From: Proteinivorax hydrogeniformans
GTDB taxonomy: Bacteria > Bacillota > Proteinivoracia > Proteinivoracales > Proteinivoracaceae
Direction of reading: 5' to 3'
Length of the DNA: 64,000 bases
NCBI RefSeq assembly: GCF_040515995.1
Contig: NZ_CP159485.1
Location: 2,542,001 to 2,606,000, forward strand
Below, one piece after another: positions 1-64,000 of the stretch. Both the position numbers and the translations under genes were made by a program. Under the pieces are notes generated by a model. It ran no database searches and was not told where the DNA came from. It was given only the letters and a program-made list of their open reading frames with translations. Each line of letters starts with the position of its first letter. Position 1 is the stretch's first letter.

Positions 1-448
1 CAATGTTTTCCACATGGTTAGCATAGCTGCGAATTTTACGATAAAGCTTATTTAAAAACCATAAGGCTGCAGTCAAAAACAGAGCTAATGATATTAAGGC
101 TAAGGCTAGTACAAGGTTTAGCTGTATACTTTTGTAGTTAGAAAAAGTCTCATTAGCTGCAAGTGGCAAATCTTGTGTATAACCATACTTTTTAGCTACA
201 TCTTCCCCCAATTCTCTAATCTCTTCAGAAGGACCTCTGGTAAAGAGAGGCACTAGCTCCTTTTCTAGCTCGGGGTGCTGGTCTGCAATATACCCCATGA
301 TAGCTATGTTATTTTCCACAGTTTGCCTGTGTAAACTTTCAAGGGCATAATTAAAAGCCACTACCATTAATACCGTAAGCAGCAAAAAAATAATCAAAAC
401 CCACTTTATAAACTTTCTCACTTCCTCATTTTCCAGCAACGCTAACAT
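1..448 (-). CDS. Sensor histidine kinase, N-terminal part (cut by window edge)
   Basis: The reverse strand opens with an ATG about 7 nt after a GGGGGTG ribosome binding site and stays open to the window edge. The visible 149 residues show a transmembrane helix at about 13-33, an extracytoplasmic segment of about 70 residues, and a second helix at about 104-127 followed by a basic stretch. That is the usual input module of a membrane histidine kinase; the HAMP and kinase domains would lie outside the window. It starts 12 nt after the stop of the response regulator, so the two form an operon. The kinase assignment rests on topology and this pairing, because no catalytic motif is visible. The signal is unknown. 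Confidence 0.72.
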   Translation of the reverse strand, partial: MLALLENEEVRKFIKWVLIIFLLLTVLMVVAFNYALESLHRQTVENNIAIMGYIADQHPELEKELVPLFTRGPSEEIRELGEDVAKKYGYTQDLPLAANETFSNYKSIQLNLVLALALISLALFLTAALWFLNKLYRKIRSYANHVENI

Positions 449-460
449 ACAGTACACCCC

Positions 461-1138
461 CTATTTATTCCACTTATACCCCATACCTCTAATTGTTTGA
501 ATAAGCTTAGGATTTGAAGGGTCCTTTTCGATTTTCCCCCTAATACGCCTTATGTAAACAGATAAAGTATTGTCATCTACAAAGTCTCCCGATTGATCCC
601 ATAGTTTATCTAAAATAACAGACCTTGTAAGTACCTGGTTTGGATTGTTGATAAAAACAGTAATTAGCTTCCATTCTATGGGGGTTAAGTCGACTTTTTG
701 ACCATCTTTTAATAATTGTGCTTTTAGAAGGTCGACTTCAATATCGTTAAACTTTAAGTAAGAGGTGGGTTTATCTTCAGACCTTCTCCTAAGAACAGCC
801 TTAATCCGTGATATTAGTTCTCTGACTCTAAATGGTTTTGCAATATAGTCATCCCCGCCCATATCTAAACCTAAAACCACGTTAACCTCCTCGTCACAAG
901 CTGTTAAAAATATTATTGGGATAGAGGACTCCTGCCTTATTTCTTTGCAAAGGTCATATCCACTTCCGTCTGGAAGCATAACATCTAGTAAAATAAGTTT
1001 ATAAACTCCTTCAGCAAATTCCTTGCGAGCCTGAGCAAGATTTGAAGCAATGTTCACACAGAATCCCTCGCGCTCTAAAGTATACCGAATCCCCTCGGCC
1101 AGCGTAATGTCATCTTCAACTACAAGTACTTTACTCAT
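461..1138 (-). CDS. OmpR/PhoB-family response regulator
   Basis: A 225-residue two-domain regulator. The receiver domain (about 1-115) shows the acidic pair D9/D10, phospho-acceptor D52 in LLDVMLPDGSG, T79 and the invariant K101 in YIAKPF. A winged-helix DNA-binding domain (about 128-224) ends with the typical RRIRGKIE...IRGMGYKW. The partner kinase should phosphorylate D52, after which dimers bind direct repeats. The GGGGGGAG ribosome site 4 nt upstream supports this start. It is followed 12 nt later by the kinase gene. Two 21-bp-spaced direct repeats upstream may be its own binding sites. The family is certain; the regulon is unknown. Confidence 0.95.
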   Translation of the reverse strand: MSKVLVVEDDITLAEGIRYTLEREGFCVNIASNLAQARKEFAEGVYKLILLDVMLPDGSGYDLCKEIRQESSIPIIFLTACDEEVNVVLGLDMGGDDYIAKPFRVRELISRIKAVLRRRSEDKPTSYLKFNDIEVDLLKAQLLKDGQKVDLTPIEWKLITVFINNPNQVLTRSVILDKLWDQSGDFVDDNTLSVYIRRIRGKIEKDPSNPKLIQTIRGMGYKWNK

Positions 1139-1191
1139 TTTTCTCCCCCCAATTTATAAATAATAATAGTTGTTAATCCGCTAATTTCAAT

Positions 1192-1227
1192 AACAGTAAT
1201 TATATACACTATTACAGTAATTATATA
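1192..1227. promoter_or_regulatory. Direct repeat with 21-bp period upstream of the two-component operon
   Basis: The motif ACAGTAATTATATA occurs twice with its C residues exactly 21 bp apart (1194 and 1215), about 55-90 bp upstream of the response regulator start. Two helical turns is the spacing expected for tandem binding of an OmpR-type regulator. The overlapping TATAAT-like sequences could also simply be the promoter. Autoregulation is inference. Confidence 0.4.
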
Positions 1228-1444
1228 GTAATAGTAGGTGAATTAATAGATATTTAAAGTATTTTGGTGGTTGGCTGGTAGCTGGTGGCTGGTGGCAGTT
1301 GGATAGAAGATGGTTGGATTGTTGGATGGGAAAGGCTTAGTATTAGCTACCAATTACTGTCTGGGCCGGCACAGAGGCACGGCCCCTACCTCTTCGAGGG
1401 AAAACATTGGCTCTGGGCAACATTGTTTTTTAATGCTAACGGTT
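1228..1444. repeat. Intergenic G-rich repeat and GC-rich repeat fragment
   Basis: No gene was found here. The stretch holds a run of short GGTGGCTGG/GGTTGGAT-like units (about 1266-1330) and then a copy of the dispersed motif GGCACAGAGGC..CCCTACCTCTTCGAGGG (about 1374-1400) that recurs near 28.7, 52.1, 53.2 and 53.6 kb. It separates the two-component operon from the mtnN terminator. Confidence 0.5.
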
Positions 1445-1486
1445 AAAAAAATAACCCAACGGTTTTGTCCGTTGGGTTATTTTTTA
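1445..1486 (-). terminator. Intrinsic terminator of the lgt-murC-mtnN operon
   Basis: A perfect stem, AAATAACCCAACGG paired with CCGTTGGGTTATTT around a 6-nt loop, is followed on the reverse strand by a T tract. It overlaps the mtnN stop codon. Confidence 0.9.
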
Positions 1487-2176
1487 TAAGTTTTTTAGCA
1501 TTTCTCTTACTAAAGCTAGCGAGTTGTTTGCTGCCTTTTGTACAAACTTTGGAAAATCAACATCGGCTGTGCCGTCGGCTTTGTCTGACATAGCCCTTAT
1601 TATTACAAAGGGAATATTATTTAGGTAACAAGCTTGTGCCACCGCTGCTCCTTCCATTTCTACGCAGTGTCCGTTAAATTCATCGGCTAGGTTCAGCGCT
1701 CTGTCTTTGTCGGCGATAAACTCATCCCCTGATAAGATTCTTCCCTGTATTATCTGTGGAAAACCTTCAATATTTTTACCACTTTCTAACGCCAATTGTA
1801 CTAAGGCATCATCGGCGGCAAACTCTTTTTTGTTAAGTCTGGGAACTGTCCCTGGCTCATAACCAAAGGCGTGAACATTAAGGTCGTGTTGTATACAGTC
1901 TGTGGACACAACTACGTCTAAAACATCCAAACTAGCCGCTAAAGCTCCTGCTACACCCGTAAAAATGATGTTATCCACACCATAATCGTCTATCAAAATC
2001 TGTGTACAAATAGCAGCATTTACTTTACCAATTCCACAGTGTACTAAAATTATCTTTTTGCCATCTATCTTGCCTTGATAAAAGGTTAGTCCAGCCTTTT
2101 GATTTTTTTTTACATCATCCATAGCCTCTCTAAATAGAGCTATTTCCTCTTCCATTGCTCCCATAACTGCTAACAT
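1484..2176 (-). CDS. mtnN: 5'-methylthioadenosine/S-adenosylhomocysteine nucleosidase
   Basis: A 230-residue cytosolic PNP/UDP-phosphorylase-superfamily enzyme. It hydrolyses adenine from MTA and S-adenosylhomocysteine, detoxifying SAM by-products. Family signatures visible are the N-terminal GAMEEEI with its catalytic acid, the nucleoside-binding FTGVAGAL, VEMEGAAVAQ near 173-182, and the late RAMSDKADG bearing the catalytic Asp. Length is normal. A GGGGGAAG ribosome site supports the ATG. It lies 14 nt after murC and carries the operon terminator. A putative MTA/SAH deaminase at 49-50 kb would give the cell a second route for the same substrates. Confidence 0.96.
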   Translation of the reverse strand: MLAVMGAMEEEIALFREAMDDVKKNQKAGLTFYQGKIDGKKIILVHCGIGKVNAAICTQILIDDYGVDNIIFTGVAGALAASLDVLDVVVSTDCIQHDLNVHAFGYEPGTVPRLNKKEFAADDALVQLALESGKNIEGFPQIIQGRILSGDEFIADKDRALNLADEFNGHCVEMEGAAVAQACYLNNIPFVIIRAMSDKADGTADVDFPKFVQKAANNSLALVREMLKNL

Positions 2177-2190
2177 TTATAAACTTCCCC

Positions 2191-3576
2191 CTAAACTACC
2201 TTTTTTTCTTTTAGCATGCTTCCAATTTCATGGGATACCTTCCAAATATCGCCGGCCCCCATAGTTATTACTAAGTCCCCTGGCTTAACTTTGGCCTGAA
2301 GCTCTTCTGTAATGTCTTCGTTTGAACCTATATATTTAGCATTGCTTCCTAATCCTTTAATTTTATCAACAAGGCCTTCAGAAGAGACACCTTCTATCGG
2401 CTCCTCTCCAGCTGTATATATATCAGCAATAATTACTTCGTCAGCGTTTTCAAAAGATGCTGCAAAATCATCATAGAAGTAGTAAGTTCTAGAGTAACGC
2501 TGTGGTTGGAATATGGCAATCAATCTTCGGTGGTTTATTTCCTTCGCTGCCTGCAAGGTAGCTTTGATTTCTGTAGGATGGTGCGCATAGTCATCTACAA
2601 TAAAGAAGTTTCTATCCCTGTGGATAATTTGAAATCTTCGCTTAGCTCCACCAAAACCTTTAAACACTTTACTTATTATAGAAAAGTTCACCCCAAGCTC
2701 TAAAGCCACAACAGCTGAGGATATGGCGTTCAAAATGTTATGCATACCAGGTACACTAAGTTCAATCTTACCTAGTTTTCTACCTCTATGATAAAGGTCA
2801 AAGAACGAACCTTTATCCTTATATTCAATATTTTGTGGATAATAGTCATTTTCTTCCGCTAACCCATAGGTTATCAACTTCTTCTCCGTACCTAATGTGA
2901 CTTCCTGGATGTACTCATCATCGCCAAAAACGACAGCTTTTCCATCAGGGGCTAGGTTACTTAAAAAGTCTTTGTAGGTACTTAAAAGCTTGCCAAAGTC
3001 GCCATCATAGTGTTCTAAGTGGTCAGCTTCGATATTTGTTATAACTGCTATTTGTGGCCTATATCTTAAAAAGGAATGATCACTTTCGCAGGCCTCTGCT
3101 ACAACGATCCCGCTTTCGCCTAAGCGTGCATTACCTTTAAATTCGCCCAGTTCGCCGCCTATTAAAGCTGTAGGGTCTTTATCCCCCTTTTCTAATAAAA
3201 ATGCAATCATAGAGGTTGTGCTAGTTTTGCCATGGGCACCAGCTACCGCAACCCCATGACCACTGTTTAAAATCATCGCTAAAACTTCCGATCGATGATA
3301 AAGAGGTATATCTAACTCTTTAGACCTAGCCAGCTCTGGGTTGTTATCTGGGATTGCGGTAGAATAAATAACCACGTCAGCCTGCTCTACTTGCTCTGCC
3401 TTGTGGCCGATAAAAACCTTTGCTCCTTTTTCAAGCAGACTTTCTACCAGCTTAGATTTATTTAAATCAGATCCTGTAACCTCATATCCTTTATCAATAA
3501 GTATGCTAGCTATGGCACTCATGCCATAGCCTCCTATCCCTATAAGATGTATTTTTTGTTGTCCTCGTTCAAACAT
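2191..3576 (-). CDS. murC: UDP-N-acetylmuramate--L-alanine ligase MurC
   Basis: A 461-residue Mur ligase that adds L-Ala to UDP-MurNAc using ATP, the first amino-acid step of peptidoglycan synthesis in the cytoplasm. It shows the Rossmann GIGGYGMSAIA (about 12-22) of the UDP-sugar domain, the Mur P-loop VAGAHGKTSTT (about 110-120), EACESDHSF and the ITNIEADHLEHYD motif, and a C-terminal domain with DDYAHHPTEI and QPQRYSRT. AHHPTE is a typical MurC signature. It sits between lgt and mtnN with short gaps, so the three are probably co-transcribed. Confidence 0.97.
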   Translation of the reverse strand: MFERGQQKIHLIGIGGYGMSAIASILIDKGYEVTGSDLNKSKLVESLLEKGAKVFIGHKAEQVEQADVVIYSTAIPDNNPELARSKELDIPLYHRSEVLAMILNSGHGVAVAGAHGKTSTTSMIAFLLEKGDKDPTALIGGELGEFKGNARLGESGIVVAEACESDHSFLRYRPQIAVITNIEADHLEHYDGDFGKLLSTYKDFLSNLAPDGKAVVFGDDEYIQEVTLGTEKKLITYGLAEENDYYPQNIEYKDKGSFFDLYHRGRKLGKIELSVPGMHNILNAISSAVVALELGVNFSIISKVFKGFGGAKRRFQIIHRDRNFFIVDDYAHHPTEIKATLQAAKEINHRRLIAIFQPQRYSRTYYFYDDFAASFENADEVIIADIYTAGEEPIEGVSSEGLVDKIKGLGSNAKYIGSNEDITEELQAKVKPGDLVITMGAGDIWKVSHEIGSMLKEKKVV

Positions 3577-3598
3577 TTTGGCTCACCTTCTTTTTTTA

Positions 3599-4393
3599 TT
3601 AAGCAGTAGTGCTTTCTTCCTCTACATTCTCACTACCATCATCTTCTTCTTCATAACCAAATCTTCTTCGCATAAGCGGCATTAATCCACAAGCAATACA
3701 TATTAAAATTACCGATGTAATTTGAGCAGCAGTGAATACCCCGAAAACCTCAGGATTAGTGCGCAAAAATTCTATTAAAAACCGGCCTACACTATATATA
3801 ATAATGTAGCTTAAAAAACCTTGCCCTCCAAATGTGCGTCGCGGGCGCTGCCATAATATAAACCCATAAATTCCGATAGCTAAAGCTACTAAGTACAGCT
3901 GTGTCGGATGATATGTTGAAGCTGTAAATTCTCCAAATGAAACTCCCCAAAAACTTTCTGTAGCTATCCCGTGACAACATCCATTTAAAAAACATCCAAG
4001 TCTACCAAAAGCATAGGCCACCGGTATCAAAAGAGCAGCTATATCCGCAGTTTCCACTATAGAAACTTTTTTAATCCTTAAATATATAATAACCGCCAAA
4101 GTCCCTAATATTAGTCCACCGTGAAAAACTAAGCCCCCTTGATTAAAAGCAAAGACGTCTAAGGGGTTTTGAACATAGTGACTAAAATCATAAATAAACA
4201 CATAATAAAGTCTTGCCCCTATCATACCAAAGACAATAGCTAATAAAGAAATGTCTAAGGTATCGTTAGGCTCCACCCCGATTTCATGAGCCCTTCTTCT
4301 TAACCCCAAGATAACCGCTACAAACCCTAGTGCTATCATTAATCCATAACTATGTACCGTTACCGGCCCTAATTCTAATAATACTGGATACAT
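3599..4393 (-). CDS. lgt: Prolipoprotein diacylglyceryl transferase Lgt
   Basis: An inner-membrane enzyme that transfers diacylglycerol from phosphatidylglycerol to the lipobox cysteine of prolipoproteins. About seven hydrophobic helices are visible, with conserved GGLVFHGGLI and the Lgt signature FGRLGCFLNGCCHG in the middle. I start at the second ATG (MYPVLLELG), because the GGGGGGAG ribosome site overlaps the first possible ATG 15 nt upstream but sits at a proper distance from this one. The C-terminal tail is acidic (EEEDDGSENVEEES). It heads an apparent lgt-murC-mtnN operon, downstream of a DnaA-box cluster. Lipoproteins in this window (42.1 and 56.7 kb) would be substrates. Confidence 0.95.
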   Translation of the reverse strand: MYPVLLELGPVTVHSYGLMIALGFVAVILGLRRRAHEIGVEPNDTLDISLLAIVFGMIGARLYYVFIYDFSHYVQNPLDVFAFNQGGLVFHGGLILGTLAVIIYLRIKKVSIVETADIAALLIPVAYAFGRLGCFLNGCCHGIATESFWGVSFGEFTASTYHPTQLYLVALAIGIYGFILWQRPRRTFGGQGFLSYIIIYSVGRFLIEFLRTNPEVFGVFTAAQITSVILICIACGLMPLMRRRFGYEEEDDGSENVEEESTTA

Positions 4394-4509
4394 AATAACT
4401 CCCCCCATTTTTTGTTATTTCTGGTGAAACTATCTGATAATTCCCACTTACATCTTACCCTTTATAAAAAATGTTGTCAATTAAACCAAAAAACCAAACA
4501 AACCTTCGG

Positions 4510-4705
4510 TTATCCACACTATACACAGGTTTATCCACAGTATTAACACTTGTTTATAGTGGTTTTGCACCAAACTATCCACATTTTCCACAGATATCGA
4601 CAAAAAACCTTCCACCTTTTTGTCCACAATCGACAATACCACATTTAATTAGGCTGTGGAATATTATCCCCATTATCCACAGCCTAAACTTCAATCTTAT
4701 TCACA
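4510..4705 (+). promoter_or_regulatory. DnaA-box cluster between tsaD and lgt
   Basis: Three perfect TTATCCACA boxes (starts 4510, 4531, 4673) and four with one mismatch (CTATCCACA 4575, TTTTCCACA 4584, TTGTCCACA 4620, TTATTCACA 4697) all lie on the + strand within 196 bp of AT-rich intergenic DNA. Two more perfect boxes in the same orientation lie inside tsaD (4980, 5168). No dnaA, dnaN, rpmH or gid gene is nearby, so this is probably a DnaA titration or regulatory cluster rather than oriC. It lies upstream of lgt, which DnaA could therefore regulate. Confidence 0.8.
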
Positions 4706-4716
4706 ACTCATCATTT

Positions 4717-5724
4717 TTAGTCATTTAATGACATAGAGCTATAAGCGTTTAAATCCAGCGGAGCAAAATCTTGAGCTATAAACTGGTGAAAAGCTACCGC
4801 ACCAATCATAGCGGCGTTATCAGTGCAATATTTTAAAGGTGGATAATAAAGATTTAGCTTTTCTTTTTGGCACCTTTGACTCATAAGCTCACGAAGAGCG
4901 CTGTTGGCAGACACCCCTCCTGCCATCAGTACATTTTTGACTTTTTTATGCTTAGCACACTCTATAGTCTTATCCACAAGAACATCAACCACAGCCTGCT
5001 GGAAAGATGCACAAACGTCCTCAACATTGATCTCTAATCCCTTTTGCTTCTGGTTGTGTAGGTGGTTTATAACCGCAGACTTTAAACCGCTAAAACTAAA
5101 ATCATAGCTACCTTTCTCAAGGTGAACCCTAGGAAACTTTATGCTATCTTCACCATTTTTCGCCATGTTATCCACAATTGGACCTCCAGGATACCCTAAA
5201 TTCATAGCTCGAGCTATTTTATCAAAAGCCTCACCTGCAGCGTCGTCTCTGGTCTGCCCTAATATTTCATAATTAAGATGCCCATCCATATAAATCAAGT
5301 CGGTATGCCCACCCGAAACTATCAGCGTCACCAAAGGAAACTCAACCTCATTATCTATAAAATTTGCATAAATGTGCCCTGATAAATGATTTACTGCTAT
5401 CAACGGCTTATTAAGAGAAAAAGCTAAAGCTTTAGCTGCAGACACACCTACCAAAAGCGCCCCAATTAAACCAGGGCCATTTGTTACTGCCACTGCATCT
5501 ACATCCTCTAATGTTAGCCCTGAACCTTTTAAAGCTTTTTCTATCAGCGGTATAATCCCTTCCATGTGGTAACGAGATGCAACCTCTGGTACAACACCCC
5601 CAAATTCCTTGTGGATATCTATTTGGGATAACACCTCATTTACCAAAACTTTATTTCCATTTTCCACAACCGCTACTGCTGTTTCATCACAAGAAGTTTC
5701 AATCGCTAGTATTTTTACTGACAT
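4717..5724 (-). CDS. tsaD: tRNA t6A37 threonylcarbamoyltransferase TsaD
   Basis: A 335-residue ASKHA-fold Kae1/TsaD protein that transfers threonylcarbamoyl from TC-AMP to A37 of ANN-decoding tRNAs, working with TsaB and TsaE. Visible are ETSCDETAVAVV at the N-terminus, GPGLIGALLVG, the metal-binding HLSGHIYA, LIVSGGHTDL, the long KIARAMNLGYPGGP segment and VLMAGGVSANSALR plus CTDNAAMIG near the end. The start has a GAGGTG ribosome site 7 nt upstream and overlaps the end of rimI by 26 nt, so translation is coupled. It is the last gene of tsaE-tsaB-rimI-tsaD. Confidence 0.97.
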   Translation of the reverse strand: MSVKILAIETSCDETAVAVVENGNKVLVNEVLSQIDIHKEFGGVVPEVASRYHMEGIIPLIEKALKGSGLTLEDVDAVAVTNGPGLIGALLVGVSAAKALAFSLNKPLIAVNHLSGHIYANFIDNEVEFPLVTLIVSGGHTDLIYMDGHLNYEILGQTRDDAAGEAFDKIARAMNLGYPGGPIVDNMAKNGEDSIKFPRVHLEKGSYDFSFSGLKSAVINHLHNQKQKGLEINVEDVCASFQQAVVDVLVDKTIECAKHKKVKNVLMAGGVSANSALRELMSQRCQKEKLNLYYPPLKYCTDNAAMIGAVAFHQFIAQDFAPLDLNAYSSMSLND

Positions 5725-6187
5725 CTGCTTTCACCTCTTTAATTTCTGTCAACCACATCAAAAGTGCGTCCTCATTGTTATCTGTGTAATAACCCTTACG
5801 CACCCCCATAACCTCAAACCCCATACCTTTATAAAGATTTTGCGCTTTATGGTTAGATTCACGTACTTCAAGAGTAACTGAGACTACTCCCTTTGCCAAG
5901 CACAGATCTAGCAAGGCTTTGATTAACGCTTTGGCTAAACCTTTACGTCTATGAGAAGGAAGAACCGCAACATTAGTTATATGACACTCATCTAAAATAA
6001 ACCAACCACCAATAAAACCTACCGGCTTGTCATCAAAAGTCACCACTAGATAATGGGCTAGGTGATTGTCGTTAATCTCCCTTTTAAATGCCTCTTCACT
6101 CCACGGAGTTGGAAAAACCTCCTTCTCTATTTCATGAACGGCAGGTATATGAATTTCGGTCATAGGTACTATTATATATTGCCCCAT
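5699..6187 (-). CDS. rimI: Ribosomal protein S18-alanine N-acetyltransferase RimI
   Basis: A GNAT-fold acetyltransferase of about 162 residues. RimI acetylates the N-terminal alanine of ribosomal protein S18. Characteristic features are FPTPWSEEAF near the N-terminus, ECHITNVAVLPSHRRKGLAKAL (acetyl-CoA loop RRKGLA) and the C-terminal LEVRESNHKAQNLYKGMGF with the RiMI-type N..A..LY..GF ending. The start is uncertain: a GTG nine bases upstream (6196) is also open, but an AGGAAGTGG site fits the ATG better. Its position between tsaB and tsaD is a common Firmicutes arrangement and supports the name over a generic GNAT. Confidence 0.92.
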   Translation of the reverse strand: MGQYIIVPMTEIHIPAVHEIEKEVFPTPWSEEAFKREINDNHLAHYLVVTFDDKPVGFIGGWFILDECHITNVAVLPSHRRKGLAKALIKALLDLCLAKGVVSVTLEVRESNHKAQNLYKGMGFEVMGVRKGYYTDNNEDALLMWLTEIKEVKADVSKNTSD

Positions 6188-6199
6188 TTCCTCCACTTC

Positions 6200-6907
6200 C
6201 TAACTTTGTCTACTACACTGTAAAAGCTTGCGCTGCGCTTCAGCTAAACGAAGATATTCAACATCTAAACTTGCCAAATCATCTCCCCCTGCCTTGTTAA
6301 ATTTATTATAGGCTAGGTATCCAACACCGCTAGCTCTTGGTGTTATGTTTTGTGGTAGCACATAGCGCCCTTTGTTACCTAGTTTTTCTTTTATCTGCTC
6401 TTCAAATGACTGTAGATAATCTCCTAAAAACACCGCCGTTTTACCGACTTTTTCAATCTCATCTAATAGATCATTAAGCTGAATACTTTTAGGGGTTAGT
6501 TTTTCTATGTATCTATTTTGGTCATACTCGTAAATCGCCCCATAAACTTGATTTCTTCTTGCGTTAAAAATTGGCACCACTAAACTGCCAAAAACATTAC
6601 TACTGTAAGCTAATGCTTCTAAGCTGCTCACTCCCACTATTGGGATTTTAAGACCATAAGCTAACCCTTTAGCAGTAGCCATACCTATCCTAAGGCCGGT
6701 AAAAGAGCCAGGCCCCTTTGCTATAGCAATTAGCTGTATATCTCTTAAGCTAATATTAAGGTTGTCCAACAACGATTTTATGCAAGGCAGTAATTTCTGA
6801 GAGTGGGTAGTTTTGGTATTTATCACCTGCTGCCCTAACAAAGCTTCACCATCGTTTACTGCTATGCTACAAGTTAAAGTAGATGTATCGATACTTAAAA
6901 TCAACAA
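6200..6907 (-). CDS. tsaB: tRNA t6A37 biosynthesis protein TsaB
   Basis: A 235-residue ASKHA-fold partner of TsaD (formerly YeaZ). It shows LSIDTSTLTCSIAV at the N-terminus, the diagnostic AKGPGSFTGLRIGMATAKGLAYG (about 64-86) and VPIFNARRNQVYGAIY. It has no catalytic role of its own but forms the TsaB-TsaD dimer to which TsaE binds. It starts with TTG; AAGGAG inside the last codons of tsaE serves as ribosome site about 9 nt upstream. It is adjacent to tsaE with no intergenic space. Confidence 0.95.
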   Translation of the reverse strand: MLILSIDTSTLTCSIAVNDGEALLGQQVINTKTTHSQKLLPCIKSLLDNLNISLRDIQLIAIAKGPGSFTGLRIGMATAKGLAYGLKIPIVGVSSLEALAYSSNVFGSLVVPIFNARRNQVYGAIYEYDQNRYIEKLTPKSIQLNDLLDEIEKVGKTAVFLGDYLQSFEEQIKEKLGNKGRYVLPQNITPRASGVGYLAYNKFNKAGGDDLASLDVEYLRLAEAQRKLLQCSRQS

Positions 6908-7366
6908 TTACAACAACTCCTTAGCAATAGTTCTGCCTTTTTCTGTACATTTAAAACAAACTTCTCGTAAGTTTTCCCCCAGTTTGTTTATAGTTATAAA
7001 AATATATTCAATCCCATCTTGTTTTAAAATATCCTCTGCTCGTTCGCCCCATTCTAACACGATGATTCCACCGGTTAAAAGATAATCCTCAAATCCTAGA
7101 TCGTAAATCTCCTCAGCCACCTGTAGCCGATAAAGGTCAAAATGAAACAATGGCATTTTCCCGTTATATTCTAACACGTATGTAAAGGTCGGGCTTTTCA
7201 CATAATCCTTAATCCCAAGCCCCCATGCCACTCCCTTTGTAAAAGCGGTCTTGCCGGCACCTAGATCGCCAGATAATAAAAGTACATCTCCGGCTTTGAG
7301 TTTTTCCGCTAGACTTTTACCTAATTCATAAGTCTCTTCTGGACTGTTAGTTTGAACACAATTCAT
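6908..7366 (-). CDS. tsaE: tRNA t6A37 biosynthesis ATPase TsaE
   Basis: A 152-residue P-loop ATPase with Walker A GDLGAGKT at residues 33-40, the switch-like KSPTFTYVLEY, HFDLYRL and LEWGERAEDIL. It binds the TsaB-TsaD complex and its ATPase cycle is needed for multiple turnovers of t6A synthesis. AAGGAG precedes the ATG. It is the first gene of the t6A operon, so the promoter should lie in the roughly 140 bp upstream, where I see no clear terminator for the preceding membrane operon. Confidence 0.96.
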   Translation of the reverse strand: MNCVQTNSPEETYELGKSLAEKLKAGDVLLLSGDLGAGKTAFTKGVAWGLGIKDYVKSPTFTYVLEYNGKMPLFHFDLYRLQVAEEIYDLGFEDYLLTGGIIVLEWGERAEDILKQDGIEYIFITINKLGENLREVCFKCTEKGRTIAKELL

Positions 7367-7509
7367 TATTTTTTTCTCCTTTTGCTTCCCTTTTATAACT
7401 TATAGTAAATAAATTATATCCTCTTATAGCCTTTTTTTCAAACTTTAGCAAAATATAAGGCTTCCTAGCAGTGCAGCACTTTAAAGTCAAAGCGAGCATA
7501 GAGTTAAAA

Positions 7510-8097
7510 TCAAAGCCATTTAGAAAACAGAAAATAAATTCTATCAATTAACAATGATAACTGGGACATGATAATATACCCTAGTGATATCCCTAACCCC
7601 AGATAAAACACCCATTTACCCATAGACCCCAAGCCAATAACTACTTTATTTTCAGTTTTAACATGGTTAAAAAAAAGCAGCACACTAGCAGTAAAAAGCA
7701 GCGACAAAATATTAGAAATAGATGTAAGAGGGGTAGTAGCCAAGACTGTTACTTGGCTCCAAAGGGATGCGCCAATAATTCCCCGCAAGGAATAGGCGCA
7801 ACCTATCCCTAATAAAAAAGCCAAAGGAATTTTAGCTATCCATTTATTTTTTTCACTATATCTAAAAACTATCATTCCTCCCAAAACAATCGGTATAAAT
7901 CCTACTATCATATCACCTTGATACACAGTTTGGTGTAAGTATTGTTGTACAGTGGCTATACCCCAAAGCATTACAATAGCAGTGGAAACTCCAATAAAGA
8001 TATTCTCCACAATCATATATAGAAAGTTGTCTTTAAACAAGTAACTAAAAACAACCAAAGTTAAAATAACCCCCACATAAATATCAAGCTCTCCCAT
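7510..8097 (-). CDS. Polytopic membrane protein of unknown function (DUF6754-type operon, gene 5)
   Basis: I do not recognise a family. About 195 residues with six or seven hydrophobic helices and few charges. The start is placed at MGELDIYVG, since a GGGGGAAATAA ribosome site spans the end of the preceding gene; a longer frame upstream overlaps that gene by 70 nt and looks spurious. It is the last of five tightly packed genes, and the preceding stop is 2 nt away. Membrane location is seen; the role is unknown. It may form a complex with the other membrane proteins of the operon. Confidence 0.8.
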   Translation of the reverse strand: MGELDIYVGVILTLVVFSYLFKDNFLYMIVENIFIGVSTAIVMLWGIATVQQYLHQTVYQGDMIVGFIPIVLGGMIVFRYSEKNKWIAKIPLAFLLGIGCAYSLRGIIGASLWSQVTVLATTPLTSISNILSLLFTASVLLFFNHVKTENKVVIGLGSMGKWVFYLGLGISLGYIIMSQLSLLIDRIYFLFSKWL

Positions 8098-8099
8098 CT

Positions 8100-8915
8100 T
8101 TATTTCCCCCTTATAATACCAATGGCCGCATACAAGGACTGGCCTATGATAACAACAACTATAAGCCATGCCGTCATGGTCTGAGCAGCGAGGTTTCTAC
8201 TAGCCTTGCTTTCTACCTCCAACAGCTGCTCATATTCTCTAGCTGATGTTAAGCCCCATAACCCTCCAGCTAGATCGCCACTATCCAAGTAAGGAAGGTA
8301 TCTAGGGTATTCAGCGCTGGGAGCGGCTACAACTACTGGTATGTCCTTTCCATAGCTAAGCTGCTCTATATAAACTATCCCTCCCGTGTTTCCTTGGGAT
8401 AAAGACACTATCATATCTATATCGTCTAGATTTTTAATCTCTTCCATCATAGCAATAGACCTTATGTTCACCCTATATATATCCTGAGGATAAATATCTG
8501 CAATATCTCTAGTAAGTCCCTGCATCACTGCTGCCCCTCCAGGTCGATATCCCAAAATAACATAGTCCACTCCGTATTTTTTCCCGCCTTTATCCATCTG
8601 CTCAAATATACTTTTTGAGATGTGGGAACCTTGGGCTGAATGAGCCACTGTTACGACCTTAACATCCCGAGATAGTAAATGGTTAGTTAGCACGTTAGAA
8701 AGGGGAAACATCTCTCCATAGAAGTGTCCCTCCCAGTCATAGGAAAGTAAAATAACACTATCTGCAGGCAGTTCTTCAATTATGTTATACACTTCTTTTG
8801 TATGTTTTGAAATGGGAAACTCATAGACTATGTTTTCACCGAACAAAAAAACTCCTAAAATTGCCGTCGTAAGTATTGCAACCTTAAGTACAATTTTATA
8901 AGGCTCTTTTGTCAT
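8100..8915 (-). CDS. Membrane-anchored protein of unknown function (DUF6754-type operon, gene 4)
   Basis: A 271-residue protein with an N-terminal helix (about 9-27), a large soluble domain and a C-terminal helix (about 245-267). The soluble part has Rossmann-like alternation: ADSVILLSYDW, VKVVTVAHSAQGS, VDYVILGYRPGGA, IDMIVSLSQGNTGG and IPVVVAAPSAEYPRY. That pattern resembles a domain that handles small ligands or sits catalytically at the membrane, but no catalytic motif is assignable. A GAGGTGGC ribosome site supports the ATG. It is flanked closely by genes 3 and 5 of the operon. Confidence 0.82.
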   Translation of the reverse strand: MTKEPYKIVLKVAILTTAILGVFLFGENIVYEFPISKHTKEVYNIIEELPADSVILLSYDWEGHFYGEMFPLSNVLTNHLLSRDVKVVTVAHSAQGSHISKSIFEQMDKGGKKYGVDYVILGYRPGGAAVMQGLTRDIADIYPQDIYRVNIRSIAMMEEIKNLDDIDMIVSLSQGNTGGIVYIEQLSYGKDIPVVVAAPSAEYPRYLPYLDSGDLAGGLWGLTSAREYEQLLEVESKASRNLAAQTMTAWLIVVVIIGQSLYAAIGIIRGK

Positions 8916-8924
8916 AAAGCCACC

Positions 8925-9527
8925 TCAATTCAAAAATTCTTCTCTTCCATCTATTATTGTCCTTATGCAGATTACAACAGCAGATAGCGAAACTCCTATA
9001 ACAAACCCTCTAACTGCCGGCAGCAAAAAAAAACGGTCTATTATTTCCTTGATTGTTGGGTAATAGCCAACTAAAAAAAGATTTACAACAATAGTTGCAG
9101 CGGCACTTAGAGATATTACTATTGCCTTAAAACCATGTAATGAGTAGCTCTTTATCACTGCATGCACCGTAAAAAATAGCAGAAGAGCCAACACAGTCGA
9201 TGTTATGGGTATATAAATATTAGAAAAAATATAAGAAAAAACCGCGCCGTTGCTCCCTCCCCATAATCCCGCTACCATAGTCACAATAAATGATAAAATC
9301 AACGCAACCTTCCCATGCCACCCCTTATCTTGTGCTAGAATTTTTTTTACACTGATGCTAAATAAGTTTGTCACCCCCATCACCAAGGTAAATGCCGCGA
9401 TAACTACAGCCCAAATTTGAAACTTTAAAATCAAATGTTTAGATAGATAAGGGAGCGTAACAAAGTAATCCATTACCACAAGCATACCTACGACAAAAAC
9501 TATAATTGATAAAATTTGTTTTTTTAT
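8925..9527 (-). CDS. Polytopic membrane protein, likely ATA start (DUF6754-type operon, gene 3)
   Basis: About 200 residues with six predicted helices; family unknown. The first ATG (9485) has no convincing ribosome site. The reading frame continues upstream to an ATA at 9525-9527 placed about 7 nt after a strong GGGGAGGGG, giving an N-terminus IKKQILSIIVFVVGMLVVMD that looks like a natural signal anchor. ATA is a rare start codon, so this is either a non-canonical start or a base error for ATG. The neighbouring genes lie within 10-16 nt. Function unknown; the membrane helices are clear. Confidence 0.75.
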   Translation of the reverse strand: MKKQILSIIVFVVGMLVVMDYFVTLPYLSKHLILKFQIWAVVIAAFTLVMGVTNLFSISVKKILAQDKGWHGKVALILSFIVTMVAGLWGGSNGAVFSYIFSNIYIPITSTVLALLLFFTVHAVIKSYSLHGFKAIVISLSAAATIVVNLFLVGYYPTIKEIIDRFFLLPAVRGFVIGVSLSAVVICIRTIIDGREEFLN

Positions 9528-9542
9528 GCTAACCCCTCCCCT

Positions 9543-10268
9543 TTACAGAAGTTTTGTTACAGTCGTAATAATGGCACCAAAAACAACTGAAAATATCAAA
9601 AATACCTTTATAAATATTGTAGCCAAAGCACTACTTCTATCTTCTATAGAAACAGAACTAAAAAGCAGTAACTCCTCACCCATAAGGACCAAATCGCAGC
9701 AAAGGACAAAAAAAGGCAGCTGCTCAATATTTGCTGTCCCTCCCACACTCAAAGAACTTGTACTACCTCCTGCTAAAATAGCAGACTCTGCCCAAAAACT
9801 ACCAACCATAATATTTGTTTCAACTTTTTCGTTTTTATTTGTACTTAATACACCTAATGCATAAGCTAAGTTTTGCCCAGCTACATACCTAGTTTTATTA
9901 AAATCCACAGCATAATGTCTTCCCCTAAACTCAAACTGTGATGTAACTACCTCTTCGGTTATAGGTATAATCTCAGCGTTTCCAACAGTTAAATAAATTT
10001 TCCCTGGCAAACTTCTTTTAGAGACTATCTTTAAAAAGTCCACCACAGCTAGAGTCTGATAAACTTGTCCTTGAGATATGCCTTCTAATCCCAAGGAGAC
10101 GTTAACAGGTGCTTTACTATCTTTTATTTGTGAGGCCACCTTATTTGCTAAAGGTTTCCAGTTTACAATATCCTTATACCTATCTAGATTTCTTTGTGAT
10201 AAATATGCTGCGAAGGATATAGCTAAAATAACTAAAAGTTCCCACGGATTATTTATAAACTCAAGCAT
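9543..10268 (-). CDS. DUF6754-like membrane protein (operon gene 2)
   Basis: A 241-residue protein with one N-terminal helix (about 10-26), a soluble central domain and one or two C-terminal helices. The central pattern VNVSLGLEGIS..., TRYVAGQNLAYALGVLS, NIMVGSFWAESAILAG, GGTANIEQLPFFVLCCD and LVLMGEELL matches my memory of the DUF6754 family found in Firmicutes, Chloroflexi and archaea. That match is from memory, not a search. No biochemical function is known to me. It overlaps the 55-residue gene upstream by 8 nt, so the two are translationally coupled. Confidence 0.8.
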   Translation of the reverse strand: MLEFINNPWELLVILAISFAAYLSQRNLDRYKDIVNWKPLANKVASQIKDSKAPVNVSLGLEGISQGQVYQTLAVVDFLKIVSKRSLPGKIYLTVGNAEIIPITEEVVTSQFEFRGRHYAVDFNKTRYVAGQNLAYALGVLSTNKNEKVETNIMVGSFWAESAILAGGSTSSLSVGGTANIEQLPFFVLCCDLVLMGEELLLFSSVSIEDRSSALATIFIKVFLIFSVVFGAIITTVTKLL

Positions 10269-10428
10269 CCTCCTGCCCCTTATCAGTCATAAAAAGTATA
10301 GCGCAAGGATCTAGTAAGTTCTTTATATCATCTAAGGCACGTCTAACTGGCGCAGCCGTTTCCTTAAAGATATCTAAAACAATAATCATGTCTTTTTTTT
10401 CAAAGATACCCTTTAGCTCTTTTTTCAT
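10261..10428 (-). CDS. 55-residue soluble protein heading the DUF6754-type operon
   Basis: A small protein beginning MKKELKGIFEKKDM after a strong AGGAGGG ribosome site. A longer upstream frame lacks such a site. The sequence is amphipathic, with an IVLDIFKETAAPVRRALDDI segment and a short hydrophobic end. It has no signal peptide and no known domain. Its stop overlaps the next start. It could be a cytoplasmic regulator or accessory of the membrane complex encoded downstream; that is guesswork from position. Confidence 0.7.
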   Translation of the reverse strand: MKKELKGIFEKKDMIIVLDIFKETAAPVRRALDDIKNLLDPCAILFMTDKGQEDA

Positions 10429-10712
10429 ATCAAACCCTCCTGCTAAAATAAATATACACTTTGCACTTAGTAAAATATATTTAAGTAAAGAAAGCATTAG
10501 AACGCTTAAAATGTGTAAAAATAGCACAAAAATAAATGACTTTACTATACGCTGTTAACTCCTGTCGTTAAGCCTTCTGCGCCCTGCCAATAGCCTTCTA
10601 AAAATTTCTTTATTATTACATCAAAAAATGCTTTACTTTTTGTTATAAATAATCTAAATTTAGAGGTGGCATGTATTTTATATTAACAAGTTAACATAGG
10701 GAGGGATTTGTT
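10429..10712. promoter_or_regulatory. Divergent promoter region
   Basis: An AT-rich stretch of 284 bp between the leftward five-gene operon and the rightward transporter gene. It should carry both promoters. I could not identify -35/-10 pairs with confidence and saw no repeat or small gene. Confidence 0.4.
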
Positions 10713-11975
10713 ATGGGAAATCCATTTAAAGTCATTAGTAATAACAAAAGTCCACAGAAAAGGTTAGATGAAAAAAAGAAGACATCTGATTCAGCCATAT
10801 CTGCTGAGACCTTTGTATTTTTGTTTGTGCTGGTTGGGTTTTTCGGTTATTTAGCTAATCAAATGGGGTTAGGCATTATGTTTTCAGTGTTCATGGAAAC
10901 GGCCCATGCACTACTAATTGACACGGTTTTTCTAATTATGGCTATCGCAGTGCTAGCTGGTGCATTATCGGCACTTCTTTCAGAATTTGGGGTTGTTGAA
11001 CTTATTAACAAGATTATCTCCCCTATTATGAAGCCGCTATATGGCATGCCTGGAGCTGCTTCTATAGGTGGTGTAACTACCTATCTTTCAGATAATCCAG
11101 CTATTATCTCCTTGGCAAAGGACAAAAAATTTATCAAATACTTTTACAAGTATCAAGTTCCTGCACTGTGTAACCTGGGGACAGCCTTTGGAATGGGGCT
11201 TGTGCTTACCACTTACATGATAAGCTTTGGAAATGAATTTATCGCTCCCGCCCTAATAGGAAACATCGGGGCCCTTATTGGATCAATTGTCAGTGTTCGG
11301 ATTATGTTATCCTTTACCCAAAAATACTATAAGGCTGACTTCGATGACATAGAAAAAAAAGAGTTTAATGAGAACTTTGAGGAGGCCGTTGATGATACTG
11401 ACGACATTGATTTCATCCCTGACAACCCTCCAAAAACTGATAACTACTTTGAAAGAATTATAAACTCCATTTTAGAAGGCGGAAAAAACGGTGTAGAAAT
11501 GGGTTTAGGTATAATCCCTGGTGTTTTGATAATCTGCACAGTTGTTATGATTCTAACCTTTGGCCCTTCCGGCATGGAAGACGGTGTAGCTGTTTATGAA
11601 GGTGTCGCCTTTGAAGGAGTAGGACTGCTTCCTAAGCTAGGAAGCTACATCCACCCAATCTTACAACCGCTGTTTGGCTTTGAAAACGTAGAAGCAATAG
11701 CTTTTCCTATAGTCTCCTTAGGAGCTGTGGGAGCTGCCATGGGACTTGTGCAAAACTTTTTGGAAACCAACATAATTACTCCTAACGACATCGCTGTTTT
11801 TACAGCTATGGGAATGTGCTGGAGTGGCTACTTAAGTACCCATGTTGGAATGATGGATGTTCTTAACCTAAGAAAACTATCGAGCAAAGCAATAATAAGC
11901 CACACAATCGGCGGTTTAGCTGCCGGTATATCCGCCAATTATATCTATCAGCTCTACGCCTTAATCTTTCTATAA
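10713..11975 (+). CDS. GATE-domain (nucleoside recognition) membrane protein, YjiH-like
   Basis: A 420-residue polytopic protein whose two hydrophobic halves carry the nucleoside-recognition/GATE pattern: LLSEFGVVELINKIISPIMKPLYGMPGAASIGGVTTYLSDNPA in the first half, and LGSYIHPILQPLFGFENVEAIAFPIVSLGAVGAAMG in the second. A charged cytoplasmic linker (about 205-245, DDIEKKEFNENFEEAVDDTDD) separates them. The substrate is unknown; relatives are annotated only as putative transporters. Start supported by AGGGAGGG. It is monocistronic, with promoter divergent from the DUF6754-type operon and a strong terminator behind. Confidence 0.85.
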   Translation: MGNPFKVISNNKSPQKRLDEKKKTSDSAISAETFVFLFVLVGFFGYLANQMGLGIMFSVFMETAHALLIDTVFLIMAIAVLAGALSALLSEFGVVELINKIISPIMKPLYGMPGAASIGGVTTYLSDNPAIISLAKDKKFIKYFYKYQVPALCNLGTAFGMGLVLTTYMISFGNEFIAPALIGNIGALIGSIVSVRIMLSFTQKYYKADFDDIEKKEFNENFEEAVDDTDDIDFIPDNPPKTDNYFERIINSILEGGKNGVEMGLGIIPGVLIICTVVMILTFGPSGMEDGVAVYEGVAFEGVGLLPKLGSYIHPILQPLFGFENVEAIAFPIVSLGAVGAAMGLVQNFLETNIITPNDIAVFTAMGMCWSGYLSTHVGMMDVLNLRKLSSKAIISHTIGGLAAGISANYIYQLYALIFL

Positions 11976-11981
11976 AAATAA

Positions 11982-12032
11982 TAGGGGCTGTCACAAAAAG
12001 AGAAATATCCTCTCCTTTTGTGACAGCCCCTA
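11982..12032. terminator. Bidirectional terminator
   Basis: TAGGGGCTGTCACAAAA pairs with TTTTGTGACAGCCCCTA around a short AT-rich loop. It lies between the convergent 3' ends of the GATE protein gene and the YczE-like gene, so it can serve both. Confidence 0.9.
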
Positions 12033-12045
12033 ACTTTTTATCTTT

Positions 12046-12720
12046 TTACATATATCTTTTATTTTTCAGTAAAAGAATTTCATCTTTAAACGACCTATGA
12101 CTTGCAATCTTTGTATCGTACTTTCCCAGCTTAAAAACTGTTTGGATGGCATACCCTTGGGTTAACGCAACCACCACAGTGCCTACACCTACACTCCCAC
12201 CTAGCATCGCGCCCGCTATAACAGCTGTTATTTCTATAGCTGTTTTCACTACAGATACTGGTAAGTTCAATTTCTTTACTAAACCTATCATCAGACCATC
12301 TCTGGGCCCTGCACCTAACCCAGGCTTGAGATAAAAATATATCCCCAAACTCAACACCCAAACTCCTGCTTCTAGCAAAACTAGCTGACCTATAAAAGTT
12401 TCCGGAGTAAAAATAAGCGAGCTTTTATTTATCAAATCTATAATTATCCCCACAATAATCACATTAAGTACAGTTCCAATCCCGGCTAAAATACCCAAAA
12501 AATAGCTGAGTATAACAAGGACTAAACCTGTTAGCTGTGAAGTTTGCCCGAAAGTTAAAGGTGTGTGGTTCATAACTCCGGTATGCAAAACATCCCACGG
12601 CCCAAGTCCTAGACTTCTAGCGTTATACATCATTGTTATCCCCAGTGCACATAGGAAGTAACCTAAAAATAACTTTGGCATTTTAGGTGCCGTTTGTTTA
12701 TAAAAATCTTTTATCATCAT
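12046..12720 (-). CDS. YczE/YyaS/YitT-family integral membrane protein
   Basis: A 224-residue protein of five or six helices. The repeat of small-residue motifs LGLGPWDVLHTGVMNHTPLTFGQTSQLTG (about 37-65) and KPGLGAGPRDGLMIGLVKKLNLPVSVVKTAIEI in the second half is typical of the YczE-like family. The biochemical role of that family is not established. Two ATGs in tandem (12720, 12717) follow AGGGGAAAT and the choice is open. It appears to be transcribed alone, between two terminators. Confidence 0.85.
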   Translation of the reverse strand: MMIKDFYKQTAPKMPKLFLGYFLCALGITMMYNARSLGLGPWDVLHTGVMNHTPLTFGQTSQLTGLVLVILSYFLGILAGIGTVLNVIIVGIIIDLINKSSLIFTPETFIGQLVLLEAGVWVLSLGIYFYLKPGLGAGPRDGLMIGLVKKLNLPVSVVKTAIEITAVIAGAMLGGSVGVGTVVVALTQGYAIQTVFKLGKYDTKIASHRSFKDEILLLKNKRYM

Positions 12721-12813
12721 TATTTCCCCTAAATTTTATTTCGACTCTTAAATATTATACAGTATTAGCAGATTGATGAACAATAACTTTTTTTTACGAT
12801 TCTTTTACGATTC

Positions 12814-12863
12814 AATAGAAAAAGCAAGAAACCACGGTTTTATGGTTTCTTGCTTTTTCTATT
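12814..12863. terminator. Strong bidirectional terminator of the MoxR operon
   Basis: A long perfect stem, AGAAAAAGCAAGAAACCA with its complement, around an 8-nt loop. It overlaps the stop codon of the DUF4129-like gene and is flanked by A/T-rich sequence on both sides. Confidence 0.9.
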
Positions 12864-14283
12864 ACTCACCTTTTACTTTAATTCCCTCTGTAACCTCATC
12901 ACAAAGTTTTACAAATTCTTTTTCATCAACTTCTTCTCTACTTCCGTATCTAAAGGAGTTGTAAATGTTTGTAACTATACTTAATGGTTTTTTAATTTTT
13001 CTATCTCGCTTAACACTTTTAACTAAAATCTTATTAGGGGTGTCTGAGCTTGCAATAGTTACTCCATTTTTATTTAAATTCAAGAGCATACTCCTATATT
13101 TTCTTCTAATAGGATGCAAGTCTTTTAGATACTTTCTTTGCTTTCTTTTATCCGCTATTGAGTCTTTTACCTTTTTCATCATCTGGTCTAATATTGGGAT
13201 ATGCTCTTTTTGTTCTTCATAGCTATTTACCTTCTTATTTTTACTGAACATGTATCTTCTAATAACCTTATATATCAAAAACACTATGGCAGCTACTATT
13301 GCAATAGAAATTAGCCTTACTATAATAGCAATAAAATTCCCCTGCGAAGTTTGTATGACTTCATCTTCTCTTGTAAGCATCGCTGCAAAAGTAGCAAGCT
13401 CTGCTTCTACCGGTTCTGGTTCTTGGGAAGTTGGCGTTACAGTAAAGTAATTCATCAGAGCATCAATCGGTCGGAATAAGACTGTCACTATAAAAAGCGT
13501 AATATAATGATTTAGTTTATCAAAAAAGTGACTTGTTGAAGAGTATATAAAATTTACACCTCTAAAAAACACAATATAGGTTAAACCAAATATAGTTAGT
13601 GGCGCTACTATGCTAGTTAGCAAGGCCTGCTTTAAGCTTATGCTATTACTGGGAAGCAGATTGTTCTTGGCTATGTACTTCCCAATTATCGGATCATCCT
13701 TTAAGCTTTCATCGGTGGCATTGCGAAAGTACAGCTCATGAATTTGATTTTGAATGTTTAACAGCAATATTAACATAAGGTATACAGCAAAATATCTAAA
13801 AGTCAACGCAAAAGCATCTTGCAAATTAAACCCGATAATTGTATAAGTGTTTACAATAGCTAAAAAATAAACTGCTGTTCTGATAAGAACTTTTTTGCCG
13901 AACTGGGTTATGGAGATATTATCCTGGGGCGTGTTCAAAAACTTAAACAAAAAAAGTACAGGTATCGATAATAATAGGAAGGTTAAAAATATAGCTCCAA
14001 AACTTCCTCCACTTAGTATATAAGAAAACAACCCAATAGAAGTTAAGGTTCCGGCAAAAACAGATTTTTTAAAATTCTCTTCGTTTATTAGGTTTTTCTC
14101 AACCTTTACCTCAAAATAAATAAAAGCTGTTAATATAGCTAAAATGTTTAACGCATTCAATAGCAAAAATAAGGAGATATTAGAGCTTTGGCCTATTATC
14201 AAAACATAGATAGGTACAATAAAAACAGCTTCAGTTAAGGCTTGAAAAAAGGTTCTACTTAAAACTAACAGCTTATCTCCCAT
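12862..14283 (-). CDS. Multi-helix membrane protein with DUF4129-like C-terminus (MoxR operon)
   Basis: A 473-residue protein. The N-terminal about 260 residues form roughly eight helices; another helix lies near 327-347; the remaining about 120 residues are cytoplasmic and basic. The C-terminal pattern HPIRRKYRSMLLNLNKNGV...DTPNKIL...IYNSFRYGSREEVDE resembles the DUF4129 domain that ends many transglutaminase-like (TgpA-type) proteins, but I see no transglutaminase Cys-His-Asp triad. GGAGG in the end of the DUF58 gene is its ribosome site. It overlaps that gene by 11 nt. The role is probably envelope-related, with MoxR and DUF58 partners. Confidence 0.8.
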   Translation of the reverse strand: MGDKLLVLSRTFFQALTEAVFIVPIYVLIIGQSSNISLFLLLNALNILAILTAFIYFEVKVEKNLINEENFKKSVFAGTLTSIGLFSYILSGGSFGAIFLTFLLLSIPVLFLFKFLNTPQDNISITQFGKKVLIRTAVYFLAIVNTYTIIGFNLQDAFALTFRYFAVYLMLILLLNIQNQIHELYFRNATDESLKDDPIIGKYIAKNNLLPSNSISLKQALLTSIVAPLTIFGLTYIVFFRGVNFIYSSTSHFFDKLNHYITLFIVTVLFRPIDALMNYFTVTPTSQEPEPVEAELATFAAMLTREDEVIQTSQGNFIAIIVRLISIAIVAAIVFLIYKVIRRYMFSKNKKVNSYEEQKEHIPILDQMMKKVKDSIADKRKQRKYLKDLHPIRRKYRSMLLNLNKNGVTIASSDTPNKILVKSVKRDRKIKKPLSIVTNIYNSFRYGSREEVDEKEFVKLCDEVTEGIKVKGE

Positions 14284-15427
14284 CTTTTAACCCACCTTCT
14301 TTAATGACTTTCACTTCACCAATCTCTCTTAAAACAGGCCAATTCTCCAACTCTTCTTCATAGGTATTTATTTCCACGATAAAACCTCTTAGCCTAAGGT
14401 CATTTAATGCATCAATCAACTTGTCATTTAAGTTGTAAGTTGTTAACGAGATAACGGTTGAGCGAGTTAAGGTGTTTGCTACATCATAAAGAAGGTTTGT
14501 GATATCAATATTAGCGTACTCCATTATCTTAGCTAACATCTGAAAACAACTTGCTAAATGGCCCTCACCCCTGTTAGGTGGGACTATTATACTCTTTATA
14601 CTCTCGCCATGAATAATATAGTTTGTAGCAAATCCATATTCATATTGTTTTTCCTCTGCTAAATGTATATATGCTGCTACTACCTCAATTAACCGCTCTG
14701 ACAGTGGATGTCTACTAGTGACGTGCTCCGACCTATCATAACCTAAATCTAAAACATACAATATCGAAACATCAGCTGAATAATCATTTACTTTGACCTG
14801 TAAATCTCCAGTTTTTGCTGATGCTTTCCAATGTATTTGTTTTATAGGTTCATTAAATGTATACTCTCGCACCCCACTAAAATAAGTAGGGTCATCCATA
14901 ATCCAACGTTTTACAATGTTCTCTCCTAGGTATGAGTTCTCCTTAATTATCAGCTCTTCTATAGGATAAAGCTTTGGATAAACAACAAACCTTACTGGAC
15001 AATCGTACTCATTTACAACCTTTTTAAACCCAAAATAGTCACTTGTAACGGCCTGAATCTTATTTAGGTGATAATAACCACGCTCTTTAAAAAAAATTTT
15101 ATACTTATGCTTTACTTTTTGAAACAAAAATAAAGATAATAAAATGTTATGCGCCGATATTTCACCATGTTTATATTGATAGCTTTTTTCCTCGCCTTTA
15201 ATAGTTAATCCACCAGGCATATCATACCTTATCGTAAGCCATAAAAGTGGAAAAATTTTATTATTTACTATCTCAAGGTTATAATCCGTCTCTTCCTCAG
15301 GGAAAACCTCTTGATCGCCGCTCCACCTCTTAATATTAAAGTTTTTAAATGCCACCCTTTCCCAATCTGCTACACATTTATAATAAACAAAGGAAAGCCC
15401 TAAAATCATAAGAATTAGCTTCCACAT
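14273..15427 (-). CDS. DUF58 domain protein
   Basis: A 384-residue protein with a short N-terminal hydrophobic segment (about 2-12). The DUF58 signature is present: MDDPTYFSGVREYTFNEPIKQIHWKASAKTGDLQVKVND (about 179-217), followed by a VWA-like fold beginning VSILYVLDLGYD. Such proteins are encoded with MoxR AAA+ ATPases and are thought to be their membrane-associated partners in chaperone or metal-insertion systems. It lies 4 nt downstream of the MoxR gene and overlaps the DUF4129-like gene, so the three genes form one operon. Confidence 0.92.
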   Translation of the reverse strand: MWKLILMILGLSFVYYKCVADWERVAFKNFNIKRWSGDQEVFPEEETDYNLEIVNNKIFPLLWLTIRYDMPGGLTIKGEEKSYQYKHGEISAHNILLSLFLFQKVKHKYKIFFKERGYYHLNKIQAVTSDYFGFKKVVNEYDCPVRFVVYPKLYPIEELIIKENSYLGENIVKRWIMDDPTYFSGVREYTFNEPIKQIHWKASAKTGDLQVKVNDYSADVSILYVLDLGYDRSEHVTSRHPLSERLIEVVAAYIHLAEEKQYEYGFATNYIIHGESIKSIIVPPNRGEGHLASCFQMLAKIMEYANIDITNLLYDVANTLTRSTVISLTTYNLNDKLIDALNDLRLRGFIVEINTYEEELENWPVLREIGEVKVIKEGGLKDGR

Positions 15428-15431
15428 ATAA

Positions 15432-16388
15432 TCACCTGCTTACTACTTGCTCTTCTACGGGGGCTTTTACTTCTTTAAGTATATTTTTTATTACACTTAA
15501 ACTATCCTCTCCCTTTAACTTATTAAGCCCCGCCGTTACAATCCTATGGCCTAAAATTGGTTCAACCATCTTCTGTACATCATCTGGTAGCACATAATCT
15601 CTGCCATTTATCACTGCAAAAGCTTGAACTGCTTTAAATAAAGCAAGAGAACCCCTTGGGCTTGCGCCTAAAGAAATTTGCTTATGGTTTCTAGTGTGCT
15701 GCACTATCTTTACGATGTATTTTTTAATATCTTCACTAATATACACATCAGTATATTTTTTTTGCATTTTTAGAATATCTTCTTTTGCCAAAACTGTCTC
15801 TAAGCTATCTATAGGATTTTCCTTTCTAAAACGGTTTAAAATCTCCATTTCTTCCTCAAAATTAGGATATCCCATGGATATTTTCATCAAAAATCTGTCC
15901 ATCTGAGCTTCTGGAAGAGGGAAAGTTCCTTGTTGCTCCACTGGGTTTTCGGTGGCTATTATCATAAAAGGGGAGTCAAGCTTATAAGTTTCACCGTCCA
16001 CAGAAACCTGAACCTCCTCCATAGATTCTAGAAGACTTGATTGAGTTCGTGGTGTAGCTCTGTTTATTTCGTCTGCCAAAACTATATTGTTAAAAATAGG
16101 ACCTTGTTTAAATTCAAACTGACTTTGCTTTTGATTATAAAAGTTAATACCAGTAACATCCGAAGGCAAAAGATCCGGAGTAAACTGAATTCTGCTAAAA
16201 TCACAATCTATTGATTTTGCAAAAGCTTTAGTTAGTAAGGTCTTTCCTAACCCAGGGACATCCTCTAACAACACATGTCCTGAAGTTATTATCGACACTA
16301 GCAGCTGGTCGATAACCTCCTCTTTACCCACAATTACTTTTGAGACATTTTCTTTAATTTGATTACATTTTCCCTTGATACCCTCCAT
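15432..16388 (-). CDS. MoxR-family AAA+ ATPase
   Basis: A 318-residue AAA+ protein starting MEGIKGKC. A GGGAGTG ribosome site fits this ATG better than a GTG 9 nt upstream. Walker A is EDVPGLGKTLL (about 40-50), Walker B NIVLADEINRA, sensor region IATENPVEQQGTFPLPEAQMDRF, and the C-terminal lid has the ASPRGSLALFKAVQA arginine motif. MoxR ATPases act as chaperones with DUF58/VWA proteins, here the gene immediately downstream. It is first in the three-gene operon; the substrate is unknown. Confidence 0.96.
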   Translation of the reverse strand: MEGIKGKCNQIKENVSKVIVGKEEVIDQLLVSIITSGHVLLEDVPGLGKTLLTKAFAKSIDCDFSRIQFTPDLLPSDVTGINFYNQKQSQFEFKQGPIFNNIVLADEINRATPRTQSSLLESMEEVQVSVDGETYKLDSPFMIIATENPVEQQGTFPLPEAQMDRFLMKISMGYPNFEEEMEILNRFRKENPIDSLETVLAKEDILKMQKKYTDVYISEDIKKYIVKIVQHTRNHKQISLGASPRGSLALFKAVQAFAVINGRDYVLPDDVQKMVEPILGHRIVTAGLNKLKGEDSLSVIKNILKEVKAPVEEQVVSR

Positions 16389-16629
16389 AAAAATCACTCC
16401 CTATATAATTATATACTTTTTGCGTTAACATTTAACTTTCTATAAAGAATATTCAAATTCCTTCAAAACTAGGAAAGTTAATATTTGTTAAAAACCCCTT
16501 TCACTTCACCTAAGATATATAAAGACCACACGGATTCTTAATTTCAATCTGTGTGGTCTTATCGACGCCCTTAAAAGACCGTTAAGGTTTCTTTTTTTAA
16601 AATGGTTAATGGCTTTTATCTTACTTATA
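16389..16629. other. Intergenic region with two hairpins
   Basis: It holds the MoxR operon promoter and, at 16522-16560, a hairpin AAGACCACAC/GTGTGGTCTT. A smaller CCTTAA..TTAAGG hairpin at about 16569-16587 is followed by a T run on the + strand. Neither is a classical terminator for the leftward permease gene. The segment AAAATGGTTAATGGCTTTT resembles the terminator after the paralogous permease at 20.2 kb. Confidence 0.45.
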
Positions 16630-19191
16630 TCATTGTAATTTATTGAGCACCGTTGCTGCTTGTTCAACCTTTTTCACAGTGTTTCTTCTGCCGGAGATAA
16701 AGTATCCTGCTATCACTAAAACTGCTGTCACTGTTAGCAGCACTGCTATCCCTGTTTGCAGGTTAACGGAGGGGTTATTTAGTGTTGTGGCTATTTCTCC
16801 GTTTATTATCTTAGGTATGTTTAGATAAGTAAAAGGAGATAGATGGGCCATTTCTGTTAGCTCTTGGCTTAGGGCAAACCCTGCTGCTCCTATTAGGGCT
16901 GTGGTTGCCAATACGCTCATTTCTCTTTTTAAAAATAGGGATATAAATATCGATAGCGCTATAAAAAACATAGCTACAAAGGTAAGTAGCACTATACTTT
17001 CTGTCAAGAATCTACCTAAGTTCATAAAGTGAAAGCCTACGGTAAAGTCTTCTATATCCACTTTATGCCCATCATAGTCTGAAGCCTCTACCTCTGCTAT
17101 GCTGTCGTAGTTTAAGATTGGATATTGCCAATCGCCAAAGCGCTCAAAGACTGTTCCCACTAAAACTACTAATAGAAATATAGATATACAGCTTAGCACC
17201 GCAACCACTTTGGAGTTAAAAAGCTTGCCTAAAAATATCTTTTTCTCAGCTATAGGCTGGGTTTTGAGAAGGTTTAATGTGTTCTTTTTACCCCGCTCGG
17301 AAGCTAAGCCTCCACCTAGCAGAAACAAAAATATCGCCAGCGGCACAAAGTAAATGTATCTTTCAAAATAAAGGTATAGGGAAAACAGTCCGCTGTTGTC
17401 TATTTTTGTGTTAAATTCTAACCACATATTGAAGCCATCCTGGGATACTCCACCCCATCTCGAGTACATAGTAGTGGGAATAAACTCGCCGGCAAATACT
17501 GGCTGTATATCTCTTTCCATTAGCCATTTTTTTTCTTTAATACTGGCTGTTAAACCCAGCTGACCAATACTATCTCCTTCTCCATACCTAAAAGCTCCTA
17601 TATCAAATTCTTGGTTGTTCAATCTAACATAGTAAAGTTGGTATTCATACAAAGGTTGCCAGTCACCTTTTGAATACCCAACTACTGCTGCTTTCTTCAT
17701 TTCAAGCTTCTTAGTGAAATGGTCTAACGCTTTTTTATCCAACTCTGTTTGCAAATTCGAACTATTTCCTCTTTCCTTAGCAAATTCAATACGCTCTTCA
17801 TAACTAGCTATCTGGCTTTCTAAAAAGCGGGTATTTTCTATATCAGCTAGGTATTCCTGTTCTTTTTGCACAGCTTCGTGGGTGATTATTAAATGGGCAA
17901 AAATAACTAAACATGCCAGCATTGCAAAAGCTTTTAACAGTACTCCTCTTCGTTTCAACTTCCGCCACTCAAAAACATTTATCTTCCAGATGCTTAGACC
18001 CTTGTTTACATTTCCATTCTTATAAGGTTTTTTAATATGGGAGGAATAAAGTAAGCTTAGTTCCCTTTCCGGCACAAATGCCTCCACCGCCAGTATAATC
18101 AGACTCCAACCTATGGCTACTAAGGGATAAAGCCAATCTGTGTTTTGCGGTATTTTGCTTAGAATTTCCGTAAAGTACAAGTGATAAAATGGATTAAACA
18201 CTGATTGCATAAAGGTAAATATATCTGTGATAAAATAGCCAATAACCATTATAAAGCCAGTCATCATTATTGCTGTAAAAGAATTTTTGCCCCATCTGTT
18301 TACAAGTAAACTTATGCTAAACATAAATAAAGCAGCACCCAAAAACAATATTGACGCTCTTACAAGATACTCAAGTGTCGATATAATTGCAAAGCTGTCT
18401 TGTTGTTCGAGAACTTGGGGGTATTGAAAATTTAATGGGTAATCCCAGTACCAGTATTGTTCTACAAAAGTATAAGGAATTGCTACGGCTACAGCTAATA
18501 CTATTAAAATAAAAAGTATAGTAACTAGCATCAAACTAACATACTTTACCCATATAAGATTCCAATCACTTATGGGCTGAGTTTTTAGAGTTAACCATGT
18601 GTTTTCTTCCTTTTCTTCGGTAACAGAGGAGCCAAAGAATAGTAGCAAAGCTAAAAGCCCCACTATTCCTAACAAAAAGGTTATGCTTTCTTTTGCCAAA
18701 AGATGAATAGACTGTGGCGCACTTTCATCTTCATAATAAAAACCCTGTTCTATTAGCCAAGCATTTTTTTGGGTAACTATTTCTTTTTCTTGCCCAACAA
18801 GCCTTGGAATAGGTTGCCCACCTTGCTCCTCGTATTGCTCTAGTAAACTTAAAAACTGTTTTTCATAAGCTAGTGCATCGTCAAAATGGTAGTAATCTAT
18901 AAGCCTCCGCCAAGTTGATAAAGTCCGTAGCATTTGTTGAGTAATCTCATATTGTTTTTCTTGGCTTTCGCTTAGACCTGTGGCTTCTTCTATCATCTTT
19001 AAGTTTTCTTGAACTTCACCTATTCCTCCTATATAACCTCTAACCCTCCTCATTTCTACATCTTTGATATTTGAAGATTGTGATGTGTTCAAATAGTATA
19101 CACCAGATGTGGCTAAAACAGCTATAATTAACAGCCATAAAAACTTCTTTTGTTTAAATATCTTTTTAATTTCAAACTTTAATAAACCCAT
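16630..19191 (-). CDS. Large two-module ABC-2-type permease, copy 1
   Basis: An 853-residue protein made of two similar halves. Each begins with a cytoplasmic helix and TM1 (LLKFEIKKIFKQKKFLWLL near residue 3; INVFEWRKLKRRGVLLKAF near 400), then a long extracytoplasmic segment of about 110-200 residues and five more helices. SSVTEEKEENTWLTLKTQPIS and ASERGKKNTLNLLKTQPIAEKK are the ABC-2 EE..GT-like coupling segments. It therefore resembles a fused permease pair for peptide or lantibiotic self-protection, or for membrane signalling. The ATPase gene is 10 nt upstream. A paralog lies at 20.3-22.8 kb. Confidence 0.88.
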   Translation of the reverse strand: MGLLKFEIKKIFKQKKFLWLLIIAVLATSGVYYLNTSQSSNIKDVEMRRVRGYIGGIGEVQENLKMIEEATGLSESQEKQYEITQQMLRTLSTWRRLIDYYHFDDALAYEKQFLSLLEQYEEQGGQPIPRLVGQEKEIVTQKNAWLIEQGFYYEDESAPQSIHLLAKESITFLLGIVGLLALLLFFGSSVTEEKEENTWLTLKTQPISDWNLIWVKYVSLMLVTILFILIVLAVAVAIPYTFVEQYWYWDYPLNFQYPQVLEQQDSFAIISTLEYLVRASILFLGAALFMFSISLLVNRWGKNSFTAIMMTGFIMVIGYFITDIFTFMQSVFNPFYHLYFTEILSKIPQNTDWLYPLVAIGWSLIILAVEAFVPERELSLLYSSHIKKPYKNGNVNKGLSIWKINVFEWRKLKRRGVLLKAFAMLACLVIFAHLIITHEAVQKEQEYLADIENTRFLESQIASYEERIEFAKERGNSSNLQTELDKKALDHFTKKLEMKKAAVVGYSKGDWQPLYEYQLYYVRLNNQEFDIGAFRYGEGDSIGQLGLTASIKEKKWLMERDIQPVFAGEFIPTTMYSRWGGVSQDGFNMWLEFNTKIDNSGLFSLYLYFERYIYFVPLAIFLFLLGGGLASERGKKNTLNLLKTQPIAEKKIFLGKLFNSKVVAVLSCISIFLLVVLVGTVFERFGDWQYPILNYDSIAEVEASDYDGHKVDIEDFTVGFHFMNLGRFLTESIVLLTFVAMFFIALSIFISLFLKREMSVLATTALIGAAGFALSQELTEMAHLSPFTYLNIPKIINGEIATTLNNPSVNLQTGIAVLLTVTAVLVIAGYFISGRRNTVKKVEQAATVLNKLQ

Positions 19192-19201
19192 AAAACATCA
19201 C

Positions 19202-20074
19202 CTAGCTTCCAACAAATATCTTTTTGTAACGCTCCTCTGATCCCCATATCTTTTTGTCTATGTCTAGTAGCTTTACTTTCTTTTCGTCTAAGGTATGGAA
19301 TACTTTATCTAAGGATGCTCCTTCTATGAACACCCGCAAAGTTTCCTCCAGTCTTTCTACTGGTATATCCTGCTGTTTTAGCGCTTTTTCGCCCTTTTCT
19401 ATGTTGTCTAGTTTTAAGTCGTAGCAGGCTTTTTCATATTTGGAGATATCTTCTTTGATTAGGTTTCCGTCTTTTAAAAATAATATTTGAGATGTTACTC
19501 TATCTATTTCTGCTAGGTTGTGGGAAGATAGCAAAATAGCGGTGCCGCTATTGTATATCTCTAAAAGGAGATTGCGCACCTTTATGGCGCTGGTAGGGTC
19601 TAGTCCGTTTAGCGGCTCATCTAGTATTAGAAGTTTGGGGTTGTTTAAAATGGCCATGGTCAGCAGAAGGTGTTGTTTCATGCCCAATGAATATTTGCCT
19701 ACCTTTTTGTTGATGTACGAGTCTATCCCCACCCTTTTTGCTGTGCTTAGTATCTCTTTTTTTGATATTCCCTGGACATCTCCTATAAATTGCAGGTGGT
19801 CGTAGCCGGTTAAATAGTCGTACAGTACAGAGTTGTCCTGCATGTATGATATTTCTTTAAAGATGTTAGGGTCTTTGTTGATCTTTCCCAGTACGGTAAC
19901 TTCGCCTTCGTTGGCAGGCAGCAGGTTATTGATGACGTTTAGTAAGGTAGATTTACCGGAACCGTTTGGGCCTACTAAAGCTAATATCTGCGGCTGAGTC
20001 ATTTCAAAAGAGATACCTTTTAGTACCTTCTCCTTGCCATAGGATTTGTGGATGTTTTTTACTGATAAAATCAT
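19202..20074 (-). CDS. ABC transporter ATP-binding protein
   Basis: A 290-residue nucleotide-binding subunit. Walker A is GPNGSGKSTLL (about 35-45), Q-loop MQDNSVLYDYL, signature YSLGMKQHLLLTMAIL with a variant LSGGQ (YSLGMKQ), Walker B LLILDEPLNGLDP and H-loop SSHN. A C-terminal extension (about 210-290) with RVFIEGASLDKVFHTL is typical of ABC-2 efflux ATPases. It lies between two large paralogous permeases and probably energises both. GGGGGTATG ribosome site. A near-perfect palindrome upstream may be its operator. Confidence 0.95.
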   Translation of the reverse strand: MILSVKNIHKSYGKEKVLKGISFEMTQPQILALVGPNGSGKSTLLNVINNLLPANEGEVTVLGKINKDPNIFKEISYMQDNSVLYDYLTGYDHLQFIGDVQGISKKEILSTAKRVGIDSYINKKVGKYSLGMKQHLLLTMAILNNPKLLILDEPLNGLDPTSAIKVRNLLLEIYNSGTAILLSSHNLAEIDRVTSQILFLKDGNLIKEDISKYEKACYDLKLDNIEKGEKALKQQDIPVERLEETLRVFIEGASLDKVFHTLDEKKVKLLDIDKKIWGSEERYKKIFVGS

Positions 20075-20138
20075 TTTTACATACCCCCTGTTTATTTTTC
20101 TTTATTTTTTCTTTGTTATATAAATAGACGTGAAATAT

Positions 20139-20154
20139 ACTGAAAAGTTTCAGT
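20139..20154. promoter_or_regulatory. Palindromic candidate operator upstream of the ABC ATPase
   Basis: ACTGAAA-AG-TTTCAGT has perfect 7-bp arms and lies about 65 bp upstream of the ATPase start. Another half site, TACTGAAAT, follows immediately. The position suits repression of the ATPase-permease pair by a dimeric regulator. No regulator gene is adjacent. Confidence 0.4.
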
Positions 20155-20225
20155 TTACTGAAATAAATTCTTCAAAAACAAAACTATAGCCAATGGAAGC
20201 TTTACTTACCCACTGATTGTTTGTC

Positions 20226-20269
20226 AAAAGCCCATTAACTTATTTTAAAATGGTTAATGGGCTTTTGTT
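20226..20269 (-). terminator. Hairpin terminator after permease copy 2
   Basis: AAAAGCCCATTAAC pairs with GTTAATGGGCTTTT around an AT-rich loop, just beyond the stop of the second permease. The T run on the reverse strand is short, so efficiency is uncertain. Confidence 0.6.
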
Positions 20270-20275
20270 TCTTTA

Positions 20276-22849
20276 TCATTGTGATTTGCTTTTTAAGTCA
20301 GCTGTTGTTTGAGTGCTCTTTGACACAGTGTTTCTTCTGCCGGATATAAAGTATCCCGCTAGCACTAAAACTGCTGTCACTGTTAGCAGCACCGCTATAC
20401 CTGTTTGCAGGTTTACACCAGGATTATTTAGTGTTGTGGCTATTTCTCCGTTTATTATCTTAGGTATGTTTAGATAAGTAAAAGGAGATAGATGGGCCAT
20501 TTCTGTTAGATCTTGGCTTAAGGCAAACCCTGCTGCTCCTATTAGGGCTGTGGTTGCCAATACGCTCATCTTTTTTTGTATAAATACAGACAATAACATA
20601 GCCATCGATGTTATAAAGATCGCTATAAATCCTAGCAGAGCGGTGCTTTCTAGTAAATATCTGCCTAAATTTATAAAGTGAAACCCTTGGTTTGTGTTTT
20701 CTATTTTATGTCCAGTGTAGTTTGAAGATATTACTTCAGCTTCACTATCATAATTTAGTATAGGATATTGCCAGTCTCCAAAACGGTTAAATACAGTCCC
20801 TACTAAGATGACTAAAAAAAACACTGCTATACAACTTAGTACGGTTACAATTTTTGCATTAAATAGCTTGCCTAAGAAAAGTTTGCTTTCAGAAACAGGT
20901 TGAGTCTTTAAAAAGTTTAAGGTGTTTTTTTTGCCTCTTTCTGTCGCCAAACCACCACCTAGTAAGAATAAAAGTAGCGCTAGTGGTATAAAGTGTAGAT
21001 GTTTTTCAAAGTAAATATATAAAGTAAATAGACCGCTGTTGTCTACTTTTGTGTTTTCTTCTACCCATATTTCTTTAGCTTCTGTATCATTTCCCCATCC
21101 GCCGTAAAAGGTGGTTGGTATATATATCCCTGAAAAAACTGGCTGAACACCTTTCTCTAACATCCATTCTTTTTCTGCAATGGATGCCTCTAGGGTAAAC
21201 CTCCCTAATTTTTCTTGTTTAATTGACTGGTCAGCAACATAGCCTGTATCAAATTCATTATTATAGAATCTGTTTAAGTAAAGTTGATATTTATGCATTG
21301 ACTTCCAGTCTTTACTTCCATGCCCCGATATCGCAGCTTTTAGTTTATTAATCCTGATATTATAATGCCTATGTCCCTTTTCACGCCATAATAGCGTCCT
21401 CTCATATACCTCTTTGTCGTAATTTTCTTCTACATATTCTACTTCTCGTTGCATAGCTTCTTCAGCATGGGACAGTTTCTCTTTTTCCCACTCCAACTCT
21501 TGCTCTAAACTTGCAATATAAGCGGTCTCTCTTTGATAAGTTTGCTCTGATACTACCGAATAACCAAATAGTACTAGCAAGGCTAGGATAGCATAGACCT
21601 TAAGTAGCAGACCTTGTCTTTTTATTTTCCTCCATTCAAAGGTGCTTATATTCCAAAATGTAAAGTGACTTTTTTGGGTTACTCCTCCTTTATAAGGTTG
21701 TTTTGTGTCTGAGGTAAAAAGCATGTTTATTTTCCCTTCCGGGATAAAAGCTGTCATGCTGGTAAGGGTAGTGCCCCATATTACCCCTGCTAAGGGGTAT
21801 AACCAATCTGTTGGTTTAGGAGTTTGATTTAATATTTCAGAGAAACGAAGCTGAGCAAACGGGTTTGCCGCCGTTTGTAGCGGTACGTACATTTCGGTGA
21901 TTGCATATCCCATTATAACTGTAAATATCGATAGCATTGTAACTGTAAAAGGATTTTTTGCCCATCTACTTAGTAGCAAGGCTATACTAAATGCAAAAAT
22001 GCTTGCTCCTAGAAAAAGCATTACAGCTCTTGTTATATATTCAGAGGTTGAGATGATTGTAAAATGGTCACCTTCGGTCAGTATTTGTGGGTATTGAAAG
22101 TTTATAGTATGGTCTCCTAGGACATATGGAATGCCTATCCCTACTGTTATTACCATTAATATAAATAAAACAGAGACCAATACTAGGCATATATATTTTG
22201 CCCCTATTATCTGCCAATTGGATATAGGTTGTGTCTTTAGAAATTGCCATGTTTTTTCTTCTTTTTCTTCGATTAGTATGTTCCCAAAAAACAAAAGTAA
22301 AAGTGTTATGCCTAGAAGGCTAAATAAAAAGGTTGAGCTTTCCTTTAATAACAGATGTACAGAGTTAGGCACCTCTTCATCTTCGTGAAAAAGATTGTGC
22401 TTATTAAGCCACTGATGCTTAGCAGCTGCTATTTCTTTTTCTAGTCCATGAAATGACGTCAGTTGCCCTCCCAGTTCTTCATACGCTGTTAGATTAGCTA
22501 AAAATTCTCCCTCGTAGTGCATTGCATCGCTAAGCTGTCTGTTTTCTAAAGCCCCTCTCCAACGAATTAAACTAACCCATATGTCTTGGATAGCGTCTAG
22601 CTGTTTTATTTCTAAAGGATCTAATCCTACTTCTCCCTCCAGCTCTGTTAGAAACCTTTGTTGTTCGCCCACTTCATTCATATATGTTTCGTTAATTTTT
22701 TCTAGAGTTTGCTGTATGTAGTTAGGGTGCTGGGAAGAGTACTGCCAATAAATAGCAGCGGTAAATAAAATAGCTACGGTCAAAAGCCATATAAGATTTT
22801 TCTTTTTAAATAGTTTCTTTACTTCAAATTTTAAAAGTCCTAAACCCAC
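20276..22849 (-). CDS. Large two-module ABC-2-type permease, copy 2
   Basis: 857 residues, collinear with the permease at 16.6-19.2 kb: the same two halves (LLKFEVKKLFKKKNLIWLL, then ISTFEWRKIKRQGLLLKVY), long external loops and matching coupling segments. Its extracytoplasmic loops are diverged, but its C-terminal about 80 residues are nearly identical to copy 1, also at the DNA level. I prefer the internal GTG (M at GLGLLKF), because AAAGGGTG then lies at a proper distance and the N-terminus matches copy 1. The ATPase gene follows 200 nt downstream with its own promoter-like region. Confidence 0.87.
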   Translation of the reverse strand: MGLGLLKFEVKKLFKKKNLIWLLTVAILFTAAIYWQYSSQHPNYIQQTLEKINETYMNEVGEQQRFLTELEGEVGLDPLEIKQLDAIQDIWVSLIRWRGALENRQLSDAMHYEGEFLANLTAYEELGGQLTSFHGLEKEIAAAKHQWLNKHNLFHEDEEVPNSVHLLLKESSTFLFSLLGITLLLLFFGNILIEEKEEKTWQFLKTQPISNWQIIGAKYICLVLVSVLFILMVITVGIGIPYVLGDHTINFQYPQILTEGDHFTIISTSEYITRAVMLFLGASIFAFSIALLLSRWAKNPFTVTMLSIFTVIMGYAITEMYVPLQTAANPFAQLRFSEILNQTPKPTDWLYPLAGVIWGTTLTSMTAFIPEGKINMLFTSDTKQPYKGGVTQKSHFTFWNISTFEWRKIKRQGLLLKVYAILALLVLFGYSVVSEQTYQRETAYIASLEQELEWEKEKLSHAEEAMQREVEYVEENYDKEVYERTLLWREKGHRHYNIRINKLKAAISGHGSKDWKSMHKYQLYLNRFYNNEFDTGYVADQSIKQEKLGRFTLEASIAEKEWMLEKGVQPVFSGIYIPTTFYGGWGNDTEAKEIWVEENTKVDNSGLFTLYIYFEKHLHFIPLALLLFLLGGGLATERGKKNTLNFLKTQPVSESKLFLGKLFNAKIVTVLSCIAVFFLVILVGTVFNRFGDWQYPILNYDSEAEVISSNYTGHKIENTNQGFHFINLGRYLLESTALLGFIAIFITSMAMLLSVFIQKKMSVLATTALIGAAGFALSQDLTEMAHLSPFTYLNIPKIINGEIATTLNNPGVNLQTGIAVLLTVTAVLVLAGYFISGRRNTVSKSTQTTADLKSKSQ

Positions 22850-22886
22850 TCTTTTCACCCTTTCTTGTGTACTCTTTATTTATGTT

Positions 22887-22918
22887 AAAAAAGCTCTTCT
22901 AAAAAGAAGAGCTTTTTT
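22887..22918 (-). terminator. Terminator after the 92-residue secreted protein gene
   Basis: AAAAAAGCTCTTCT pairs with AGAAGAGCTTTTTT around 4 nt. It lies between the small secreted protein gene and permease copy 2, both leftward, and insulates the two. Confidence 0.85.
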
Positions 22919-22922
22919 AAAT

Positions 22923-23201
22923 TTAATAATGTGGTGATGGTGGGTATTCAAGGGATACATGAAACAAGAGTCCAGAGTTTCCGGATACGTAACCATGGTA
23001 CCATTCCCCAGTATTAGGGCAGCGGTATGTTGCATACCCATCGCTATTTATATTGTCATCTGGAATATTATCAACCATTATCCTGAGTGGATACGACATA
23101 GTTTCCACAGGCTCCTCTGCAGCCTCCACAGGCATTGCTCCAAAGAAAAACAATCCCCCTAATACCAATGCTGTAACCATCATCAGTCTTTTCTTAAGCA
23201 T
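22923..23201 (-). CDS. Small secreted protein of unknown function
   Basis: 92 residues with a clear Sec signal peptide (KKR at the N-terminus, hydrophobic core about 8-22, cleavage after PVEA at about 27), leaving a mature chain of about 65 residues. The mature part is acidic, then Tyr/Gly/Pro-rich with a single Cys (YATYRCPNTGEWYHGY) and a PPSPHY end. No family recognised. AAGGGGAG ribosome site. It lies next to the large ABC permeases and the RRNPP locus, so it could be a secreted peptide under peptide-type control; this is inference from position only. Confidence 0.75.
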   Translation of the reverse strand: MLKKRLMMVTALVLGGLFFFGAMPVEAAEEPVETMSYPLRIMVDNIPDDNINSDGYATYRCPNTGEWYHGYVSGNSGLLFHVSLEYPPSPHY

Positions 23202-23407
23202 TTAAATCATCTCCCCTTTATTTTTTTATCTCCTAACACAACAACTCTTCTTTTGTGGTAAGAAGATTTCCATTTACAAGCCCAGAACTATGTAAATGCT
23301 GTTTTTTTAGGGAAAATTATATGCATAATAATTTTTGCCGCTCATTTATGGTATAACCCAAAAACCCCAATGACTTTATTTGTCTGCCTAATTAAGTTGA
23401 CATTTTG

Positions 23408-23557
23408 CTAAAAAGACTGGTCTCCAGTTCCATTCCATTCATATTCATACTCCTTATCTTCTGCAATAAGGATTTCGTTGTTTGGCATCATAGCATAGGT
23501 GCTGATAAAAGTAAGAAGTGCTAGAGCAATCGAAAGTAAACCTATTTTTGTTTTAAT
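23408..23557 (-). CDS. Candidate secreted signalling peptide (49 codons, ATT start), divergent from RRNPP regulator
   Basis: The frame follows an exceptionally strong AGGAGGAGG ribosome site, but the codon at the right distance is ATT (23555-23557); no ATG, GTG or TTG fits. The product has KTK, a hydrophobic core GLLSIALALLTFISTYA, and a hydrophilic acidic tail ending EYEYEWNGTGDQSF. This is the architecture of Phr, PapR and NprX-type pro-peptides, which are exported, processed and sensed by RRNPP regulators. It is divergent from exactly such a regulator, 110 bp away. Coding status rests on the ribosome site and signal-like sequence. ATT starts are rare (infC is the known case), so a base error is possible. 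Confidence 0.6.
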   Translation of the reverse strand: MKTKIGLLSIALALLTFISTYAMMPNNEILIAEDKEYEYEWNGTGDQSF

Positions 23558-23597
23558 TATAACCTCCTCCTTTTATTAAGTTTTGCTTTTTTATCGC

Positions 23598-23653
23598 TAA
23601 TGTTATAATAATATGTAAATTCACAAATGTAAAATACTTTAAAGTATCTTTTT
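23598..23653. promoter_or_regulatory. Regulator promoter with palindrome ATACTTTAAAGTAT, copy 1
   Basis: A perfect 14-bp palindrome at 23634-23647 lies just upstream of the regulator ribosome site, downstream of a TATAAT at 23604. The surrounding roughly 50 bp recur almost unchanged at 28322-28376, on the far side of the peptide-maturation cluster. The obvious reading is the regulator's own binding site, used for autoregulation and possibly for the cluster. Confidence 0.6.
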
Positions 23654-23666
23654 AGGGGGAGAGTTT

Positions 23667-24581
23667 ATGCCGTATGAGCTTTTTTTGTTTGGGGAAAAGG
23701 TCAGAGAACTAAGAGAGCAGCAGCTTTTAACTCAATGTGAAATTTCTGATTTATCAGGTGTTAATGTGGAAACTGTTAAAAGATTAGAGCAAGGGAAAGT
23801 TACTCCAAAATTAAAAACCTTAGAAAGTTTATCACCTATATTAAAATGTGATTTAAATAAACTGCTAACTGAGTTTAGAGTGAAAGATTTTCCTAAGTAT
23901 TCACAGACTAAACAAAGGTTGGAGTTAATGTTTGACAGAAATGATCTAGACGGTCTGAGGTTGGAAATGGAGAATCTACAAAGGCTGCTAGATAATGTGA
24001 AAAACGATTTTTCTAAAAAGGAAATCACTCAACTTCTTCTGTTAGCGAAAGGAGTTCTTTTGTATAAAAAAGATAAAAAATATAATAAAGGGCTAGAAGC
24101 ATTGTGTGATGCCATGAAGGTTTTTACCCCTAGCTTTGTTTTGAAGAATTATAAGTTGTGCCATTACTCCCAGCTGGAAATTAGAATTTTAATGAACATA
24201 GGTTTTGTATTACATAAGTTAAAAAGACAGCAGGAGTACGAAAACCTCATGAAATTTTGTTTTGAAAAAGTAGATGAAACCGATAGTATGTATCCGCAAA
24301 TATGCCATAACTTAGCCGGTGTTTATAGAAGAAAGGAAGATTATACAAAAGCATTGCACTACAGCCAATTGGGCATAGATTATTGTATAAAAACCAAAAA
24401 CCTACAGGGTATATCCTTTTTATACTTTGGCAAAGGGGTAGCCCAGTATTATTTAGGAATCGAGGACTATAAAGAAGCTTTTGAAAAAGCGGTGTTTTTT
24501 TGTAAGTTTTTTAAAGAAAGTAACCTTGAAAAGTCAATGACTGAAAACTGCTACAAGTATTTTGGAGTGAAACTACAATAA
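23667..24581 (+). CDS. RRNPP-type transcriptional regulator (HTH_XRE plus TPR)
   Basis: 304 residues. The N-terminal XRE helix-turn-helix (about 9-65) reads VRELREQQLLTQCEISDLSGVNVETVKRLEQGKVTPKL. The rest is all-helical with TPR-like repeats, for example YPQICHNLAGVYRRKEDYTKALHYSQLGIDY (about 208-238) and SFLYFGKGVAQYYLGIEDYKEAFEKAV. This is the layout and length of the Rgg/PlcR/ComR/AimR group, whose TPRs bind short peptides. AGGGGGAG ribosome site. A secreted micro-peptide is divergent and a radical SAM peptide cluster lies downstream on the opposite strand. The family is confident; peptide sensing is inference. Confidence 0.88.
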   Translation: MPYELFLFGEKVRELREQQLLTQCEISDLSGVNVETVKRLEQGKVTPKLKTLESLSPILKCDLNKLLTEFRVKDFPKYSQTKQRLELMFDRNDLDGLRLEMENLQRLLDNVKNDFSKKEITQLLLLAKGVLLYKKDKKYNKGLEALCDAMKVFTPSFVLKNYKLCHYSQLEIRILMNIGFVLHKLKRQQEYENLMKFCFEKVDETDSMYPQICHNLAGVYRRKEDYTKALHYSQLGIDYCIKTKNLQGISFLYFGKGVAQYYLGIEDYKEAFEKAVFFCKFFKESNLEKSMTENCYKYFGVKLQ

Positions 24582-24626
24582 AAAACAAGGGTATTTCTCA
24601 ATGTAGGAAGCACCCTTGTTTTTTTA
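24581..24626 (+). terminator. Terminator of the RRNPP regulator gene
   Basis: AAAACAAGGGT pairs with ACCCTTGTTTT across about 19 nt and is followed by T7. It lies directly behind the stop codon. Confidence 0.85.
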
Positions 24627-24797
24627 TTTATCATTTTCGCTATGAAGCCCGCCACTTTGGTTGAGAGGATTGGAAGTAACTTTAAAAAACATTGTTATGA
24701 AAGCAATAAAAAATATAACCACACTGTTCTTGTGTTCTTATACATTTTTATGAAATATTGATACATTTTTGATAGGCTAAGAACATTTTTTGTCTAA

Positions 24798-25586
24798 CTA
24801 AAAGTAATAACTACCTAAGTTGCCTTTAAACTTTGCTTTATTCAAGAAGTATCTAAATGAAATCCAAGATATTAACACCCAAAGTAAAACGTTTAAGACT
24901 AGCCCCAAAAAGTTCATACTTTGTAATATGTTGTTAGTATCAGATATGATTTCTGCTAACATTTTATTGCCCCATGTCACTGGGATTATATGCAAAATGG
25001 CTCTAAACACTAAAGGAATACTTGCAAAATTTACTATTGCCCCTGTGAAAAATAGCACTATATAACTTAAAACAGCAGAAACAGCACCTATTTTTTTAAA
25101 AACTAAAGTCATGCTAGCTACGAAAAAACCCATAGCATATAGTCCTACAAGAGTGATTGAAAATACTCCAAATACTGCTAACAGTGTCGGCAATGGCATT
25201 ATTAACAATGGCCATGCATTAAAAATAGTTGTCGCTATAGCAAAAAAAGGCACTGCCAATAGTGTCCGTAAAATAAATTGAACAAAAAGGCGGCAAAAAA
25301 ATATCCCTGTTATTTTAGATTTGCACATCATTAACTGCTCAAATGTCCCTAACATTAGCTCTTCTGATATAATGTCGGAAGTCCCACTAATTGCATCTGA
25401 GGAATAGTACCAAAATAGTAGGGCAAATATAAAAACTATTATTGAGCTATAATCTTGTTCATTTACAAAGGAATAAAAAAGTCCAATTACAAAAATAAGA
25501 GTGGTTATTTGTCCTATGACATAGTTGAGCAGATAGTTGCGATAATCAACTGCCAATTTTAATATTTCTGCTTTAAACAAATACAT
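24798..25586 (-). CDS. ABC-2 type permease of the peptide-maturation cluster
   Basis: 262 residues starting MYLFKAEILKLAVDYRNYLLNY, with AAAGGGGCGAG as ribosome site; the frame extends upstream but overlaps the ATPase gene. Six helices are visible, with the ABC-2 amphipathic coupling region SDIISEELMLGTFEQLMMCKSK (E..LGT.E.L). Together with the ATPase 16 nt upstream it forms an exporter that may secrete the modified peptide or give self-immunity. It ends the leftward transcription unit. No terminator hairpin is evident downstream, only AT-rich DNA of about 200 bp facing the regulator's terminator. Confidence 0.9.
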   Translation of the reverse strand: MYLFKAEILKLAVDYRNYLLNYVIGQITTLIFVIGLFYSFVNEQDYSSIIVFIFALLFWYYSSDAISGTSDIISEELMLGTFEQLMMCKSKITGIFFCRLFVQFILRTLLAVPFFAIATTIFNAWPLLIMPLPTLLAVFGVFSITLVGLYAMGFFVASMTLVFKKIGAVSAVLSYIVLFFTGAIVNFASIPLVFRAILHIIPVTWGNKMLAEIISDTNNILQSMNFLGLVLNVLLWVLISWISFRYFLNKAKFKGNLGSYYF

Positions 25587-25602
25587 AATTCTCGCCCCTT
25601 TT

Positions 25603-26511
25603 TTAACTAATAATATCAATAAATATGTCTTTTAAGTCAGGGCTCACCTTTTTAAGTTCTATAATACTCTCCTGTTGTAAAGCAAACTGCAAAACCTTTC
25701 TATCGCCTACAATCTCCCATACATTGTCTCCTAAATCTTTTACTTTCCGTATCCCTTCAAAGTTTTCTAATACTTTTACTTGTAAACTATTAAGTTTTAG
25801 TAACATCATATACATTTCCACTTTTTCACTATAAGAACCCTTTAACTGTTGCATGGTAGTGGATTTAACTATCTTACCGTTATCTATTATTGCTATATTA
25901 TCCGCCACTTCTTCTGCTATGGCAAGGTCATGAGTGGTCAGAATTACTGTCTTTTCTTTGCTTAAATCTAAAATTAGCTTTTTAATTTTAATTCTGTTTT
26001 CTACATCAAGTCCAAGAGTAGGCTCATCTAAAATTAAAATCTGGGGGTCCTTTAACATTGCTAACATTATAGCTACTTTTTGTTGCATTCCCCTTGATAA
26101 TGTTCCTACTTTTGCCTCCCTTTTTTCTACTAAATCAAAAGAAGATAATAGGTCATCAATTATTGAAGCCAATTCCTTTTTACTTTGATTATTTAAATAT
26201 CCAAAATATTTCAGAGTTTCTTCCACAGAAAGGTATTGATATACGTTTCTAGCGCTTTCTAAAACGACGCCAATTTCTTCTTTTGCTATATTTGTATTTT
26301 TAAAAATACTACTGCCGTTGATTAAAACATCACCACTATTAGGACGTATTAAATTGCATATGATTTTTATAAGCGTTGTCTTCCCTGCCCCATTAGGTCC
26401 AAGCAAGGCAAATACACTATTAGGTGGCACTTCTAAATTTATATTATCATTACCTATGACCTTCTTTTTATTTACAACAAACGCCTTAGAGACACCGTTT
26501 ATTTTTATCAT
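25603..26511 (-). CDS. ABC transporter ATPase of the peptide-maturation cluster
   Basis: 302 residues. Walker A is GPNGAGKTTLIKII (about 35-48), Q-loop LESARNVYQYL, signature LSRGMQQKVAIMLAML, Walker B ILILDEPTLGLDVENR and H-loop TTHD. The C-terminal about 80 residues form the extension common in ABC-2 drug and bacteriocin exporters. The ATG overlaps the last codon of the radical SAM gene (ATGA-type junction) with GGAGG upstream, so translation is coupled to the maturase. That coupling supports a role in exporting the modified peptide. Confidence 0.95.
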   Translation of the reverse strand: MIKINGVSKAFVVNKKKVIGNDNINLEVPPNSVFALLGPNGAGKTTLIKIICNLIRPNSGDVLINGSSIFKNTNIAKEEIGVVLESARNVYQYLSVEETLKYFGYLNNQSKKELASIIDDLLSSFDLVEKREAKVGTLSRGMQQKVAIMLAMLKDPQILILDEPTLGLDVENRIKIKKLILDLSKEKTVILTTHDLAIAEEVADNIAIIDNGKIVKSTTMQQLKGSYSEKVEMYMMLLKLNSLQVKVLENFEGIRKVKDLGDNVWEIVGDRKVLQFALQQESIIELKKVSPDLKDIFIDIIS

Positions 26512-27847
26512 ATTAATCCTCCGTCTATTAAGATTTCTTTAACATTTTTCTTATCTAGACTTCTTAAGCAAATAAAGCCATATTTAATCTCTAAGTTTCT
26601 CTTTAAAATATGTAACCATTGACTTGAAACAATTTTACTTTTACAATACCTTTTCATAATATCTTTGTGGTTTACTACAGAGTCAAAGTGACACCCTCCT
26701 ACACAAAGGGGAACAAAAGGGCAAGCCTCTTTTAAACATTCTTTCCACTTATTAATATTTAGCAGTTTTGTATAAGCTGGCTTAAAGCCTTTAAAAATAT
26801 CTCCCACCTCAAACTTTTCCCTGCCTATCAGTGATATACAATTATATAATTTTCCGTCAGAGTTAATCACAACCCCATTAGCATTATGTGCTATACACGG
26901 GCATAAGCTAGTCTCATCTAGCGTATTAATTTTAATTTCTAGTAAATAATCATAATACTCATTCAATATTGTGCCCGCCTCATTAAAAGTGAAGTGATTT
27001 TTCTTTGTAAAATCATTTGATAAAGTGTTTACTATCGGGGCGAGGTATATCATGACATTACTCATATCTATTTCATTTTTTAGAAATTCTATTAAATTTT
27101 TAACTTTTCTTTTATAGTTATTGCTTTTGTCAATACTAATTCTTATTGAAGTTGCAGGTACAATCTTTTGTAGTTCGTGTATATTTTTAATTATATCATC
27201 AAAAGTCCCTACCCCATTAGAATACATTCTTCTCTGATTGTGAATTTCTCTAGGACCATCAATCGTAACCTGGACACCTCTTAAGCCGCTTGAAACCAGT
27301 TTTGATATTGCATACTCGCTAAAAAAAGTCCCGTTTGTAATAAGAAACAAATCTAATTTTACACCATATTTTTCAAATAATTTTTTGAGTGACTCACTTA
27401 ATTTAAGTAATAGATCTGTCTCAACCATTGGCTCCCCGCCATACAATGTTATTGAAGCTGTTGTAAATGTCTCTAGCTTAAAATTTTCTGTGAAGAATTT
27501 TAAGATTTGATCGATATTTATATTAGGCATCTTTATTTTTTTAATCCCATCTTCAAAACAATAAACACATTTTAGGTTGCAATCTGTTGTAACTGCTATT
27601 GTAGCTTCTAATTGATCACTATTAAATTTTTTGTATTATAAAAATGTTCAAAAAGCAAGTCCTCATCAGTGCACCCATCCATTATTATCAAATCATTATC
27701 ATCATTAACTTCTTTTTCATGTAATAAGTTAACAATCTCCTTCTTTTCAAATAAACAAACTGCTTTAGTTAAAGTATTAAATACCAAAATTCTACCTCTA
27801 TTATCTTCAAAATATACATTGAATTTAGATAACTTTTTATTTTCCAT
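26508..27847 (-). CDS. Radical SAM/SPASM peptide maturase, split by a -1 frameshift at an A6 run
   Basis: The conceptual 446-residue protein needs one frame change at 27627-27632 (A6 on the coding strand). Before it lies the N-terminal domain (MENKKLSKFNVYFEDNRGRI, FNTLTKAV). After it come SDQLEATIAVTTDCNLKCVYC, with the [4Fe-4S] CxxxCxxC at about 90-97, YGGEP near 136-140, VTIDGPREIHN, and a SPASM region with GKLYNCISLIG and CPFVPLCVGGC. The C-terminal frame alone has no start codon before the CxxxCxxC motif. Either the assembly misses one A, or the ribosome or polymerase slips, or the gene is dead. SPASM maturases install crosslinks on ribosomal peptides, here probably the 34-aa precursor just upstream. 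Confidence 0.85.
27608..27847 (-). CDS. N-terminal fragment of the split radical SAM maturase
   Basis: Read alone it is a 79-residue protein whose last seven residues (NLIVIN region) are the out-of-frame read-through past the A6 run. Its body matches the typical N-terminal domain of SPASM maturases, and the other frame continues the homology without a gap, so it should not be treated as an independent gene. Its ATG follows a GGGGG ribosome site 58 nt after the precursor stop. Confidence 0.7.
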   Translation of the reverse strand: MENKKLSKFNVYFEDNRGRILVFNTLTKAVCLFEKKEIVNLLHEKEVNDDNDLIIMDGCTDEDLLFEHFYNTKNLIVIN

Positions 27848-27904
27848 ATTAACCCCCTGCTATTTTTATAGAGGCTACAATATTGTAACCTCTATAAAAT
27901 AATA

Positions 27905-28009
27905 CTACCTACTTTTTCCCCCACAGATCACTCTACCACCACAAGGACTAAGAGCATGTGATCTAATAGCTAAGCTTGAAAGCTTAGTGCCTTCTTTTAA
28001 TCTTGTCAT
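27905..28009 (-). CDS. Candidate RiPP precursor peptide (34 aa)
   Basis: Too short for usual gene calling, but it has a strong AAAGGGGGGAG ribosome site. The product MTRLKEGTKLSSLAIRSHAL reads as a charged leader and is followed by SPCGGRVICGGKSR, a compact core with two Cys and two Gly-Gly pairs. It lies 58 nt upstream of the radical SAM/SPASM maturase in the same direction, the standard order for sactipeptide, ranthipeptide or other radical-SAM RiPP loci. I cannot assign the core to a named class. A near-perfect 18-bp inverted repeat (27970-27987) within the leader codons may form an mRNA hairpin. Confidence 0.72.
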   Translation of the reverse strand: MTRLKEGTKLSSLAIRSHALSPCGGRVICGGKSR

Positions 28010-28163
28010 TAAACTCCCCCCTTTCTTGTATAGTTTTTAGGGCATTGCAAAGCTTCACAACACCTGTTACAAAAGCTTTTATATCTATAATTTTAAAGCC
28101 CCGACTTTTATAGAATTTATATAGTAATAAAATATAAGATCGATTATAAGGAGGGGTGAAAAC

Positions 28164-28274
28164 ATGAAAAAGTGCAAACATTTTTTTGCTAATTTCAATG
28201 AAGAATTTGATGAGTTGCCAATTCTAAGCAACCTACCTTGGTTGCTGTTTAGTGATTCTTATCACATAAATTAA
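28164..28274 (+). CDS. 36-residue peptide divergent from the RiPP precursor
   Basis: The frame starts 7 nt after a strong AAGGAGGGG. The product begins MKKCKHFFANFNEEFDEL and ends PILSNLPWLLFSDSYHIN. It has a charged N-terminus and a hydrophobic C-terminal half, but no clear signal peptide. It could be a second precursor, a leader or an immunity peptide. Only the ribosome site, start and location argue for coding. Confidence 0.5.
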   Translation: MKKCKHFFANFNEEFDELPILSNLPWLLFSDSYHIN

Positions 28275-28321
28275 TCCTTGTTATAATCTCCCCCCCCTTG
28301 CAAGTTTCTCTTTTCACTCTT

Positions 28322-28376
28322 TAATGTTATAGTAATAAGTAAATTCGAAAATGTAAAATACTTTAAAGTATCTTTT
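28322..28376. promoter_or_regulatory. Second copy of the regulator-promoter segment with ATACTTTAAAGTAT
   Basis: Over about 50 bp this matches the promoter of the RRNPP gene (23598-23653) with only a few changes, including the perfect palindrome at 28358-28371. A further palindrome AAGTATACTT follows at about 28390. No regulator gene follows here, so it is either a decayed duplicate or an operator that lets the regulator act on this end of the cluster. Confidence 0.6.
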
Positions 28377-28921
28377 TCATAGGATTGCAAAGTATACTTA
28401 AAAAATCTTTGTTTAGGGTAAGGTAGCCAAGTATTGCTAAAGCTACTGGTATCACTTTTCAGAAAACTCAAAGAAGGTGGAAGTATTTATATATTTTGTG
28501 CATTATTTCTATCAGGCGGTCTAAGATTTTACTATCGCTTTAAAGAGTTTTGAGGGAGGGAAGTTTATGCCCAACCCTGAACAGACCGGAGCATGGTTTT
28601 GCTTACGGACATCTTCCTATCGAAACCCTTGTATCGCACCCTACAGGTATTTTGTAGCGACATTGCCAAAAATGCCAGCCATATACTGATGGGTTGACAC
28701 AGAGGTCAACCCTACCTCTACAAGGGGTGGGTCACTCAATTGGTGCTAAAATACATATCAGTCTTGTCATTTTGGACGCAGTGAAGAATCTATGGTTTTC
28801 CCACTTCCCACCTCCCATTACCCACTTCCAACCCAACTTCCCACCTCCCATTACCCACTTCCCACTTCCAATTACCCACTTCCCACTTCCAACTTCTCAC
28901 CTCCCACTACCGATCCCAATT
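28377..28921. repeat. Intergenic repeats, including a C/G-rich minisatellite
   Basis: No convincing gene; a 40-codon frame at 28567-28689 has a good ribosome site but no recognisable product. From about 28692 come fragments of the dispersed families seen elsewhere (GACACAGAGGTCAACCCTAC; half of the GTCATTCTGA..GAAGAATCTATGG element at 28766-28800). From 28796 to 28920 there are imperfect tandem units of CCCACTTCC, CCCACCTCC and CCCATTACC, G-rich on the reverse strand with many GGG runs. Confidence 0.6.
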
Positions 28922-28953
28922 AAAAAAAGGTGACCAAAAGGTCACCTTTTTTT
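28922..28953 (-). terminator. Terminator of the NIF3-like gene
   Basis: AAAAAAAGGTGACC and GGTCACCTTTTTTT form a perfect stem with a 4-nt loop, beside the stop codon. It is symmetrical and could act in both directions. Confidence 0.92.
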
Positions 28954-29779
28954 AGTTGGGATCTATAACCCCACTCATCCTAATAACCTCTACACCCTTA
29001 TCTTCTAAGGCTTTGCAGATTTTGTTGATTCCTACTGAGTCGCTGGCCATGTGGCCTGCTACTAGGATGTTTCCTATGTTTTGCTCTTTAACAGCTTTGA
29101 TTACGTCTTCTGGCATGTGCATGGCTACTATTGTACCTACGCCTGCTTCGAAGTATGCTTTGTGTACCTTTGCTCCACCGCCGGTTCCACCAGCCATGGT
29201 TACAAATACTTTGCCAGCGTAGTCGTCTTTTCCACCTACACGACAAACAGGTTTAGCTTCTGTTCTTTGGTACTCTGGCAGGGTTTCTAGGGCTTCGATT
29301 ACATCGCTAAGCTTGGCTTTTGGGTTGTCAGCTAGCTTTTCGTCGATAAGTTCTTGTACTGTTCTTTCAGCTAAAATATCTGCAGGAGTGTGGATAGCCA
29401 TAAATGGCATTTTAAGTAGTTTGGCTGCGGAAACCGCTCTGTCGTAGTTGGATACGTGAAGTCCTCTTTCTACTTGGCCCATTTTTTCTCCTAGAGCTTT
29501 TTGGGCTTTGTTGATTGGCACTCCCGCTCTTACCATGCTGTCGATTTGGTTTTTCATTACTTTGTGTAGGTTGATGCGAGGAGCTCCACCGGATGGATGG
29601 TGAGTAATTACAAGGTCTGCCCCTAGCTCTTTTGCTAGCATCATTTCCGAAAGCTCCATGTCTACACCGATAGCAATCTTTTTGATGTTTTCGCCTTCAA
29701 CAATTATCCCGGAGTCCTCTGGAGTTTCCTCTAGGCCAGCTAGCTCTAGCGCTATGTCCATAACTTCTTTAGTATTCAT
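28952..29779 (-). CDS. NIF3-like (DUF34) metal-binding protein
   Basis: A 275-residue cytosolic protein of the NIF3/DUF34 family. Seen are VDMELSEMMLAKELGADLVITHHPSGG, with the family's paired metal-ligand histidines, GLHVSNYDRA, and LVAGHMASDSVGINKI near the C-terminus. Family members bind a dinuclear metal site. A general GTP cyclohydrolase I activity has been proposed but remains doubtful. GGGAGG ribosome site. It is transcribed alone, between its terminator and the 3' side of an 80-nt gap from tex. The exact substrate cannot be given. Confidence 0.88.
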   Translation of the reverse strand: MNTKEVMDIALELAGLEETPEDSGIIVEGENIKKIAIGVDMELSEMMLAKELGADLVITHHPSGGAPRINLHKVMKNQIDSMVRAGVPINKAQKALGEKMGQVERGLHVSNYDRAVSAAKLLKMPFMAIHTPADILAERTVQELIDEKLADNPKAKLSDVIEALETLPEYQRTEAKPVCRVGGKDDYAGKVFVTMAGGTGGGAKVHKAYFEAGVGTIVAMHMPEDVIKAVKEQNIGNILVAGHMASDSVGINKICKALEDKGVEVIRMSGVIDPN

Positions 29780-29855
29780 GTAATATATTCCTCCCTTTGT
29801 TTTATAATAGGCAGTTTTGCCTAAATTTAGCTACTCTAAATACTTCTCTATTAGT

Positions 29856-32003
29856 CTATGAAACTCCTTTCAAACTTAGAGCAATTCTTCCTTTTTTTAT
29901 GTCCACACCGATAATTTTTGCAGAAACTGTGTCGCCAACGGAGACAACCTCCAGCGGATGCTTTACGTAGCGCTCCGCCATTTCAGATATATGAACAAGT
30001 CCTGCTTGCTTTACTCCGATATCTACAAAAGCGCCAAAGTCCACTACGTTTCTGACGACACCTTTTACTATCATTCCCTCTTCTAAATCTTCTATTTGCA
30101 TAACTCCCGATAAAAATAGCGGCTTTGCTAAATCTTCTCGCAGGTCAAGCCCCGGCTTTTGGAGGGCTTCTACGATATCTTTAAAGGTTGGCACGCCAAT
30201 TTCTAGCTCGCCGGCTAACTCTACAGTGTCTATACCTTTTAGCCTGTCGTTAATATCTGACAGAGAGCCTTTTTCCGCCAGTTCTTCTAGGGTGTAGCCT
30301 AGCTTTTCCATAAGCTTTTTAGCTGCAGCGTAGCTTTCCGGGTGGACGGAGGTGTTGTCTAGTGGGTTATCTCCATCTTTTATCCTCAAAAAGCCGGCGC
30401 ATTGTTTAAAGGTAGCATCCCCTAGGCGAGGCACTTTTTTGATTTGGTTTCTGTTTGTAAACTCACCATTTTCCTCTCGCATTTTAACGATTGCTTTGGC
30501 TTGTGCTTTTTTAATCCCGGCGATATATCCCAAAAGAGATGGGCTGGCGGTGTTTAAGTCGGCGCCAACTTTGTTAACGCTGTCTTCTACAACTCCACCT
30601 AATAAAGATGCTAGTTCTTTTTGCTCCATGTCATGTTGGTATTGGCCGACGCCGATGGACTCTGGAGTTATTTTTACAAGCTCAGCTAGTGGATCTTGCA
30701 GCCTACGGGCGATGGAGATGGCGCTTCGCTCCGCTACGTCTAGGTCGGGAAACTCCTCTTTTGCTAGGGGAGATGCAGAGTAAACAGAAGCTCCCGCCTC
30801 ATCTACTATGGTGTAGGCGATCCCCTCTCGTTTTTGCACGATTTCGCCGATAAACTCTGCCGTTTCCCGGCTAGCGGTGCCATTTCCGATGGCGATTACG
30901 TTTATAGGGTGCTTATCTAAAAGCTGCTTTACTTTTTCAGTAGACTCTTTTACTTTCATATAAGGTTTTGTGGGGAAGATTTTGTCTATAGCTAAAACCT
31001 TTCCTGTAGGATCCACCACTGTTAGCTTACAGCCTGTCCGATATGCCGGGTCAACTCCCAGCACTGTGGCCCCTTTGGTTGGGGATTGAAGAAGTAAAGA
31101 TTTTAAGTTGGCGGTAAATATTTTGTACGCTCCTTGGTGGGCTGTTTCTGTCAGCGATTTTCTAATATCCCGCTCCACAGCTGGAAGAAGGAGGCGGTTG
31201 ATGCAATCTTTTAGTGATTCTTGCAAAACCTCTTTATTGATATCTGGAGTGTCTTGTAGGTTTTTTTGCCATAGCTTGTCAAAAAATCTATCTTTATCGG
31301 TCTCTAAAGTCACCTTTAAAAACTTCTCTTTCTCTCCACGGTTAATTGCCAATGTACGGTGGGGAGGAAGCTTTTTGATGGGCTCTGAATAATCGTAGTA
31401 CATCTCATAGGGGGAGTCTTCCTCTGCCTTTTTAACCTTTGTGGTTTTTATAACGCCGTTATCGAACATGAAGCTTCTGCCAAACTTTCGGTTTTCTCCT
31501 TTGTCGGCTATTTTTTCTGCAATTATGTCTAAAGCACCTTGTAGGGCGTCTTTTTCTGTCTCTACTTTTTCGTTTATGTATGCTGCGGCAAGCTGCTGCC
31601 ATGGGGTGTTTTCTGAAAGCAGGCTGTCGGCTAGTGGTTCAAGGCCTAAGTCTTTAGCTTTGGACGCGCGGGTGTTCCTTTTGGGCCTATATGGGCGGTA
31701 GATATCCTCTAGCTGCTGAAGCTTTGTGGATGCATAGATAGATTCTTTAAGCTGCTCTGTCATTTTGCCTTGTTCTGTAATTAGTCTATGTACTTCTTCT
31801 TTTCTTTCATGGAGGTTTCTTTGGTACTCTGTAACTTCTGCGATTTTACGGATTTCTTCCTCTGACAGACCTCCGGTCATTTCCTTACGATAACGGGCTA
31901 TAAATGGTACAGTGTTGCCATCATCTAACAGGGCTATGGTCTCTTTTACTGACTTTTTGGAAAGCCCTGTTTGCCCCACTACAATGCTAATAATTTCTTC
32001 CAT
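29856..32003 (-). CDS. tex: Tex-family S1 RNA-binding protein
   Basis: A 715-residue protein matching Tex/YhgF along its length: N-terminal helical region (TVPFIARYRKEMTGGLSEEEIR), a YqgF/RNase-H-like domain (GVDPAYRTGCKLTVVD, AIGNGTASRETAEFI), two helix-hairpin-helix segments (SPSLLGYIAGI, VPRLGDATFKQCAGFLRI) and a C-terminal S1 domain (about 642-712, EGMIVKGVVRNVVDFGAFVDIGVKQAGLVH). Tex binds nucleic acid and is linked to transcription and RNA turnover. AGAGAGG ribosome site. It is 17 nt downstream of the DUF362 protein gene, probably co-transcribed. Confidence 0.97.
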   Translation of the reverse strand: MEEIISIVVGQTGLSKKSVKETIALLDDGNTVPFIARYRKEMTGGLSEEEIRKIAEVTEYQRNLHERKEEVHRLITEQGKMTEQLKESIYASTKLQQLEDIYRPYRPKRNTRASKAKDLGLEPLADSLLSENTPWQQLAAAYINEKVETEKDALQGALDIIAEKIADKGENRKFGRSFMFDNGVIKTTKVKKAEEDSPYEMYYDYSEPIKKLPPHRTLAINRGEKEKFLKVTLETDKDRFFDKLWQKNLQDTPDINKEVLQESLKDCINRLLLPAVERDIRKSLTETAHQGAYKIFTANLKSLLLQSPTKGATVLGVDPAYRTGCKLTVVDPTGKVLAIDKIFPTKPYMKVKESTEKVKQLLDKHPINVIAIGNGTASRETAEFIGEIVQKREGIAYTIVDEAGASVYSASPLAKEEFPDLDVAERSAISIARRLQDPLAELVKITPESIGVGQYQHDMEQKELASLLGGVVEDSVNKVGADLNTASPSLLGYIAGIKKAQAKAIVKMREENGEFTNRNQIKKVPRLGDATFKQCAGFLRIKDGDNPLDNTSVHPESYAAAKKLMEKLGYTLEELAEKGSLSDINDRLKGIDTVELAGELEIGVPTFKDIVEALQKPGLDLREDLAKPLFLSGVMQIEDLEEGMIVKGVVRNVVDFGAFVDIGVKQAGLVHISEMAERYVKHPLEVVSVGDTVSAKIIGVDIKKGRIALSLKGVS

Positions 32004-32019
32004 GTTATCAATCCTCTCT

Positions 32020-33180
32020 TTATAATCTTCTGTTAAGCAGTTTTGACACTAGTTTACCTAATCTATTGTTATGCCTAAGCTCTATAGTTTTTTGAGGGCA
32101 AAGCTCGTGACAGCAGTAGCAGCTTATGCACTGGCCATAGTCGATTACCGCCTTTTTGTTTTCGCTAAGCTCCATAGCATCTACAGGGCAGCTGTTTATA
32201 CAAAAAGAGCAGCCGGTGCAGCCTTCATCTTCTATATCGGGGATAACCTGCATAAGGCTTACTGCCATTTTAGTCAAAAAGCCGGGCAGTTTTGACACCA
32301 TTTTGGTGTTGGGAAGGACAAAGGTGGTTATACCTAAGTCTTTGGGCTGGGTGCCTAAAATTTCAATATCCTCTAGTTTGCCCACACCTAGTCCTTTTTC
32401 CGCTCCGTAATATGTTGTCAGCACGTCTTTATATCCGCAGTTTAAAATATCTGCTAGCACTCTGTCAGCACTTATGGCATCTGGCGACATTACAATTGTA
32501 CCGCAGTATTTTGATTTTCCTGCAGAGGGGCCGTTTCCTTCCATGGCCATAATCCCGTCCACTACGGTAAAATGAGGCTTTACCGCTGAGTATAGCTCTA
32601 CAAGTCCTCTACAAAAGCTATCGATTGTTTGAGCTTCTTTGTGATAGTTGGCTTTTTGCCGACCTGGTACTGCGCCAAACATGTTTTTGACTCCGCCGGT
32701 CATAAGGGTAAGGCCGTGGGTTTTAAACTTTGCCACCGAGATAACAACGTCCGCTTCTAGCACCGGCTTTGCCACATAAAGCTTGGGAAATACGTCGCCA
32801 CCTTGTAAAATTTCCACCCCTTGGTTGTCAAAGTTTATAAGCTTTGCTTTCTTTTCTTTAACAACATCGGCGATGCCGGTTACCTTAAGGGCTTTTTCGG
32901 TGGGGTTACCCTCCACCATGTTGCCGCCTGAGCTGTCGCCAACTAAAACCTCGCAGCCGTGGTTGTGTAGTATGTCTATAAGCTGACCGATAACCTGGGG
33001 ATGAGTGGTTACGTTTTGCTCCGGCTTTTTGGCGCTTAGCACGTTAACCTTAAGGAGCACCTTTTGACCAGGCTTTATGTATTTTTCCACACCACCTAGC
33101 AGCTCAAATCCTTCTGTCATAGCTTGTTGGACATTTTTAGCCTCATAGTCTGCCGACCTTGTAATAGCTACCTTAGACAT
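32020..33180 (-). CDS. DUF362 protein with C-terminal 2[4Fe-4S] ferredoxin domain
   Basis: 386 residues. A DUF362 domain (about 1-290) has VLLKVNVLSAKKPEQNVTTHP, VGDSSGG and KFKTHGLTLMTGGVKNMFGAVPG. A dicluster ferredoxin domain (about 315-370) has CTGCSFCINSCPVDAM and CISCYCCHELCPQKTI. Proteins of this build are common in anaerobes and presumably transfer electrons to an unknown reaction. A GGAGG ribosome site supports the ATG. It lies upstream of tex in an apparent two-gene unit. No redox partner is encoded beside it. Confidence 0.92.
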   Translation of the reverse strand: MSKVAITRSADYEAKNVQQAMTEGFELLGGVEKYIKPGQKVLLKVNVLSAKKPEQNVTTHPQVIGQLIDILHNHGCEVLVGDSSGGNMVEGNPTEKALKVTGIADVVKEKKAKLINFDNQGVEILQGGDVFPKLYVAKPVLEADVVISVAKFKTHGLTLMTGGVKNMFGAVPGRQKANYHKEAQTIDSFCRGLVELYSAVKPHFTVVDGIMAMEGNGPSAGKSKYCGTIVMSPDAISADRVLADILNCGYKDVLTTYYGAEKGLGVGKLEDIEILGTQPKDLGITTFVLPNTKMVSKLPGFLTKMAVSLMQVIPDIEDEGCTGCSFCINSCPVDAMELSENKKAVIDYGQCISCYCCHELCPQKTIELRHNNRLGKLVSKLLNRRL

Positions 33181-33460
33181 TTATGCATCCTCCTAACTAT
33201 AATGGCAAAAGCTACTGTAATTCCTTTATTATACCATTTTAGATTGGTTAGGGAAAGGCAGCGAGTAGTGGGAGGTGAGAGGTTGGAAGTGGGAAAAAGG
33301 AGAATTTAATTCAAAACCTTAATGGCCCACGGAAATTAGCTACATGCTGGGTCGGTAAGAATATGTCTAGCTATTATACTGTAAATGATTTATGTGTTTT
33401 TCCTAAGAAAGATCTTTTTAAAGATGGTTGATGCTTTTAATCTCTTCAGACCCAGCATCA
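33181..33460. repeat. Left part of dispersed repeat family D, interrupted by the IS element
   Basis: After the DUF362 promoter and a short GGGAGGTGAGAGGTTGGAAG run, a copy of repeat D begins near 33313. It contains GCTACATGCTGGGTCGG and, 100 bp on, CAGACCCAGCAT, which pair as a 10-bp stem. The copy is cut at 33460 by the IS and resumes at 35140. Two other copies lie at 36.3-36.8 kb. Confidence 0.75.
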
Positions 33461-33522
33461 TGATATGCTCCCTAATAAGTAGACACATCAAATAAAAAAA
33501 TCTACTGTTTAGGGGGCGCATT

Positions 33523-34206
33523 ATGAAAACAAAAACTAAGTACAGTGCCAAAGAAAAATATCAGATTATACAGGAATACAAAAATGGAAACAGCAACAAA
33601 AGTAGTATTGCTTACAAGTATAATATCAATAGGGGAACTATAAGTGACTGGTTAACTAAGTATTCAAGCCATGGTATAGAAGGATTAAGAAATTCTAAAA
33701 AGATTAATAAATACCCTAAAAAAGTTAAGGAACAGGCCATTAAGGACTACCTGACAAACGATTATACTCTAAGATCTTTAGCAAAAAAATATGGAATTTC
33801 TGATCATAGTGTTTTACGCAAGTGGATAAAAAAGTATAATGGACATAGAAAATCAAATTCAGTAACGGAAATGGAAGGGATGGATTACTCTATGTCTAAA
33901 AGAAAGTCTGTTGCAGATAAAGTTAAAGTAGTTGAGTTTTGCATTAAAAATGATTGTAACTACAAACTTGCTGCTAAAACCTATGAAGTATCTTACCAGC
34001 AAGTATATCAGTGGGTTAAAAAATACAAATCTGGGAAACAAGATGCTTTAAAAGATGGGCGTGGTAGAAAAAAAAGCGAAGAAGAGTTAACACCTACAGA
34101 AAAAGCAAAACTTGAAATTCAGAGAATAGAAAGAGAAAACGAAAAGTTGCGAGCGGAGAATGCTTACTTAAAAAAGCTGAAAGCTTTAGAAAGGTGGGAT
34201 CTTTAA
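33523..34206 (+). CDS. IS150-type transposase OrfA (helix-turn-helix protein)
   Basis: 227 residues with two HTH_28/IS150-type helix-turn-helix modules (about 8-55 and 128-175; SIAYKYNINRGTISDWLTKY, AAKTYEVSYQQVYQWVKKY), a middle RSLAKKYGISDHSVLRKWIKKY module and a C-terminal leucine-zipper-like stretch IERENEKLRAENAYLKKLKAL. It binds the IS ends and dimerises. A GGGGG ribosome site lies upstream. The in-frame heptamer A AAA AAG at 34170-34176 should permit -1 frameshifting to make the OrfAB transposase. Confidence 0.95.
   Translation: MKTKTKYSAKEKYQIIQEYKNGNSNKSSIAYKYNINRGTISDWLTKYSSHGIEGLRNSKKINKYPKKVKEQAIKDYLTNDYTLRSLAKKYGISDHSVLRKWIKKYNGHRKSNSVTEMEGMDYSMSKRKSVADKVKVVEFCIKNDCNYKLAAKTYEVSYQQVYQWVKKYKSGKQDALKDGRGRKKSEEELTPTEKAKLEIQRIERENEKLRAENAYLKKLKALERWDL
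34170..34176 (+). other. -1 programmed frameshift heptamer A AAA AAG
   Basis: In the orfA frame the codons AAA AAG are preceded by A, giving a classical X XXY YYZ slippery site. A -1 slip continues as AESFRKVGSLNK into orfB without a stop. This is the standard route to the active transposase in IS150 relatives. Confidence 0.85.
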
Positions 34207-35093
34207 ACAAAGTAAAACAAGAGAAGAAATATATTATTATTAAAGAATTGCATGAAGAACAAAGTTTTCCAATTACATTGCTATGTGAGGTTGCTGGTGT
34301 TAACCGCTCAGCCTATTATAAATGGGCAGATAGGAAAAAACCGGATTTAGAAATAGAAAACGAAAAAATTATGAAAGATTTGATTACCCTATACAGTGAA
34401 TTTAATGGTGTTTATGGTTATAGAAGGCTAAAATTGTACTTAGACCGTATATATCAAAAGAAGATAAACCATAAAAGAGTTCATCGACTAATGAAAATTG
34501 CAGGTCTAAAATCAATTATCCCAACAAAAAAGAAGAACTACGGCAAGTCTAAGCCACAACATGTAACGGAAAACATATTAAAGCGTAACTTTAAAGCAGA
34601 TAAGGTAAATGAAAAATGGGTAACAGATATTACAGAGTTTAAATATGGCAACAACAAAGCTTATTTAAGTGCTATTTTAGACTTGTACGATAACTCCATT
34701 GTTTCATATGTTATAAGCCACTCTAATAATAATCAGCTAGTATTTCAGACCTTAGATAACGCTTTGTTAAAATCACCTGGAGCGACTCCTTTACTCCATA
34801 GTGACCGTGGTTTCCAGTATACCTCCAATGGATTTAAACAAAAAATAAAGGCTGCAAATATAACACAGAGTATGTCAAGAGCAGGAAACTGCCTTGATAA
34901 TGCACCAATAGAAAGTTTTTTTGGTAAGCTAAAGGTCGAAAAGTATTACTTAGAGGGCAACTATCAAACATTTAAAGAGTTAAAAGATGCAATAGACGAG
35001 TATATCCACTTCTATAACCATACCAGGCTACAGAAAAAGCTGAGCGGATTAAGCCCAATAGAATATCGATACCAATATCAGTTAACAGCTTAA
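34194..35093 (+). CDS. IS150-type transposase OrfB (DDE integrase)
   Basis: 299 residues in the -1 frame relative to OrfA, overlapping it by 13 nt. It has an HTH_21 segment (YSEFNGVYGYRRLKLYLDR, NHKRVHRLMKIAGL) and an rve integrase core with the DDE residues in WVTDITEF, LLHSDRGFQYTS and the glutamate of NAPIESFFGKLKVE, ending HTRLQKKLSGLSPIEYR. It is expected to be made mainly as the OrfAB fusion. The GTG start may give a separate OrfB at low level. Confidence 0.96.
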   Translation: MGSLNKVKQEKKYIIIKELHEEQSFPITLLCEVAGVNRSAYYKWADRKKPDLEIENEKIMKDLITLYSEFNGVYGYRRLKLYLDRIYQKKINHKRVHRLMKIAGLKSIIPTKKKNYGKSKPQHVTENILKRNFKADKVNEKWVTDITEFKYGNNKAYLSAILDLYDNSIVSYVISHSNNNQLVFQTLDNALLKSPGATPLLHSDRGFQYTSNGFKQKIKAANITQSMSRAGNCLDNAPIESFFGKLKVEKYYLEGNYQTFKELKDAIDEYIHFYNHTRLQKKLSGLSPIEYRYQYQLTA

Positions 35094-35136
35094 GTTTTTT
35101 ATTATTTCCATTGTCTACTTGACAGGGGGCAGGTCA

Positions 35137-35359
35137 TCACATCTAGTTTCAATTGTCTAGATCTTAGACCAAGCAGAGTGAGCAAGTATCGACGTTTTCG
35201 TGGCAAATTAATGTTTTGACTTTGGGTAAAACCACAGACCAAGATTCTTCGGCAAGCCTCAGAATGACAACCTTAATGGTAGCAAGAAAAGTAAGTGGAC
35301 AATAAAATGTCGCCCCTACGGATACAGCGGTTGTTTGGTTTTTGTCATTTCGACCCGCC
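35137..35359. repeat. Right part of repeat D and repeat fragments
   Basis: After the TCA duplication, repeat D resumes (CATCTAGTTTCAATTGTCTAG... to about 35225), matching the uninterrupted copy at 36430-36517. Then come half of repeat A (AAGATTCTTCGGCAAGCCTC, 35231-35270) and a TCGCCCCTACGG fragment. No gene was seen. Confidence 0.7.
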
Positions 35360-35485
35360 CAGACAGCTTAGAAGTGCTCAAATCCGCGGCGCAAAAAAAA
35401 TGTCCAGGACGGGCGCGTATTAGTAATACGTAACCGGTCTGGACATTTTTTGCAACAACGAAGATAGGTGCTTATAAGCTGTCTG
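35360..35485 (-). terminator. Repeat C1: structured terminator element after the SleB-type gene
   Basis: The outer arms CAGACAGCTTA and TAAGCTGTCTG enclose an inner stem AAAAAATGTCCAG/CTGGACATTTTTT with loop GCGCGTATTAGTAATACGTA. A T run exists on both strands. It sits 1 nt beyond the stop of the leftward hydrolase gene. Four related copies occur in the window. Confidence 0.8.
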
Positions 35486-35486
35486 G

Positions 35487-36017
35487 TTAAGCATAGAAAC
35501 TGTGATTGTCAATTTTAACAACAAACTCCCTCTCTTTAAAAAAATTGGGCAAGCCTACCTTAGCCTCATTTAAGAAGAAGTAAGTCCCCTTTGGCACCGC
35601 CCAGTTTCCTTGTAGCGCTTCTTTTACTGCTTTTTTGCACTCTCCGTTAGGTTCTACTTTAAAATATCTTCCGTTTAATATTGGTTCAAATTGACCTTTT
35701 TGGAATATCACTTCTTTTACAGTATTTGGGAAAAGGTCACTTTCCACTCTGCTTATTATTACGTTGGCAACGGCGACTTTTCCTTTAAAACATTCTCCTT
35801 CTGCTTCTGCCATGACCATTTTGGCAATCATGTCTATATCGTTGCCATCTAACTTTAGCTTTTCTATAAGATTTTCGGGTTTCTTTTTCTCCTTTTTGGG
35901 TTTGGGCTCTTTTTTAGTGATTTCTTTTTTTACTTTTGTTTCTTTGCTTTTTGTATTTGGAATTTTATCAGCTTTGTGCAGTTTTTTGAGTACACTTTTT
36001 AACCCCATAGTATTCAT
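35487..36017 (-). CDS. SleB-type cell wall hydrolase
   Basis: 176 residues. The C-terminal about 115 residues are a Hydrolase_2/SleB domain: DIDMIAKMVMAEAEGECFKGKVAVANVIISRVESDLFP with the catalytic Glu, then FQKGQFEPI and GTYFFLNEA. The N-terminal about 55 residues are a Lys/Pro-rich linker (KKEITKKEPKPKKEKKKPE) with no signal peptide. SleB-like lytic transglycosylases act on spore cortex; the absence of an export signal leaves open a role in the mother cell. GGAGG ribosome site. It is monocistronic between repeat regions and ends 1 nt before repeat C1. Confidence 0.88.
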   Translation of the reverse strand: MNTMGLKSVLKKLHKADKIPNTKSKETKVKKEITKKEPKPKKEKKKPENLIEKLKLDGNDIDMIAKMVMAEAEGECFKGKVAVANVIISRVESDLFPNTVKEVIFQKGQFEPILNGRYFKVEPNGECKKAVKEALQGNWAVPKGTYFFLNEAKVGLPNFFKEREFVVKIDNHSFYA

Positions 36018-37069
36018 AGTCTATCCTCCTTTTCACTTATTTTAGTACCATAGTAGTCAGCAAAAGGAAAGATGCTACTTAATCAGGTTGGGTTGTACAT
36101 TTTACGTTAAGAGATGGTTTTAAACCATGTGTCTGCAGGATGTCTTTTAGTACATGATTGCTCTGTTTGGCTAGATTACATCCCTTTCCCTAGATGATTT
36201 ACATAGGTTTAATAATTCAAAAAAGGGCGATAATGATTATTTAGCTATAGGATTATATAGAGGAAGTTAGAAATATATATCAACCCTCTAAACCATTATT
36301 GGCCGCGAAAACGTATAAATTAGCTACATGCTGGGTCGGTAAGAGTATGATTAAACTTTAACTGTAAATGATTTATGTAGGAACATCAAAAGACGGTTGA
36401 TGCTTTTAATCTTTACAGACCCAGCATCACATCTAGTTTCAATTGTCTAGATCTTAGACCAAGCAGAATAAGCAACTATCGACGTTTTCGTGGCAAATTA
36501 ATGTTTTGACTTTGGCAGTTTTGGATTAACTCTTCTAGCTCATCTTTTAATCTATTAAATTCTAATGCTTTTCTATTGCCACAAAAGCGTATAAGTCTGC
36601 TTCATGCTAGTCACCAAGAGCATGAAAGATTTAACTGACTTAACATTTAAACCTTATTGGCCGCTAAAACGTATAAATTAGCTACATGCTGGGTCGCAGT
36701 TCCCTTTCCAAATTAGCTACATGCTGGGTCGGTAAGAATATGTCTAGCTATTTAATTACTTTAAATGATTTATGTGTTTTACATAGAGCAAAGTTTTTAA
36801 AAAATGCCAGCTGGTGAATCTCTTACATTGGAAGTTGGAAAAAGCTTAAGTGCGGGTGATGGCAGCGGTTGTTTGAGGTTTGTCATTCTGAACGTAGTGA
36901 AGAATCTATGGTTTTTCTTGTGTGTAAAACCATAGACCAAGATTCTTCGGCAAGCCTCAGAATGACAACCTTAATGGCAGCAAGAAAAGTAAGTGGGCGA
37001 CCAAAGGTCGCCCCTACGGGGGAGCGAGTGATACAACGATTGTTTAGGTTTTTGTCATTTCGACCCGCC
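36018..37069. repeat. Gene-free kilobase of dispersed repeats (D2, D3, A3 and fragments)
   Basis: The first 270 bp hold only the hydrolase promoter and nondescript AT-rich DNA. A full repeat D copy spans about 36293-36517 and includes the empty IS target CCCAGCATCACATCTAG. A degenerate D start lies near 36578. A third copy at about 36650-36800 repeats ATTAGCTACATGCTGGGTCG twice. Repeat A is complete at 36882-36968, followed by GGGCGACCAAAGGTCGCCCC. A short leftward coding-like fragment (about 36518-36585, NRLKDELEELIQNC) may be a gene remnant. Confidence 0.7.
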
Positions 37070-37194
37070 CAGACAGCTTAGAAGTGCTCAGATCCGAGGC
37101 GCAAAAAAAGTCCAGGACGGGCGCGTATTAGTAATACGTAACCGGTCTGGACATTTTTTTGCAACAAAGGAGATGAGTGCTTATAAGCTGTCTG
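37070..37194 (-). terminator. Repeat C2: structured terminator overlapping the asparaginase 3' end
   Basis: Nearly identical to C1, with the same left flank (GTCATTTCGACCCGCC) and the same loop GCGCGTATTAGTAATACGTA. Its right arm supplies the last codons of the leftward asparaginase gene (…GAC AGC TTA TAA). Confidence 0.8.
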
Positions 37195-38209
37195 ACTTTT
37201 CTAAGTTGAAGGTAGGTTTAATCAACCCCACAACATCATCTCTGTGGTTTTTGTTTTCTTTTATGTGATAATCTTTTAGCTCTTTTAGCTGCTCTTCATC
37301 TAAGGCTCCTAGCTGCTTTAGGGTTTCCACTACTGCTGCTTGTCTGCCTCTTGGCATTCCGTCTTCCATTTTTACTGCTATGCCTCGTTTTTGGTCTCTA
37401 ATTCCTACGCAGTAAACACCTTCTGCTCCTGCTTTTGCTACTAGGTTTCCCTTTCCTACCCGCATTAGGTCGGTGCAGAAGCGTTCTGTTCCTCCTACCA
37501 TGTCTGGGTGTTCTACCATGGCATCTGCTATTGTTTGGATGACATTTTCTTCTACTGTATCATTTGCTTTTGGATCCGCTAGATAGCTATAGGCTAGCGC
37601 CCAATTATAGATAGGCATACCATAAACTGGTACTCCACAGCCATCTATTCCAATAGCTATATCTTCTTTGGGATATTTGCAAAATTCTGCGGCAACTTGT
37701 AGAAGTTCTTGCTGCAACGGATGCTTTAGCGATGTATAGTCATCACTAGCTATGTCGTAGTCCCTTTTTTTGCAAAGGACTAACATTCCTGAATGTTTTC
37801 CGGAGCAGTTACAGTGTACTTTAGTTGCATCTTTTTTAGCATCCTGTAGCTTAAGTGCCGACTCTTTGTGTAACGGAGGGTGAGAGCCACAGTCTAATTT
37901 TTCCTCTGTCAATCTAAGCTTTTCTAATACGGAGAACACTCCTTCTGTGTGGATCTCCTCCCCGGAATGAGATGAACAAAATAGAGCAAGCTCTCTTTTG
38001 GTAATTCCATACTCATCCATAGCTCCACTTGCAACAATTGGTATGGCTTGTACAGGTTTGGCTGATGAGCGCCAGTAGCTAACCATTTGAGGGTCTCCCA
38101 CTGAGTATTCAAGCTGGCCTTTACTATTTACAACTGCAATATTACCCCGGTGCTGACTTTCTACTATAGTTCCTCTTGTAACTTGTACTAAAACGTTTCT
38201 ATTTCCCAT
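37181..38209 (-). CDS. Asparaginase II-type protein (PF06089-like)
   Basis: 342 residues of the thermolabile L-asparaginase II family. Motifs are YWRSSAKPVQAIPIV (about 46-60, the catalytic Ser-Lys region), CSSHSGEEIH, CNCSGKHSGML, the GIDGCGVPVYGMP block and HPDMVGGTERFCTDLM. Such enzymes hydrolyse Asn to Asp and ammonia and would feed amino-acid fermentation. GGGAGG ribosome site. The final residues KSDSL are encoded by repeat C2, so the natural C-terminus has been replaced or fixed by that element. A glutamine-amidotransferase-like hydrolase lies immediately upstream. Confidence 0.9.
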   Translation of the reverse strand: MGNRNVLVQVTRGTIVESQHRGNIAVVNSKGQLEYSVGDPQMVSYWRSSAKPVQAIPIVASGAMDEYGITKRELALFCSSHSGEEIHTEGVFSVLEKLRLTEEKLDCGSHPPLHKESALKLQDAKKDATKVHCNCSGKHSGMLVLCKKRDYDIASDDYTSLKHPLQQELLQVAAEFCKYPKEDIAIGIDGCGVPVYGMPIYNWALAYSYLADPKANDTVEENVIQTIADAMVEHPDMVGGTERFCTDLMRVGKGNLVAKAGAEGVYCVGIRDQKRGIAVKMEDGMPRGRQAAVVETLKQLGALDEEQLKELKDYHIKENKNHRDDVVGLIKPTFNLEKSDSL

Positions 38210-38226
38210 GTTTTTATATTCCTCCC

Positions 38227-38925
38227 TTAACAGTTTGAAACTAACCAGTTAAATAATAGTATGTTTTCTTCTGTATTTTTCCATAGATTTTCTGGGTGCC
38301 ATTGTACTCCTAAGATCTGTTTTTCTTTGTGTTCTACTCCCTCTACTAGCCCATCCTTGCTACGGCAGTTAACGATTAGGTCTTTGCCGAGTTTATCTAC
38401 AGCTTGGTGGTGAAAGGAGTTAGTATAAATAGTATCTTTGTCCACTATGCTGTATAGCAAGCTATCCCTTACTATCTCAACAGAGTGACTTGCATAACTA
38501 CGGGTCCCCTTTTGACTATGCCCTATCCATTTTTTACAGTGGGAGGACAAGTCTTGTATAATCGTACCACCTAGTACGATATTTATTACCTGCAGACCAC
38601 GGCAAATACCTAGTATTGGTTTTTGGGTTCTCATAAATTCCTTTGTTAAGGTCAGCTCTAGGTTGTCCCTTAATGGGTCTACTAAACCCATATTTTCCAC
38701 AGGCTCCTGACCAAATGATAGGGGGTTAACATCGTCTCCGCCAGAAAGCAAAAGGCCATCTAGCTGATTAACCAAAGCTAACACCTGTTTTTGTGGTAGT
38801 GAAGAAGGAATTAGCACTGGTACTGCACCGCATTGACTAATAGCTGAACAGTAATCATCCCCTAGCCAATGGACATTTCTTTGATAATCATACACCGCAG
38901 TAACTCCTATTAACGGACTTTTCAT
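38227..38925 (-). CDS. Class I glutamine amidotransferase-like hydrolase (PuuD/peptidase C26 family)
   Basis: About 232 residues starting MKSPLIGVTAVYDYQR, with GAGAGGAG as ribosome site. It shows DGLLLSGGDDVNPLSFGQEP, the nucleophile elbow PILGICRGLQVINIVLGG with the catalytic Cys, and the His-Glu pair in GVQWHPENL. The family includes gamma-glutamyl-GABA hydrolase and related gamma-glutamyl amidases. It lies 17 nt upstream of the asparaginase gene, which suggests joint amide catabolism. The exact substrate is unknown. Confidence 0.92.
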   Translation of the reverse strand: MKSPLIGVTAVYDYQRNVHWLGDDYCSAISQCGAVPVLIPSSLPQKQVLALVNQLDGLLLSGGDDVNPLSFGQEPVENMGLVDPLRDNLELTLTKEFMRTQKPILGICRGLQVINIVLGGTIIQDLSSHCKKWIGHSQKGTRSYASHSVEIVRDSLLYSIVDKDTIYTNSFHHQAVDKLGKDLIVNCRSKDGLVEGVEHKEKQILGVQWHPENLWKNTEENILLFNWLVSNC

Positions 38926-39098
38926 AACAAACACTCCTCTCAAAAGTATCTGTTTACAATCCCTAGAGCGTCTTTAACTAGAATTTACTTTTATGTTTTT
39001 GTACTCTAATTGTATATTCTATAAATTATAAAAAAGTTCCTTTATAGTAACATAAAATTAATAAGTAAGCTGTTTGTAACTTATTTTAGACAGCAAAA

Positions 39099-39117
39099 AA
39101 GACGGCTTAACCGTCTT
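39099..39117 (-). terminator. Terminator of the alr-mazEF unit
   Basis: AAGACGG/CCGTCTT with a 5-nt loop is followed on the reverse strand by T6. It is a few bases beyond the mazF stop. Confidence 0.85.
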
Positions 39118-39124
39118 CTTAACA

Positions 39125-39475
39125 TCAATCTAAATTTAATAACCCCAAGCTTACTTGTATAGCTCCGTCCACTTTTACCATCATTTCATTACCTAAGTGC
39201 GCGACCTTTTCATTTAGGCGTTGCTTATCGATAGTACGAAGTTGTTCTAGCAGAATAACTGATTTTTTTTCCAACCCAAATTCAACCCCTACCTCAACAT
39301 GTGTAGGAAGTTTAGCTTTACTAATTTGTGAAGTTATTGCAGCTACAATAACTGTAGGGCTGTACTTATTTCCAACATCATTTTGAATGATTAGTACAGG
39401 CCTTATTCCCCCCTGCTCAGAACCAACTACGGGACTTAAATCGGCATAATATACGTCTCCCCGTTTAACAGCCAT
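39125..39475 (-). CDS. mazF: MazF/EndoA-family mRNA endoribonuclease toxin
   Basis: 116 residues, the same length as Bacillus Endo[50 protein letters not shown] is the full MazF/PemK core, including the conserved Arg of GGIRPV and the Thr of AAITS. It cleaves mRNA at short sequence motifs when freed from its antitoxin. The start is taken just after the antitoxin stop; an earlier in-frame ATG lies within the antitoxin. The alr-mazE-mazF order is common in Firmicutes chromosomes and suggests a resident rather than a mobile module. Confidence 0.95.
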
Positions 39476-39480
39476 TTTTA

Positions 39481-39741
39481 TTACGCCCCGCAAACCATCT
39501 TTTCAGCTTCGTTTTCTGCATCAAAAGCTTCATTTGCCAAAGACAAGTTAATCTCTGACATCTCAAGGTATCCCCTTTGAAGCTTATCACGAAGTTGTCT
39601 TCTTTGCCTTTCGCAAATATAAAGTTTAACTGCTTCTCTAATAAGCTGGCTCCGATCTAAGTTTTCTTTGCCCACTAGAGCATCAAGTTCTTGAAGCAAG
39701 TTATCAGGAACACTTACTACTATTTCACGTGTTTCTGCCAT
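39481..39741 (-). CDS. Ribbon-helix-helix antitoxin (EndoAI/MazE-like)
   Basis: 86 residues beginning [22 protein letters not shown], placed after a strong AGGAGGTGCC site; a longer upstream frame lacks one. The N-terminal RHH/CopG fold (about 5-50) includes [16 protein letters not shown]. The C-terminal acidic tail ([14 protein letters not shown]) is the likely toxin-binding segment. It neutralises the MazF encoded next and probably represses its own operon. It lies about 100 nt downstream of alr. Confidence 0.92.
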
Positions 39742-39841
39742 GCAGGCACCTCCTGTAACAATCAACTTTCCTCTATACAATATACACATATAGAAGTAAT
39801 TATACATATAAATAGTAACTAATGCAATAAAAATAGGGGGG

Positions 39842-40942
39842 TTAGTTCTTGTAAATTCTTGGAACTCGTTTAGAGATTGAGCATACTACCTCGTAGTTAA
39901 TAGTATTTACCATTTTTGCTATAGTATCCACGCTGATACAGTTTTCTGACAGGCCACCGATTACTGTTACTTCTTCACCTACACAAACATCATCAATTTC
40001 GCTAACGTCTACCATAATGTAGTCCATACAAACTGTTCCTAATACAGGAGCTTTATGACCTTTTATTTCCACCCAGGCTTTGTTAGATAGAGATCTATAG
40101 TAGCCATCGGCATAGCCGATAGGTAAGGTGGCTATTTTAGTTGCTTTAGAGGTTTTATAGGTTAGGCCATAGCTAATGGGGGCCCCTTGCTCAACTTCTT
40201 TAATTGAAGCAACCTCTGTCTTTATTGTCATAGCGGGTTTTAGGTTCACTTTACCCTTTTGATGCTCAGAAGGGTAAAGCCCGTACAACACTATCCCTAG
40301 ACGGATCATGTTACACGGCATGCAACTAAGCTTTTCAATTACTCCTGCACTATTAGATATGTGTTTAATTGGGATTTTATACGGCAAATTTTCTACAAGC
40401 TGCAAGAATCTCTGTCTTTGGGTTTGTGGATATTCACTTGTTGTATCATCGGCGTTAGAAAAGTGGGTAAATATACCTTCTACCCGAATATTTTCAAGCT
40501 CCTTTAGCCTTAGCAAAAAGTCTTTAGCCTTATGCCACGGCACCCCTAGACGATGCATGCCTGTATCAATCTTTACATGAACGGGCAAAGGTGTTTTGGC
40601 TCTTTTATTTAGCTCTTTGGCTATTTTAAAGTCATAAATTGTAGCTGTAAGCTTATATTTAATCAAAGCTTCTACGCTAGAAATAGGCACAAAACCCAGT
40701 ATCAGTATCGGCTCTTTAATGTTATTTTTTCTTAGCTCTATCGCTTCTTCAACGGTTGCCACTGCCAAGTCTGTAGCTTTTGCTTTAATAGCAGCCTGTG
40801 CAACCTCTACACTTCCATGACCGTATCCGTCGGCTTTTACCACCGCCATAACTCTAGTATCAGGTCCCAAATCCTTTGTAAGCTCTTTTACGTTGTGACG
40901 GATATTTTGTAAACTAATTTCAGCATAGGTTGGTCTATACAA
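39842..40942 (-). CDS. alr: Alanine racemase
   Basis: A 366-residue PLP enzyme interconverting L- and D-Ala for peptidoglycan and, in spore-formers, spore germination control. The PLP lysine lies in VVKADGYGHG (about 33-42). FTHFSNADD, NSAGVIE and MIRLGIVLYGLYPS are also seen; the second catalytic base lies in ISYGLTYKT, followed by IGYADGY and the C-terminal CMDYIMVDV. It starts with TTG after GGAGGTGC. It follows the AEC transporter and precedes mazEF. A GerS-like lipoprotein gene lies two genes upstream. Confidence 0.97.
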   Translation of the reverse strand: MYRPTYAEISLQNIRHNVKELTKDLGPDTRVMAVVKADGYGHGSVEVAQAAIKAKATDLAVATVEEAIELRKNNIKEPILILGFVPISSVEALIKYKLTATIYDFKIAKELNKRAKTPLPVHVKIDTGMHRLGVPWHKAKDFLLRLKELENIRVEGIFTHFSNADDTTSEYPQTQRQRFLQLVENLPYKIPIKHISNSAGVIEKLSCMPCNMIRLGIVLYGLYPSEHQKGKVNLKPAMTIKTEVASIKEVEQGAPISYGLTYKTSKATKIATLPIGYADGYYRSLSNKAWVEIKGHKAPVLGTVCMDYIMVDVSEIDDVCVGEEVTVIGGLSENCISVDTIAKMVNTINYEVVCSISKRVPRIYKN

Positions 40943-41052
40943 TAAAAAAGCACCTCCTATTTATCTACTATTTGCATTTTGCAGAATCTTTTACAATTAA
41001 TAAGATAATTCGTCATATTTTCAATTTTTCCTTCTTATTTGACTAAATTATC

Positions 41053-41937
41053 CTAAAATAATGCAAATAGTATCCAGAGAAGGGCTATGCTCAATACGAT
41101 GCTAACGTTAACTGCAGCACCAGCTAGAGAAGTGTCATGTTTGAATTCTATGCTATAAGGTATTACTGACATAGCCACAGGAAGCACAAAAACAACTAGT
41201 AGCACCTGACCGAGCAAAAGGGAGCCAGGAAAAAATAGAAATAGCGTTACTCCCATAGTTAGGCCCACTGCATATCTTACGCCCACAAGTTTCCAAACAG
41301 ACTTTACTTTTAGTTTGCTAAAGTCTAAGTAAAATCCTATTAAAAGCATCACCAAACCACCGTTAGCTGCTGCCAACGGTGTCAAGATATCTTGTATAAG
41401 CTGGGGGAGTTGAAGATTTGAAACTGCTATTAGCAAGGCTATCAGATAGCTTTGCAGAGGTATAAATGTTGCTAGCTTTTTAACAGTCGCTGATAAGTTC
41501 CAATCACCTATACGGGACATAGACCCTGCTAAGTAATAGCTTAGCCCAAATACTATTATGGCGTTTCCTATATCAAACATAATTAAATAACTAAGCCCTT
41601 CAGCACCCCACATTCTTTCTATAAACGGGTAGGCAAATTGCCCGATGTTAAAACCTAGTAGGCTTATAGCTAAAACAGGCTTAGTGTTGTTACTTTGACA
41701 ATAAAGTAGCTTTGCTATACCAAACATAATAAGACCATGTACAACAGCAATTTTTGTTATTAATAGGTGAGTAATTGTTATGCTCACCGTCGACATAGAG
41801 GTTATAACTAAGGCAGGTAAAGTTATATTTAAGATTATTCTTGATAATGTAGCTCCTGCATTTTCTGGCAGTCTTTTTTTCATGCAAAAACCGATTAAGA
41901 TTATAAATATTAAAGGTAAAAAAATTTCTCCAGCCAT
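41053..41937 (-). CDS. AEC-family (auxin efflux carrier-type) transporter
   Basis: About 294 residues and ten hydrophobic helices arranged as two halves. FCMKKRLPENAGATLSRIILNITLPALVITSMS is the typical N-terminal AEC pattern, with its discontinuous helix containing NITLPA. The second half has LTPLAAANGGLVMLLIGFYLDF. These secondary carriers move organic or amino acids; the substrate is unknown. I start at MAGEIFLP, since GGGAG overlaps the earlier ATG. It is about 110 nt upstream of alr and may be transcribed with it. Confidence 0.88.
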   Translation of the reverse strand: MAGEIFLPLIFIILIGFCMKKRLPENAGATLSRIILNITLPALVITSMSTVSITITHLLITKIAVVHGLIMFGIAKLLYCQSNNTKPVLAISLLGFNIGQFAYPFIERMWGAEGLSYLIMFDIGNAIIVFGLSYYLAGSMSRIGDWNLSATVKKLATFIPLQSYLIALLIAVSNLQLPQLIQDILTPLAAANGGLVMLLIGFYLDFSKLKVKSVWKLVGVRYAVGLTMGVTLFLFFPGSLLLGQVLLVVFVLPVAMSVIPYSIEFKHDTSLAGAAVNVSIVLSIALLWILFALF

Positions 41938-41969
41938 TAACTCCATCTCCCTAATGATTATTTATCGCA

Positions 41970-42032
41970 GGTTAACTAACAATCAGTGGGGGATAAGAAA
42001 ACCCCACTGATCGGAGTTTCACTTTATTTTAT
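41970..42032 (-). repeat. Isolated copy of repeat F
   Basis: On the reverse strand it reads AAAGTGAAACTCCGATCAGT, then a GGGG..CCCC hairpin and CACTGATTGTTAGTTAACC. This matches the start of the units tandemly repeated at 61.2-61.7 kb. It lies between the AEC transporter and lipoprotein genes. Confidence 0.7.
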
Positions 42033-42078
42033 TGTATCGCAGAGTTGGGCTGGAGGGAAGGCCTTGTTAATATTAGAA

Positions 42079-42108
42079 AAACCAGAAACTCCTTAGAGTT
42101 TCTGGTTT
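42079..42108 (-). terminator. Terminator of the lipoprotein gene
   Basis: AAACCAGAAACTC and GAGTTTCTGGTTT form a perfect stem around 4 nt, overlapping the stop codon. Confidence 0.85.
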
Positions 42109-42622
42109 AATTTACTATAAGTTTCTCAAATTCAATTTTATATTCTTTGCCATCTAAGTTAAGCTCTATAGCCTTTACGCCTCTTTTTTCGTAGTATACT
42201 TTTGCTTCTTTGTTCTCTCCAAGCACTGCTACTTTAGGATCTGCGCCATCAACATAGTCAAGCAAATTAGATAGCGATGTTATGGTTTTTACGTAGCTAT
42301 ATTGAGGTATATCAAAGTCATTTATGTGTATTTTTTTGGAGAAATCTGATGGGTAAAATGATAAAGTTATTTCATCATTTTCCCTTTCTATAACCTGTTT
42401 ATGCTTTTGGGGAAATATCACTATAATCTTATGGTAGTTTCCGCTATCTTCATAAGTCTCGATAACCTTAAACTGCTGTCCATTTTCTGTGAGGATATAC
42501 TCTGCCTCGTATGCTTCCATGTCCTCAACATGCTCTTTAATCAATGTTGCTATATCATCGGCGTCAAATGAACATCCTGGCAGCAAAGCTAGCATAGTTA
42601 CCATAATTAAGATGAGTTTCAA
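42107..42622 (-). CDS. Lipoprotein, LolA-like/GerS-like candidate
   Basis: 171 residues with a short lipoprotein signal and lipobox LLPGC (Cys at 16); it starts with TTG after AAGGAGG. The mature part begins with an acidic helix and is then mostly beta-strand (YEAEYILTENGQQFKVIETYEDSGNYHKIIVIFPQ), as in the LolA/LppX fold. In Clostridioides a lipoprotein of this kind, GerS, is encoded beside an alanine racemase and supports the cortex amidase CwlD. Position near alr in a sporulating genome makes a similar role possible, but sequence identity was not tested. Confidence 0.8.
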   Translation of the reverse strand: MKLILIMVTMLALLPGCSFDADDIATLIKEHVEDMEAYEAEYILTENGQQFKVIETYEDSGNYHKIIVIFPQKHKQVIERENDEITLSFYPSDFSKKIHINDFDIPQYSYVKTITSLSNLLDYVDGADPKVAVLGENKEAKVYYEKRGVKAIELNLDGKEYKIEFEKLIVN

Positions 42623-42644
42623 CGAGTTTTCCTCCTTAGTTAGG

Positions 42645-43088
42645 TTAGACTAACCCTTTTAGAATGTCTCCCCTTGAAACTATCCCTACTAGCTTCTCCT
42701 CTTCTTCTACTGGTATCCTATTATAACCGTGATCTACTATAAACTGTAGAACTAACTGTGTATCATCTTCAGGGCTTACGGTAAAAACCGGGGTGCTCAT
42801 GACATCTTCCACTGAAGCGGATAACGATTTTTTAAGTCTTTCATTAGCCCGGGTAGGGTCCTCAAGGTAAACAAAGGCCCCTAATATATCCACATAGGGT
42901 GGTGGAACGAACTCTTTGTGCCTTAAGAGCAAGTCCTTTTCAGTTATCATGCCTACTACTTTATTTTCGTCATCTACCACTGGCAGACCACCTACAGACT
43001 TTTCTATCATTAGTTTAGTGGCTTCTTCTACTGTTGCATTTTTGTTAATTGACACCACATCTTTGTTCATAACTTCTGCTACTTTCAT
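42645..43088 (-). CDS. CBS-pair domain protein
   Basis: 147 residues made of two CBS motifs (about 1-60: MKVAEVMNKDVVSINKNATVEEATKLMIEKSVGGLPVVDDENKVVGMITEKDL; about 88-146: VEDVMSTPVFTVSPEDDTQLVLQFIVDHGYNRIPVEEEEKLVGIVSRGDILK), joined by a linker. Such stand-alone Bateman modules bind adenine nucleotides and regulate partners. Nothing identifies the partner. It lies between nnr and the lipoprotein gene with GGGGGA as ribosome site. Another CBS protein is at 59.9 kb. Confidence 0.93.
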   Translation of the reverse strand: MKVAEVMNKDVVSINKNATVEEATKLMIEKSVGGLPVVDDENKVVGMITEKDLLLRHKEFVPPPYVDILGAFVYLEDPTRANERLKKSLSASVEDVMSTPVFTVSPEDDTQLVLQFIVDHGYNRIPVEEEEKLVGIVSRGDILKGLV

Positions 43089-43150
43089 AATTATCCCCCT
43101 TTTGTTTAATTATGGCTTTTTATCTTATAATTATTCCTTTTTGTAAAAAG

Positions 43151-44656
43151 CTATAATTCTTTAATAGCTTTTGGTAGCGCGAAGGCCACCTCCGACGGTA
43201 ACACTCCTCGGTTATCTTGCCCATTTACAAGTAAATCTGCACTTAATCCATGTATATAAACCCCCGATAAAGCAGCTGCTAAAGGTGTAGCCCCATTACA
43301 TACAAGGGCTAATAAAATCCCGGTTAGAACGTCGCCACTGCCTCCTTTAGATAAACCGTTGTTACCAGAGATATTTACAAAAGCAATCCCTTTAGGACTA
43401 GAGACAACGGTGCTTGCTCCCTTCAAAACTATTGTACAGTTAAATTCTTTGCTAAAATATTTGGCTACTTCCACAGGGTTTTTTGTTATTTCATTAAGCT
43501 TTAGCCCGGTAAGCCTAGCCATTTCCTTTGGGTGGGGTGTTAATATCCAGTTTTCTTTTATATCCTTTGTTGAAAGCTTAGATAGTAAGTTTAGACCATC
43601 GCCATCTATAATTATTGGTTTAAAATAGCTAGCTATTAGTTTTTTGAAGAAATTTAAGTTGTCTTGAGTACCCATGCCCACCCCCACCGCCATAGCAGTA
43701 GATTTTTCTAGCGGCACAGCTAGTTCATTAAGGGATTTTTGCCAGTTAGTATAGTCTATGCCCCAGGTTATGTTTTCAGCGGTATAATTTTGGAGGGTTT
43801 GCTGAATTTTGGTCGGCACAACTGTATGTAGTACGCCCACTCCCATCTTTAACGCCGCTAAGCTTGATAGCTTTACGGCGCCAGGCATATTGGGGTTGCC
43901 ACCTAAGACAATTCCGGTACCGTAATCTCCTTTGTGACTGTCTTCTTTGCGCTTGGGGAGAATTTTTTTAACAAACTCCGACGTTATTTGGTAACTACTG
44001 GGAATAACCTCTTTTTTAAGAGAATTAGGAAGTCCTATCTGCACCTTGTACACTTTTCCTGCTAGCTTTTTATGAGGGTAGACCATAAGATTCTCTTTAG
44101 GGTATTCTAAAGTTATTGTGTAATCTGCTTTTATCATTGGCCAGTGGGGATATGGACCACAGGCTGGGAGTCCAGAGGGAGTGTCTATGCTTATAACTCT
44201 ACCTCTTTTTTGACTATTTACATATTCGATAGCATCCTTATAAAAACCGGATACTTCGCTGTCTACGCCGATGCCTAAAAGTGCGTCAATAATGAAGTCG
44301 CAAAAAACTGCCTCTTTAATCTCACGTAAGGTTTTTGCAAACTTCACCTCTATCTCGTTATAGTTTTGTAGAATCTCTAGATTTTTTTGTGCATTTTGCG
44401 AAAGCTTGTCGGAGCACAAAATTACCTTAACATTAAAATTTTTGTTTGCTAGATGGCGGGCTACAACTAAGCCGTCACCGCCGTTATTACCGCTGCCGAC
44501 AAAGATAGCAATTGAACTATCATTTGGAATAATTTCAATAACTTTTTCTGTTATGCTACGCCCAGCATTCTCCATCAAAATTAAAGGAGAAATCATATAA
44601 TCACTTTCTGCTTTTGCATCTATAAACCTTATGTTTTCAGCGCTAGCAAGCTTCAA
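43151..44656 (-). CDS. nnr: Bifunctional NAD(P)H-hydrate epimerase/dehydratase
   Basis: About 501 residues. The N-terminal YjeF epimerase domain (about 1-215) has GSGNNGGDGLVVARHL and DALLGIGV. The C-terminal ribokinase-like dehydratase domain (about 225-500) has KGDYGTGIVLGGNPNMPGA, VVPTKIQQ, WILTPHPKEMARL and NGLSKGGSGDVLTGILLALV. Together they repair hydrated NADH and NADPH. I place the start at TTG (MKLASAENI), since GAGGGG at the end of acpS is then correctly spaced; a GTG 9 nt upstream overlaps that site. acpS is immediately upstream, a widespread pairing. Confidence 0.95.
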   Translation of the reverse strand: MKLASAENIRFIDAKAESDYMISPLILMENAGRSITEKVIEIIPNDSSIAIFVGSGNNGGDGLVVARHLANKNFNVKVILCSDKLSQNAQKNLEILQNYNEIEVKFAKTLREIKEAVFCDFIIDALLGIGVDSEVSGFYKDAIEYVNSQKRGRVISIDTPSGLPACGPYPHWPMIKADYTITLEYPKENLMVYPHKKLAGKVYKVQIGLPNSLKKEVIPSSYQITSEFVKKILPKRKEDSHKGDYGTGIVLGGNPNMPGAVKLSSLAALKMGVGVLHTVVPTKIQQTLQNYTAENITWGIDYTNWQKSLNELAVPLEKSTAMAVGVGMGTQDNLNFFKKLIASYFKPIIIDGDGLNLLSKLSTKDIKENWILTPHPKEMARLTGLKLNEITKNPVEVAKYFSKEFNCTIVLKGASTVVSSPKGIAFVNISGNNGLSKGGSGDVLTGILLALVCNGATPLAAALSGVYIHGLSADLLVNGQDNRGVLPSEVAFALPKAIKEL

Positions 44657-44661
44657 ATAAC

Positions 44662-45027
44662 TCACCCCTCAGCAATTACATAGGCAATGGCATCTGTTTT
44701 AGAATGACTGATGCTAAGGTGCAATCTGGATATCCCTAGAGACCTAGCTCTTTTTTGGGCATTTCCTTTTAGATATACCCTAGGCTTGCCTAGTTTATCC
44801 TTTATGATTTCGATATCCTTCCAACTGATTAACCCAAATCCTACTCCTAACGACTTGGCCACTGCTTCTTTTGCGGCAAATCTACCAGCTATTGTAGCGA
44901 TATCTAAGGACATTGAATCTAGTTCTCTTTGGGTAAAAAGGCGTTCTAAAATCCTCCTACCTCTAGCATTATAGACTTTTTCTATCCTAGAAATTTCAAT
45001 AATATCAGTTCCGACACCAAATATCAT
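44662..45027 (-). CDS. acpS: Holo-[acyl-carrier-protein] synthase
   Basis: 121 residues, normal for AcpS. It transfers phosphopantetheine from CoA to ACP. The two metal and CoA motifs are clear: GVGTDIIEISRIE (about 4-16, catalytic Asp) and AGRFAAKEAVAKSLG (about 47-61, catalytic Glu), plus RLHLSISHSKTDAIAYV. GGAGGAG ribosome site. It heads the leftward acpS-nnr-CBS-lipoprotein run; upstream lies the 480-bp region shared with the CoA-transferase promoter. Confidence 0.96.
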   Translation of the reverse strand: MIFGVGTDIIEISRIEKVYNARGRRILERLFTQRELDSMSLDIATIAGRFAAKEAVAKSLGVGFGLISWKDIEIIKDKLGKPRVYLKGNAQKRARSLGISRLHLSISHSKTDAIAYVIAEG

Positions 45028-45230
45028 TGTACTCCTCCTTTAAACTGCTACAGCAGTTCAATTTTATACTTATCTTGTGAAATACTGTATCATATTATAA
45101 ACTAAGACACAAACGCTAAGTGATATTCAACCTAGTCTTATATATATGTTATATAATCTAAAAAATAAGTAATACGATAAATGTATTTAGCGGCTGATAA
45201 CCCCCACTTAGACTACTCAAATTTCTCGCA

Positions 45231-45294
45231 AACCACTGAAGTTTAGGGGCGAAGTCGCGAACCGTTTCTAAATCACCACGAAACTTATGTGGTT
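45231..45294. promoter_or_regulatory. Inverted repeat, candidate activator site upstream of the sigma-54 promoter
   Basis: AACCACTGAAGTTT (45231-45244) and AAACTTATGTGGTT (45281-45294) are inverted repeats with 12 of 14 positions complementary, about 130-190 bp upstream of a sigma-54 promoter. This is the usual distance and symmetry for an enhancer-binding protein. Further symmetric sites TGATTC..GAATCA (45345-45362) and TAAGGAATCCTTA (45381-45393) follow. Confidence 0.5.
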
Positions 45295-45422
45295 CGAGCC
45301 TAGGTTGTTCAAGAGCAAACTATTTCTAGGCATCCTCTGTGTTTTGATTCGTTTGTGAATCAATCCGTTAATATTTTTTATAAGGAATCCTTATTTTACT
45401 GGGCTTTCGTTCTTTTAATTTA

Positions 45423-45437
45423 TGGCACTATTTTTGC
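45423..45437 (+). promoter_or_regulatory. Sigma-54 (-24/-12) promoter of the CoA transferase operon
   Basis: TGGCAC, five bases, TTGC followed by T is an exact match to the -24/-12 consensus, 72 nt before the CoA-transferase A start. Sigma-54 control of amino-acid or short-chain acid catabolism is well known in Firmicutes. Confidence 0.82.
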
Positions 45438-45508
45438 TTATACCAAAGGTAAGACTAATTAATTTGATATATGCAAAATAATATATAATGAAAAGGAGTG
45501 TGATACTT

Positions 45509-46156
45509 ATGAGTAAGTTAGTAAGCATCGAACAAGCTGTAGCTAAGTTAGAACACGGGCAAAGTCTTTTAATTGGCGGTTTTTTAAATGTAGGAACTCC
45601 AGAGAGATTAGTTGACTTCATTTTGGAAAAAGGACTTAATGACTTAGAGATAATAGGAAACGACACAAGCTTTCCTGATAAAGGGGTGGGCAGACTTGTG
45701 GCCAACAAAAGGGTGCGTAAGGTGGTTGCCACTCATATCGGTACAAACCCTGAAACCGGGAAACAAATGCATAGCGGCGAAACTGAAGTTGTATTAGTGC
45801 CACAGGGTACTTTAGCTGAGCAGATACGCGCAGGTGGCGCAGGACTTGGTGGAGTGCTAACTCCTACAGGAATTGGAACTGTGGTGGAGGAAGGTAAAGA
45901 AAAGGTAACTGTAGATGGCAAAGATTTCTTGCTAGAAAAGCCAATAGGCGCAGATGTTGCACTAATTAAGGCGTATAAGGCTGAAAAATACGGTAATTTA
46001 GTGTACCGCAAAGCCGCTAGAAATTTCAATCCTATCATGGCAACAGCGGCTAAATTAGTTATTGCTGAGGTTGATCATGTAGTTGAGAGCATCGACCCCG
46101 ATGAAGTTATGACACCGGGTGTCTTTGTGGATATGGTAGTTAGGGGGGATGAATAA
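45509..46156 (+). CDS. Acetate/butyrate-type CoA transferase, subunit A
   Basis: 215 residues starting [11 protein letters not shown] after AAGGAGTG. A GGF loop is seen ([21 protein letters not shown]), followed by [29 protein letters not shown] and [16 protein letters not shown], features of the AtoD/ScoA/CtfA alpha subunit. With subunit B it exchanges CoA between acyl-CoA and short-chain acids, typical of amino-acid fermenters. It is expressed from the sigma-54 promoter, so probably induced by substrate through an unlinked activator. Its stop overlaps the next start by one base (TAATG). Confidence 0.94.
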
Positions 46157-46818
46157 TGGATAAAAGAAAGCGCAGAGAAATTATCGTTAAGCGTATAGCT
46201 AAGGAGTTTAAAGATGGCGATGTCGTAAATTTGGGGATAGGAATGCCCACTATGGTAGCTAACTTTATCCCTGAAAACATAGATATTGTTTTGCAGTCGG
46301 AAAATGGATTTGTGGGGTTAGGTCCCGCCCCAAAAGATGGAGAAGAGGATAAAGATTTGACTAACGCCGGCGGACAGCCGGTTACGGTGAATCCAGGAGG
46401 TGCTTTTTTTGATAGCGCCACATCTTTTACAATCATTAGGGGTGGCCATGTTGACGCTACTGTGCTGGGAGCTTTAGAGGTAGATGAAAAAGGTAACTTA
46501 GCTAACTGGATGATCCCCGGTAAGATGGTCCCTGGTATGGGCGGAGCGATGGACTTGGTTTCCGGTGCTAAAAAAGTTATTCTGGCTATGGAGCATGTGT
46601 CAAAAGATGGCAGTCCTAAGATATTAAAGGAATGTTCTTTACCACTTACGGCAGCTGAGGAAGTTGATTTGATTGTTACCGATATGGCAGTAATTGAGGT
46701 GACCGAAAAAGGGTTGCTACTTAAGGAAATCGCGTATAATACAACGGTAGAAGAGGTACAGAAAAACACCGAAGCAGAGTTGATAGTTGAAGAAGATTTG
46801 AGGGTTTTTGGACAGTAA
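46156..46818 (+). CDS. Acetate/butyrate-type CoA transferase, subunit B
   Basis: 220 residues. It has [16 protein letters not shown], the catalytic glutamate in [12 protein letters not shown] (about 49-60), [30 protein letters not shown] and [31 protein letters not shown], all beta-subunit hallmarks of the AtoA/ScoB/CtfB family. It completes the heteromeric class I CoA transferase with the upstream subunit. Substrate range (acetoacetate, butyrate or another acid) cannot be told from sequence alone. A hairpin of repeat family C follows at 46.9 kb. Confidence 0.95.
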
Positions 46819-46911
46819 TATTAGTAGTCAGTAATTAGAGGTTGGAGGTTGGTAAAGGTAGTTTTGTAAGAGCAGTTGGATAGTGGATGGTTAGCTAGGA
46901 AGTTCTTAGTA

Positions 46912-46961
46912 AAAAACTCAGCCCAGAGCGTATAACTAATACGTGACTGGGCTGAGTTTTT
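46912..46961. terminator. Repeat C5: bidirectional terminator with conserved loop
   Basis: AAAAACTCAGCCCAG and CTGGGCTGAGTTTTT form a perfect 15-bp stem. The 20-nt loop AGCGTATAACTAATACGTGA matches the loops of the other C copies although the stem sequence is quite different. It lies between the convergent CoA-transferase and prolyl oligopeptidase genes. Confidence 0.85.
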
Positions 46962-46992
46962 CAGTACTTTTAAGCTTCTGGACTACTCAAGC

Positions 46993-49062
46993 TTACTTAT
47001 CATCATTATTAACTTCTTCTTTAGTGTGCTCTTGCACCTCTTCTTCTCCAAGGGCTTTTAATAGGAAAGTATAGGTATCTGCCTGTTCTTCTATAACTTT
47101 ATATATCGGCTTACCCATGCCGTGACCGGCTTTTTCTTCTACCCTTAGTAGTATGGGGTTATCCCCTTTGTAATGATGTTTAAGCGTTGCGGCAAATTTA
47201 AGTGCATGGGCTGGCACCACTCTGTCGTCAACCTCTGCAGTTAAAATTAGGGTCTTAGGATACTCCACATCATCCTTTACGTTGTGAAGTGGGGAATATT
47301 TGTACATAAATTTAAAGTGCTCTTCATTTTCTTCAGCATTGCCATACTCCCCTGTCCAGTATCTCCCAACTGTGAATTTGTGGAACCTTAGCATATCCAG
47401 CACTGGGACACCACAAATTACCGCTCCAAATAGGTCAGGTCTTTGAGTCATACATGCACCTACTAGCAGCCCTCCGTTACTTCGACCGGATATAGCTAGC
47501 TTAGATGTAGAGGTATAGCCTTTTTCAATCAAATATTCTCCCGCTGAGATAAAGTCATCAAAAACATTTTGCTTATTATCCAGCATTCCCGCTTTATGCC
47601 AATCTTCCCCTAGCTCTCCTCCACCTCTTAAGTTGGCAACTGCATGTACGCCACCTTTTTGTAGCCACAGTATTTGCTGAGGCGCAAAGCTTGGAGTAAC
47701 ACTTATGTTAAATCCTCCATAACCCCATAGAACTGTGGGGTTATTTCCATCTAGCTTGATGCCTTTTTTATAGGTTATAAACATAGGAACCTTGGTGCCA
47801 TCTTTTGATGGGTAAAACACCTGCTTTGTTTCAAATTCGTTAGGGTCAAACTTTAGCTCTGGCGGGTTAAACTGGGAGCTTTCCCCTGTTTTCATGTTGT
47901 AGCGGTATATGGTAGTTGGAGTAAAAAATGAAGTAAAGGCAAAGAATAACTCTGGGGTTTCTGCTTTGCAAGATACTCCTGCTAAGCTACCTATGCTTGG
48001 CAAGCTAATATCCTCCAGCTTTTGTCCCTCTAAATCAAAAGTTTCTAGCTTGTGATGAGCATTTTCCATGTAGGAAACCACAAACTTCCCATCAACTAGC
48101 TTTACATCATTCATTACCTTTGTAGGCAGCTCCCCTATAACTTCCTGCCAGTTTTCTCTCATAGGGCTTTGAAGGTTAATAGAGATAAGCCTTTCCTTAG
48201 GAGCGCCTAAATTAGTACGTACATATATGGTGTCATCTATGGTAGCAACTGGCATGTACGATGCATCCGCCTTGTCTAACAGTTTGATAAACTTTTCGCT
48301 ATTTATCTCGCGAATATAAACCCTATTGCTTCGCTTTGTACCTTCTGATATATACAAAATTAAGTAGCGCTTATCCTCAGTAATAAATGGATGAAAGCTC
48401 AGCTCCTTTTGCTGGGGAAGCTCAAATATTAACTCATCATCCTGCTGCATAGTACCAACTTTGTGGAAATACACCTTGTTGTGATAGCTTTCTTCACCAG
48501 GCTCTACAGTGTTGGGGTTTCTAAACCTACTGTAGTAAAACCCACTGCCGTCAGGATGCCAAGCCATGTTGGTAAATTTACACCACTTAAGATTTTCCTT
48601 GGTATGCTCCATGGTGGATAAATCTTTGATGTAAATGGTTTGCCAATCGCTTCCACTTTTTGATATGGTATAAGCCATGTACCTCTCGTCAGGGCTTATG
48701 GAATAGTTAGTTAAAGCTGCAGTCCCATCTTCCTCTAACCCGTTAGGGTCAAGAACCTCTTTTTTCTCACCACTGTCTTTGTCCATTTTGTAAAGGACCC
48801 CTTGATTTTGAAGACCGGGGTTTACTGTAAAAAAGTAGCTGCTCTCCGTTATAGTTGGCAATGAAGTTTTGCCAAAGTTATAAATTTCCTTCAGCTCATC
48901 AGTTAACTGTCGATGCAAATCCCCTTTGATAAAACTCTCAGTCTTTTTGTTTTCCTCAACAATAAATTTTTTGGTCAGTGGATCTTTTGGATTTTCAAGG
49001 TACCTGTAAGGATCATGAACTTCTGTTCCGAAAAAATTGTCTTTAACATTTTCTCTCTTCAT
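46993..49062 (-). CDS. Prolyl oligopeptidase family serine peptidase (S9A)
   Basis: A 689-residue cytosolic-looking enzyme. An N-terminal helix and seven-bladed propeller (about 1-410; DPYRYLENPKDPLTKKFI, WHPDGSGFYYSRF) is followed by an alpha/beta hydrolase domain. The nucleophile is in SGRSNGGLLVGA, the Asp in AEVDDRVVPAHALKF and the His in KAGHGMGK. It cleaves short peptides after proline, fitting a protein-fermenting anaerobe. No signal peptide. The C-terminus is an acidic tail (EEEVQEHTKEEVNNDDK). GGGAGGG ribosome site; it is followed by terminator repeat C5. Confidence 0.96.
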   Translation of the reverse strand: MKRENVKDNFFGTEVHDPYRYLENPKDPLTKKFIVEENKKTESFIKGDLHRQLTDELKEIYNFGKTSLPTITESSYFFTVNPGLQNQGVLYKMDKDSGEKKEVLDPNGLEEDGTAALTNYSISPDERYMAYTISKSGSDWQTIYIKDLSTMEHTKENLKWCKFTNMAWHPDGSGFYYSRFRNPNTVEPGEESYHNKVYFHKVGTMQQDDELIFELPQQKELSFHPFITEDKRYLILYISEGTKRSNRVYIREINSEKFIKLLDKADASYMPVATIDDTIYVRTNLGAPKERLISINLQSPMRENWQEVIGELPTKVMNDVKLVDGKFVVSYMENAHHKLETFDLEGQKLEDISLPSIGSLAGVSCKAETPELFFAFTSFFTPTTIYRYNMKTGESSQFNPPELKFDPNEFETKQVFYPSKDGTKVPMFITYKKGIKLDGNNPTVLWGYGGFNISVTPSFAPQQILWLQKGGVHAVANLRGGGELGEDWHKAGMLDNKQNVFDDFISAGEYLIEKGYTSTSKLAISGRSNGGLLVGACMTQRPDLFGAVICGVPVLDMLRFHKFTVGRYWTGEYGNAEENEEHFKFMYKYSPLHNVKDDVEYPKTLILTAEVDDRVVPAHALKFAATLKHHYKGDNPILLRVEEKAGHGMGKPIYKVIEEQADTYTFLLKALGEEEVQEHTKEEVNNDDK

Positions 49063-49142
49063 ACTATCCCTCCCTAGTTTTTAAAACCAATTTACTTTTA
49101 CGATTTACAGTTGACAATTATAAGTCAAGTTCCCAATAAACA

Positions 49143-50561
49143 TTATAACAGTCCTTCCTTCATCTTTTTGGATAGGGTAGTTTCCATGCTGTCGTAAAAC
49201 TCCTCTGCTCTTTTAGCTATTTTTTCTGCCGCCTCTTGACCTTCCTGCACAGCTTGTTTTTCATCGACACTAATTAGCTTTCTGTCCTCCATTACTACCT
49301 TGCCATCGATAATTACACTTTCTACCTCGCTGCCGCTAGCAGAATAAACTAGGTTAGGCACTATATTGCGCTGAGGTGAGTGTAAGGCTGGAAACATAGC
49401 AGGGCTTTTTGTGTCAACAATAATGACATCAGCCTTTTTACCCGGTGCGATAGAACCAATTTCATCTTCCATGCCCAGTGCTTTTGCCGCGTTAATAGTA
49501 GCCATTTTGAGAACCTCCCAAGATGGAAAAGCCTTAGGGTCTTTGGCGTTACATTTATTTAATATAGAGGTAAATTTCATCTCGTTGAACATGTTGTTAC
49601 AGTTATTGCCTGGAGCTTGATCGCTGCCTAGGGCGAGCCTTTCGCTGTGTTTAATAAACTCTGCAGCTGGTGGGACAATCCCATCTATGATCCCGATACT
49701 GCCGGAACAAAGAATCATCGAGGCCCCTCTTTGAGCTACAAGTTTTGTTTCTTCGGCGGTGGCCTCAGTTAGATGGACTGCTAATAACATCTCATCTAAA
49801 TAACCGATTTCATCAAGGTATTGTATAGATCTTTTGCCATATCTTTTTTCCATCTGCAGTATTTCTCGGTCACCCTGTGCTACATGCATATGAATTTTTG
49901 TGTTGTACTTTTTTGCAACTTCTTTTACTTCTAGCAAAAGTTCTTTGGACATCATATCAGGTCCCTGTGGTCCCATTAAACATCTTATTCTTCCATCTTT
50001 ATAACCATGCCACTTTTCCATTAAGTTTAGGGCGTTTTTAAATTTTTGTTGGCCTACAGCAGGGTCTAAGGGATAAAGCTCACCAACCTTAATATCCCCC
50101 TTTTCAGGCATTTCGTTTATTGTGTCAGCTACTACCGCCCTAGAGCCTATAGCGGCATGATTTTCCACGATTTTATCCATAGGATTGTCATAATCACAGA
50201 AGGTTGTGGTGCCAGCTTTGATTCCCTCGATAATGTTAACCATAGATCCTTTAATGCGCCCTTGTTCATCTAAAGCTTTTGCAAAAGGCCAAAGTCCACC
50301 TTCCATCCAATTGTCTACGTCTTGGGATAACCCTCTTAATATGGCTATTCCGGTATGGATGTGCGCATCAATAAGTCCTGGCATCACTACTTTGTTTTCT
50401 GCATCAATTTCTCTATGAGCTTTCTTATAAGTCAGGCTATCGTACTTTCCCACTTCTACAATTTTGTTACCTTTGATTGAGACTGCACCATTTGGAATAA
50501 TTCCCAGCCCCTTACCTTCCATGGTAATTACCGTTGCATTTTTAATCAGCAAATCCAACAT
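49143..50561 (-). CDS. Amidohydrolase, putative MTA/SAH deaminase
   Basis: A 472-residue metal-dependent amidohydrolase of the ATZ/TRZ-MtaD group. The metal ligands lie in VMPGLIDAHIHTG (HxH), IHMHVAQGDRE and LLAVHLTEAT, with an Asp in ALGSDQAPGNN. The NVVMPGLID-type start, the KALGMEDEIGSIAPGKKADVIIVD ending and the conserved E in GIKAGTTTFCDYD support it. The group deaminates MTA, SAH or related nucleosides, but members acting on other amines exist. With mtnN at 1.5 kb the cell would have both hydrolytic and deaminating routes. AAGGGGGA ribosome site. Confidence 0.85.
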   Translation of the reverse strand: MLDLLIKNATVITMEGKGLGIIPNGAVSIKGNKIVEVGKYDSLTYKKAHREIDAENKVVMPGLIDAHIHTGIAILRGLSQDVDNWMEGGLWPFAKALDEQGRIKGSMVNIIEGIKAGTTTFCDYDNPMDKIVENHAAIGSRAVVADTINEMPEKGDIKVGELYPLDPAVGQQKFKNALNLMEKWHGYKDGRIRCLMGPQGPDMMSKELLLEVKEVAKKYNTKIHMHVAQGDREILQMEKRYGKRSIQYLDEIGYLDEMLLAVHLTEATAEETKLVAQRGASMILCSGSIGIIDGIVPPAAEFIKHSERLALGSDQAPGNNCNNMFNEMKFTSILNKCNAKDPKAFPSWEVLKMATINAAKALGMEDEIGSIAPGKKADVIIVDTKSPAMFPALHSPQRNIVPNLVYSASGSEVESVIIDGKVVMEDRKLISVDEKQAVQEGQEAAEKIAKRAEEFYDSMETTLSKKMKEGLL

Positions 50562-50725
50562 AAAAATTCCCCCTTATTTGATATTTCGTCAGTCTAACTT
50601 TATAATTGTATTCAAGAAAAATAACTAAAATCCTTGTTATTAACATAAAATTATTTCGATAGCAGGATTTTTTCCCCTCTTTGTTTAAATATACTTAATA
50701 ACCACAAAATGAAGGAGTGTCTATT

Positions 50726-51862
50726 TTGCAAAAAAGAGCATTCGGGAAATGTGATGTCAACTCATCATTGTTAGGATTAGGATGTATGCGCTTTCCTACA
50801 AAAGGAGAGGGCGATGATACAAAGGTTGACGAGGAAAAAGCAATCGAGTTAATTAGGCATTGTATTGATAGCGGTGTAAATTATATAGACACCGCATATC
50901 CATACCACGGAGGTGAAAGTGAGCCTATTGTAGGCAAAGCATTAAAAGATGGCTACAGAGAAAAAATTTATCTAGCTACTAAGTCGCCTGTATGGAAGGT
51001 GGAAAAGTACGAGGACTTTGAAAAATATCTAGATGAGCAGTTAGAAAAACTACAAACCGATTGTATAGACTTTTATCTTTTACATGCATTAGATAAAGAG
51101 CGTTGGGACAAGGCAAAGGAGTTAGGTGCACTTAAGTTTTTAGATGAAGCTATCTCAAAAGGTAAAATTAAGCATGCTTGTTTCTCCTTCCATGATAATT
51201 TAGAAGTATTTAAAGAAATCGTTGATGCATATCCATGGAGCATGTGCTTAATTCAGCTTAATTACTTAGATGAAGATTATCAAGCTGGAGTTAAGGGGCT
51301 AAAATACGCCCATGAAAAAGGATTAGCTGTAGCTATCATGGAGCCGCTAAGAGGTGGCAAGCTTGCTAAAGATATTCCGGCAGACATTCAAAAAGTTTGG
51401 GATAAGTATAAGGAAAAGCGTACGCCAGCAGAGTGGGCCTTTAGATGGTTAGCTAACTTCCCTGAGGTTTCCGTTATCCTAAGTGGTATGGGAACAAAGG
51501 AAGAGGTTAACGAAAACATCAGCATATTAGACAGCGCCAAGCCCAACTGCTTAAGCGAAGAGGAGCTTAGTCTTATTGATGAAGCAAAGACGATTTATAT
51601 CGATAGAATGAAAATAGCTTGTACGGAATGTAACTACTGTGTGCCATGTCCACAAGAGGTTATGATCCCAACCCTATTTAGTGTTTATAATAGCGGTTAT
51701 ATGTTCGAAAACCACAAAGGCAGCAAAGAGACCTACGCCAGAATTAAGAAAATGGAAAAGGATGCTTCAAAATGTGTAGAATGTTCCCTATGCGAAAAAG
51801 AATGCCCGCAAAATCTACCTATTATCGAGCACCTTAAGAAAATTGAAAAAGAGTTAGGGTAG
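50726..51862 (+). CDS. Aldo/keto reductase with C-terminal [4Fe-4S] ferredoxin domain
   Basis: About 378 residues. The AKR barrel (about 1-280) has NYIDTAYPYHGGESEPIVGKAL (catalytic Asp/Tyr), LATKSPVWKV with the Lys, DFYLLHAL and a C-terminal NADPH-binding region ILSGMGTKEEVNENI. A ferredoxin-like tail has CTECNYCVPCPQEVMIP and CVECSLCEKECPQNLPI. This fusion is common in anaerobes. The start is TTG after AAGGAG; a GTG 9 nt upstream overlaps the ribosome site. It is transcribed alone, divergent from the amidohydrolase. Confidence 0.93.
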   Translation: MQKRAFGKCDVNSSLLGLGCMRFPTKGEGDDTKVDEEKAIELIRHCIDSGVNYIDTAYPYHGGESEPIVGKALKDGYREKIYLATKSPVWKVEKYEDFEKYLDEQLEKLQTDCIDFYLLHALDKERWDKAKELGALKFLDEAISKGKIKHACFSFHDNLEVFKEIVDAYPWSMCLIQLNYLDEDYQAGVKGLKYAHEKGLAVAIMEPLRGGKLAKDIPADIQKVWDKYKEKRTPAEWAFRWLANFPEVSVILSGMGTKEEVNENISILDSAKPNCLSEEELSLIDEAKTIYIDRMKIACTECNYCVPCPQEVMIPTLFSVYNSGYMFENHKGSKETYARIKKMEKDASKCVECSLCEKECPQNLPIIEHLKKIEKELG

Positions 51863-51864
51863 GA

Positions 51865-51896
51865 AAAACCTGCTGGGCTAAGCTCAGCAGGTTTTG
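51865..51896 (+). terminator. Terminator of the aldo/keto reductase gene
   Basis: AAAACCTGCTG and CAGCAGGTTTT form the stem, just after the stop codon. Confidence 0.85.
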
Positions 51897-52250
51897 TAGT
51901 TGACAGTGATTTGAGTATTGGGAAGTGGGAAGTGAGAGGTTGGTTGTGAGTAAATGGTTCTGTTATCATTCTAAACGTAGTGGAGAATCTATGGTTTTCT
52001 GAAATGTATCTAAGTTGGGGCATAAAGTGCAAGATTCTTCGGCAAGCCTCAGAATGACAAGCTTAATGGTAATAGGAGGTGAGAAGTTGGAGGTTGGAAA
52101 AGAATCCGACCCAACCAGGCTGCTTAGAAGTGCTCATATGCTGCTCTGGTCGGCACAGAGGCCGACCACTACCTCTACGAGGGGTGGATATTCTCACCTC
52201 TAACCTCACATTCCTATTACTCAAAAAGCAGATAATTCATTGCCTGCGGG
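51897..52250. repeat. Dispersed repeats between the reductase gene and yaaA
   Basis: No gene seen. It contains GGGAAGTGGGAAGTGAGAGG-type runs, a complete repeat A (51963-52060), another GGAGGTTGG run, the CTTAGAAGTGCTCA motif of repeat C, and GGTCGGCACAGAGGCCGACC plus CTACCTCTACGAGGGGTGG (repeat B, 52150-52190). The same order recurs three times downstream of yaaA. Confidence 0.7.
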
Positions 52251-52315
52251 CTTTGTGGCCGCAAATAGTTTGCTACTGTTTATTATCTATTACAACATAG
52301 GAGGATGTTTAACGT

Positions 52316-53062
52316 ATGAGAATTATTGTTTCACCTGCTAAAAAGATGAATGTTGACATGGATTTGGATTATAACAATCTTCCTCGGTTTATAAGTGAGG
52401 CAGAAACTCTTCTTACATACTTAAAAAAGCAAAGTTACGATAAATTAAAGTCAATATGGAAATGTAGTGATAAGATAGCTACACTTAACCAGCAAAGAAT
52501 ACAACAGATGGATTTGCACAAAAATTTAACCCCGGCTATTTTAGCCTATGAGGGTATTCAATATAAATACATGGCGCCAGGGGTTTTTCAAACCAAACAA
52601 CTGGACTACATCGAGAGACATTTGCGCATCATGTCTGCCTTTTATGGTATATTGCGTCCTTTTGACGGTGTTGCCCCTTACAGATTAGAAATGCAGGCAA
52701 AGCTTAAAGGAGAAGATTTAAACTCACTATATGACTATTGGAACAGCAAGCTAGCTGACCAGCTATTTTCCGAGACCAACTGCATTGTCAATTTGGCGTC
52801 TAAGGAGTATAGCAAGTGTATTTCTACGTATCTTACAGATGACGTAAGGTTTGTTACTTGTGTCTTTGGTGAAATGGTTGGGGAAAAGGTTAAAGAAAAA
52901 GGAGTTTACGCAAAAATGGCCAGAGGAGAGATGGTTCGTTTTATGGCGGAAAATGAGATTGAAGATGTTGAAGAGATGAAAAAGTTTAACAGGCTAAATT
53001 TTGCTTTTACAGAAGAACTTTCTGATGAAGATAAGTTTGTGTTTGTAAAAGGCGATAAATGA
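52316..53062 (+). CDS. yaaA: YaaA family peroxide-stress protein (UPF0246)
   Basis: 248 residues. MRIIVSPAKKMNVDMD is the family N-terminus; KLKSIWKCSDKIATLNQQR, APGVFQTKQLDYIERHLRIMSAFYGILRPFDGVAPYRLEM and NLASKEYSKCI are further conserved blocks. E. coli YaaA limits iron-driven DNA damage under peroxide and binds DNA; the mechanism in anaerobes is untested. AGGAGG ribosome site. Its last 13 codons are duplicated twice downstream in tandem with repeat DNA, leaving the gene itself intact. Confidence 0.95.
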   Translation: MRIIVSPAKKMNVDMDLDYNNLPRFISEAETLLTYLKKQSYDKLKSIWKCSDKIATLNQQRIQQMDLHKNLTPAILAYEGIQYKYMAPGVFQTKQLDYIERHLRIMSAFYGILRPFDGVAPYRLEMQAKLKGEDLNSLYDYWNSKLADQLFSETNCIVNLASKEYSKCISTYLTDDVRFVTCVFGEMVGEKVKEKGVYAKMARGEMVRFMAENEIEDVEEMKKFNRLNFAFTEELSDEDKFVFVKGDK

Positions 53063-54010
53063 GGCGGTTGAGTAATTAGTAGTGAGAGGTTGGAGGTGAG
53101 TAAATGGTTTGGGTTGTCATTCTAAGCGTAGTGAAGAATCTATGGTTTTCTGAGATGGTATCTAAAGTTGGGGCATAAAGAGCAAGATTCTTCGGCAAGC
53201 CTCAGAATGACAACCTTTTTTAAGCCGTGCCCATATGCTGCTCTGGTCGGCACAGAGGCCGACCACTACCTCTTCGAGGGGTGGATATTCTCACCTCTAA
53301 CCTCCTCACATTACTCACTACTCAAACAGCAGGTAATTCATTGCCTGCGGATATGGTTTCCTTGATGTCATGGGTTTTTGATATCCTATCACATCTTTTT
53401 GATGAAGATAAGTTTGTGTTTGTAGAAGGCGATGAATGAGGCGGTTGAGTAGTGATTTGAGTAGTGGGAGGTGAGAAGTTGGAGGTGAGTAAATGGTTCG
53501 GGTTGTCATTCTAAGCGTAGTGAAGAATCTATGGTTTTCTGAGATGGTATCTGAATTGGGGCATAAAGAGCAAGATTCTTCGGCAAGCCTCAGAATGATA
53601 ACCTTTTTTAAGCCGTGCCCATATGCTGCTCTGGTCGGCACAGAGGCCGACCACTACCTCTTCAAGGGGTGGATATTCTCACCTCTAACCTCCTCACATT
53701 ACTCACTACTCAAACAGCAGGTAATTCATTGCCTGCGGATATGGCTTCCTTGATGTCATGGGTTTTTGATATCCTATCACATCTTTTTGATGAAGATAAT
53801 TTTGTGTTTGTAGAAGGCGATGAATGAGGCGGTTGAGTAGTGATTTGAGTAGTGGGAGGTGGGAAGTTGGAAGTGAGTAAATGGTTCGGGTTGTCATTCT
53901 GAACGTAGTGAAGAAAAATCTATGGTTTTCTGAGGTGGTATCTGAATTGGGGCATAAAGAGCAAGATTCTTCGGTAAGCCTCAGAATGACAAGCTTCATG
54001 GTAATAGGAG
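53024..54010. repeat. Tandem duplications of yaaA 3' end plus a repeat cassette
   Basis: GATGAAGATAAGTTTGTGTT recurs at 53024 (inside yaaA), 53401 and, with one change, 53789. It thus defines units of 377 and 388 bp and a third, partial unit. Each unit holds the yaaA tail up to its stop, a GTTGGAGGTGAG-type run, a complete repeat A (53116-53213, 53505-53601, 53893-53991) and, in the first two, repeat B with a GCCTGCGGATATGG spacer. Frames running through these units are repeat artefacts. Confidence 0.85.
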
Positions 54011-54047
54011 GTGCGAAGTTGGAGGTTGGAAAAGAATCCGCCCCCGC

Positions 54048-54298
54048 CTAAGCCTCTTAGAAGTGCTCATATTCTAGGCGCAAAAAATGTCCAGGCCCAC
54101 AGCGTATATCTAATACGTGAGGAGTCTGGACATTTTTTTGTAACAACGAAGATGAGTGCTTATACGACCACCTCAGACAGCTTAGAAGTGCCTAGGTTCT
54201 AGGCGCTGTTGAGAGGACAGGGCGGGAGCGTATATTAATACGTGACTGGTCTGGCCTCTCAACAGCAACAACGAAAATAGGTGCTTATAAGCTGTCTG
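54048..54298 (-). terminator. Repeats C3 and C4 in tandem after the M55 peptidase gene
   Basis: C3 (54048-54166) has stem AAAAAATGTCCAG/CTGGACATTTTTT and loop GCGTATATCTAATACGTGA. C4 (54174-54298) has an unrelated stem, GCTGTTGAGAGG/CCTCTCAACAGC, around GCGTATATTAATACGTGAC, and complete outer arms CAGACAGCTTA/TAAGCTGTCTG. The right arm of C4 encodes the last codons of the leftward peptidase. Confidence 0.8.
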
Positions 54299-55094
54299 AA
54301 TCTAAGGCAGCATTTAACGTCTTAAACAACTCTAAAAAATCATCATTTCTTATTTCTACTGTCTTGTCGCCTACTTTTGTGACTGTGGGTATTCGCTCTG
54401 CTAGAGTTGGGCCTTGGCTTGTCAAAAACTCTACCTCTAGCACAAATGGCCCTTCAAGCTTAAGTGGCTTGGCTTCACACCTAGCTGCTTCTTTTATCTT
54501 TTCTTTATAGCCTTCTTTTAGCTGCTCAAAGCTAATATTATGAGCAGATGTGCGATTTATGGAATGCTTAACAGCCAAAGTAGGTATGTCGCCGATCTCT
54601 TCTTTTACCTGACCGGCCAGTGTCTGATCGCCAGACACAAATACGACGGCAGTGGAATAATAAGCAGCTAAGCGAGCATTCATACCAGCTTCTCCTACAG
54701 GCTGGCCGTTTAGCTTTACAGAAGAGAGCAAGCTACTGTTGTAAGTGTGGTCAAAGGTCGAAAAAGATGAGCCCGCCCTAGAATGATACCCGATAAACAA
54801 AGCCTTGTCATAGCCTTTTTCTATACCCTGCATCATGCTAAGAGGCTTAGGGCTTCCTGATATCAGCTGCACCTTGGGATGAAGCTTTTCGATAAAAAGA
54901 TTATCCATAGGTCCATGAGAGTCATTTACCACAATCTCAGTAGCACCATTTTCTATCAAGGCTTCGCAGGCCAAATTTACCTCCTCTGTCATAAGCTTTC
55001 GCCCACGGTTATAGTCAAAACTATCTCCAATAATCTGCTTTTTGGAAACAACCCCCCAAATGCCTTCGATATCTGCAGAAATAAAGACTTTCAT
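54285..55094 (-). CDS. M55-family D-aminopeptidase (DppA-like), intact copy
   Basis: About 269 residues starting MKVFISADIEGIWGVV after AGGAGGTG. The metal-binding ADIEG at the N-terminus, EIVVNDSHGPMDN, SGSPKPLSMMQGI, FIGYHSRAGSS and GEAGMNARLAAYY...VSGDQT are the M55 landmarks. DppA is a zinc D-aminopeptidase on D-Ala-containing peptides, useful in cell-wall recycling or sporulation. It ends ALDSDSL, the last four residues coming from repeat C4. A frameshifted paralog lies immediately upstream in the same direction. Confidence 0.93.
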   Translation of the reverse strand: MKVFISADIEGIWGVVSKKQIIGDSFDYNRGRKLMTEEVNLACEALIENGATEIVVNDSHGPMDNLFIEKLHPKVQLISGSPKPLSMMQGIEKGYDKALFIGYHSRAGSSFSTFDHTYNSSLLSSVKLNGQPVGEAGMNARLAAYYSTAVVFVSGDQTLAGQVKEEIGDIPTLAVKHSINRTSAHNISFEQLKEGYKEKIKEAARCEAKPLKLEGPFVLEVEFLTSQGPTLAERIPTVTKVGDKTVEIRNDDFLELFKTLNAALDSDSL

Positions 55095-55153
55095 ATACAC
55101 ACCTCCTATATAAAAAATATTCTATATTCTGAAATAAATTCCCATATTCTTTG

Positions 55154-55962
55154 TTACCTACCTGAGGCATTTATTACTGCGTTTAATGTATTAAACATTT
55201 CTAAAAAATCCTCATTTTTAATTTCTATAGTTTTGGGCCCTACTTGAGTTACAGTTGGCACTCTCTCTGCTAAGTTAGGACCTTGACTTGTTAAAAACTC
55301 AACCTCCAAAGTAAAAGGACCGCTTGGCTTTAATGCTTTTTTATGTAGTTTGTTCGCGGCTTTGATTTTATCTCTGTAGCCTTGTTTAAGCTGTTCAAAG
55401 CTTAGATTGTGAGCTGAGGTACGATTTATTGAAGCTTTAACTGCAAATGTGACAACTTCTCCAATCTCTTCTTTTACTTGGTGAGTTACGGTTTCATCAC
55501 CGGAGACAAATACCACGGGAACAGAATAGTAACCAGCTAGGCGTGCGTTTAATCCACTTTCCCCCATTGGTTTGCCATTTAATTTTATAGAGGAAATTAA
55601 CCCTCCATGGTAGGTGTGATCAAATTCGATTTAGAGGAACCAGCTCTAGAATGGTACCCAATAAATATCGCCTTGTCAAACTCTTGATCTATGCCTTGCA
55701 TCATACTTAACGGCTTCGGGCTTCCCGATATTAGTTGTACTTTCGGGTTAAGTTCTTCTATTAGGATATTATCCATGAGACCATGGGCATCGTTAACAAC
55801 TATCTCTTTAGCCCCGTTTTCTAACAAAGCCTCGCAGGCTAAATTTACCTCTTTTGTCATCAGCTTTCTAGCTCTTAAATAGTCAGAGCCATCTGAACTA
55901 GCTTGCTTTCTTGAAACAGCTCCCCAAATTCCTTCTATATCTGCTGAAATAAATACTCTCAT
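55154..55962 (-). pseudogene. M55-family D-aminopeptidase paralog with a single frameshift
   Basis: The first part reads MRVFISADIEGIWGAVSRKQ to HSRAGSSKS in one frame and then runs out at NLITPTMEG and a stop. The second part resumes in another frame as FDHTYHGGLISSIKLNGKPM GESGLNARLAGYYS and continues to the normal C-terminus. One missing base near 55625-55632, beside AAT TT, explains the break by comparison with the intact neighbour. AGGAGG before the ATG is preserved and the rest is well conserved, so the lesion is recent or a sequencing error. Confidence 0.85.
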
Positions 55963-56049
55963 TTTTTCAACACCTCCTGTTATAAATATTCTGTATATTG
56001 CATGCAAATTCCTGCACTTAAAGTGCCATTTACCTTTTTACTATATTGG

Positions 56050-56544
56050 CTACTGGCAACTTAGGTCTTTGTGGAAAATCAAATCATCTATATACCTACC
56101 TTCTTCTTCGTTCCACTGATGTTTATGTACAGTTCCTGCCCAAGTAAATCCACAAGATAAAAGCGAACCTACAGACGCTTTGTTGTGACTGTAAACATAA
56201 GCTCTAATCATCCATATACCCTCTTTTTTAAGGTCCGCTAAGGCATAATCCATAAGTTTTTGACTAATGCCTTTTCCCCTACATGCTTTGGTAAAAGCAG
56301 CAGCAATATGACAGGAGTGTTTTTTGTTTTCTTTACCTCTGCGAGCGGAAAATGCTCCAATCATAACCTTATCTTGAAAAGCCCCATAAAGGTATATATC
56401 TTGATCGTCTAGCATTTTTTCTATATCTTCCTTACTGTTTAGGCTAACAAAGGATACTCCCGCCTTTTCCTCCTTTAACTCAAGTGATAATTTCCATAAT
56501 TCTTCTATATGCTCTTTATTGATCGGCCTAAAATTTATTTCCAT
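56050..56544 (-). CDS. GNAT-family N-acetyltransferase
   Basis: 164 residues of the GNAT fold. The acetyl-CoA loop is CRGKGISQKLMDYALADLKKEG (about 100-121), followed by RAYVYSHNKASVGSLLSCGFTWAGTVHKH, the usual final strand-helix. GAFSARRGKENKKHSCHIAAAFT precedes it. Substrate unknown. GGAGGGG ribosome site. It lies upstream of the M55 pair on the same strand with about 87 nt between, so it may share their transcript. Confidence 0.88.
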   Translation of the reverse strand: MEINFRPINKEHIEELWKLSLELKEEKAGVSFVSLNSKEDIEKMLDDQDIYLYGAFQDKVMIGAFSARRGKENKKHSCHIAAAFTKACRGKGISQKLMDYALADLKKEGIWMIRAYVYSHNKASVGSLLSCGFTWAGTVHKHQWNEEEGRYIDDLIFHKDLSCQ

Positions 56545-56634
56545 ATTATCCCCTCCATTAGGTTTTAAAAATAATATTCCGTTCTACTAAATATATTATC
56601 ACTTTTTTCAGCAAAGTAAATATATTGTAAATAA

Positions 56635-56675
56635 AAAGATAGTACAGCCTTTAAATAAAAGGCTGTACTATCTTT
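56635..56675 (-). terminator. Terminator of the small lipoprotein gene
   Basis: AAAGATAGTACAGCC and GGCTGTACTATCTTT form a perfect 15-bp stem followed by T residues on the reverse strand. Confidence 0.9.
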
Positions 56676-56689
56676 ATCATGTTTAATTT

Positions 56690-56830
56690 TTAAAAATCGT
56701 CGTCAACGCCGCCGTTATCCTCAACTGGAGGAACCTCTTCTTCAAAATCACCTTCATAGTCTCCACCACAGCCTACAAAAACTGCCATGGACAGAATCAA
56801 TACAAAAAACAAGCTTAGAAATTTCTTCAT
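56690..56830 (-). CDS. 46-residue lipoprotein
   Basis: A gene too short for usual calling. ATG follows GGGGAGGC. The product has a KK n-region, a hydrophobic core LSLFFVLILSMAVF and lipobox FVGC (Cys at 21), then a very acidic 25-residue tail (GGDYEGDFEEEVPPVEDNGG, DDDF). A strong private terminator follows. It should be lipidated by Lgt and shown on the outer face of the membrane. Function unknown; such acidic tails can bind cations. Confidence 0.75.
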   Translation of the reverse strand: MKKFLSLFFVLILSMAVFVGCGGDYEGDFEEEVPPVEDNGGVDDDF

Positions 56831-57247
56831 GAGTATATGCCTCCCCAAAGTGATTATTTCCTAAACAAAGGTTTGAATATGTTTAGGTTTGTCATGTATT
56901 TTACCAGTAATATCCTTAAATGTAAAAGCCTATTAAAAGCGATGTAGTACGCTGTATTTTCACCTATAGATGTGTATTTAAAATGTGTGGTTTATAGTGA
57001 AAATTGTAGAAAATTTGAGTTATATGCTCTTTTTTCCTCTGGGATCCTTCTTACACCGCTGGTTATTAGTTAAACTAATCAGGCTTTTACTGGCTGTTTG
57101 ACCTGCGATAAAGACTTCTAAATTAAAGGTACTTTACACTTTTATTTTCTCACGTCTTTAAACTATAATCATATACTATTGTGAAACTACCGATAGATGA
57201 AGGTAGTTTGTGTTAGGTATTAATTTTTGCAAAAGGAGGAATTTCGA
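56831..57247. promoter_or_regulatory. Divergent intergenic region with a repeat F relic
   Basis: No gene seen. At about 57058-57121, GTTAGTT-like sequence, CAGGCTTTTACTGGCTGTTT and CCTGCGATAAAG form a shortened relative of repeat F. The LysM gene has an AAGGAGGAA ribosome site. Its promoter is not a clear sigma-A type (TTTACA 57133 and TATAAT 57164 are too far apart), consistent with, but not proof of, a sporulation sigma factor. Confidence 0.5.
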
Positions 57248-57832
57248 ATGAGAACAAGGGGTAGAGTGCCTTCCACTTGTCCGCCTAATTTTCAGGGCCG
57301 TTATACAGTTCAGCGAGGAGACACCATGTTTTTGATTGCTAAAAGATTTTCCGTTAGTCTTCAGGCTTTGATAAAAGCTAATCCCCATATTGAAAACCCT
57401 AGTTTAATCTTTCCAGGGGATGTTTTATGCGTACCAAAAGCTAAGCCACCAAGACCTCCAAGAGTTCCTAAAGAGTGTCCCCCTAACTTTGAAAGAAGAT
57501 ATACAGTACAAAGTGGCGACACTATGTTCTTAATAGCTAGAAGATTTGGCGTAAGCCTTCAGGCTCTTATAAACGCAAACCCTCACATCCCAAACCCTAA
57601 TGTGATTTTCCCTGGTGATGTGCTATGTGTTCCTGGCAAACCACCAGCTGGCAGAATTCCAGAAACTTGCCCACCAAGCTTTCAGGGAAGATATACAGTT
57701 CGCACTGGCGACACCATGTTTTTGGTAGCCCAGAGGTTTGGAGTGACGCTACAAGCGCTTATAAATGCAAATCCACACATTACAGACCCAGCACAAATAT
57801 TCCCTGGCGATGTGCTTTGTGTGCCACACTAA
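57248..57832 (+). CDS. Triple-LysM protein
   Basis: 194 residues made of three nearly identical LysM modules of about 62 residues (about 10-65, 78-132, 143-193), each reading [34 protein letters not shown], then FPGDVLCVP. Each module is bracketed by two cysteines (CPP and LCVP), suggesting one disulfide per module. There is no signal peptide, which fits spore coat or inner-coat proteins of the SafA kind better than secreted hydrolases. AAGGAGGAA supports this ATG over an upstream TTG. A second LysM gene follows 22 nt later. Confidence 0.9.
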   Translation: MRTRGRVPSTCPPNFQGRYTVQRGDTMFLIAKRFSVSLQALIKANPHIENPSLIFPGDVLCVPKAKPPRPPRVPKECPPNFERRYTVQSGDTMFLIARRFGVSLQALINANPHIPNPNVIFPGDVLCVPGKPPAGRIPETCPPSFQGRYTVRTGDTMFLVAQRFGVTLQALINANPHITDPAQIFPGDVLCVPH

Positions 57833-57854
57833 CCTAGAAAGGAGGTGAAGTATA

Positions 57855-58631
57855 ATGTCAACAAGAGGTAGAGTTCCTAGTCAGTGCCCACCTAATTTCC
57901 AAGGAAGATATACAGTTCAATCTGGAGATACAATGTTCTTTATAGCTAAAAGATTTGGCGTAAGCCTTCAGGCCCTTATAAATGCAAACCCTCACATCTC
58001 TAATCCTAACTTAATTTATCCAGGAGATGTACTGTGTGTGCCTGGACCACCTAAGCCACCTAAGCCACCTAAGCCACGTGTTCCTAAAAAGTGTCCTCCT
58101 GGTTTCCGTGGAAGATACACCGTACAACCTTCAGATACAATGTTCTTAATCGCCCAAAGGTTTGGAGTTTCACTACACGCATTAATCGACGCTAACCCTC
58201 ATATAACTAATCCTGACTTAATTTTCCCAGGAGATGTGTTGTGTGTTCCTAAAGAAGAACCTGAGTTAACCTTCCCATGCTCTGTAACTTTAGACAGAAC
58301 TAGAGAAGCTCGCAGGTTTGACATCTGGGGCGCAGTTATATTAAATGCCTTAAATGATTTTGCTGTTACCTTTGTAGGAGTTAATCTTCCTGATCCAGGT
58401 AGGTTTGGAAGATACGATAGCTATATCGGTATTCACAGACTTGCCAGACCAAGAAGGGAGTTTAGAGTAGAGCTAGAGCTTGTTACAAATGATCTAGATA
58501 CTTGGGTTGGTACCAGAACCGTCCCAAAAGCAACTCCGGACGACACTTTAGAAATTAGACCTTACAACTCTCGTAGAGATGAAGTTGGTCCAGTTATCCT
58601 AAGAGGAAGAATAGCAGACTGCTGCAACTAA
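57855..58631 (+). CDS. Double-LysM protein with a novel C-terminal domain
   Basis: 258 residues: two LysM modules (about 10-62 and 80-132) of the same Cys-bracketed type, separated by a [10 protein letters not shown] linker, then a C-terminal domain of about 120 residues that I do not recognise. That domain is rich in beta-like segments and Arg ([37 protein letters not shown]) and ends DCCN. No signal peptide. AGGAGGTGA ribosome site. It is probably a spore-surface protein that anchors to peptidoglycan; this is inferred from LysM and the missing export signal. Confidence 0.88.
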
Positions 58632-58638
58632 TCTAAAT

Positions 58639-58669
58639 TAAAAGCTGCTGACAACTGTCAGCAGCTTTT
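58639..58669 (+). terminator. Terminator between the LysM operon and dut
   Basis: AAAAGCTGCTGACA and TGTCAGCAGCTTTT form the stem around a very short loop. Convergent genes on both sides can use it. Confidence 0.9.
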
Positions 58670-58671
58670 TG

Positions 58672-59103
58672 TTATTGGCCTGTAGAACCAAATCCTCCTT
58701 GTCCTCGCTGAGAAGGATTTAAATCGGCAACCTCTATTACATCAACCTTGTAAATAGGTTTAATGACCAGCTGTGCTATTCTCATACCTTTTTTCACTTT
58801 AAAAGCTTTGTCACCATGGTTTATAAGTATAACCTTTATCTCTCCTCTATAGCCAGCATCTATAGTCCCGGGTGTATTTAGGACAGTAACGCAGTGCTTT
58901 AGGGCTAAACCACTGCGTGGACGAACCTGCGCTTCGGTATCTAAAGGCAATTCCATAGCTAAGCCGGTGGAAATTAGAGCGGTTTTCCCCGAGGGTATCT
59001 CTAATTCTTCGTCTGAAAATATATCCATTCCAGCATCATGTAGATTTTGTTGTTTTGGGATTATCGCTGTTTTGCTTAATTTTTTATATTTTATTTTATA
59101 CAT
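58672..59103 (-). CDS. dut: dUTP diphosphatase
   Basis: 143 residues with all five trimeric dUTPase motifs: [43 protein letters not shown] and the C-terminal [11 protein letters not shown]. It hydrolyses dUTP to dUMP, keeping uracil out of DNA and supplying dTMP synthesis. GAGGTGA ribosome site. It is 10 nt downstream of the uracil-DNA glycosylase gene, so prevention and repair of uracil in DNA are co-transcribed. Confidence 0.97.
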
Positions 59104-59113
59104 GATTCACCTC

Positions 59114-59791
59114 TTAAATATTTATAGTAAGCTGCCAGTTTATAGGCTGCTGATTTGTTGATTTTAAGAATCTATTACATTTAGAAAAATGCGAGCTTTT
59201 GAAAAAACCTCTATGAGCAGAAAGAGGACTGGGATGAACAGATTCTAACACCAAATGATTGTCATTAGTAATTAATTTCTTTTTAAGTTGGGCGTTTTTC
59301 CCCCACAAAATAAACACCACCGGTCTTTGGCGTTTATTTAAAAGCTGTATCGCCTTATCTGTGAATTTTTCCCACCCAATGCCTTTGTGAGAATTAGGTT
59401 CTCCTTTTCTAACTGTGAGCACTGTGTTAAGTAGCAGCACACCCTCATAAGCCCAGTGATTTAAAAAGCCGTGGTTAGGGATGGTAAAGCTTACATCCAT
59501 CTGTAACTCTTTGTATATGTTTTTTAAGGAAGGCGGGGTCTTTATGCCAGGCTGAACAGAGAAACTTAGGCCGTGGGCTTGACCTTCACCATGATAAGGG
59601 TCTTGACCGAGTATAACTACCTTGGTGCTGCTAAAAGAGGTTAAGTTAAAGGCATTAAAAACTAAATCTTTTCTTGGATAAACTTTATAGTTAGAATACT
59701 CTTCTATAAGTGTCTGTTTTAACTTTTTGTAATATTCTTTATTTTCTTCACCTGCTAGTTTGTTTCGCCAATCATTATGTATATCTAGCAT
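59114..59791 (-). CDS. ung: Uracil-DNA glycosylase (family 1)
   Basis: 225 residues. The catalytic Asp lies in [22 protein letters not shown] (about 65-86), [19 protein letters not shown] is the uracil pocket region, and the DNA-intercalating loop is [18 protein letters not shown] (about 188-205) with the catalytic His. It removes uracil from DNA in base-excision repair. GAGGTGAGA ribosome site. The C-terminus ([13 protein letters not shown]) is slightly extended. It forms an operon with dut. Confidence 0.97.
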
Positions 59792-59864
59792 TGATTCTCA
59801 CCTCAAACAAATACTTAATATTTAGTTAAAAACCAACCCCCTTACATAGGAGGCTGGTTTTGCT

Positions 59865-60290
59865 TTATTCTTTTACCTTATGATCTTTCTTTACGTACTG
59901 ATTATAGCAGTAGTTTATAATATCACTTCTTTTTATGATTCCTATAAAAATGTCTTTATCATCGATTACTGGTACAAAGTTTTGACTTGTTGCAAGGTTG
60001 ATTAGGTCCTCGATATCAGCGTTTATCGACACAGTTTTGTTTACCATATGTTTGGGGATATCTTCTAGTAGTATGTTTTCTGTTTCGCTTAAGCTAATTT
60101 CAGGCAAGCTCTTCAGCTTCCAAAGCAAGTCCCCCTCTGTAATAGTGTCCACGTATTTACCATTTTCATCGATTACTGGTATTGCAGTATAGCGATGATA
60201 TTCCATTCTTTCTAATGCCTGCCTCATTGTAGATTTAGGCGTTTCAAAAATGATATCTGTTTTAGGCGTAAGAAAAAAAGCTATGTTCAT
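59865..60290 (-). CDS. CBS-pair protein
   Basis: 141 residues with two CBS motifs: about 14-60 (FETPKSTMRQALERMEYHRYTAIPVIDENGKYVDTITEGDLLW) and about 75-130 (MVNKTVSINADIEDLINLATSQNFVPVIDDKDIFIGIIKRSDII). It resembles the CbpB/DarB-type single CBS-pair proteins that bind c-di-AMP in Firmicutes, which is a possibility only. The start is set at ATG with GGAGGGG; a TTG one codon upstream is also open. A hairpin with TGGTTTT follows its stop. No neighbour points to a partner. Confidence 0.88.
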   Translation of the reverse strand: MNIAFFLTPKTDIIFETPKSTMRQALERMEYHRYTAIPVIDENGKYVDTITEGDLLWKLKSLPEISLSETENILLEDIPKHMVNKTVSINADIEDLINLATSQNFVPVIDDKDIFIGIIKRSDIINYCYNQYVKKDHKVKE

Positions 60291-60368
60291 CAATACCCCT
60301 CCTAGATTACGAAATAACCCTGTACACCCATATATAATTATACCATAAGTTAAGCTGAATTTCAGATT

Positions 60369-60408
60369 GAAAATCAGATCCCTTTAAATTTAGGAACCTG
60401 ATTTTTTA
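60369..60408 (-). terminator. Hairpin terminator after the transglycosylase gene
   Basis: AAAATCAG..CC and GG..CTGATTTT pair across an AT-rich loop, abutting the stop codon. The stem is short and imperfect. Confidence 0.6.
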
Positions 60409-61167
60409 ATCTTTGTTTACTGCATTTTTAAGCTCTTGATTTGTAATAAATCCTTTTTCAAGCATCCTGTTAAGTACTATTTGCCTTTGATCTATAGCGA
60501 TTTGAGAGTTAACCTGTACCGCCGGTCCATACACGTTAGGAGCTTGAATAATACCAGCTAAAGCAGCCGCTTGGGATAAATTAACTTCCTTTGCCGATGT
60601 GCCAGAAAAATAGTTTTTAGAAGCCTGCTCCACTCCCCAGTTTCCACTACCGAAGTAGATTTGATTTAGATACATTTCAAGTATTTGTTCTTTGGTAAAC
60701 TGACGCTCTAGTTCAAAAGCTATAACTATCTCTAAAAGTTTTCTTTCCGCCGTTTGCTCATGGTTTAAAAAGAGGTTTCTAGCTAGCTGTTGTGTTATTG
60801 TGCTACCGCCTTGGGTAATTTCTCTATTTCTTATATTGACAGATAGCGCCCGCATCATACCCTTAACATCAAAGCCAGGGTGCCGATAAAAACGGTTATC
60901 CTCTATAGCGATAAAGGCTTTTGTTAAATGTTCTGGCATGTCATCTATCGAAACAAAATCTATCCTATTTGCATGAAATTCCCTGACCAACACATCTTCT
61001 ATTATAGATATTTCTCTATTAGCATCATATATAGGCTTAGGATTTTCCCAGTCTATATAACGGGAGGAAAAAGGAACCTTAATAGAAATATAAGTATAAG
61101 AAACAAACAATACGGCAATTAACACAACTGCAATAGACGCCCTAAATATCCACCTTATTATTTTCAA
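60406..61167 (-). CDS. Monofunctional biosynthetic peptidoglycan transglycosylase (GT51)
   Basis: About 253 residues: one N-terminal membrane helix (about 8-28) and a glycosyltransferase 51 domain with FIAIEDNRFYRHPGFD (catalytic Glu), QGGSTITQQLARNLFL, ERKLLEIVIAFELERQFTKEQILEMYLNQIYFG and QAAALAGIIQAPN. No transpeptidase domain follows, so it polymerises lipid II only. TTG start, chosen because GAGGGGGG lies 8 nt upstream. The last residues (ELKNAVNKD) correspond to the point where bifunctional PBPs continue; an old truncation of a class A PBP is the alternative. Confidence 0.93.
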   Translation of the reverse strand: MKIIRWIFRASIAVVLIAVLFVSYTYISIKVPFSSRYIDWENPKPIYDANREISIIEDVLVREFHANRIDFVSIDDMPEHLTKAFIAIEDNRFYRHPGFDVKGMMRALSVNIRNREITQGGSTITQQLARNLFLNHEQTAERKLLEIVIAFELERQFTKEQILEMYLNQIYFGSGNWGVEQASKNYFSGTSAKEVNLSQAAALAGIIQAPNVYGPAVQVNSQIAIDQRQIVLNRMLEKGFITNQELKNAVNKD

Positions 61168-61234
61168 AGCAAAATCCCCCCTCAAACTAAGTTTGTCATT
61201 ATTCTCGTTAATTATTTATTATATACCAAAATTT

Positions 61235-61715
61235 GATAAAGTGAAACTTCAATCAGTGAGGTGACTCTTCCTCATTGATTGTTAGTTGAACCAATCGGGC
61301 TTTTACTGGCTGTTGTTACCCACTTGCAAATATTGGATTGCTCTCTAAAGTGGGGGGCTTACAGCCAGTTAACCTGCGGTAAAGTGAAACTTCAATCAGT
61401 GAGGTGACTCTTCCTCACTGAGTGTTACTTGAACCAATCGGGCTTTTACTGGCTGTTGTTCCCCACATGCAAATATGGATTGCTTCTAATTGTTGAAGTG
61501 GGGGCTTACAGCCAGTTAACCTGCGGTAAAGTGAAACTTCAATCAGTGAGGCGACCTTCCTCACTGATTGTTTAGTTGAACCAATCGGGCTTTTACTGGC
61601 TGTTGTTCCCCACTTGCAAATATTGGATTGCTCTCTAAAGTGGGGGGCTTACAGCCAGTTAACCTGCGGTAAAGTGAAACTTCAATCAGTGAGGTGACTC
61701 TTCTTATACAACACA
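61235..61715. repeat. Repeat F: three tandem structured units plus a partial fourth
   Basis: Units begin AAAGTGAAACTTCAATCAGT near 61237, 61381, 61528 and 61671, giving periods of 143-147 bp. Each full unit contains three nested hairpins: AATCAGTGAGG/CCTCACTGATT, ACTGGCTGT/ACAGCCAGT and CCCACTT/AAGTGGG. Unit differences include changes that preserve pairing. Single relatives lie at 41970-42032 and 57058-57121. A short frame crossing the third unit is not a gene. Confidence 0.85.
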
Positions 61716-61718
61716 AGC

Positions 61719-61766
61719 AAAGGGGCTGTCTTTTCAGGAAAGATCCTGTTTCAGACACCCCCTTTT
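61719..61766 (-). terminator. Terminator after the CotX-like gene
   Basis: AAAGGGG.TGTC pairs with GACA.CCCCTTT across an AT-rich loop, just beyond the stop codon of the leftward coat protein gene. The arms have single mismatches. Confidence 0.6.
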
Positions 61767-61773
61767 AAACAAA

Positions 61774-62286
61774 CTAAAGTATTTCTAACTGGAGTAGAAC
61801 AACTACAAACACCAGTATTAGCAGCTCTATTGAGATTACTAGACTTAGATCTGCCGTGGTTATTTCGACGTTTCTCGAGTTTGCTACTCTTGTGCGTAGA
61901 TAACTTACCTGCTTAATTTTAGTCGCTTGTAGCAGCTCTTGAGTAACTTCTTTAGCTTTTGCAGTGTCACCAATTACCACTGATATTATAGTTATAAGAG
62001 CTAGCTCTATACTAGCTTGAAGGTTTATCGCCGCCTGGGCGCTAAGCTTATTTATTGTTACGTTGTACGAGTCGTATATTTCTATATCTTCGTCAATAAT
62101 TTGGAATATCTTGCTAACCTGTTCAGCTTCCTGCGCTATTAAGTCATCAAGTGGTAATGGTTTTTTAGGATATGGCTTCTTCGGAAATGGTTTCTTAAAA
62201 TTTGAATCATAATCATCATAATCATCGTAGTCATACTCAGCATTAAAATCATACTCTTCTTCGCGGTATTCGTCAAACTTTGTCAA
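61774..62286 (-). CDS. CotX-domain spore coat protein
   Basis: 170 residues. The N-terminal about 50 residues are low-complexity: acidic Asp/Tyr (YDYDDYDDYDSN), then FKKPFPKKPYPKKPLP. The rest matches the spore coat protein X/V domain, with its doubled pattern IYDSYNVTINKLSAQAAINLQASIELALITI and SRNVEITTADLSLVISIELLILVFVVVLLQLEIL. CotX-type proteins lie in the insoluble outer coat or crust. TTG start after GGGGGG. A 74-residue partner gene lies upstream. This is the clearest sporulation marker in the window. Confidence 0.88.
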   Translation of the reverse strand: MTKFDEYREEEYDFNAEYDYDDYDDYDSNFKKPFPKKPYPKKPLPLDDLIAQEAEQVSKIFQIIDEDIEIYDSYNVTINKLSAQAAINLQASIELALITIISVVIGDTAKAKEVTQELLQATKIKQVSYLRTRVANSRNVEITTADLSLVISIELLILVFVVVLLQLEIL

Positions 62287-62350
62287 TGTTATACCCCCCT
62301 TTTTTATTTAATAATTCCCCTTACTACCCATTAACCCAAGCTTTTAGTTG

Positions 62351-62575
62351 TTATTTTTCTCCTTTGTTTGCTTGTTCTTTTAACTTACCTAGTTGATCAA
62401 GATATTCTAACGCTAACTGTCTTATTTGTTCTTTCTGTTCTTCTGTAAGCTTATCGGCTTTGCTTGCAGTAAGTTCATTTTTTTTGAGTATATCTGACAC
62501 AAGTATTTCCACAAGGGCTTTATTAGGACCGAAGTCTTTAAGTTTTTCTTTTAATTGTTCTTTGCTGTTTTCCAT
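62351..62575 (-). CDS. Small helical protein beside the CotX-like gene
   Basis: 74 residues starting MENSKEQLKEKLKDFGPNKA, chosen because GGGAGGGGG precedes this ATG; the frame extends upstream without a site. The sequence is highly charged and predicted to be helical (LTEEQKEQIRQLALEYLDQLGKLKEQANK). No known domain. It is about 65 nt upstream of the coat gene, so probably a co-expressed spore coat or crust component, by position only. Confidence 0.75.
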   Translation of the reverse strand: MENSKEQLKEKLKDFGPNKALVEILVSDILKKNELTASKADKLTEEQKEQIRQLALEYLDQLGKLKEQANKGEK

Positions 62576-62682
62576 GTTATTCCCCCTCCCTTGATTTACT
62601 TTATTCTTTCCCCTTAAAATTGTGAGTGCCAAGGCGAGATAGTTGTTAAAATGGGCTTTTAGCTTGGCTTTTGAGCAAAATA

Positions 62683-62712
62683 AAAAAACCTAGTTCAACT
62701 AGGTTTTTTATT
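62683..62712. terminator. Bidirectional terminator near the ferredoxin gene
   Basis: AAAAAACCTAGTT and AACTAGGTTTTTT form a near-perfect stem with a 2-nt loop, downstream of the leftward ferredoxin gene. Confidence 0.88.
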
Positions 62713-62729
62713 CAATACTATATTAAAAA

Positions 62730-62921
62730 TTATTCTACTTTTATGGCGTCCACCGGGCATGCATCTTCTGCTTCTTTAGCTCCATCTACTTTATCATCTG
62801 GAATATCATCATCGATGGCAATAGCTTTTTCTTCATCGTCGGTCATCTCATATACTTCTGGACAAATGTTAGGACATAGCCCACATCCAATACATGCATC
62901 TTGATCTACAATAGCTTTCAT
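62730..62921 (-). CDS. [4Fe-4S] ferredoxin
   Basis: 63 residues with one cluster-binding set: CIGCGLCPNICPEVYEM (C11, C14, C17 and distal C21 region) and the later CPVDAIKVE; a single Cys (EDACPVD) replaces the second full motif. The acidic central part (DDEEKAIAIDDDIPDD) suits a low-potential carrier. This is the mono-cluster ferredoxin type of Firmicutes and Thermotogae. AAAGGAGAG ribosome site. It serves as a soluble electron carrier for the anaerobic metabolism seen elsewhere in the window. Confidence 0.95.
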   Translation of the reverse strand: MKAIVDQDACIGCGLCPNICPEVYEMTDDEEKAIAIDDDIPDDKVDGAKEAEDACPVDAIKVE

Positions 62922-63031
62922 AATATACTCTCTCCTTTATAATAAGTTTTCTATATATAAGTTTTCTCTATAAATTGAAGGTTATACATTTATATCGGCT
63001 TAAGTCATATTTTGTGTTTATATTTTCAATA

Positions 63032-63060
63032 TTTACACTTCTTTTAAGTGATGGTATAAT
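63032..63060 (+). promoter_or_regulatory. Sigma-A-type promoter of the TPR gene
   Basis: TTTACA (63032-63037), 17 bp, TATAAT (63055-63060), 23 nt before the start codon of the TPR gene; the -10 box is perfect. Confidence 0.75.
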
Positions 63061-63083
63061 AATAAGAAAATAGAGGTGGTTTA

Positions 63084-64000
63084 ATGTCTAATAAAAATAA
63101 TTTTAAATTAATCGTGCCTAGCTCAAATAAGAGCAAGCCCCTTACGGCTGGTTGTGCTGAAACCAAAGCCTATTATATAAAAAAACAAATTAATGAGAGT
63201 ATAAAGGAGAAAAGTGAGTTAACTTCTAAGCAGCTTATGAAGATAGAGAAATTTGCAGATAAGCATTGTAATTCTACAATATATGTAGATATTTATAGCT
63301 TACTGGGTGATTTGTTTTACACTCTTGGCAAACCTCAAAAAGAGGTTTGCTACTATACTAGAGCTTTTGAAAGGGCTATGAACCTTAAGCTTAAAAGCGG
63401 AAATCATAAAATAGTATCAAAGCTTGTTTCTAGCTACATTAAAGATGGAAAGTATGAGGAAGCTATTAGCTTAAACTCTTTAATCCTTTCAGAGGAAAAA
63501 GATATTCCCAAAGAAGAAAAGTGGATAATTTATTATAACACTGCACTAGCTTATAATCACTTAGATGATCACGAAAATAGTTTGACTTATATTAATAAAG
63601 CTAAAAGAATTTCAGAAAAAGTTAAAGAAATAGATTTAGGTAAACTACTTATTTTAGAGGGTCAGAGCTTACATAAAATTGGGGCACATGACAAAGAACT
63701 AAACGCCTATTTAAGCGCTTTTGATATCTTTAACTCCTATCAAAACACTTTGGATTTACAAGGTCTGGTTTATATAAATTTAGTTAACTTATCTCTCAAA
63801 ACAAAAGAATTGAAAGAAGATGGATACTTAGAACATATACAAAAAATAGAAAAAATGATAGATGAAGCCAGCGATGACCAAGATATTGTTTCAAAGCTTT
63901 ATATCGCTATTGGTGATATATATCAGAAAGGACTTAAAAAAGATATAAAAGCTGTACGCTACTACTTAAAAGGTTTAGAAACTGCTGAAAAACACAACCA
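63084..64000 (+). CDS. TPR-repeat protein, partial (runs off window)
   Basis: At least 305 residues and open at the window end. After a short polar start (MSNKNNFKLIVPSSNKSKPL) the chain is all-helical with TPR-like units: IYSLLGDLFYTLGKPQKEVCYYTRAFERAM, WIIYYNTALAYNHLDDHENSLTYINKAKRI, and KLYIAIGDIYQKGLKKDIKAVRYYLKGLETAEKH. I see no N-terminal helix-turn-helix, so unlike the regulator at 23.7 kb it may be a non-DNA-binding Rap/RRNPP-like or general scaffolding protein. GAGGTGG ribosome site. Confidence 0.8.
   Translation, partial: MSNKNNFKLIVPSSNKSKPLTAGCAETKAYYIKKQINESIKEKSELTSKQLMKIEKFADKHCNSTIYVDIYSLLGDLFYTLGKPQKEVCYYTRAFERAMNLKLKSGNHKIVSKLVSSYIKDGKYEEAISLNSLILSEEKDIPKEEKWIIYYNTALAYNHLDDHENSLTYINKAKRISEKVKEIDLGKLLILEGQSLHKIGAHDKELNAYLSAFDIFNSYQNTLDLQGLVYINLVNLSLKTKELKEDGYLEHIQKIEKMIDEASDDQDIVSKLYIAIGDIYQKGLKKDIKAVRYYLKGLETAEKHN

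Follow-up and report, generated by a model that had tools for sequence, protein, structure and literature searches.

Do a peptide-sensing regulator, a secreted micro-peptide and a radical-SAM RiPP operon that lie side by side in Proteinivorax hydrogeniformans form one signal-controlled unit, and does this copy of it still work? The window analysed here is a 64,000-nucleotide stretch of the genome. Gene content, homology, synteny, a box common to two promoters and a family-wide pairing were directly observed, and we consider it probable that the locus is a peptide-signalled radical-SAM RiPP island. The architecture is supported, and this copy of it is probably decaying. The features are listed below by their position in the window.

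23408-23557, minus strand: secreted micro-peptide of 49 codons, IKTKIGLLSIALALLTFISTYAMMPNNEILIAEDKEYEYEWNGTGDQSF, a pro-pheromone candidate, divergent from the regulator, with an orthologue in the same-genus genome G001
23625-23648, minus strand: operator box copy 1 (GATACTTTAAAGTATTTTACATTT), a dyad and an exact genome match, upstream of the micro-peptide promoter
23667-24581, plus strand: PlcR-like RRNPP regulator of 304 aa, XRE helix-turn-helix plus TPR domain, by profile and predicted fold
24798-25619, minus strand: ABC-2 type permease, ABC2_membrane just below cut-off, homologue in the G144 island
25603-26511, minus strand: ABC transporter ATPase, ABC_tran over cut-off, homologue in the G144 island
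26508-27614, minus strand: catalytic radical SAM/SPASM portion of the maturase, read in the -1 frame, with CxxxCxxC; Radical_SAM and SPASM over cut-off
27608-27847, minus strand: maturase N-terminal domain of 79 aa, severed from the catalytic part, aligning with the N-terminal region of the intact homologue
27627-27632, minus strand: run of six A at the maturase frame break, read from the sequence
27905-28009, minus strand: RiPP precursor of 34 aa, MTRLKEGTKLSSLAIRSHALSPCGGRVICGGKSR, with a C-terminus, SPCGGRVICGGKSR, that is kept in G144
28281-28571, minus strand: remnant of a second intergenic region between a micro-peptide gene and a regulator gene, both lost, 92% identical to the matching stretch of G001
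28349-28372, minus strand: operator box copy 2 (GATACTTTAAAGTATTTTACATTT), an exact genome match, upstream of the RiPP operon promoter

The regulator has an XRE-type helix-turn-helix at its N-terminus followed by a TPR peptide-binding domain, which is the build of an RRNPP receptor. Among Pfam profiles HTH_3 scored over its cut-off and TPR below it, and RNPP_C reached 22.1 bits against a cut-off of 26.5. The AlphaFold model (pLDDT 92) is all-helical and TPR-like. PlcR, Rgg, ComR and Rap are all among its fold matches; the best is the PlcR-PapR-DNA structure (Z 23.7, rmsd 2.8 A over 271 residues), so that the fold is shared over the full length with the PlcR/PapR system of the Bacillus cereus group, and the next match that is not PlcR has a Z of 18.2. 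PlcR is also the top profile match (E 1.2e-9, profile 7-297 on PlcR 5-285), at about 16% sequence identity, and is the nearest solved relative along the whole chain. The regulator, which a preliminary description had recognised as an HTH-TPR protein of RRNPP build, is therefore a member of the PlcR-like branch of these receptors and not an Rgg. Its Asn215, invariant across the family, aligns with PlcR Asn201, a residue for which a literature search found nothing. A dN/dS of 0.22 points to purifying selection on the regulator, and no match to it was found in phage or plasmid collections.

Divergent to the regulator is the 49-codon frame to which the same description had ascribed signal-peptide character. 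Signal peptides, and the call between Sec-type and SHP, were judged by eye. By that judgement the micro-peptide is a propeptide of Sec type whose core is acidic-aromatic, and the locus places a small secreted propeptide gene beside its receptor gene, as RRNPP systems do; a short hydrophobic pheromone of the kind found in Rgg/SHP systems is absent. The C-terminus includes the stretch AEDKEYEYEWNGTGDQSF, and EYEYEW is the acidic-aromatic motif in this part of the peptide. PapR cores such as ADLPFEF likewise combine an acidic residue with an E-aromatic end. The start codon is an ATT preceded by AGGAGG, with no ATG, GTG or TTG in frame upstream, and the G001 orthologue has ATG at the same position. 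A dN/dS of 0.47 against that orthologous frame suggests mild constraint on the body of the micro-peptide.

The RiPP operon encodes a radical-SAM enzyme of SPASM type next to a short precursor, the arrangement of a radical-SAM RiPP cluster. The precursor was found at 27905-28009 on the minus strand and the ABC ATPase and permease at about the expected coordinates, both with open frames; the maturase is present too, split by a -1 frameshift into two frames, which the preliminary description had read as one enzyme. Over the full catalytic part, and also over the intact homologue, the best NCBIfam matches were geopeptide, CefB, TIGR04463 and PapB maturases, all below cut-off, and the N-terminal domain matched the start of the CefB profile weakly. 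The window enzyme differs from these maturases in that its scores stand far below every equivalog cut-off (191/400, 158/600 and 148/525 bits), with neither the catalytic part nor the homologue reaching that of the geopeptide, CefB, TIGR04463, Clo7bot or PapB family, and in that its precursor matches no known precursor family in NCBIfam. Viral contigs held no relative of the maturase. Plasmid matches were generic SPASM enzymes of 29-33% identity and were set aside, as were two Lachnospiraceae matches (L004 and L005, 36%) with other neighbours. A 36-aa plus-strand frame at 28164-28274 runs antisense to the RiPP leader and matched no family in a profile search.

In one relative, G144, every part of the island lies in a single array: regulator, secreted peptide, precursor, intact maturase, ATPase and permease. 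Its precursor (...CDGCPGRMVCGGKSR) lies directly upstream of the maturase and ends in CGGKSR like that of the window, the two C-termini having CxGRxxCGGKSR in common; its maturase is one 456-aa frame with 45% identity to the window's. Searches around the class of G144 returned no further copy of regulator or maturase. G001 has the orthologous regulator and peptide at the same locus and lacks the RiPP operon there, so control of a RiPP is not obligatory for the module.

Two findings that would have counted against reading these parts as a joint system were a maturase cluster without regulator and micro-peptide, and small frames that are not kept as coding sequence. Just one relative with an orthologous maturase operon was found, and it has both genes; the micro-peptide has an orthologue in its own genus, and the precursor C-terminus is kept in a relative. 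The joint reading thus came through on both counts and gained from the SPASM association described below, and is weakened by the same-genus locus without a RiPP operon and by the damage to this copy.

A set of 21 regulator homologues, all matching HTH_3, was collected as the family. Most have a divergent secreted micro-peptide, intact or damaged, whose acidic-aromatic motif is [DE]xYEW/IEWH or as many as eight repeats of GEEDIPR. The divergent arrangement is seen in the window and at L039, L010, L042, L045, L047, L048 and L057; at L009, L052 and L054 the micro-peptide is of variant or repeated form, and beside regulators L041, L043, L051, L053 and L056 no micro-peptide was recognisable. Repeated propeptide cores number eight in L054, at least three in L052 and two each in L047 and L057, and the type of core motif matches the regulator clade. 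Across 13 genomes, 9 of 29 non-SCIFF SPASM enzymes have such a regulator within 5 kb where 0.26 would be expected, an association far above chance. Further RiPP clusters adjoin these regulators (L010, L048, L049 and three in L078), the RiPP cargo varies between loci, and several family regulators have no radical-SAM neighbour.

Whether the window's own copy still functions is a separate matter. The catalytic part of the maturase is in the -1 frame after the run of six A, behind the 79-residue N-terminal domain, and an independent start for it was sought without success: no ATG, GTG or TTG occurs from the preceding stop to CxxxCxxC. With the maturase frameshifted and the micro-peptide start altered from ATG to ATT, this copy may therefore not work, and the system in this genome is likely crippled or weakly expressed. 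On balance we lean slightly towards a decaying remnant, in which the receptor persists, loss of the signal genes and of the maturase is under way and no modified peptide is made. The relative's maturase is an intact single frame, and three other signal genes beside regulators of this genome (L044, L046 and L058) are damaged, making four lesioned signal genes with the window's. Against decay speak the selection on the regulator (0.22), the mild constraint on the micro-peptide body (0.47), the two boxes, intact and identical, and the open ATPase and permease frames. Decay in this genome does not conflict with the island reading for the family as a whole, as the architecture would still describe the ancestor. 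An assembly error that hides an intact maturase is unlikely: the break does lie at a homopolymer, but just 1 of 142 orthologous genes was frameshifted in the 464 kb of genome examined, and none of the 30 orthologues in the window, a low background that also favours a genuine lesion.

The preliminary description had pointed to promoter sequence shared by the micro-peptide and the RiPP operon. This was borne out, and the shared sequence includes the 24-mer GATACTTTAAAGTATTTTACATTT, which has exactly two copies in the genome (2.83 Mb), with no other site within 3 mismatches and none for the reversed control. Taken alone, the window box is not exceptional as a dyad (shuffle p about 0.13-0.20); dyads stand at similar sites in other intergenic regions of the regulator family, six of them with shuffle p < 0.05. 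Measured against the G001 stretch from micro-peptide start to regulator start codon, the region of the RiPP-side promoter (P2) is a relic of a micro-peptide/regulator intergenic region, and the box is therefore there by descent. This would suit a reading in which the regulator and the RiPP operon adjoin but work independently and the common box is a by-product of the duplication. We find that improbable, slightly more so than an assembly error, because the box is fully identical at P2 and at the micro-peptide side (P1) despite a diverged leader behind it, P2 is oriented toward the RiPP operon, RiPP genes lie directly behind the micro-peptide in G144, L010 and L048, and 9 of 29 SPASM enzymes are near such a regulator. 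The least credible alternative is a real frame break that slippage at the A-run, ribosomal or transcriptional, would overcome, with maturase made at a low or phase-variable level: ACA AAA AAT TTA does hold in-frame slippery-type heptamers (A AAA AAT and A AAT TTA) with a stop few codons beyond, but six A is a short run for transcriptional slippage, no close upstream Shine-Dalgarno-like stimulator was seen, and an unconserved site, an unbroken homologue and the lack of stable structure downstream (z = 0.42) argue against a programmed -1 frameshift.

For the peptide-signalled island, then, we infer signal identity, activation, chemistry and export as follows. The micro-peptide would be exported by Sec and cut down to a short signal from its C-terminus, around EYEYEW, which would re-enter through an oligopeptide permease (the genome has seven oligopeptide-binding proteins) and be bound by the TPR domain of the regulator. 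The peptide-bound regulator would act at the ACTTTAAAGT dyad before two promoters, those of the signal gene and the RiPP operon; activation rather than repression is assumed by analogy with PlcR, and at the signal gene it would amount to positive feedback, as in PlcR/PapR. The operon would then yield the 34-residue precursor, in which the two Cys of C-G-G-R-V-I-C-G-G-K-S-R are the probable thioether substrates of the SPASM maturase, and the modified product would be exported by the ABC pair.

PlcR/PapR and the island have in common a small exported propeptide beside the receptor gene, a dyad box upstream of regulated promoters, and a motif with an acidic residue and an E-aromatic end. The PlcR box, TATGNAnnnnTNCATA, is unlike the window box, and PlcR controls a virulence regulon whereas the cargo here is a radical-SAM RiPP. 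The layouts also differ: in Bacillales systems the propeptide gene is downstream of the receptor and co-directional (PMC9765709), while in the window and the family loci it is divergent.

RRNPP control of RiPPs is already known and the general idea is established. Streptococcal Rgg/SHP-controlled RaS-RiPPs such as tryglysin (PMC8092268; reviewed in PMC13361665) likewise join an RRNPP regulator, a short peptide pheromone and a radical-SAM RiPP cluster in one unit; they differ in that the window regulator is nearer PlcR than Rgg, the SHP is replaced by a Sec-type propeptide with an acidic-W motif, and the precursor and maturase belong to other families. The RRNPP_detector article (PMC10075063) reports 196 biosynthetic clusters adjoining candidate RRNPP systems, RiPPs being the most frequent, mostly in Streptococcaceae and Bacillaceae and with seven in Clostridiaceae; its main text makes no mention of radical SAM. 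A literature search for quorum-sensed RiPPs in Thermoanaerobacter found nothing.

Tentatively, receptor, divergent pro-pheromone and operator may act as a transferable control cassette; it would belong to a PlcR-like family present in several clostridial classes and be coupled time and again to unrelated radical-SAM RiPP operons, with operator and pheromone code diversified together with the receptor clade; in this genome the pheromone genes are damaged and most receptors remain. With the island, RRNPP control of radical-SAM RiPPs would extend from streptococcal Rgg/SHP to a PlcR-like family in anaerobic clostridia. The candidate pheromones can be read from the genes (EYEYEW, DEDYEWFSY, DIEWHN and GEEDIPRIF repeats) and could be synthesised to wake silent RiPP clusters. 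For three of the four lesioned signal genes, the adjoining regulator has an orthologue in the same genus whose signal gene is undamaged, and therefore signal loss with receptor retention is directly testable; if true, this genome would offer a natural example of signal loss or of eavesdropping.

The regulator, micro-peptide frame, precursor, maturase and exporter listed in the preliminary description are all found in the window (G000:C1:2542001-2606000, from a single-contig genome of 2.83 Mb). In the regulator, the XRE helix-turn-helix scores above its Pfam cut-off, and the TPR and RNPP_C matches fall under theirs. With a profile of 21 homologues (alignment A3), PlcR is the best solved relative over the full chain (E 1.2e-9). 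An AlphaFold model (pLDDT 92.1) was compared with solved structures using Foldseek and VIA-align; the top match is the PlcR-PapR7-DNA complex (3u3w; Z 23.7, rmsd 2.8 Å, 271 residues), and the first entry after PlcR reaches Z 18.2. Asn215, invariant in the family, aligns in the profile with PlcR Asn201, which we take to be a residue in the peptide site. The orthologous regulator at the syntenic position of G001, a genome of the same genus, is 92% identical in A3, with dN/dS of 0.22.

The divergent 49-codon frame exists at 23408-23557 (-), but its start codon is ATT, behind AGGAGG. G001 carries an orthologous 49-codon frame at the syntenic place with an ATG start, MKTKLGLLSIALAFATFISLNAMQLDNEIIIVEDEEPEYEWNTIGNQLL, and dN/dS between the two is 0.47. 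Downstream, a 92-aa secreted protein (22923-23201, -) is nearly identical in G001, and the surrounding G001 region contains several stretches of related DNA. Candidate pro-pheromones, their signal peptides assigned by eye, accompany paralogous regulators at other loci.

Candidate pro-pheromones at other family loci
L010, divergent secreted peptide, ...DEDYEWFSYTSNL
L042, divergent secreted peptide, ...DDDDYEWNSIENEII
L045, divergent secreted peptide, ...DPVIEWHQYNGTNSI
L048, divergent secreted peptide, ...SDIYEWHMYDEFI
L047, divergent secreted peptide, ...DEDIEWHN, 2 copies
L085, secreted peptide, from the class of G257, ...GEEDLIRWHSVIPGR
L050, secreted peptide, also from the class of G257, a few kilobases away from the regulator, ...GEKDIIDWHSLVVDK

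In a second regulator clade the core GEEDIPRxF is repeated within the propeptide, with 8 copies at L054 and 2 at L057 (as GEDDIPRIW), and the acidic-aromatic and GEEDIPRxF cores fall in separate parts of the regulator tree. By eye, no recognisable signal partner was found in the regulator-adjacent DNA of L041, L043, L051, L053 and L056. Internally repeated cores were seen at L054:9358-9804, L057:9619, L052:1-330 and L047:315-500 (GEEDIPRIF up to 8 copies, DDEDIEWH 2 copies), resembling repeated pheromone precursors; single propeptides with several core repeats are known in RRNPP systems (PMC9765709).

The candidate operator box GATACTTTAAAGTATTTTACATTT has exactly two copies in the genome, at 23625-23648 (-) before the micro-peptide and 28349-28372 (-) facing the RiPP operon, each with a TATAAC-type -10 downstream; a whole-genome search of G000 found no third copy within 3 mismatches. 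Dyads stand at comparable sites in other intergenic regions of the family, for instance in L009 (CACCCCGATTTTAATCGGGGTG) and L042 (CAAGGGACATCAATGTCCCTTG). Six dyads in family intergenic regions have shuffle p < 0.05; the window copies have p = 0.13 and 0.20. The second copy belongs to 291 bp of sequence that matches, at 92% identity, the G001 DNA from micro-peptide start to regulator start, and both genes are missing around it. We infer from this likeness a duplicated module which would have lost its own signal and receptor, leaving the promoter facing the RiPP operon. Antisense to the RiPP leader lies a 36-aa frame (28164-28274, +) with a strong ribosome-binding site and no family match. A low-complexity GGAAGTTGGAAGTGGGA-like repeat (28770-28930) separates the RiPP promoter relic from the next gene, and G001 has a similar sequence at the same position.

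The SPASM maturase sequence described earlier is present, but split over two frames.

Maturase features
27608-27847 (-), N-terminal domain, 79 aa
26508-27614 (-), catalytic part, in frame -1 relative to the N-terminal part
27627-27632 (-), run of six A at the frame break

The catalytic part has no ATG, GTG or TTG between the last in-frame stop and the CxxxCxxC motif. Its homologue in the relative G144 is a single 456-aa frame whose alignment spans the break. Frameshifts relative to G001 are rare in G000, at 1 of 142 orthologous genes in the 464 kb compared, which makes a true lesion a likelier reading of the break than noise.

G144 holds regulator, secreted peptide, precursor (...CDGCPGRMVCGGKSR), intact maturase, ATPase and permease in a single array. 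The two precursors share C-x-G-R-x-x-C-G-G-K-S-R. Both maturases score under all NCBIfam equivalog cut-offs (closest models: geopeptide, CefB, TIGR04463 and PapB), and among 398 genomes of the phylum they are the only copies at E <= 1e-48. Other, different RiPP clusters adjoin paralogous regulators at L010, L048, L049 and, three times, L078. In 13 genomes, 9 of 29 SPASM genes are no more than 5 kb away from a family regulator versus 0.26 expected, a count that leaves out a single SCIFF-like maturase in each genome, classed as such from its length and score. These genomes were picked for carrying the regulator, and paralogy links some of the loci, so the Poisson value of 1e-11 should not be read as a strict probability. 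The three L078 clusters, in G408, are radical-SAM clusters lying inside 18 kb (900-18900), each with an adjoining regulator and differing precursors. At the G001 syntenic locus (L039:9620-13123) a three-gene ABC transporter operon takes the place of the RiPP operon, and beyond it lies a piece of about 100 bp (13025-13123), 80% identical to the regulator 3' part.

The RiPP cargo beside family regulators seems to turn over fast, since regulator-adjacent SPASM genes elsewhere are broken by a transposase-like insertion (L048, 4964-8122) or reduced to remnants (L040:9188-10495, L050:4896-5184). In G000, the signal genes next to three further family regulators are damaged as well.

Damaged signal genes in G000
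L044:8000-8420, core lost after a frameshift
L046:7700-8129, stop at codon 3
L058:8400-8891, only the signal peptide left, neighbouring regulator also truncated

The G001 orthologues of the L046 and L044 signal genes are intact, and the pattern in G000 suggests that signals have been lost while their receptors persist.

The concept of RRNPP-controlled RiPPs is already established, because Rgg/SHP control of radical-SAM RiPPs is known in streptococci (PMC8092268, PMC13361665), 196 clusters adjoining candidate RRNPP systems have been catalogued, RiPPs being the most frequent kind (PMC10075063), and five-TPR receptors, PlcR among them, are described as usually associated with biosynthetic clusters (PMC12700828). 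Single members may already stand in the supplementary tables of the surveys. Relative to the literature consulted, the new points are this PlcR-like family, whose divergent pro-pheromones are acidic-aromatic, its recurrence beside radical-SAM RiPPs in clostridia, the precursor family ending in CGGKSR, and the way in which signals have apparently been lost.
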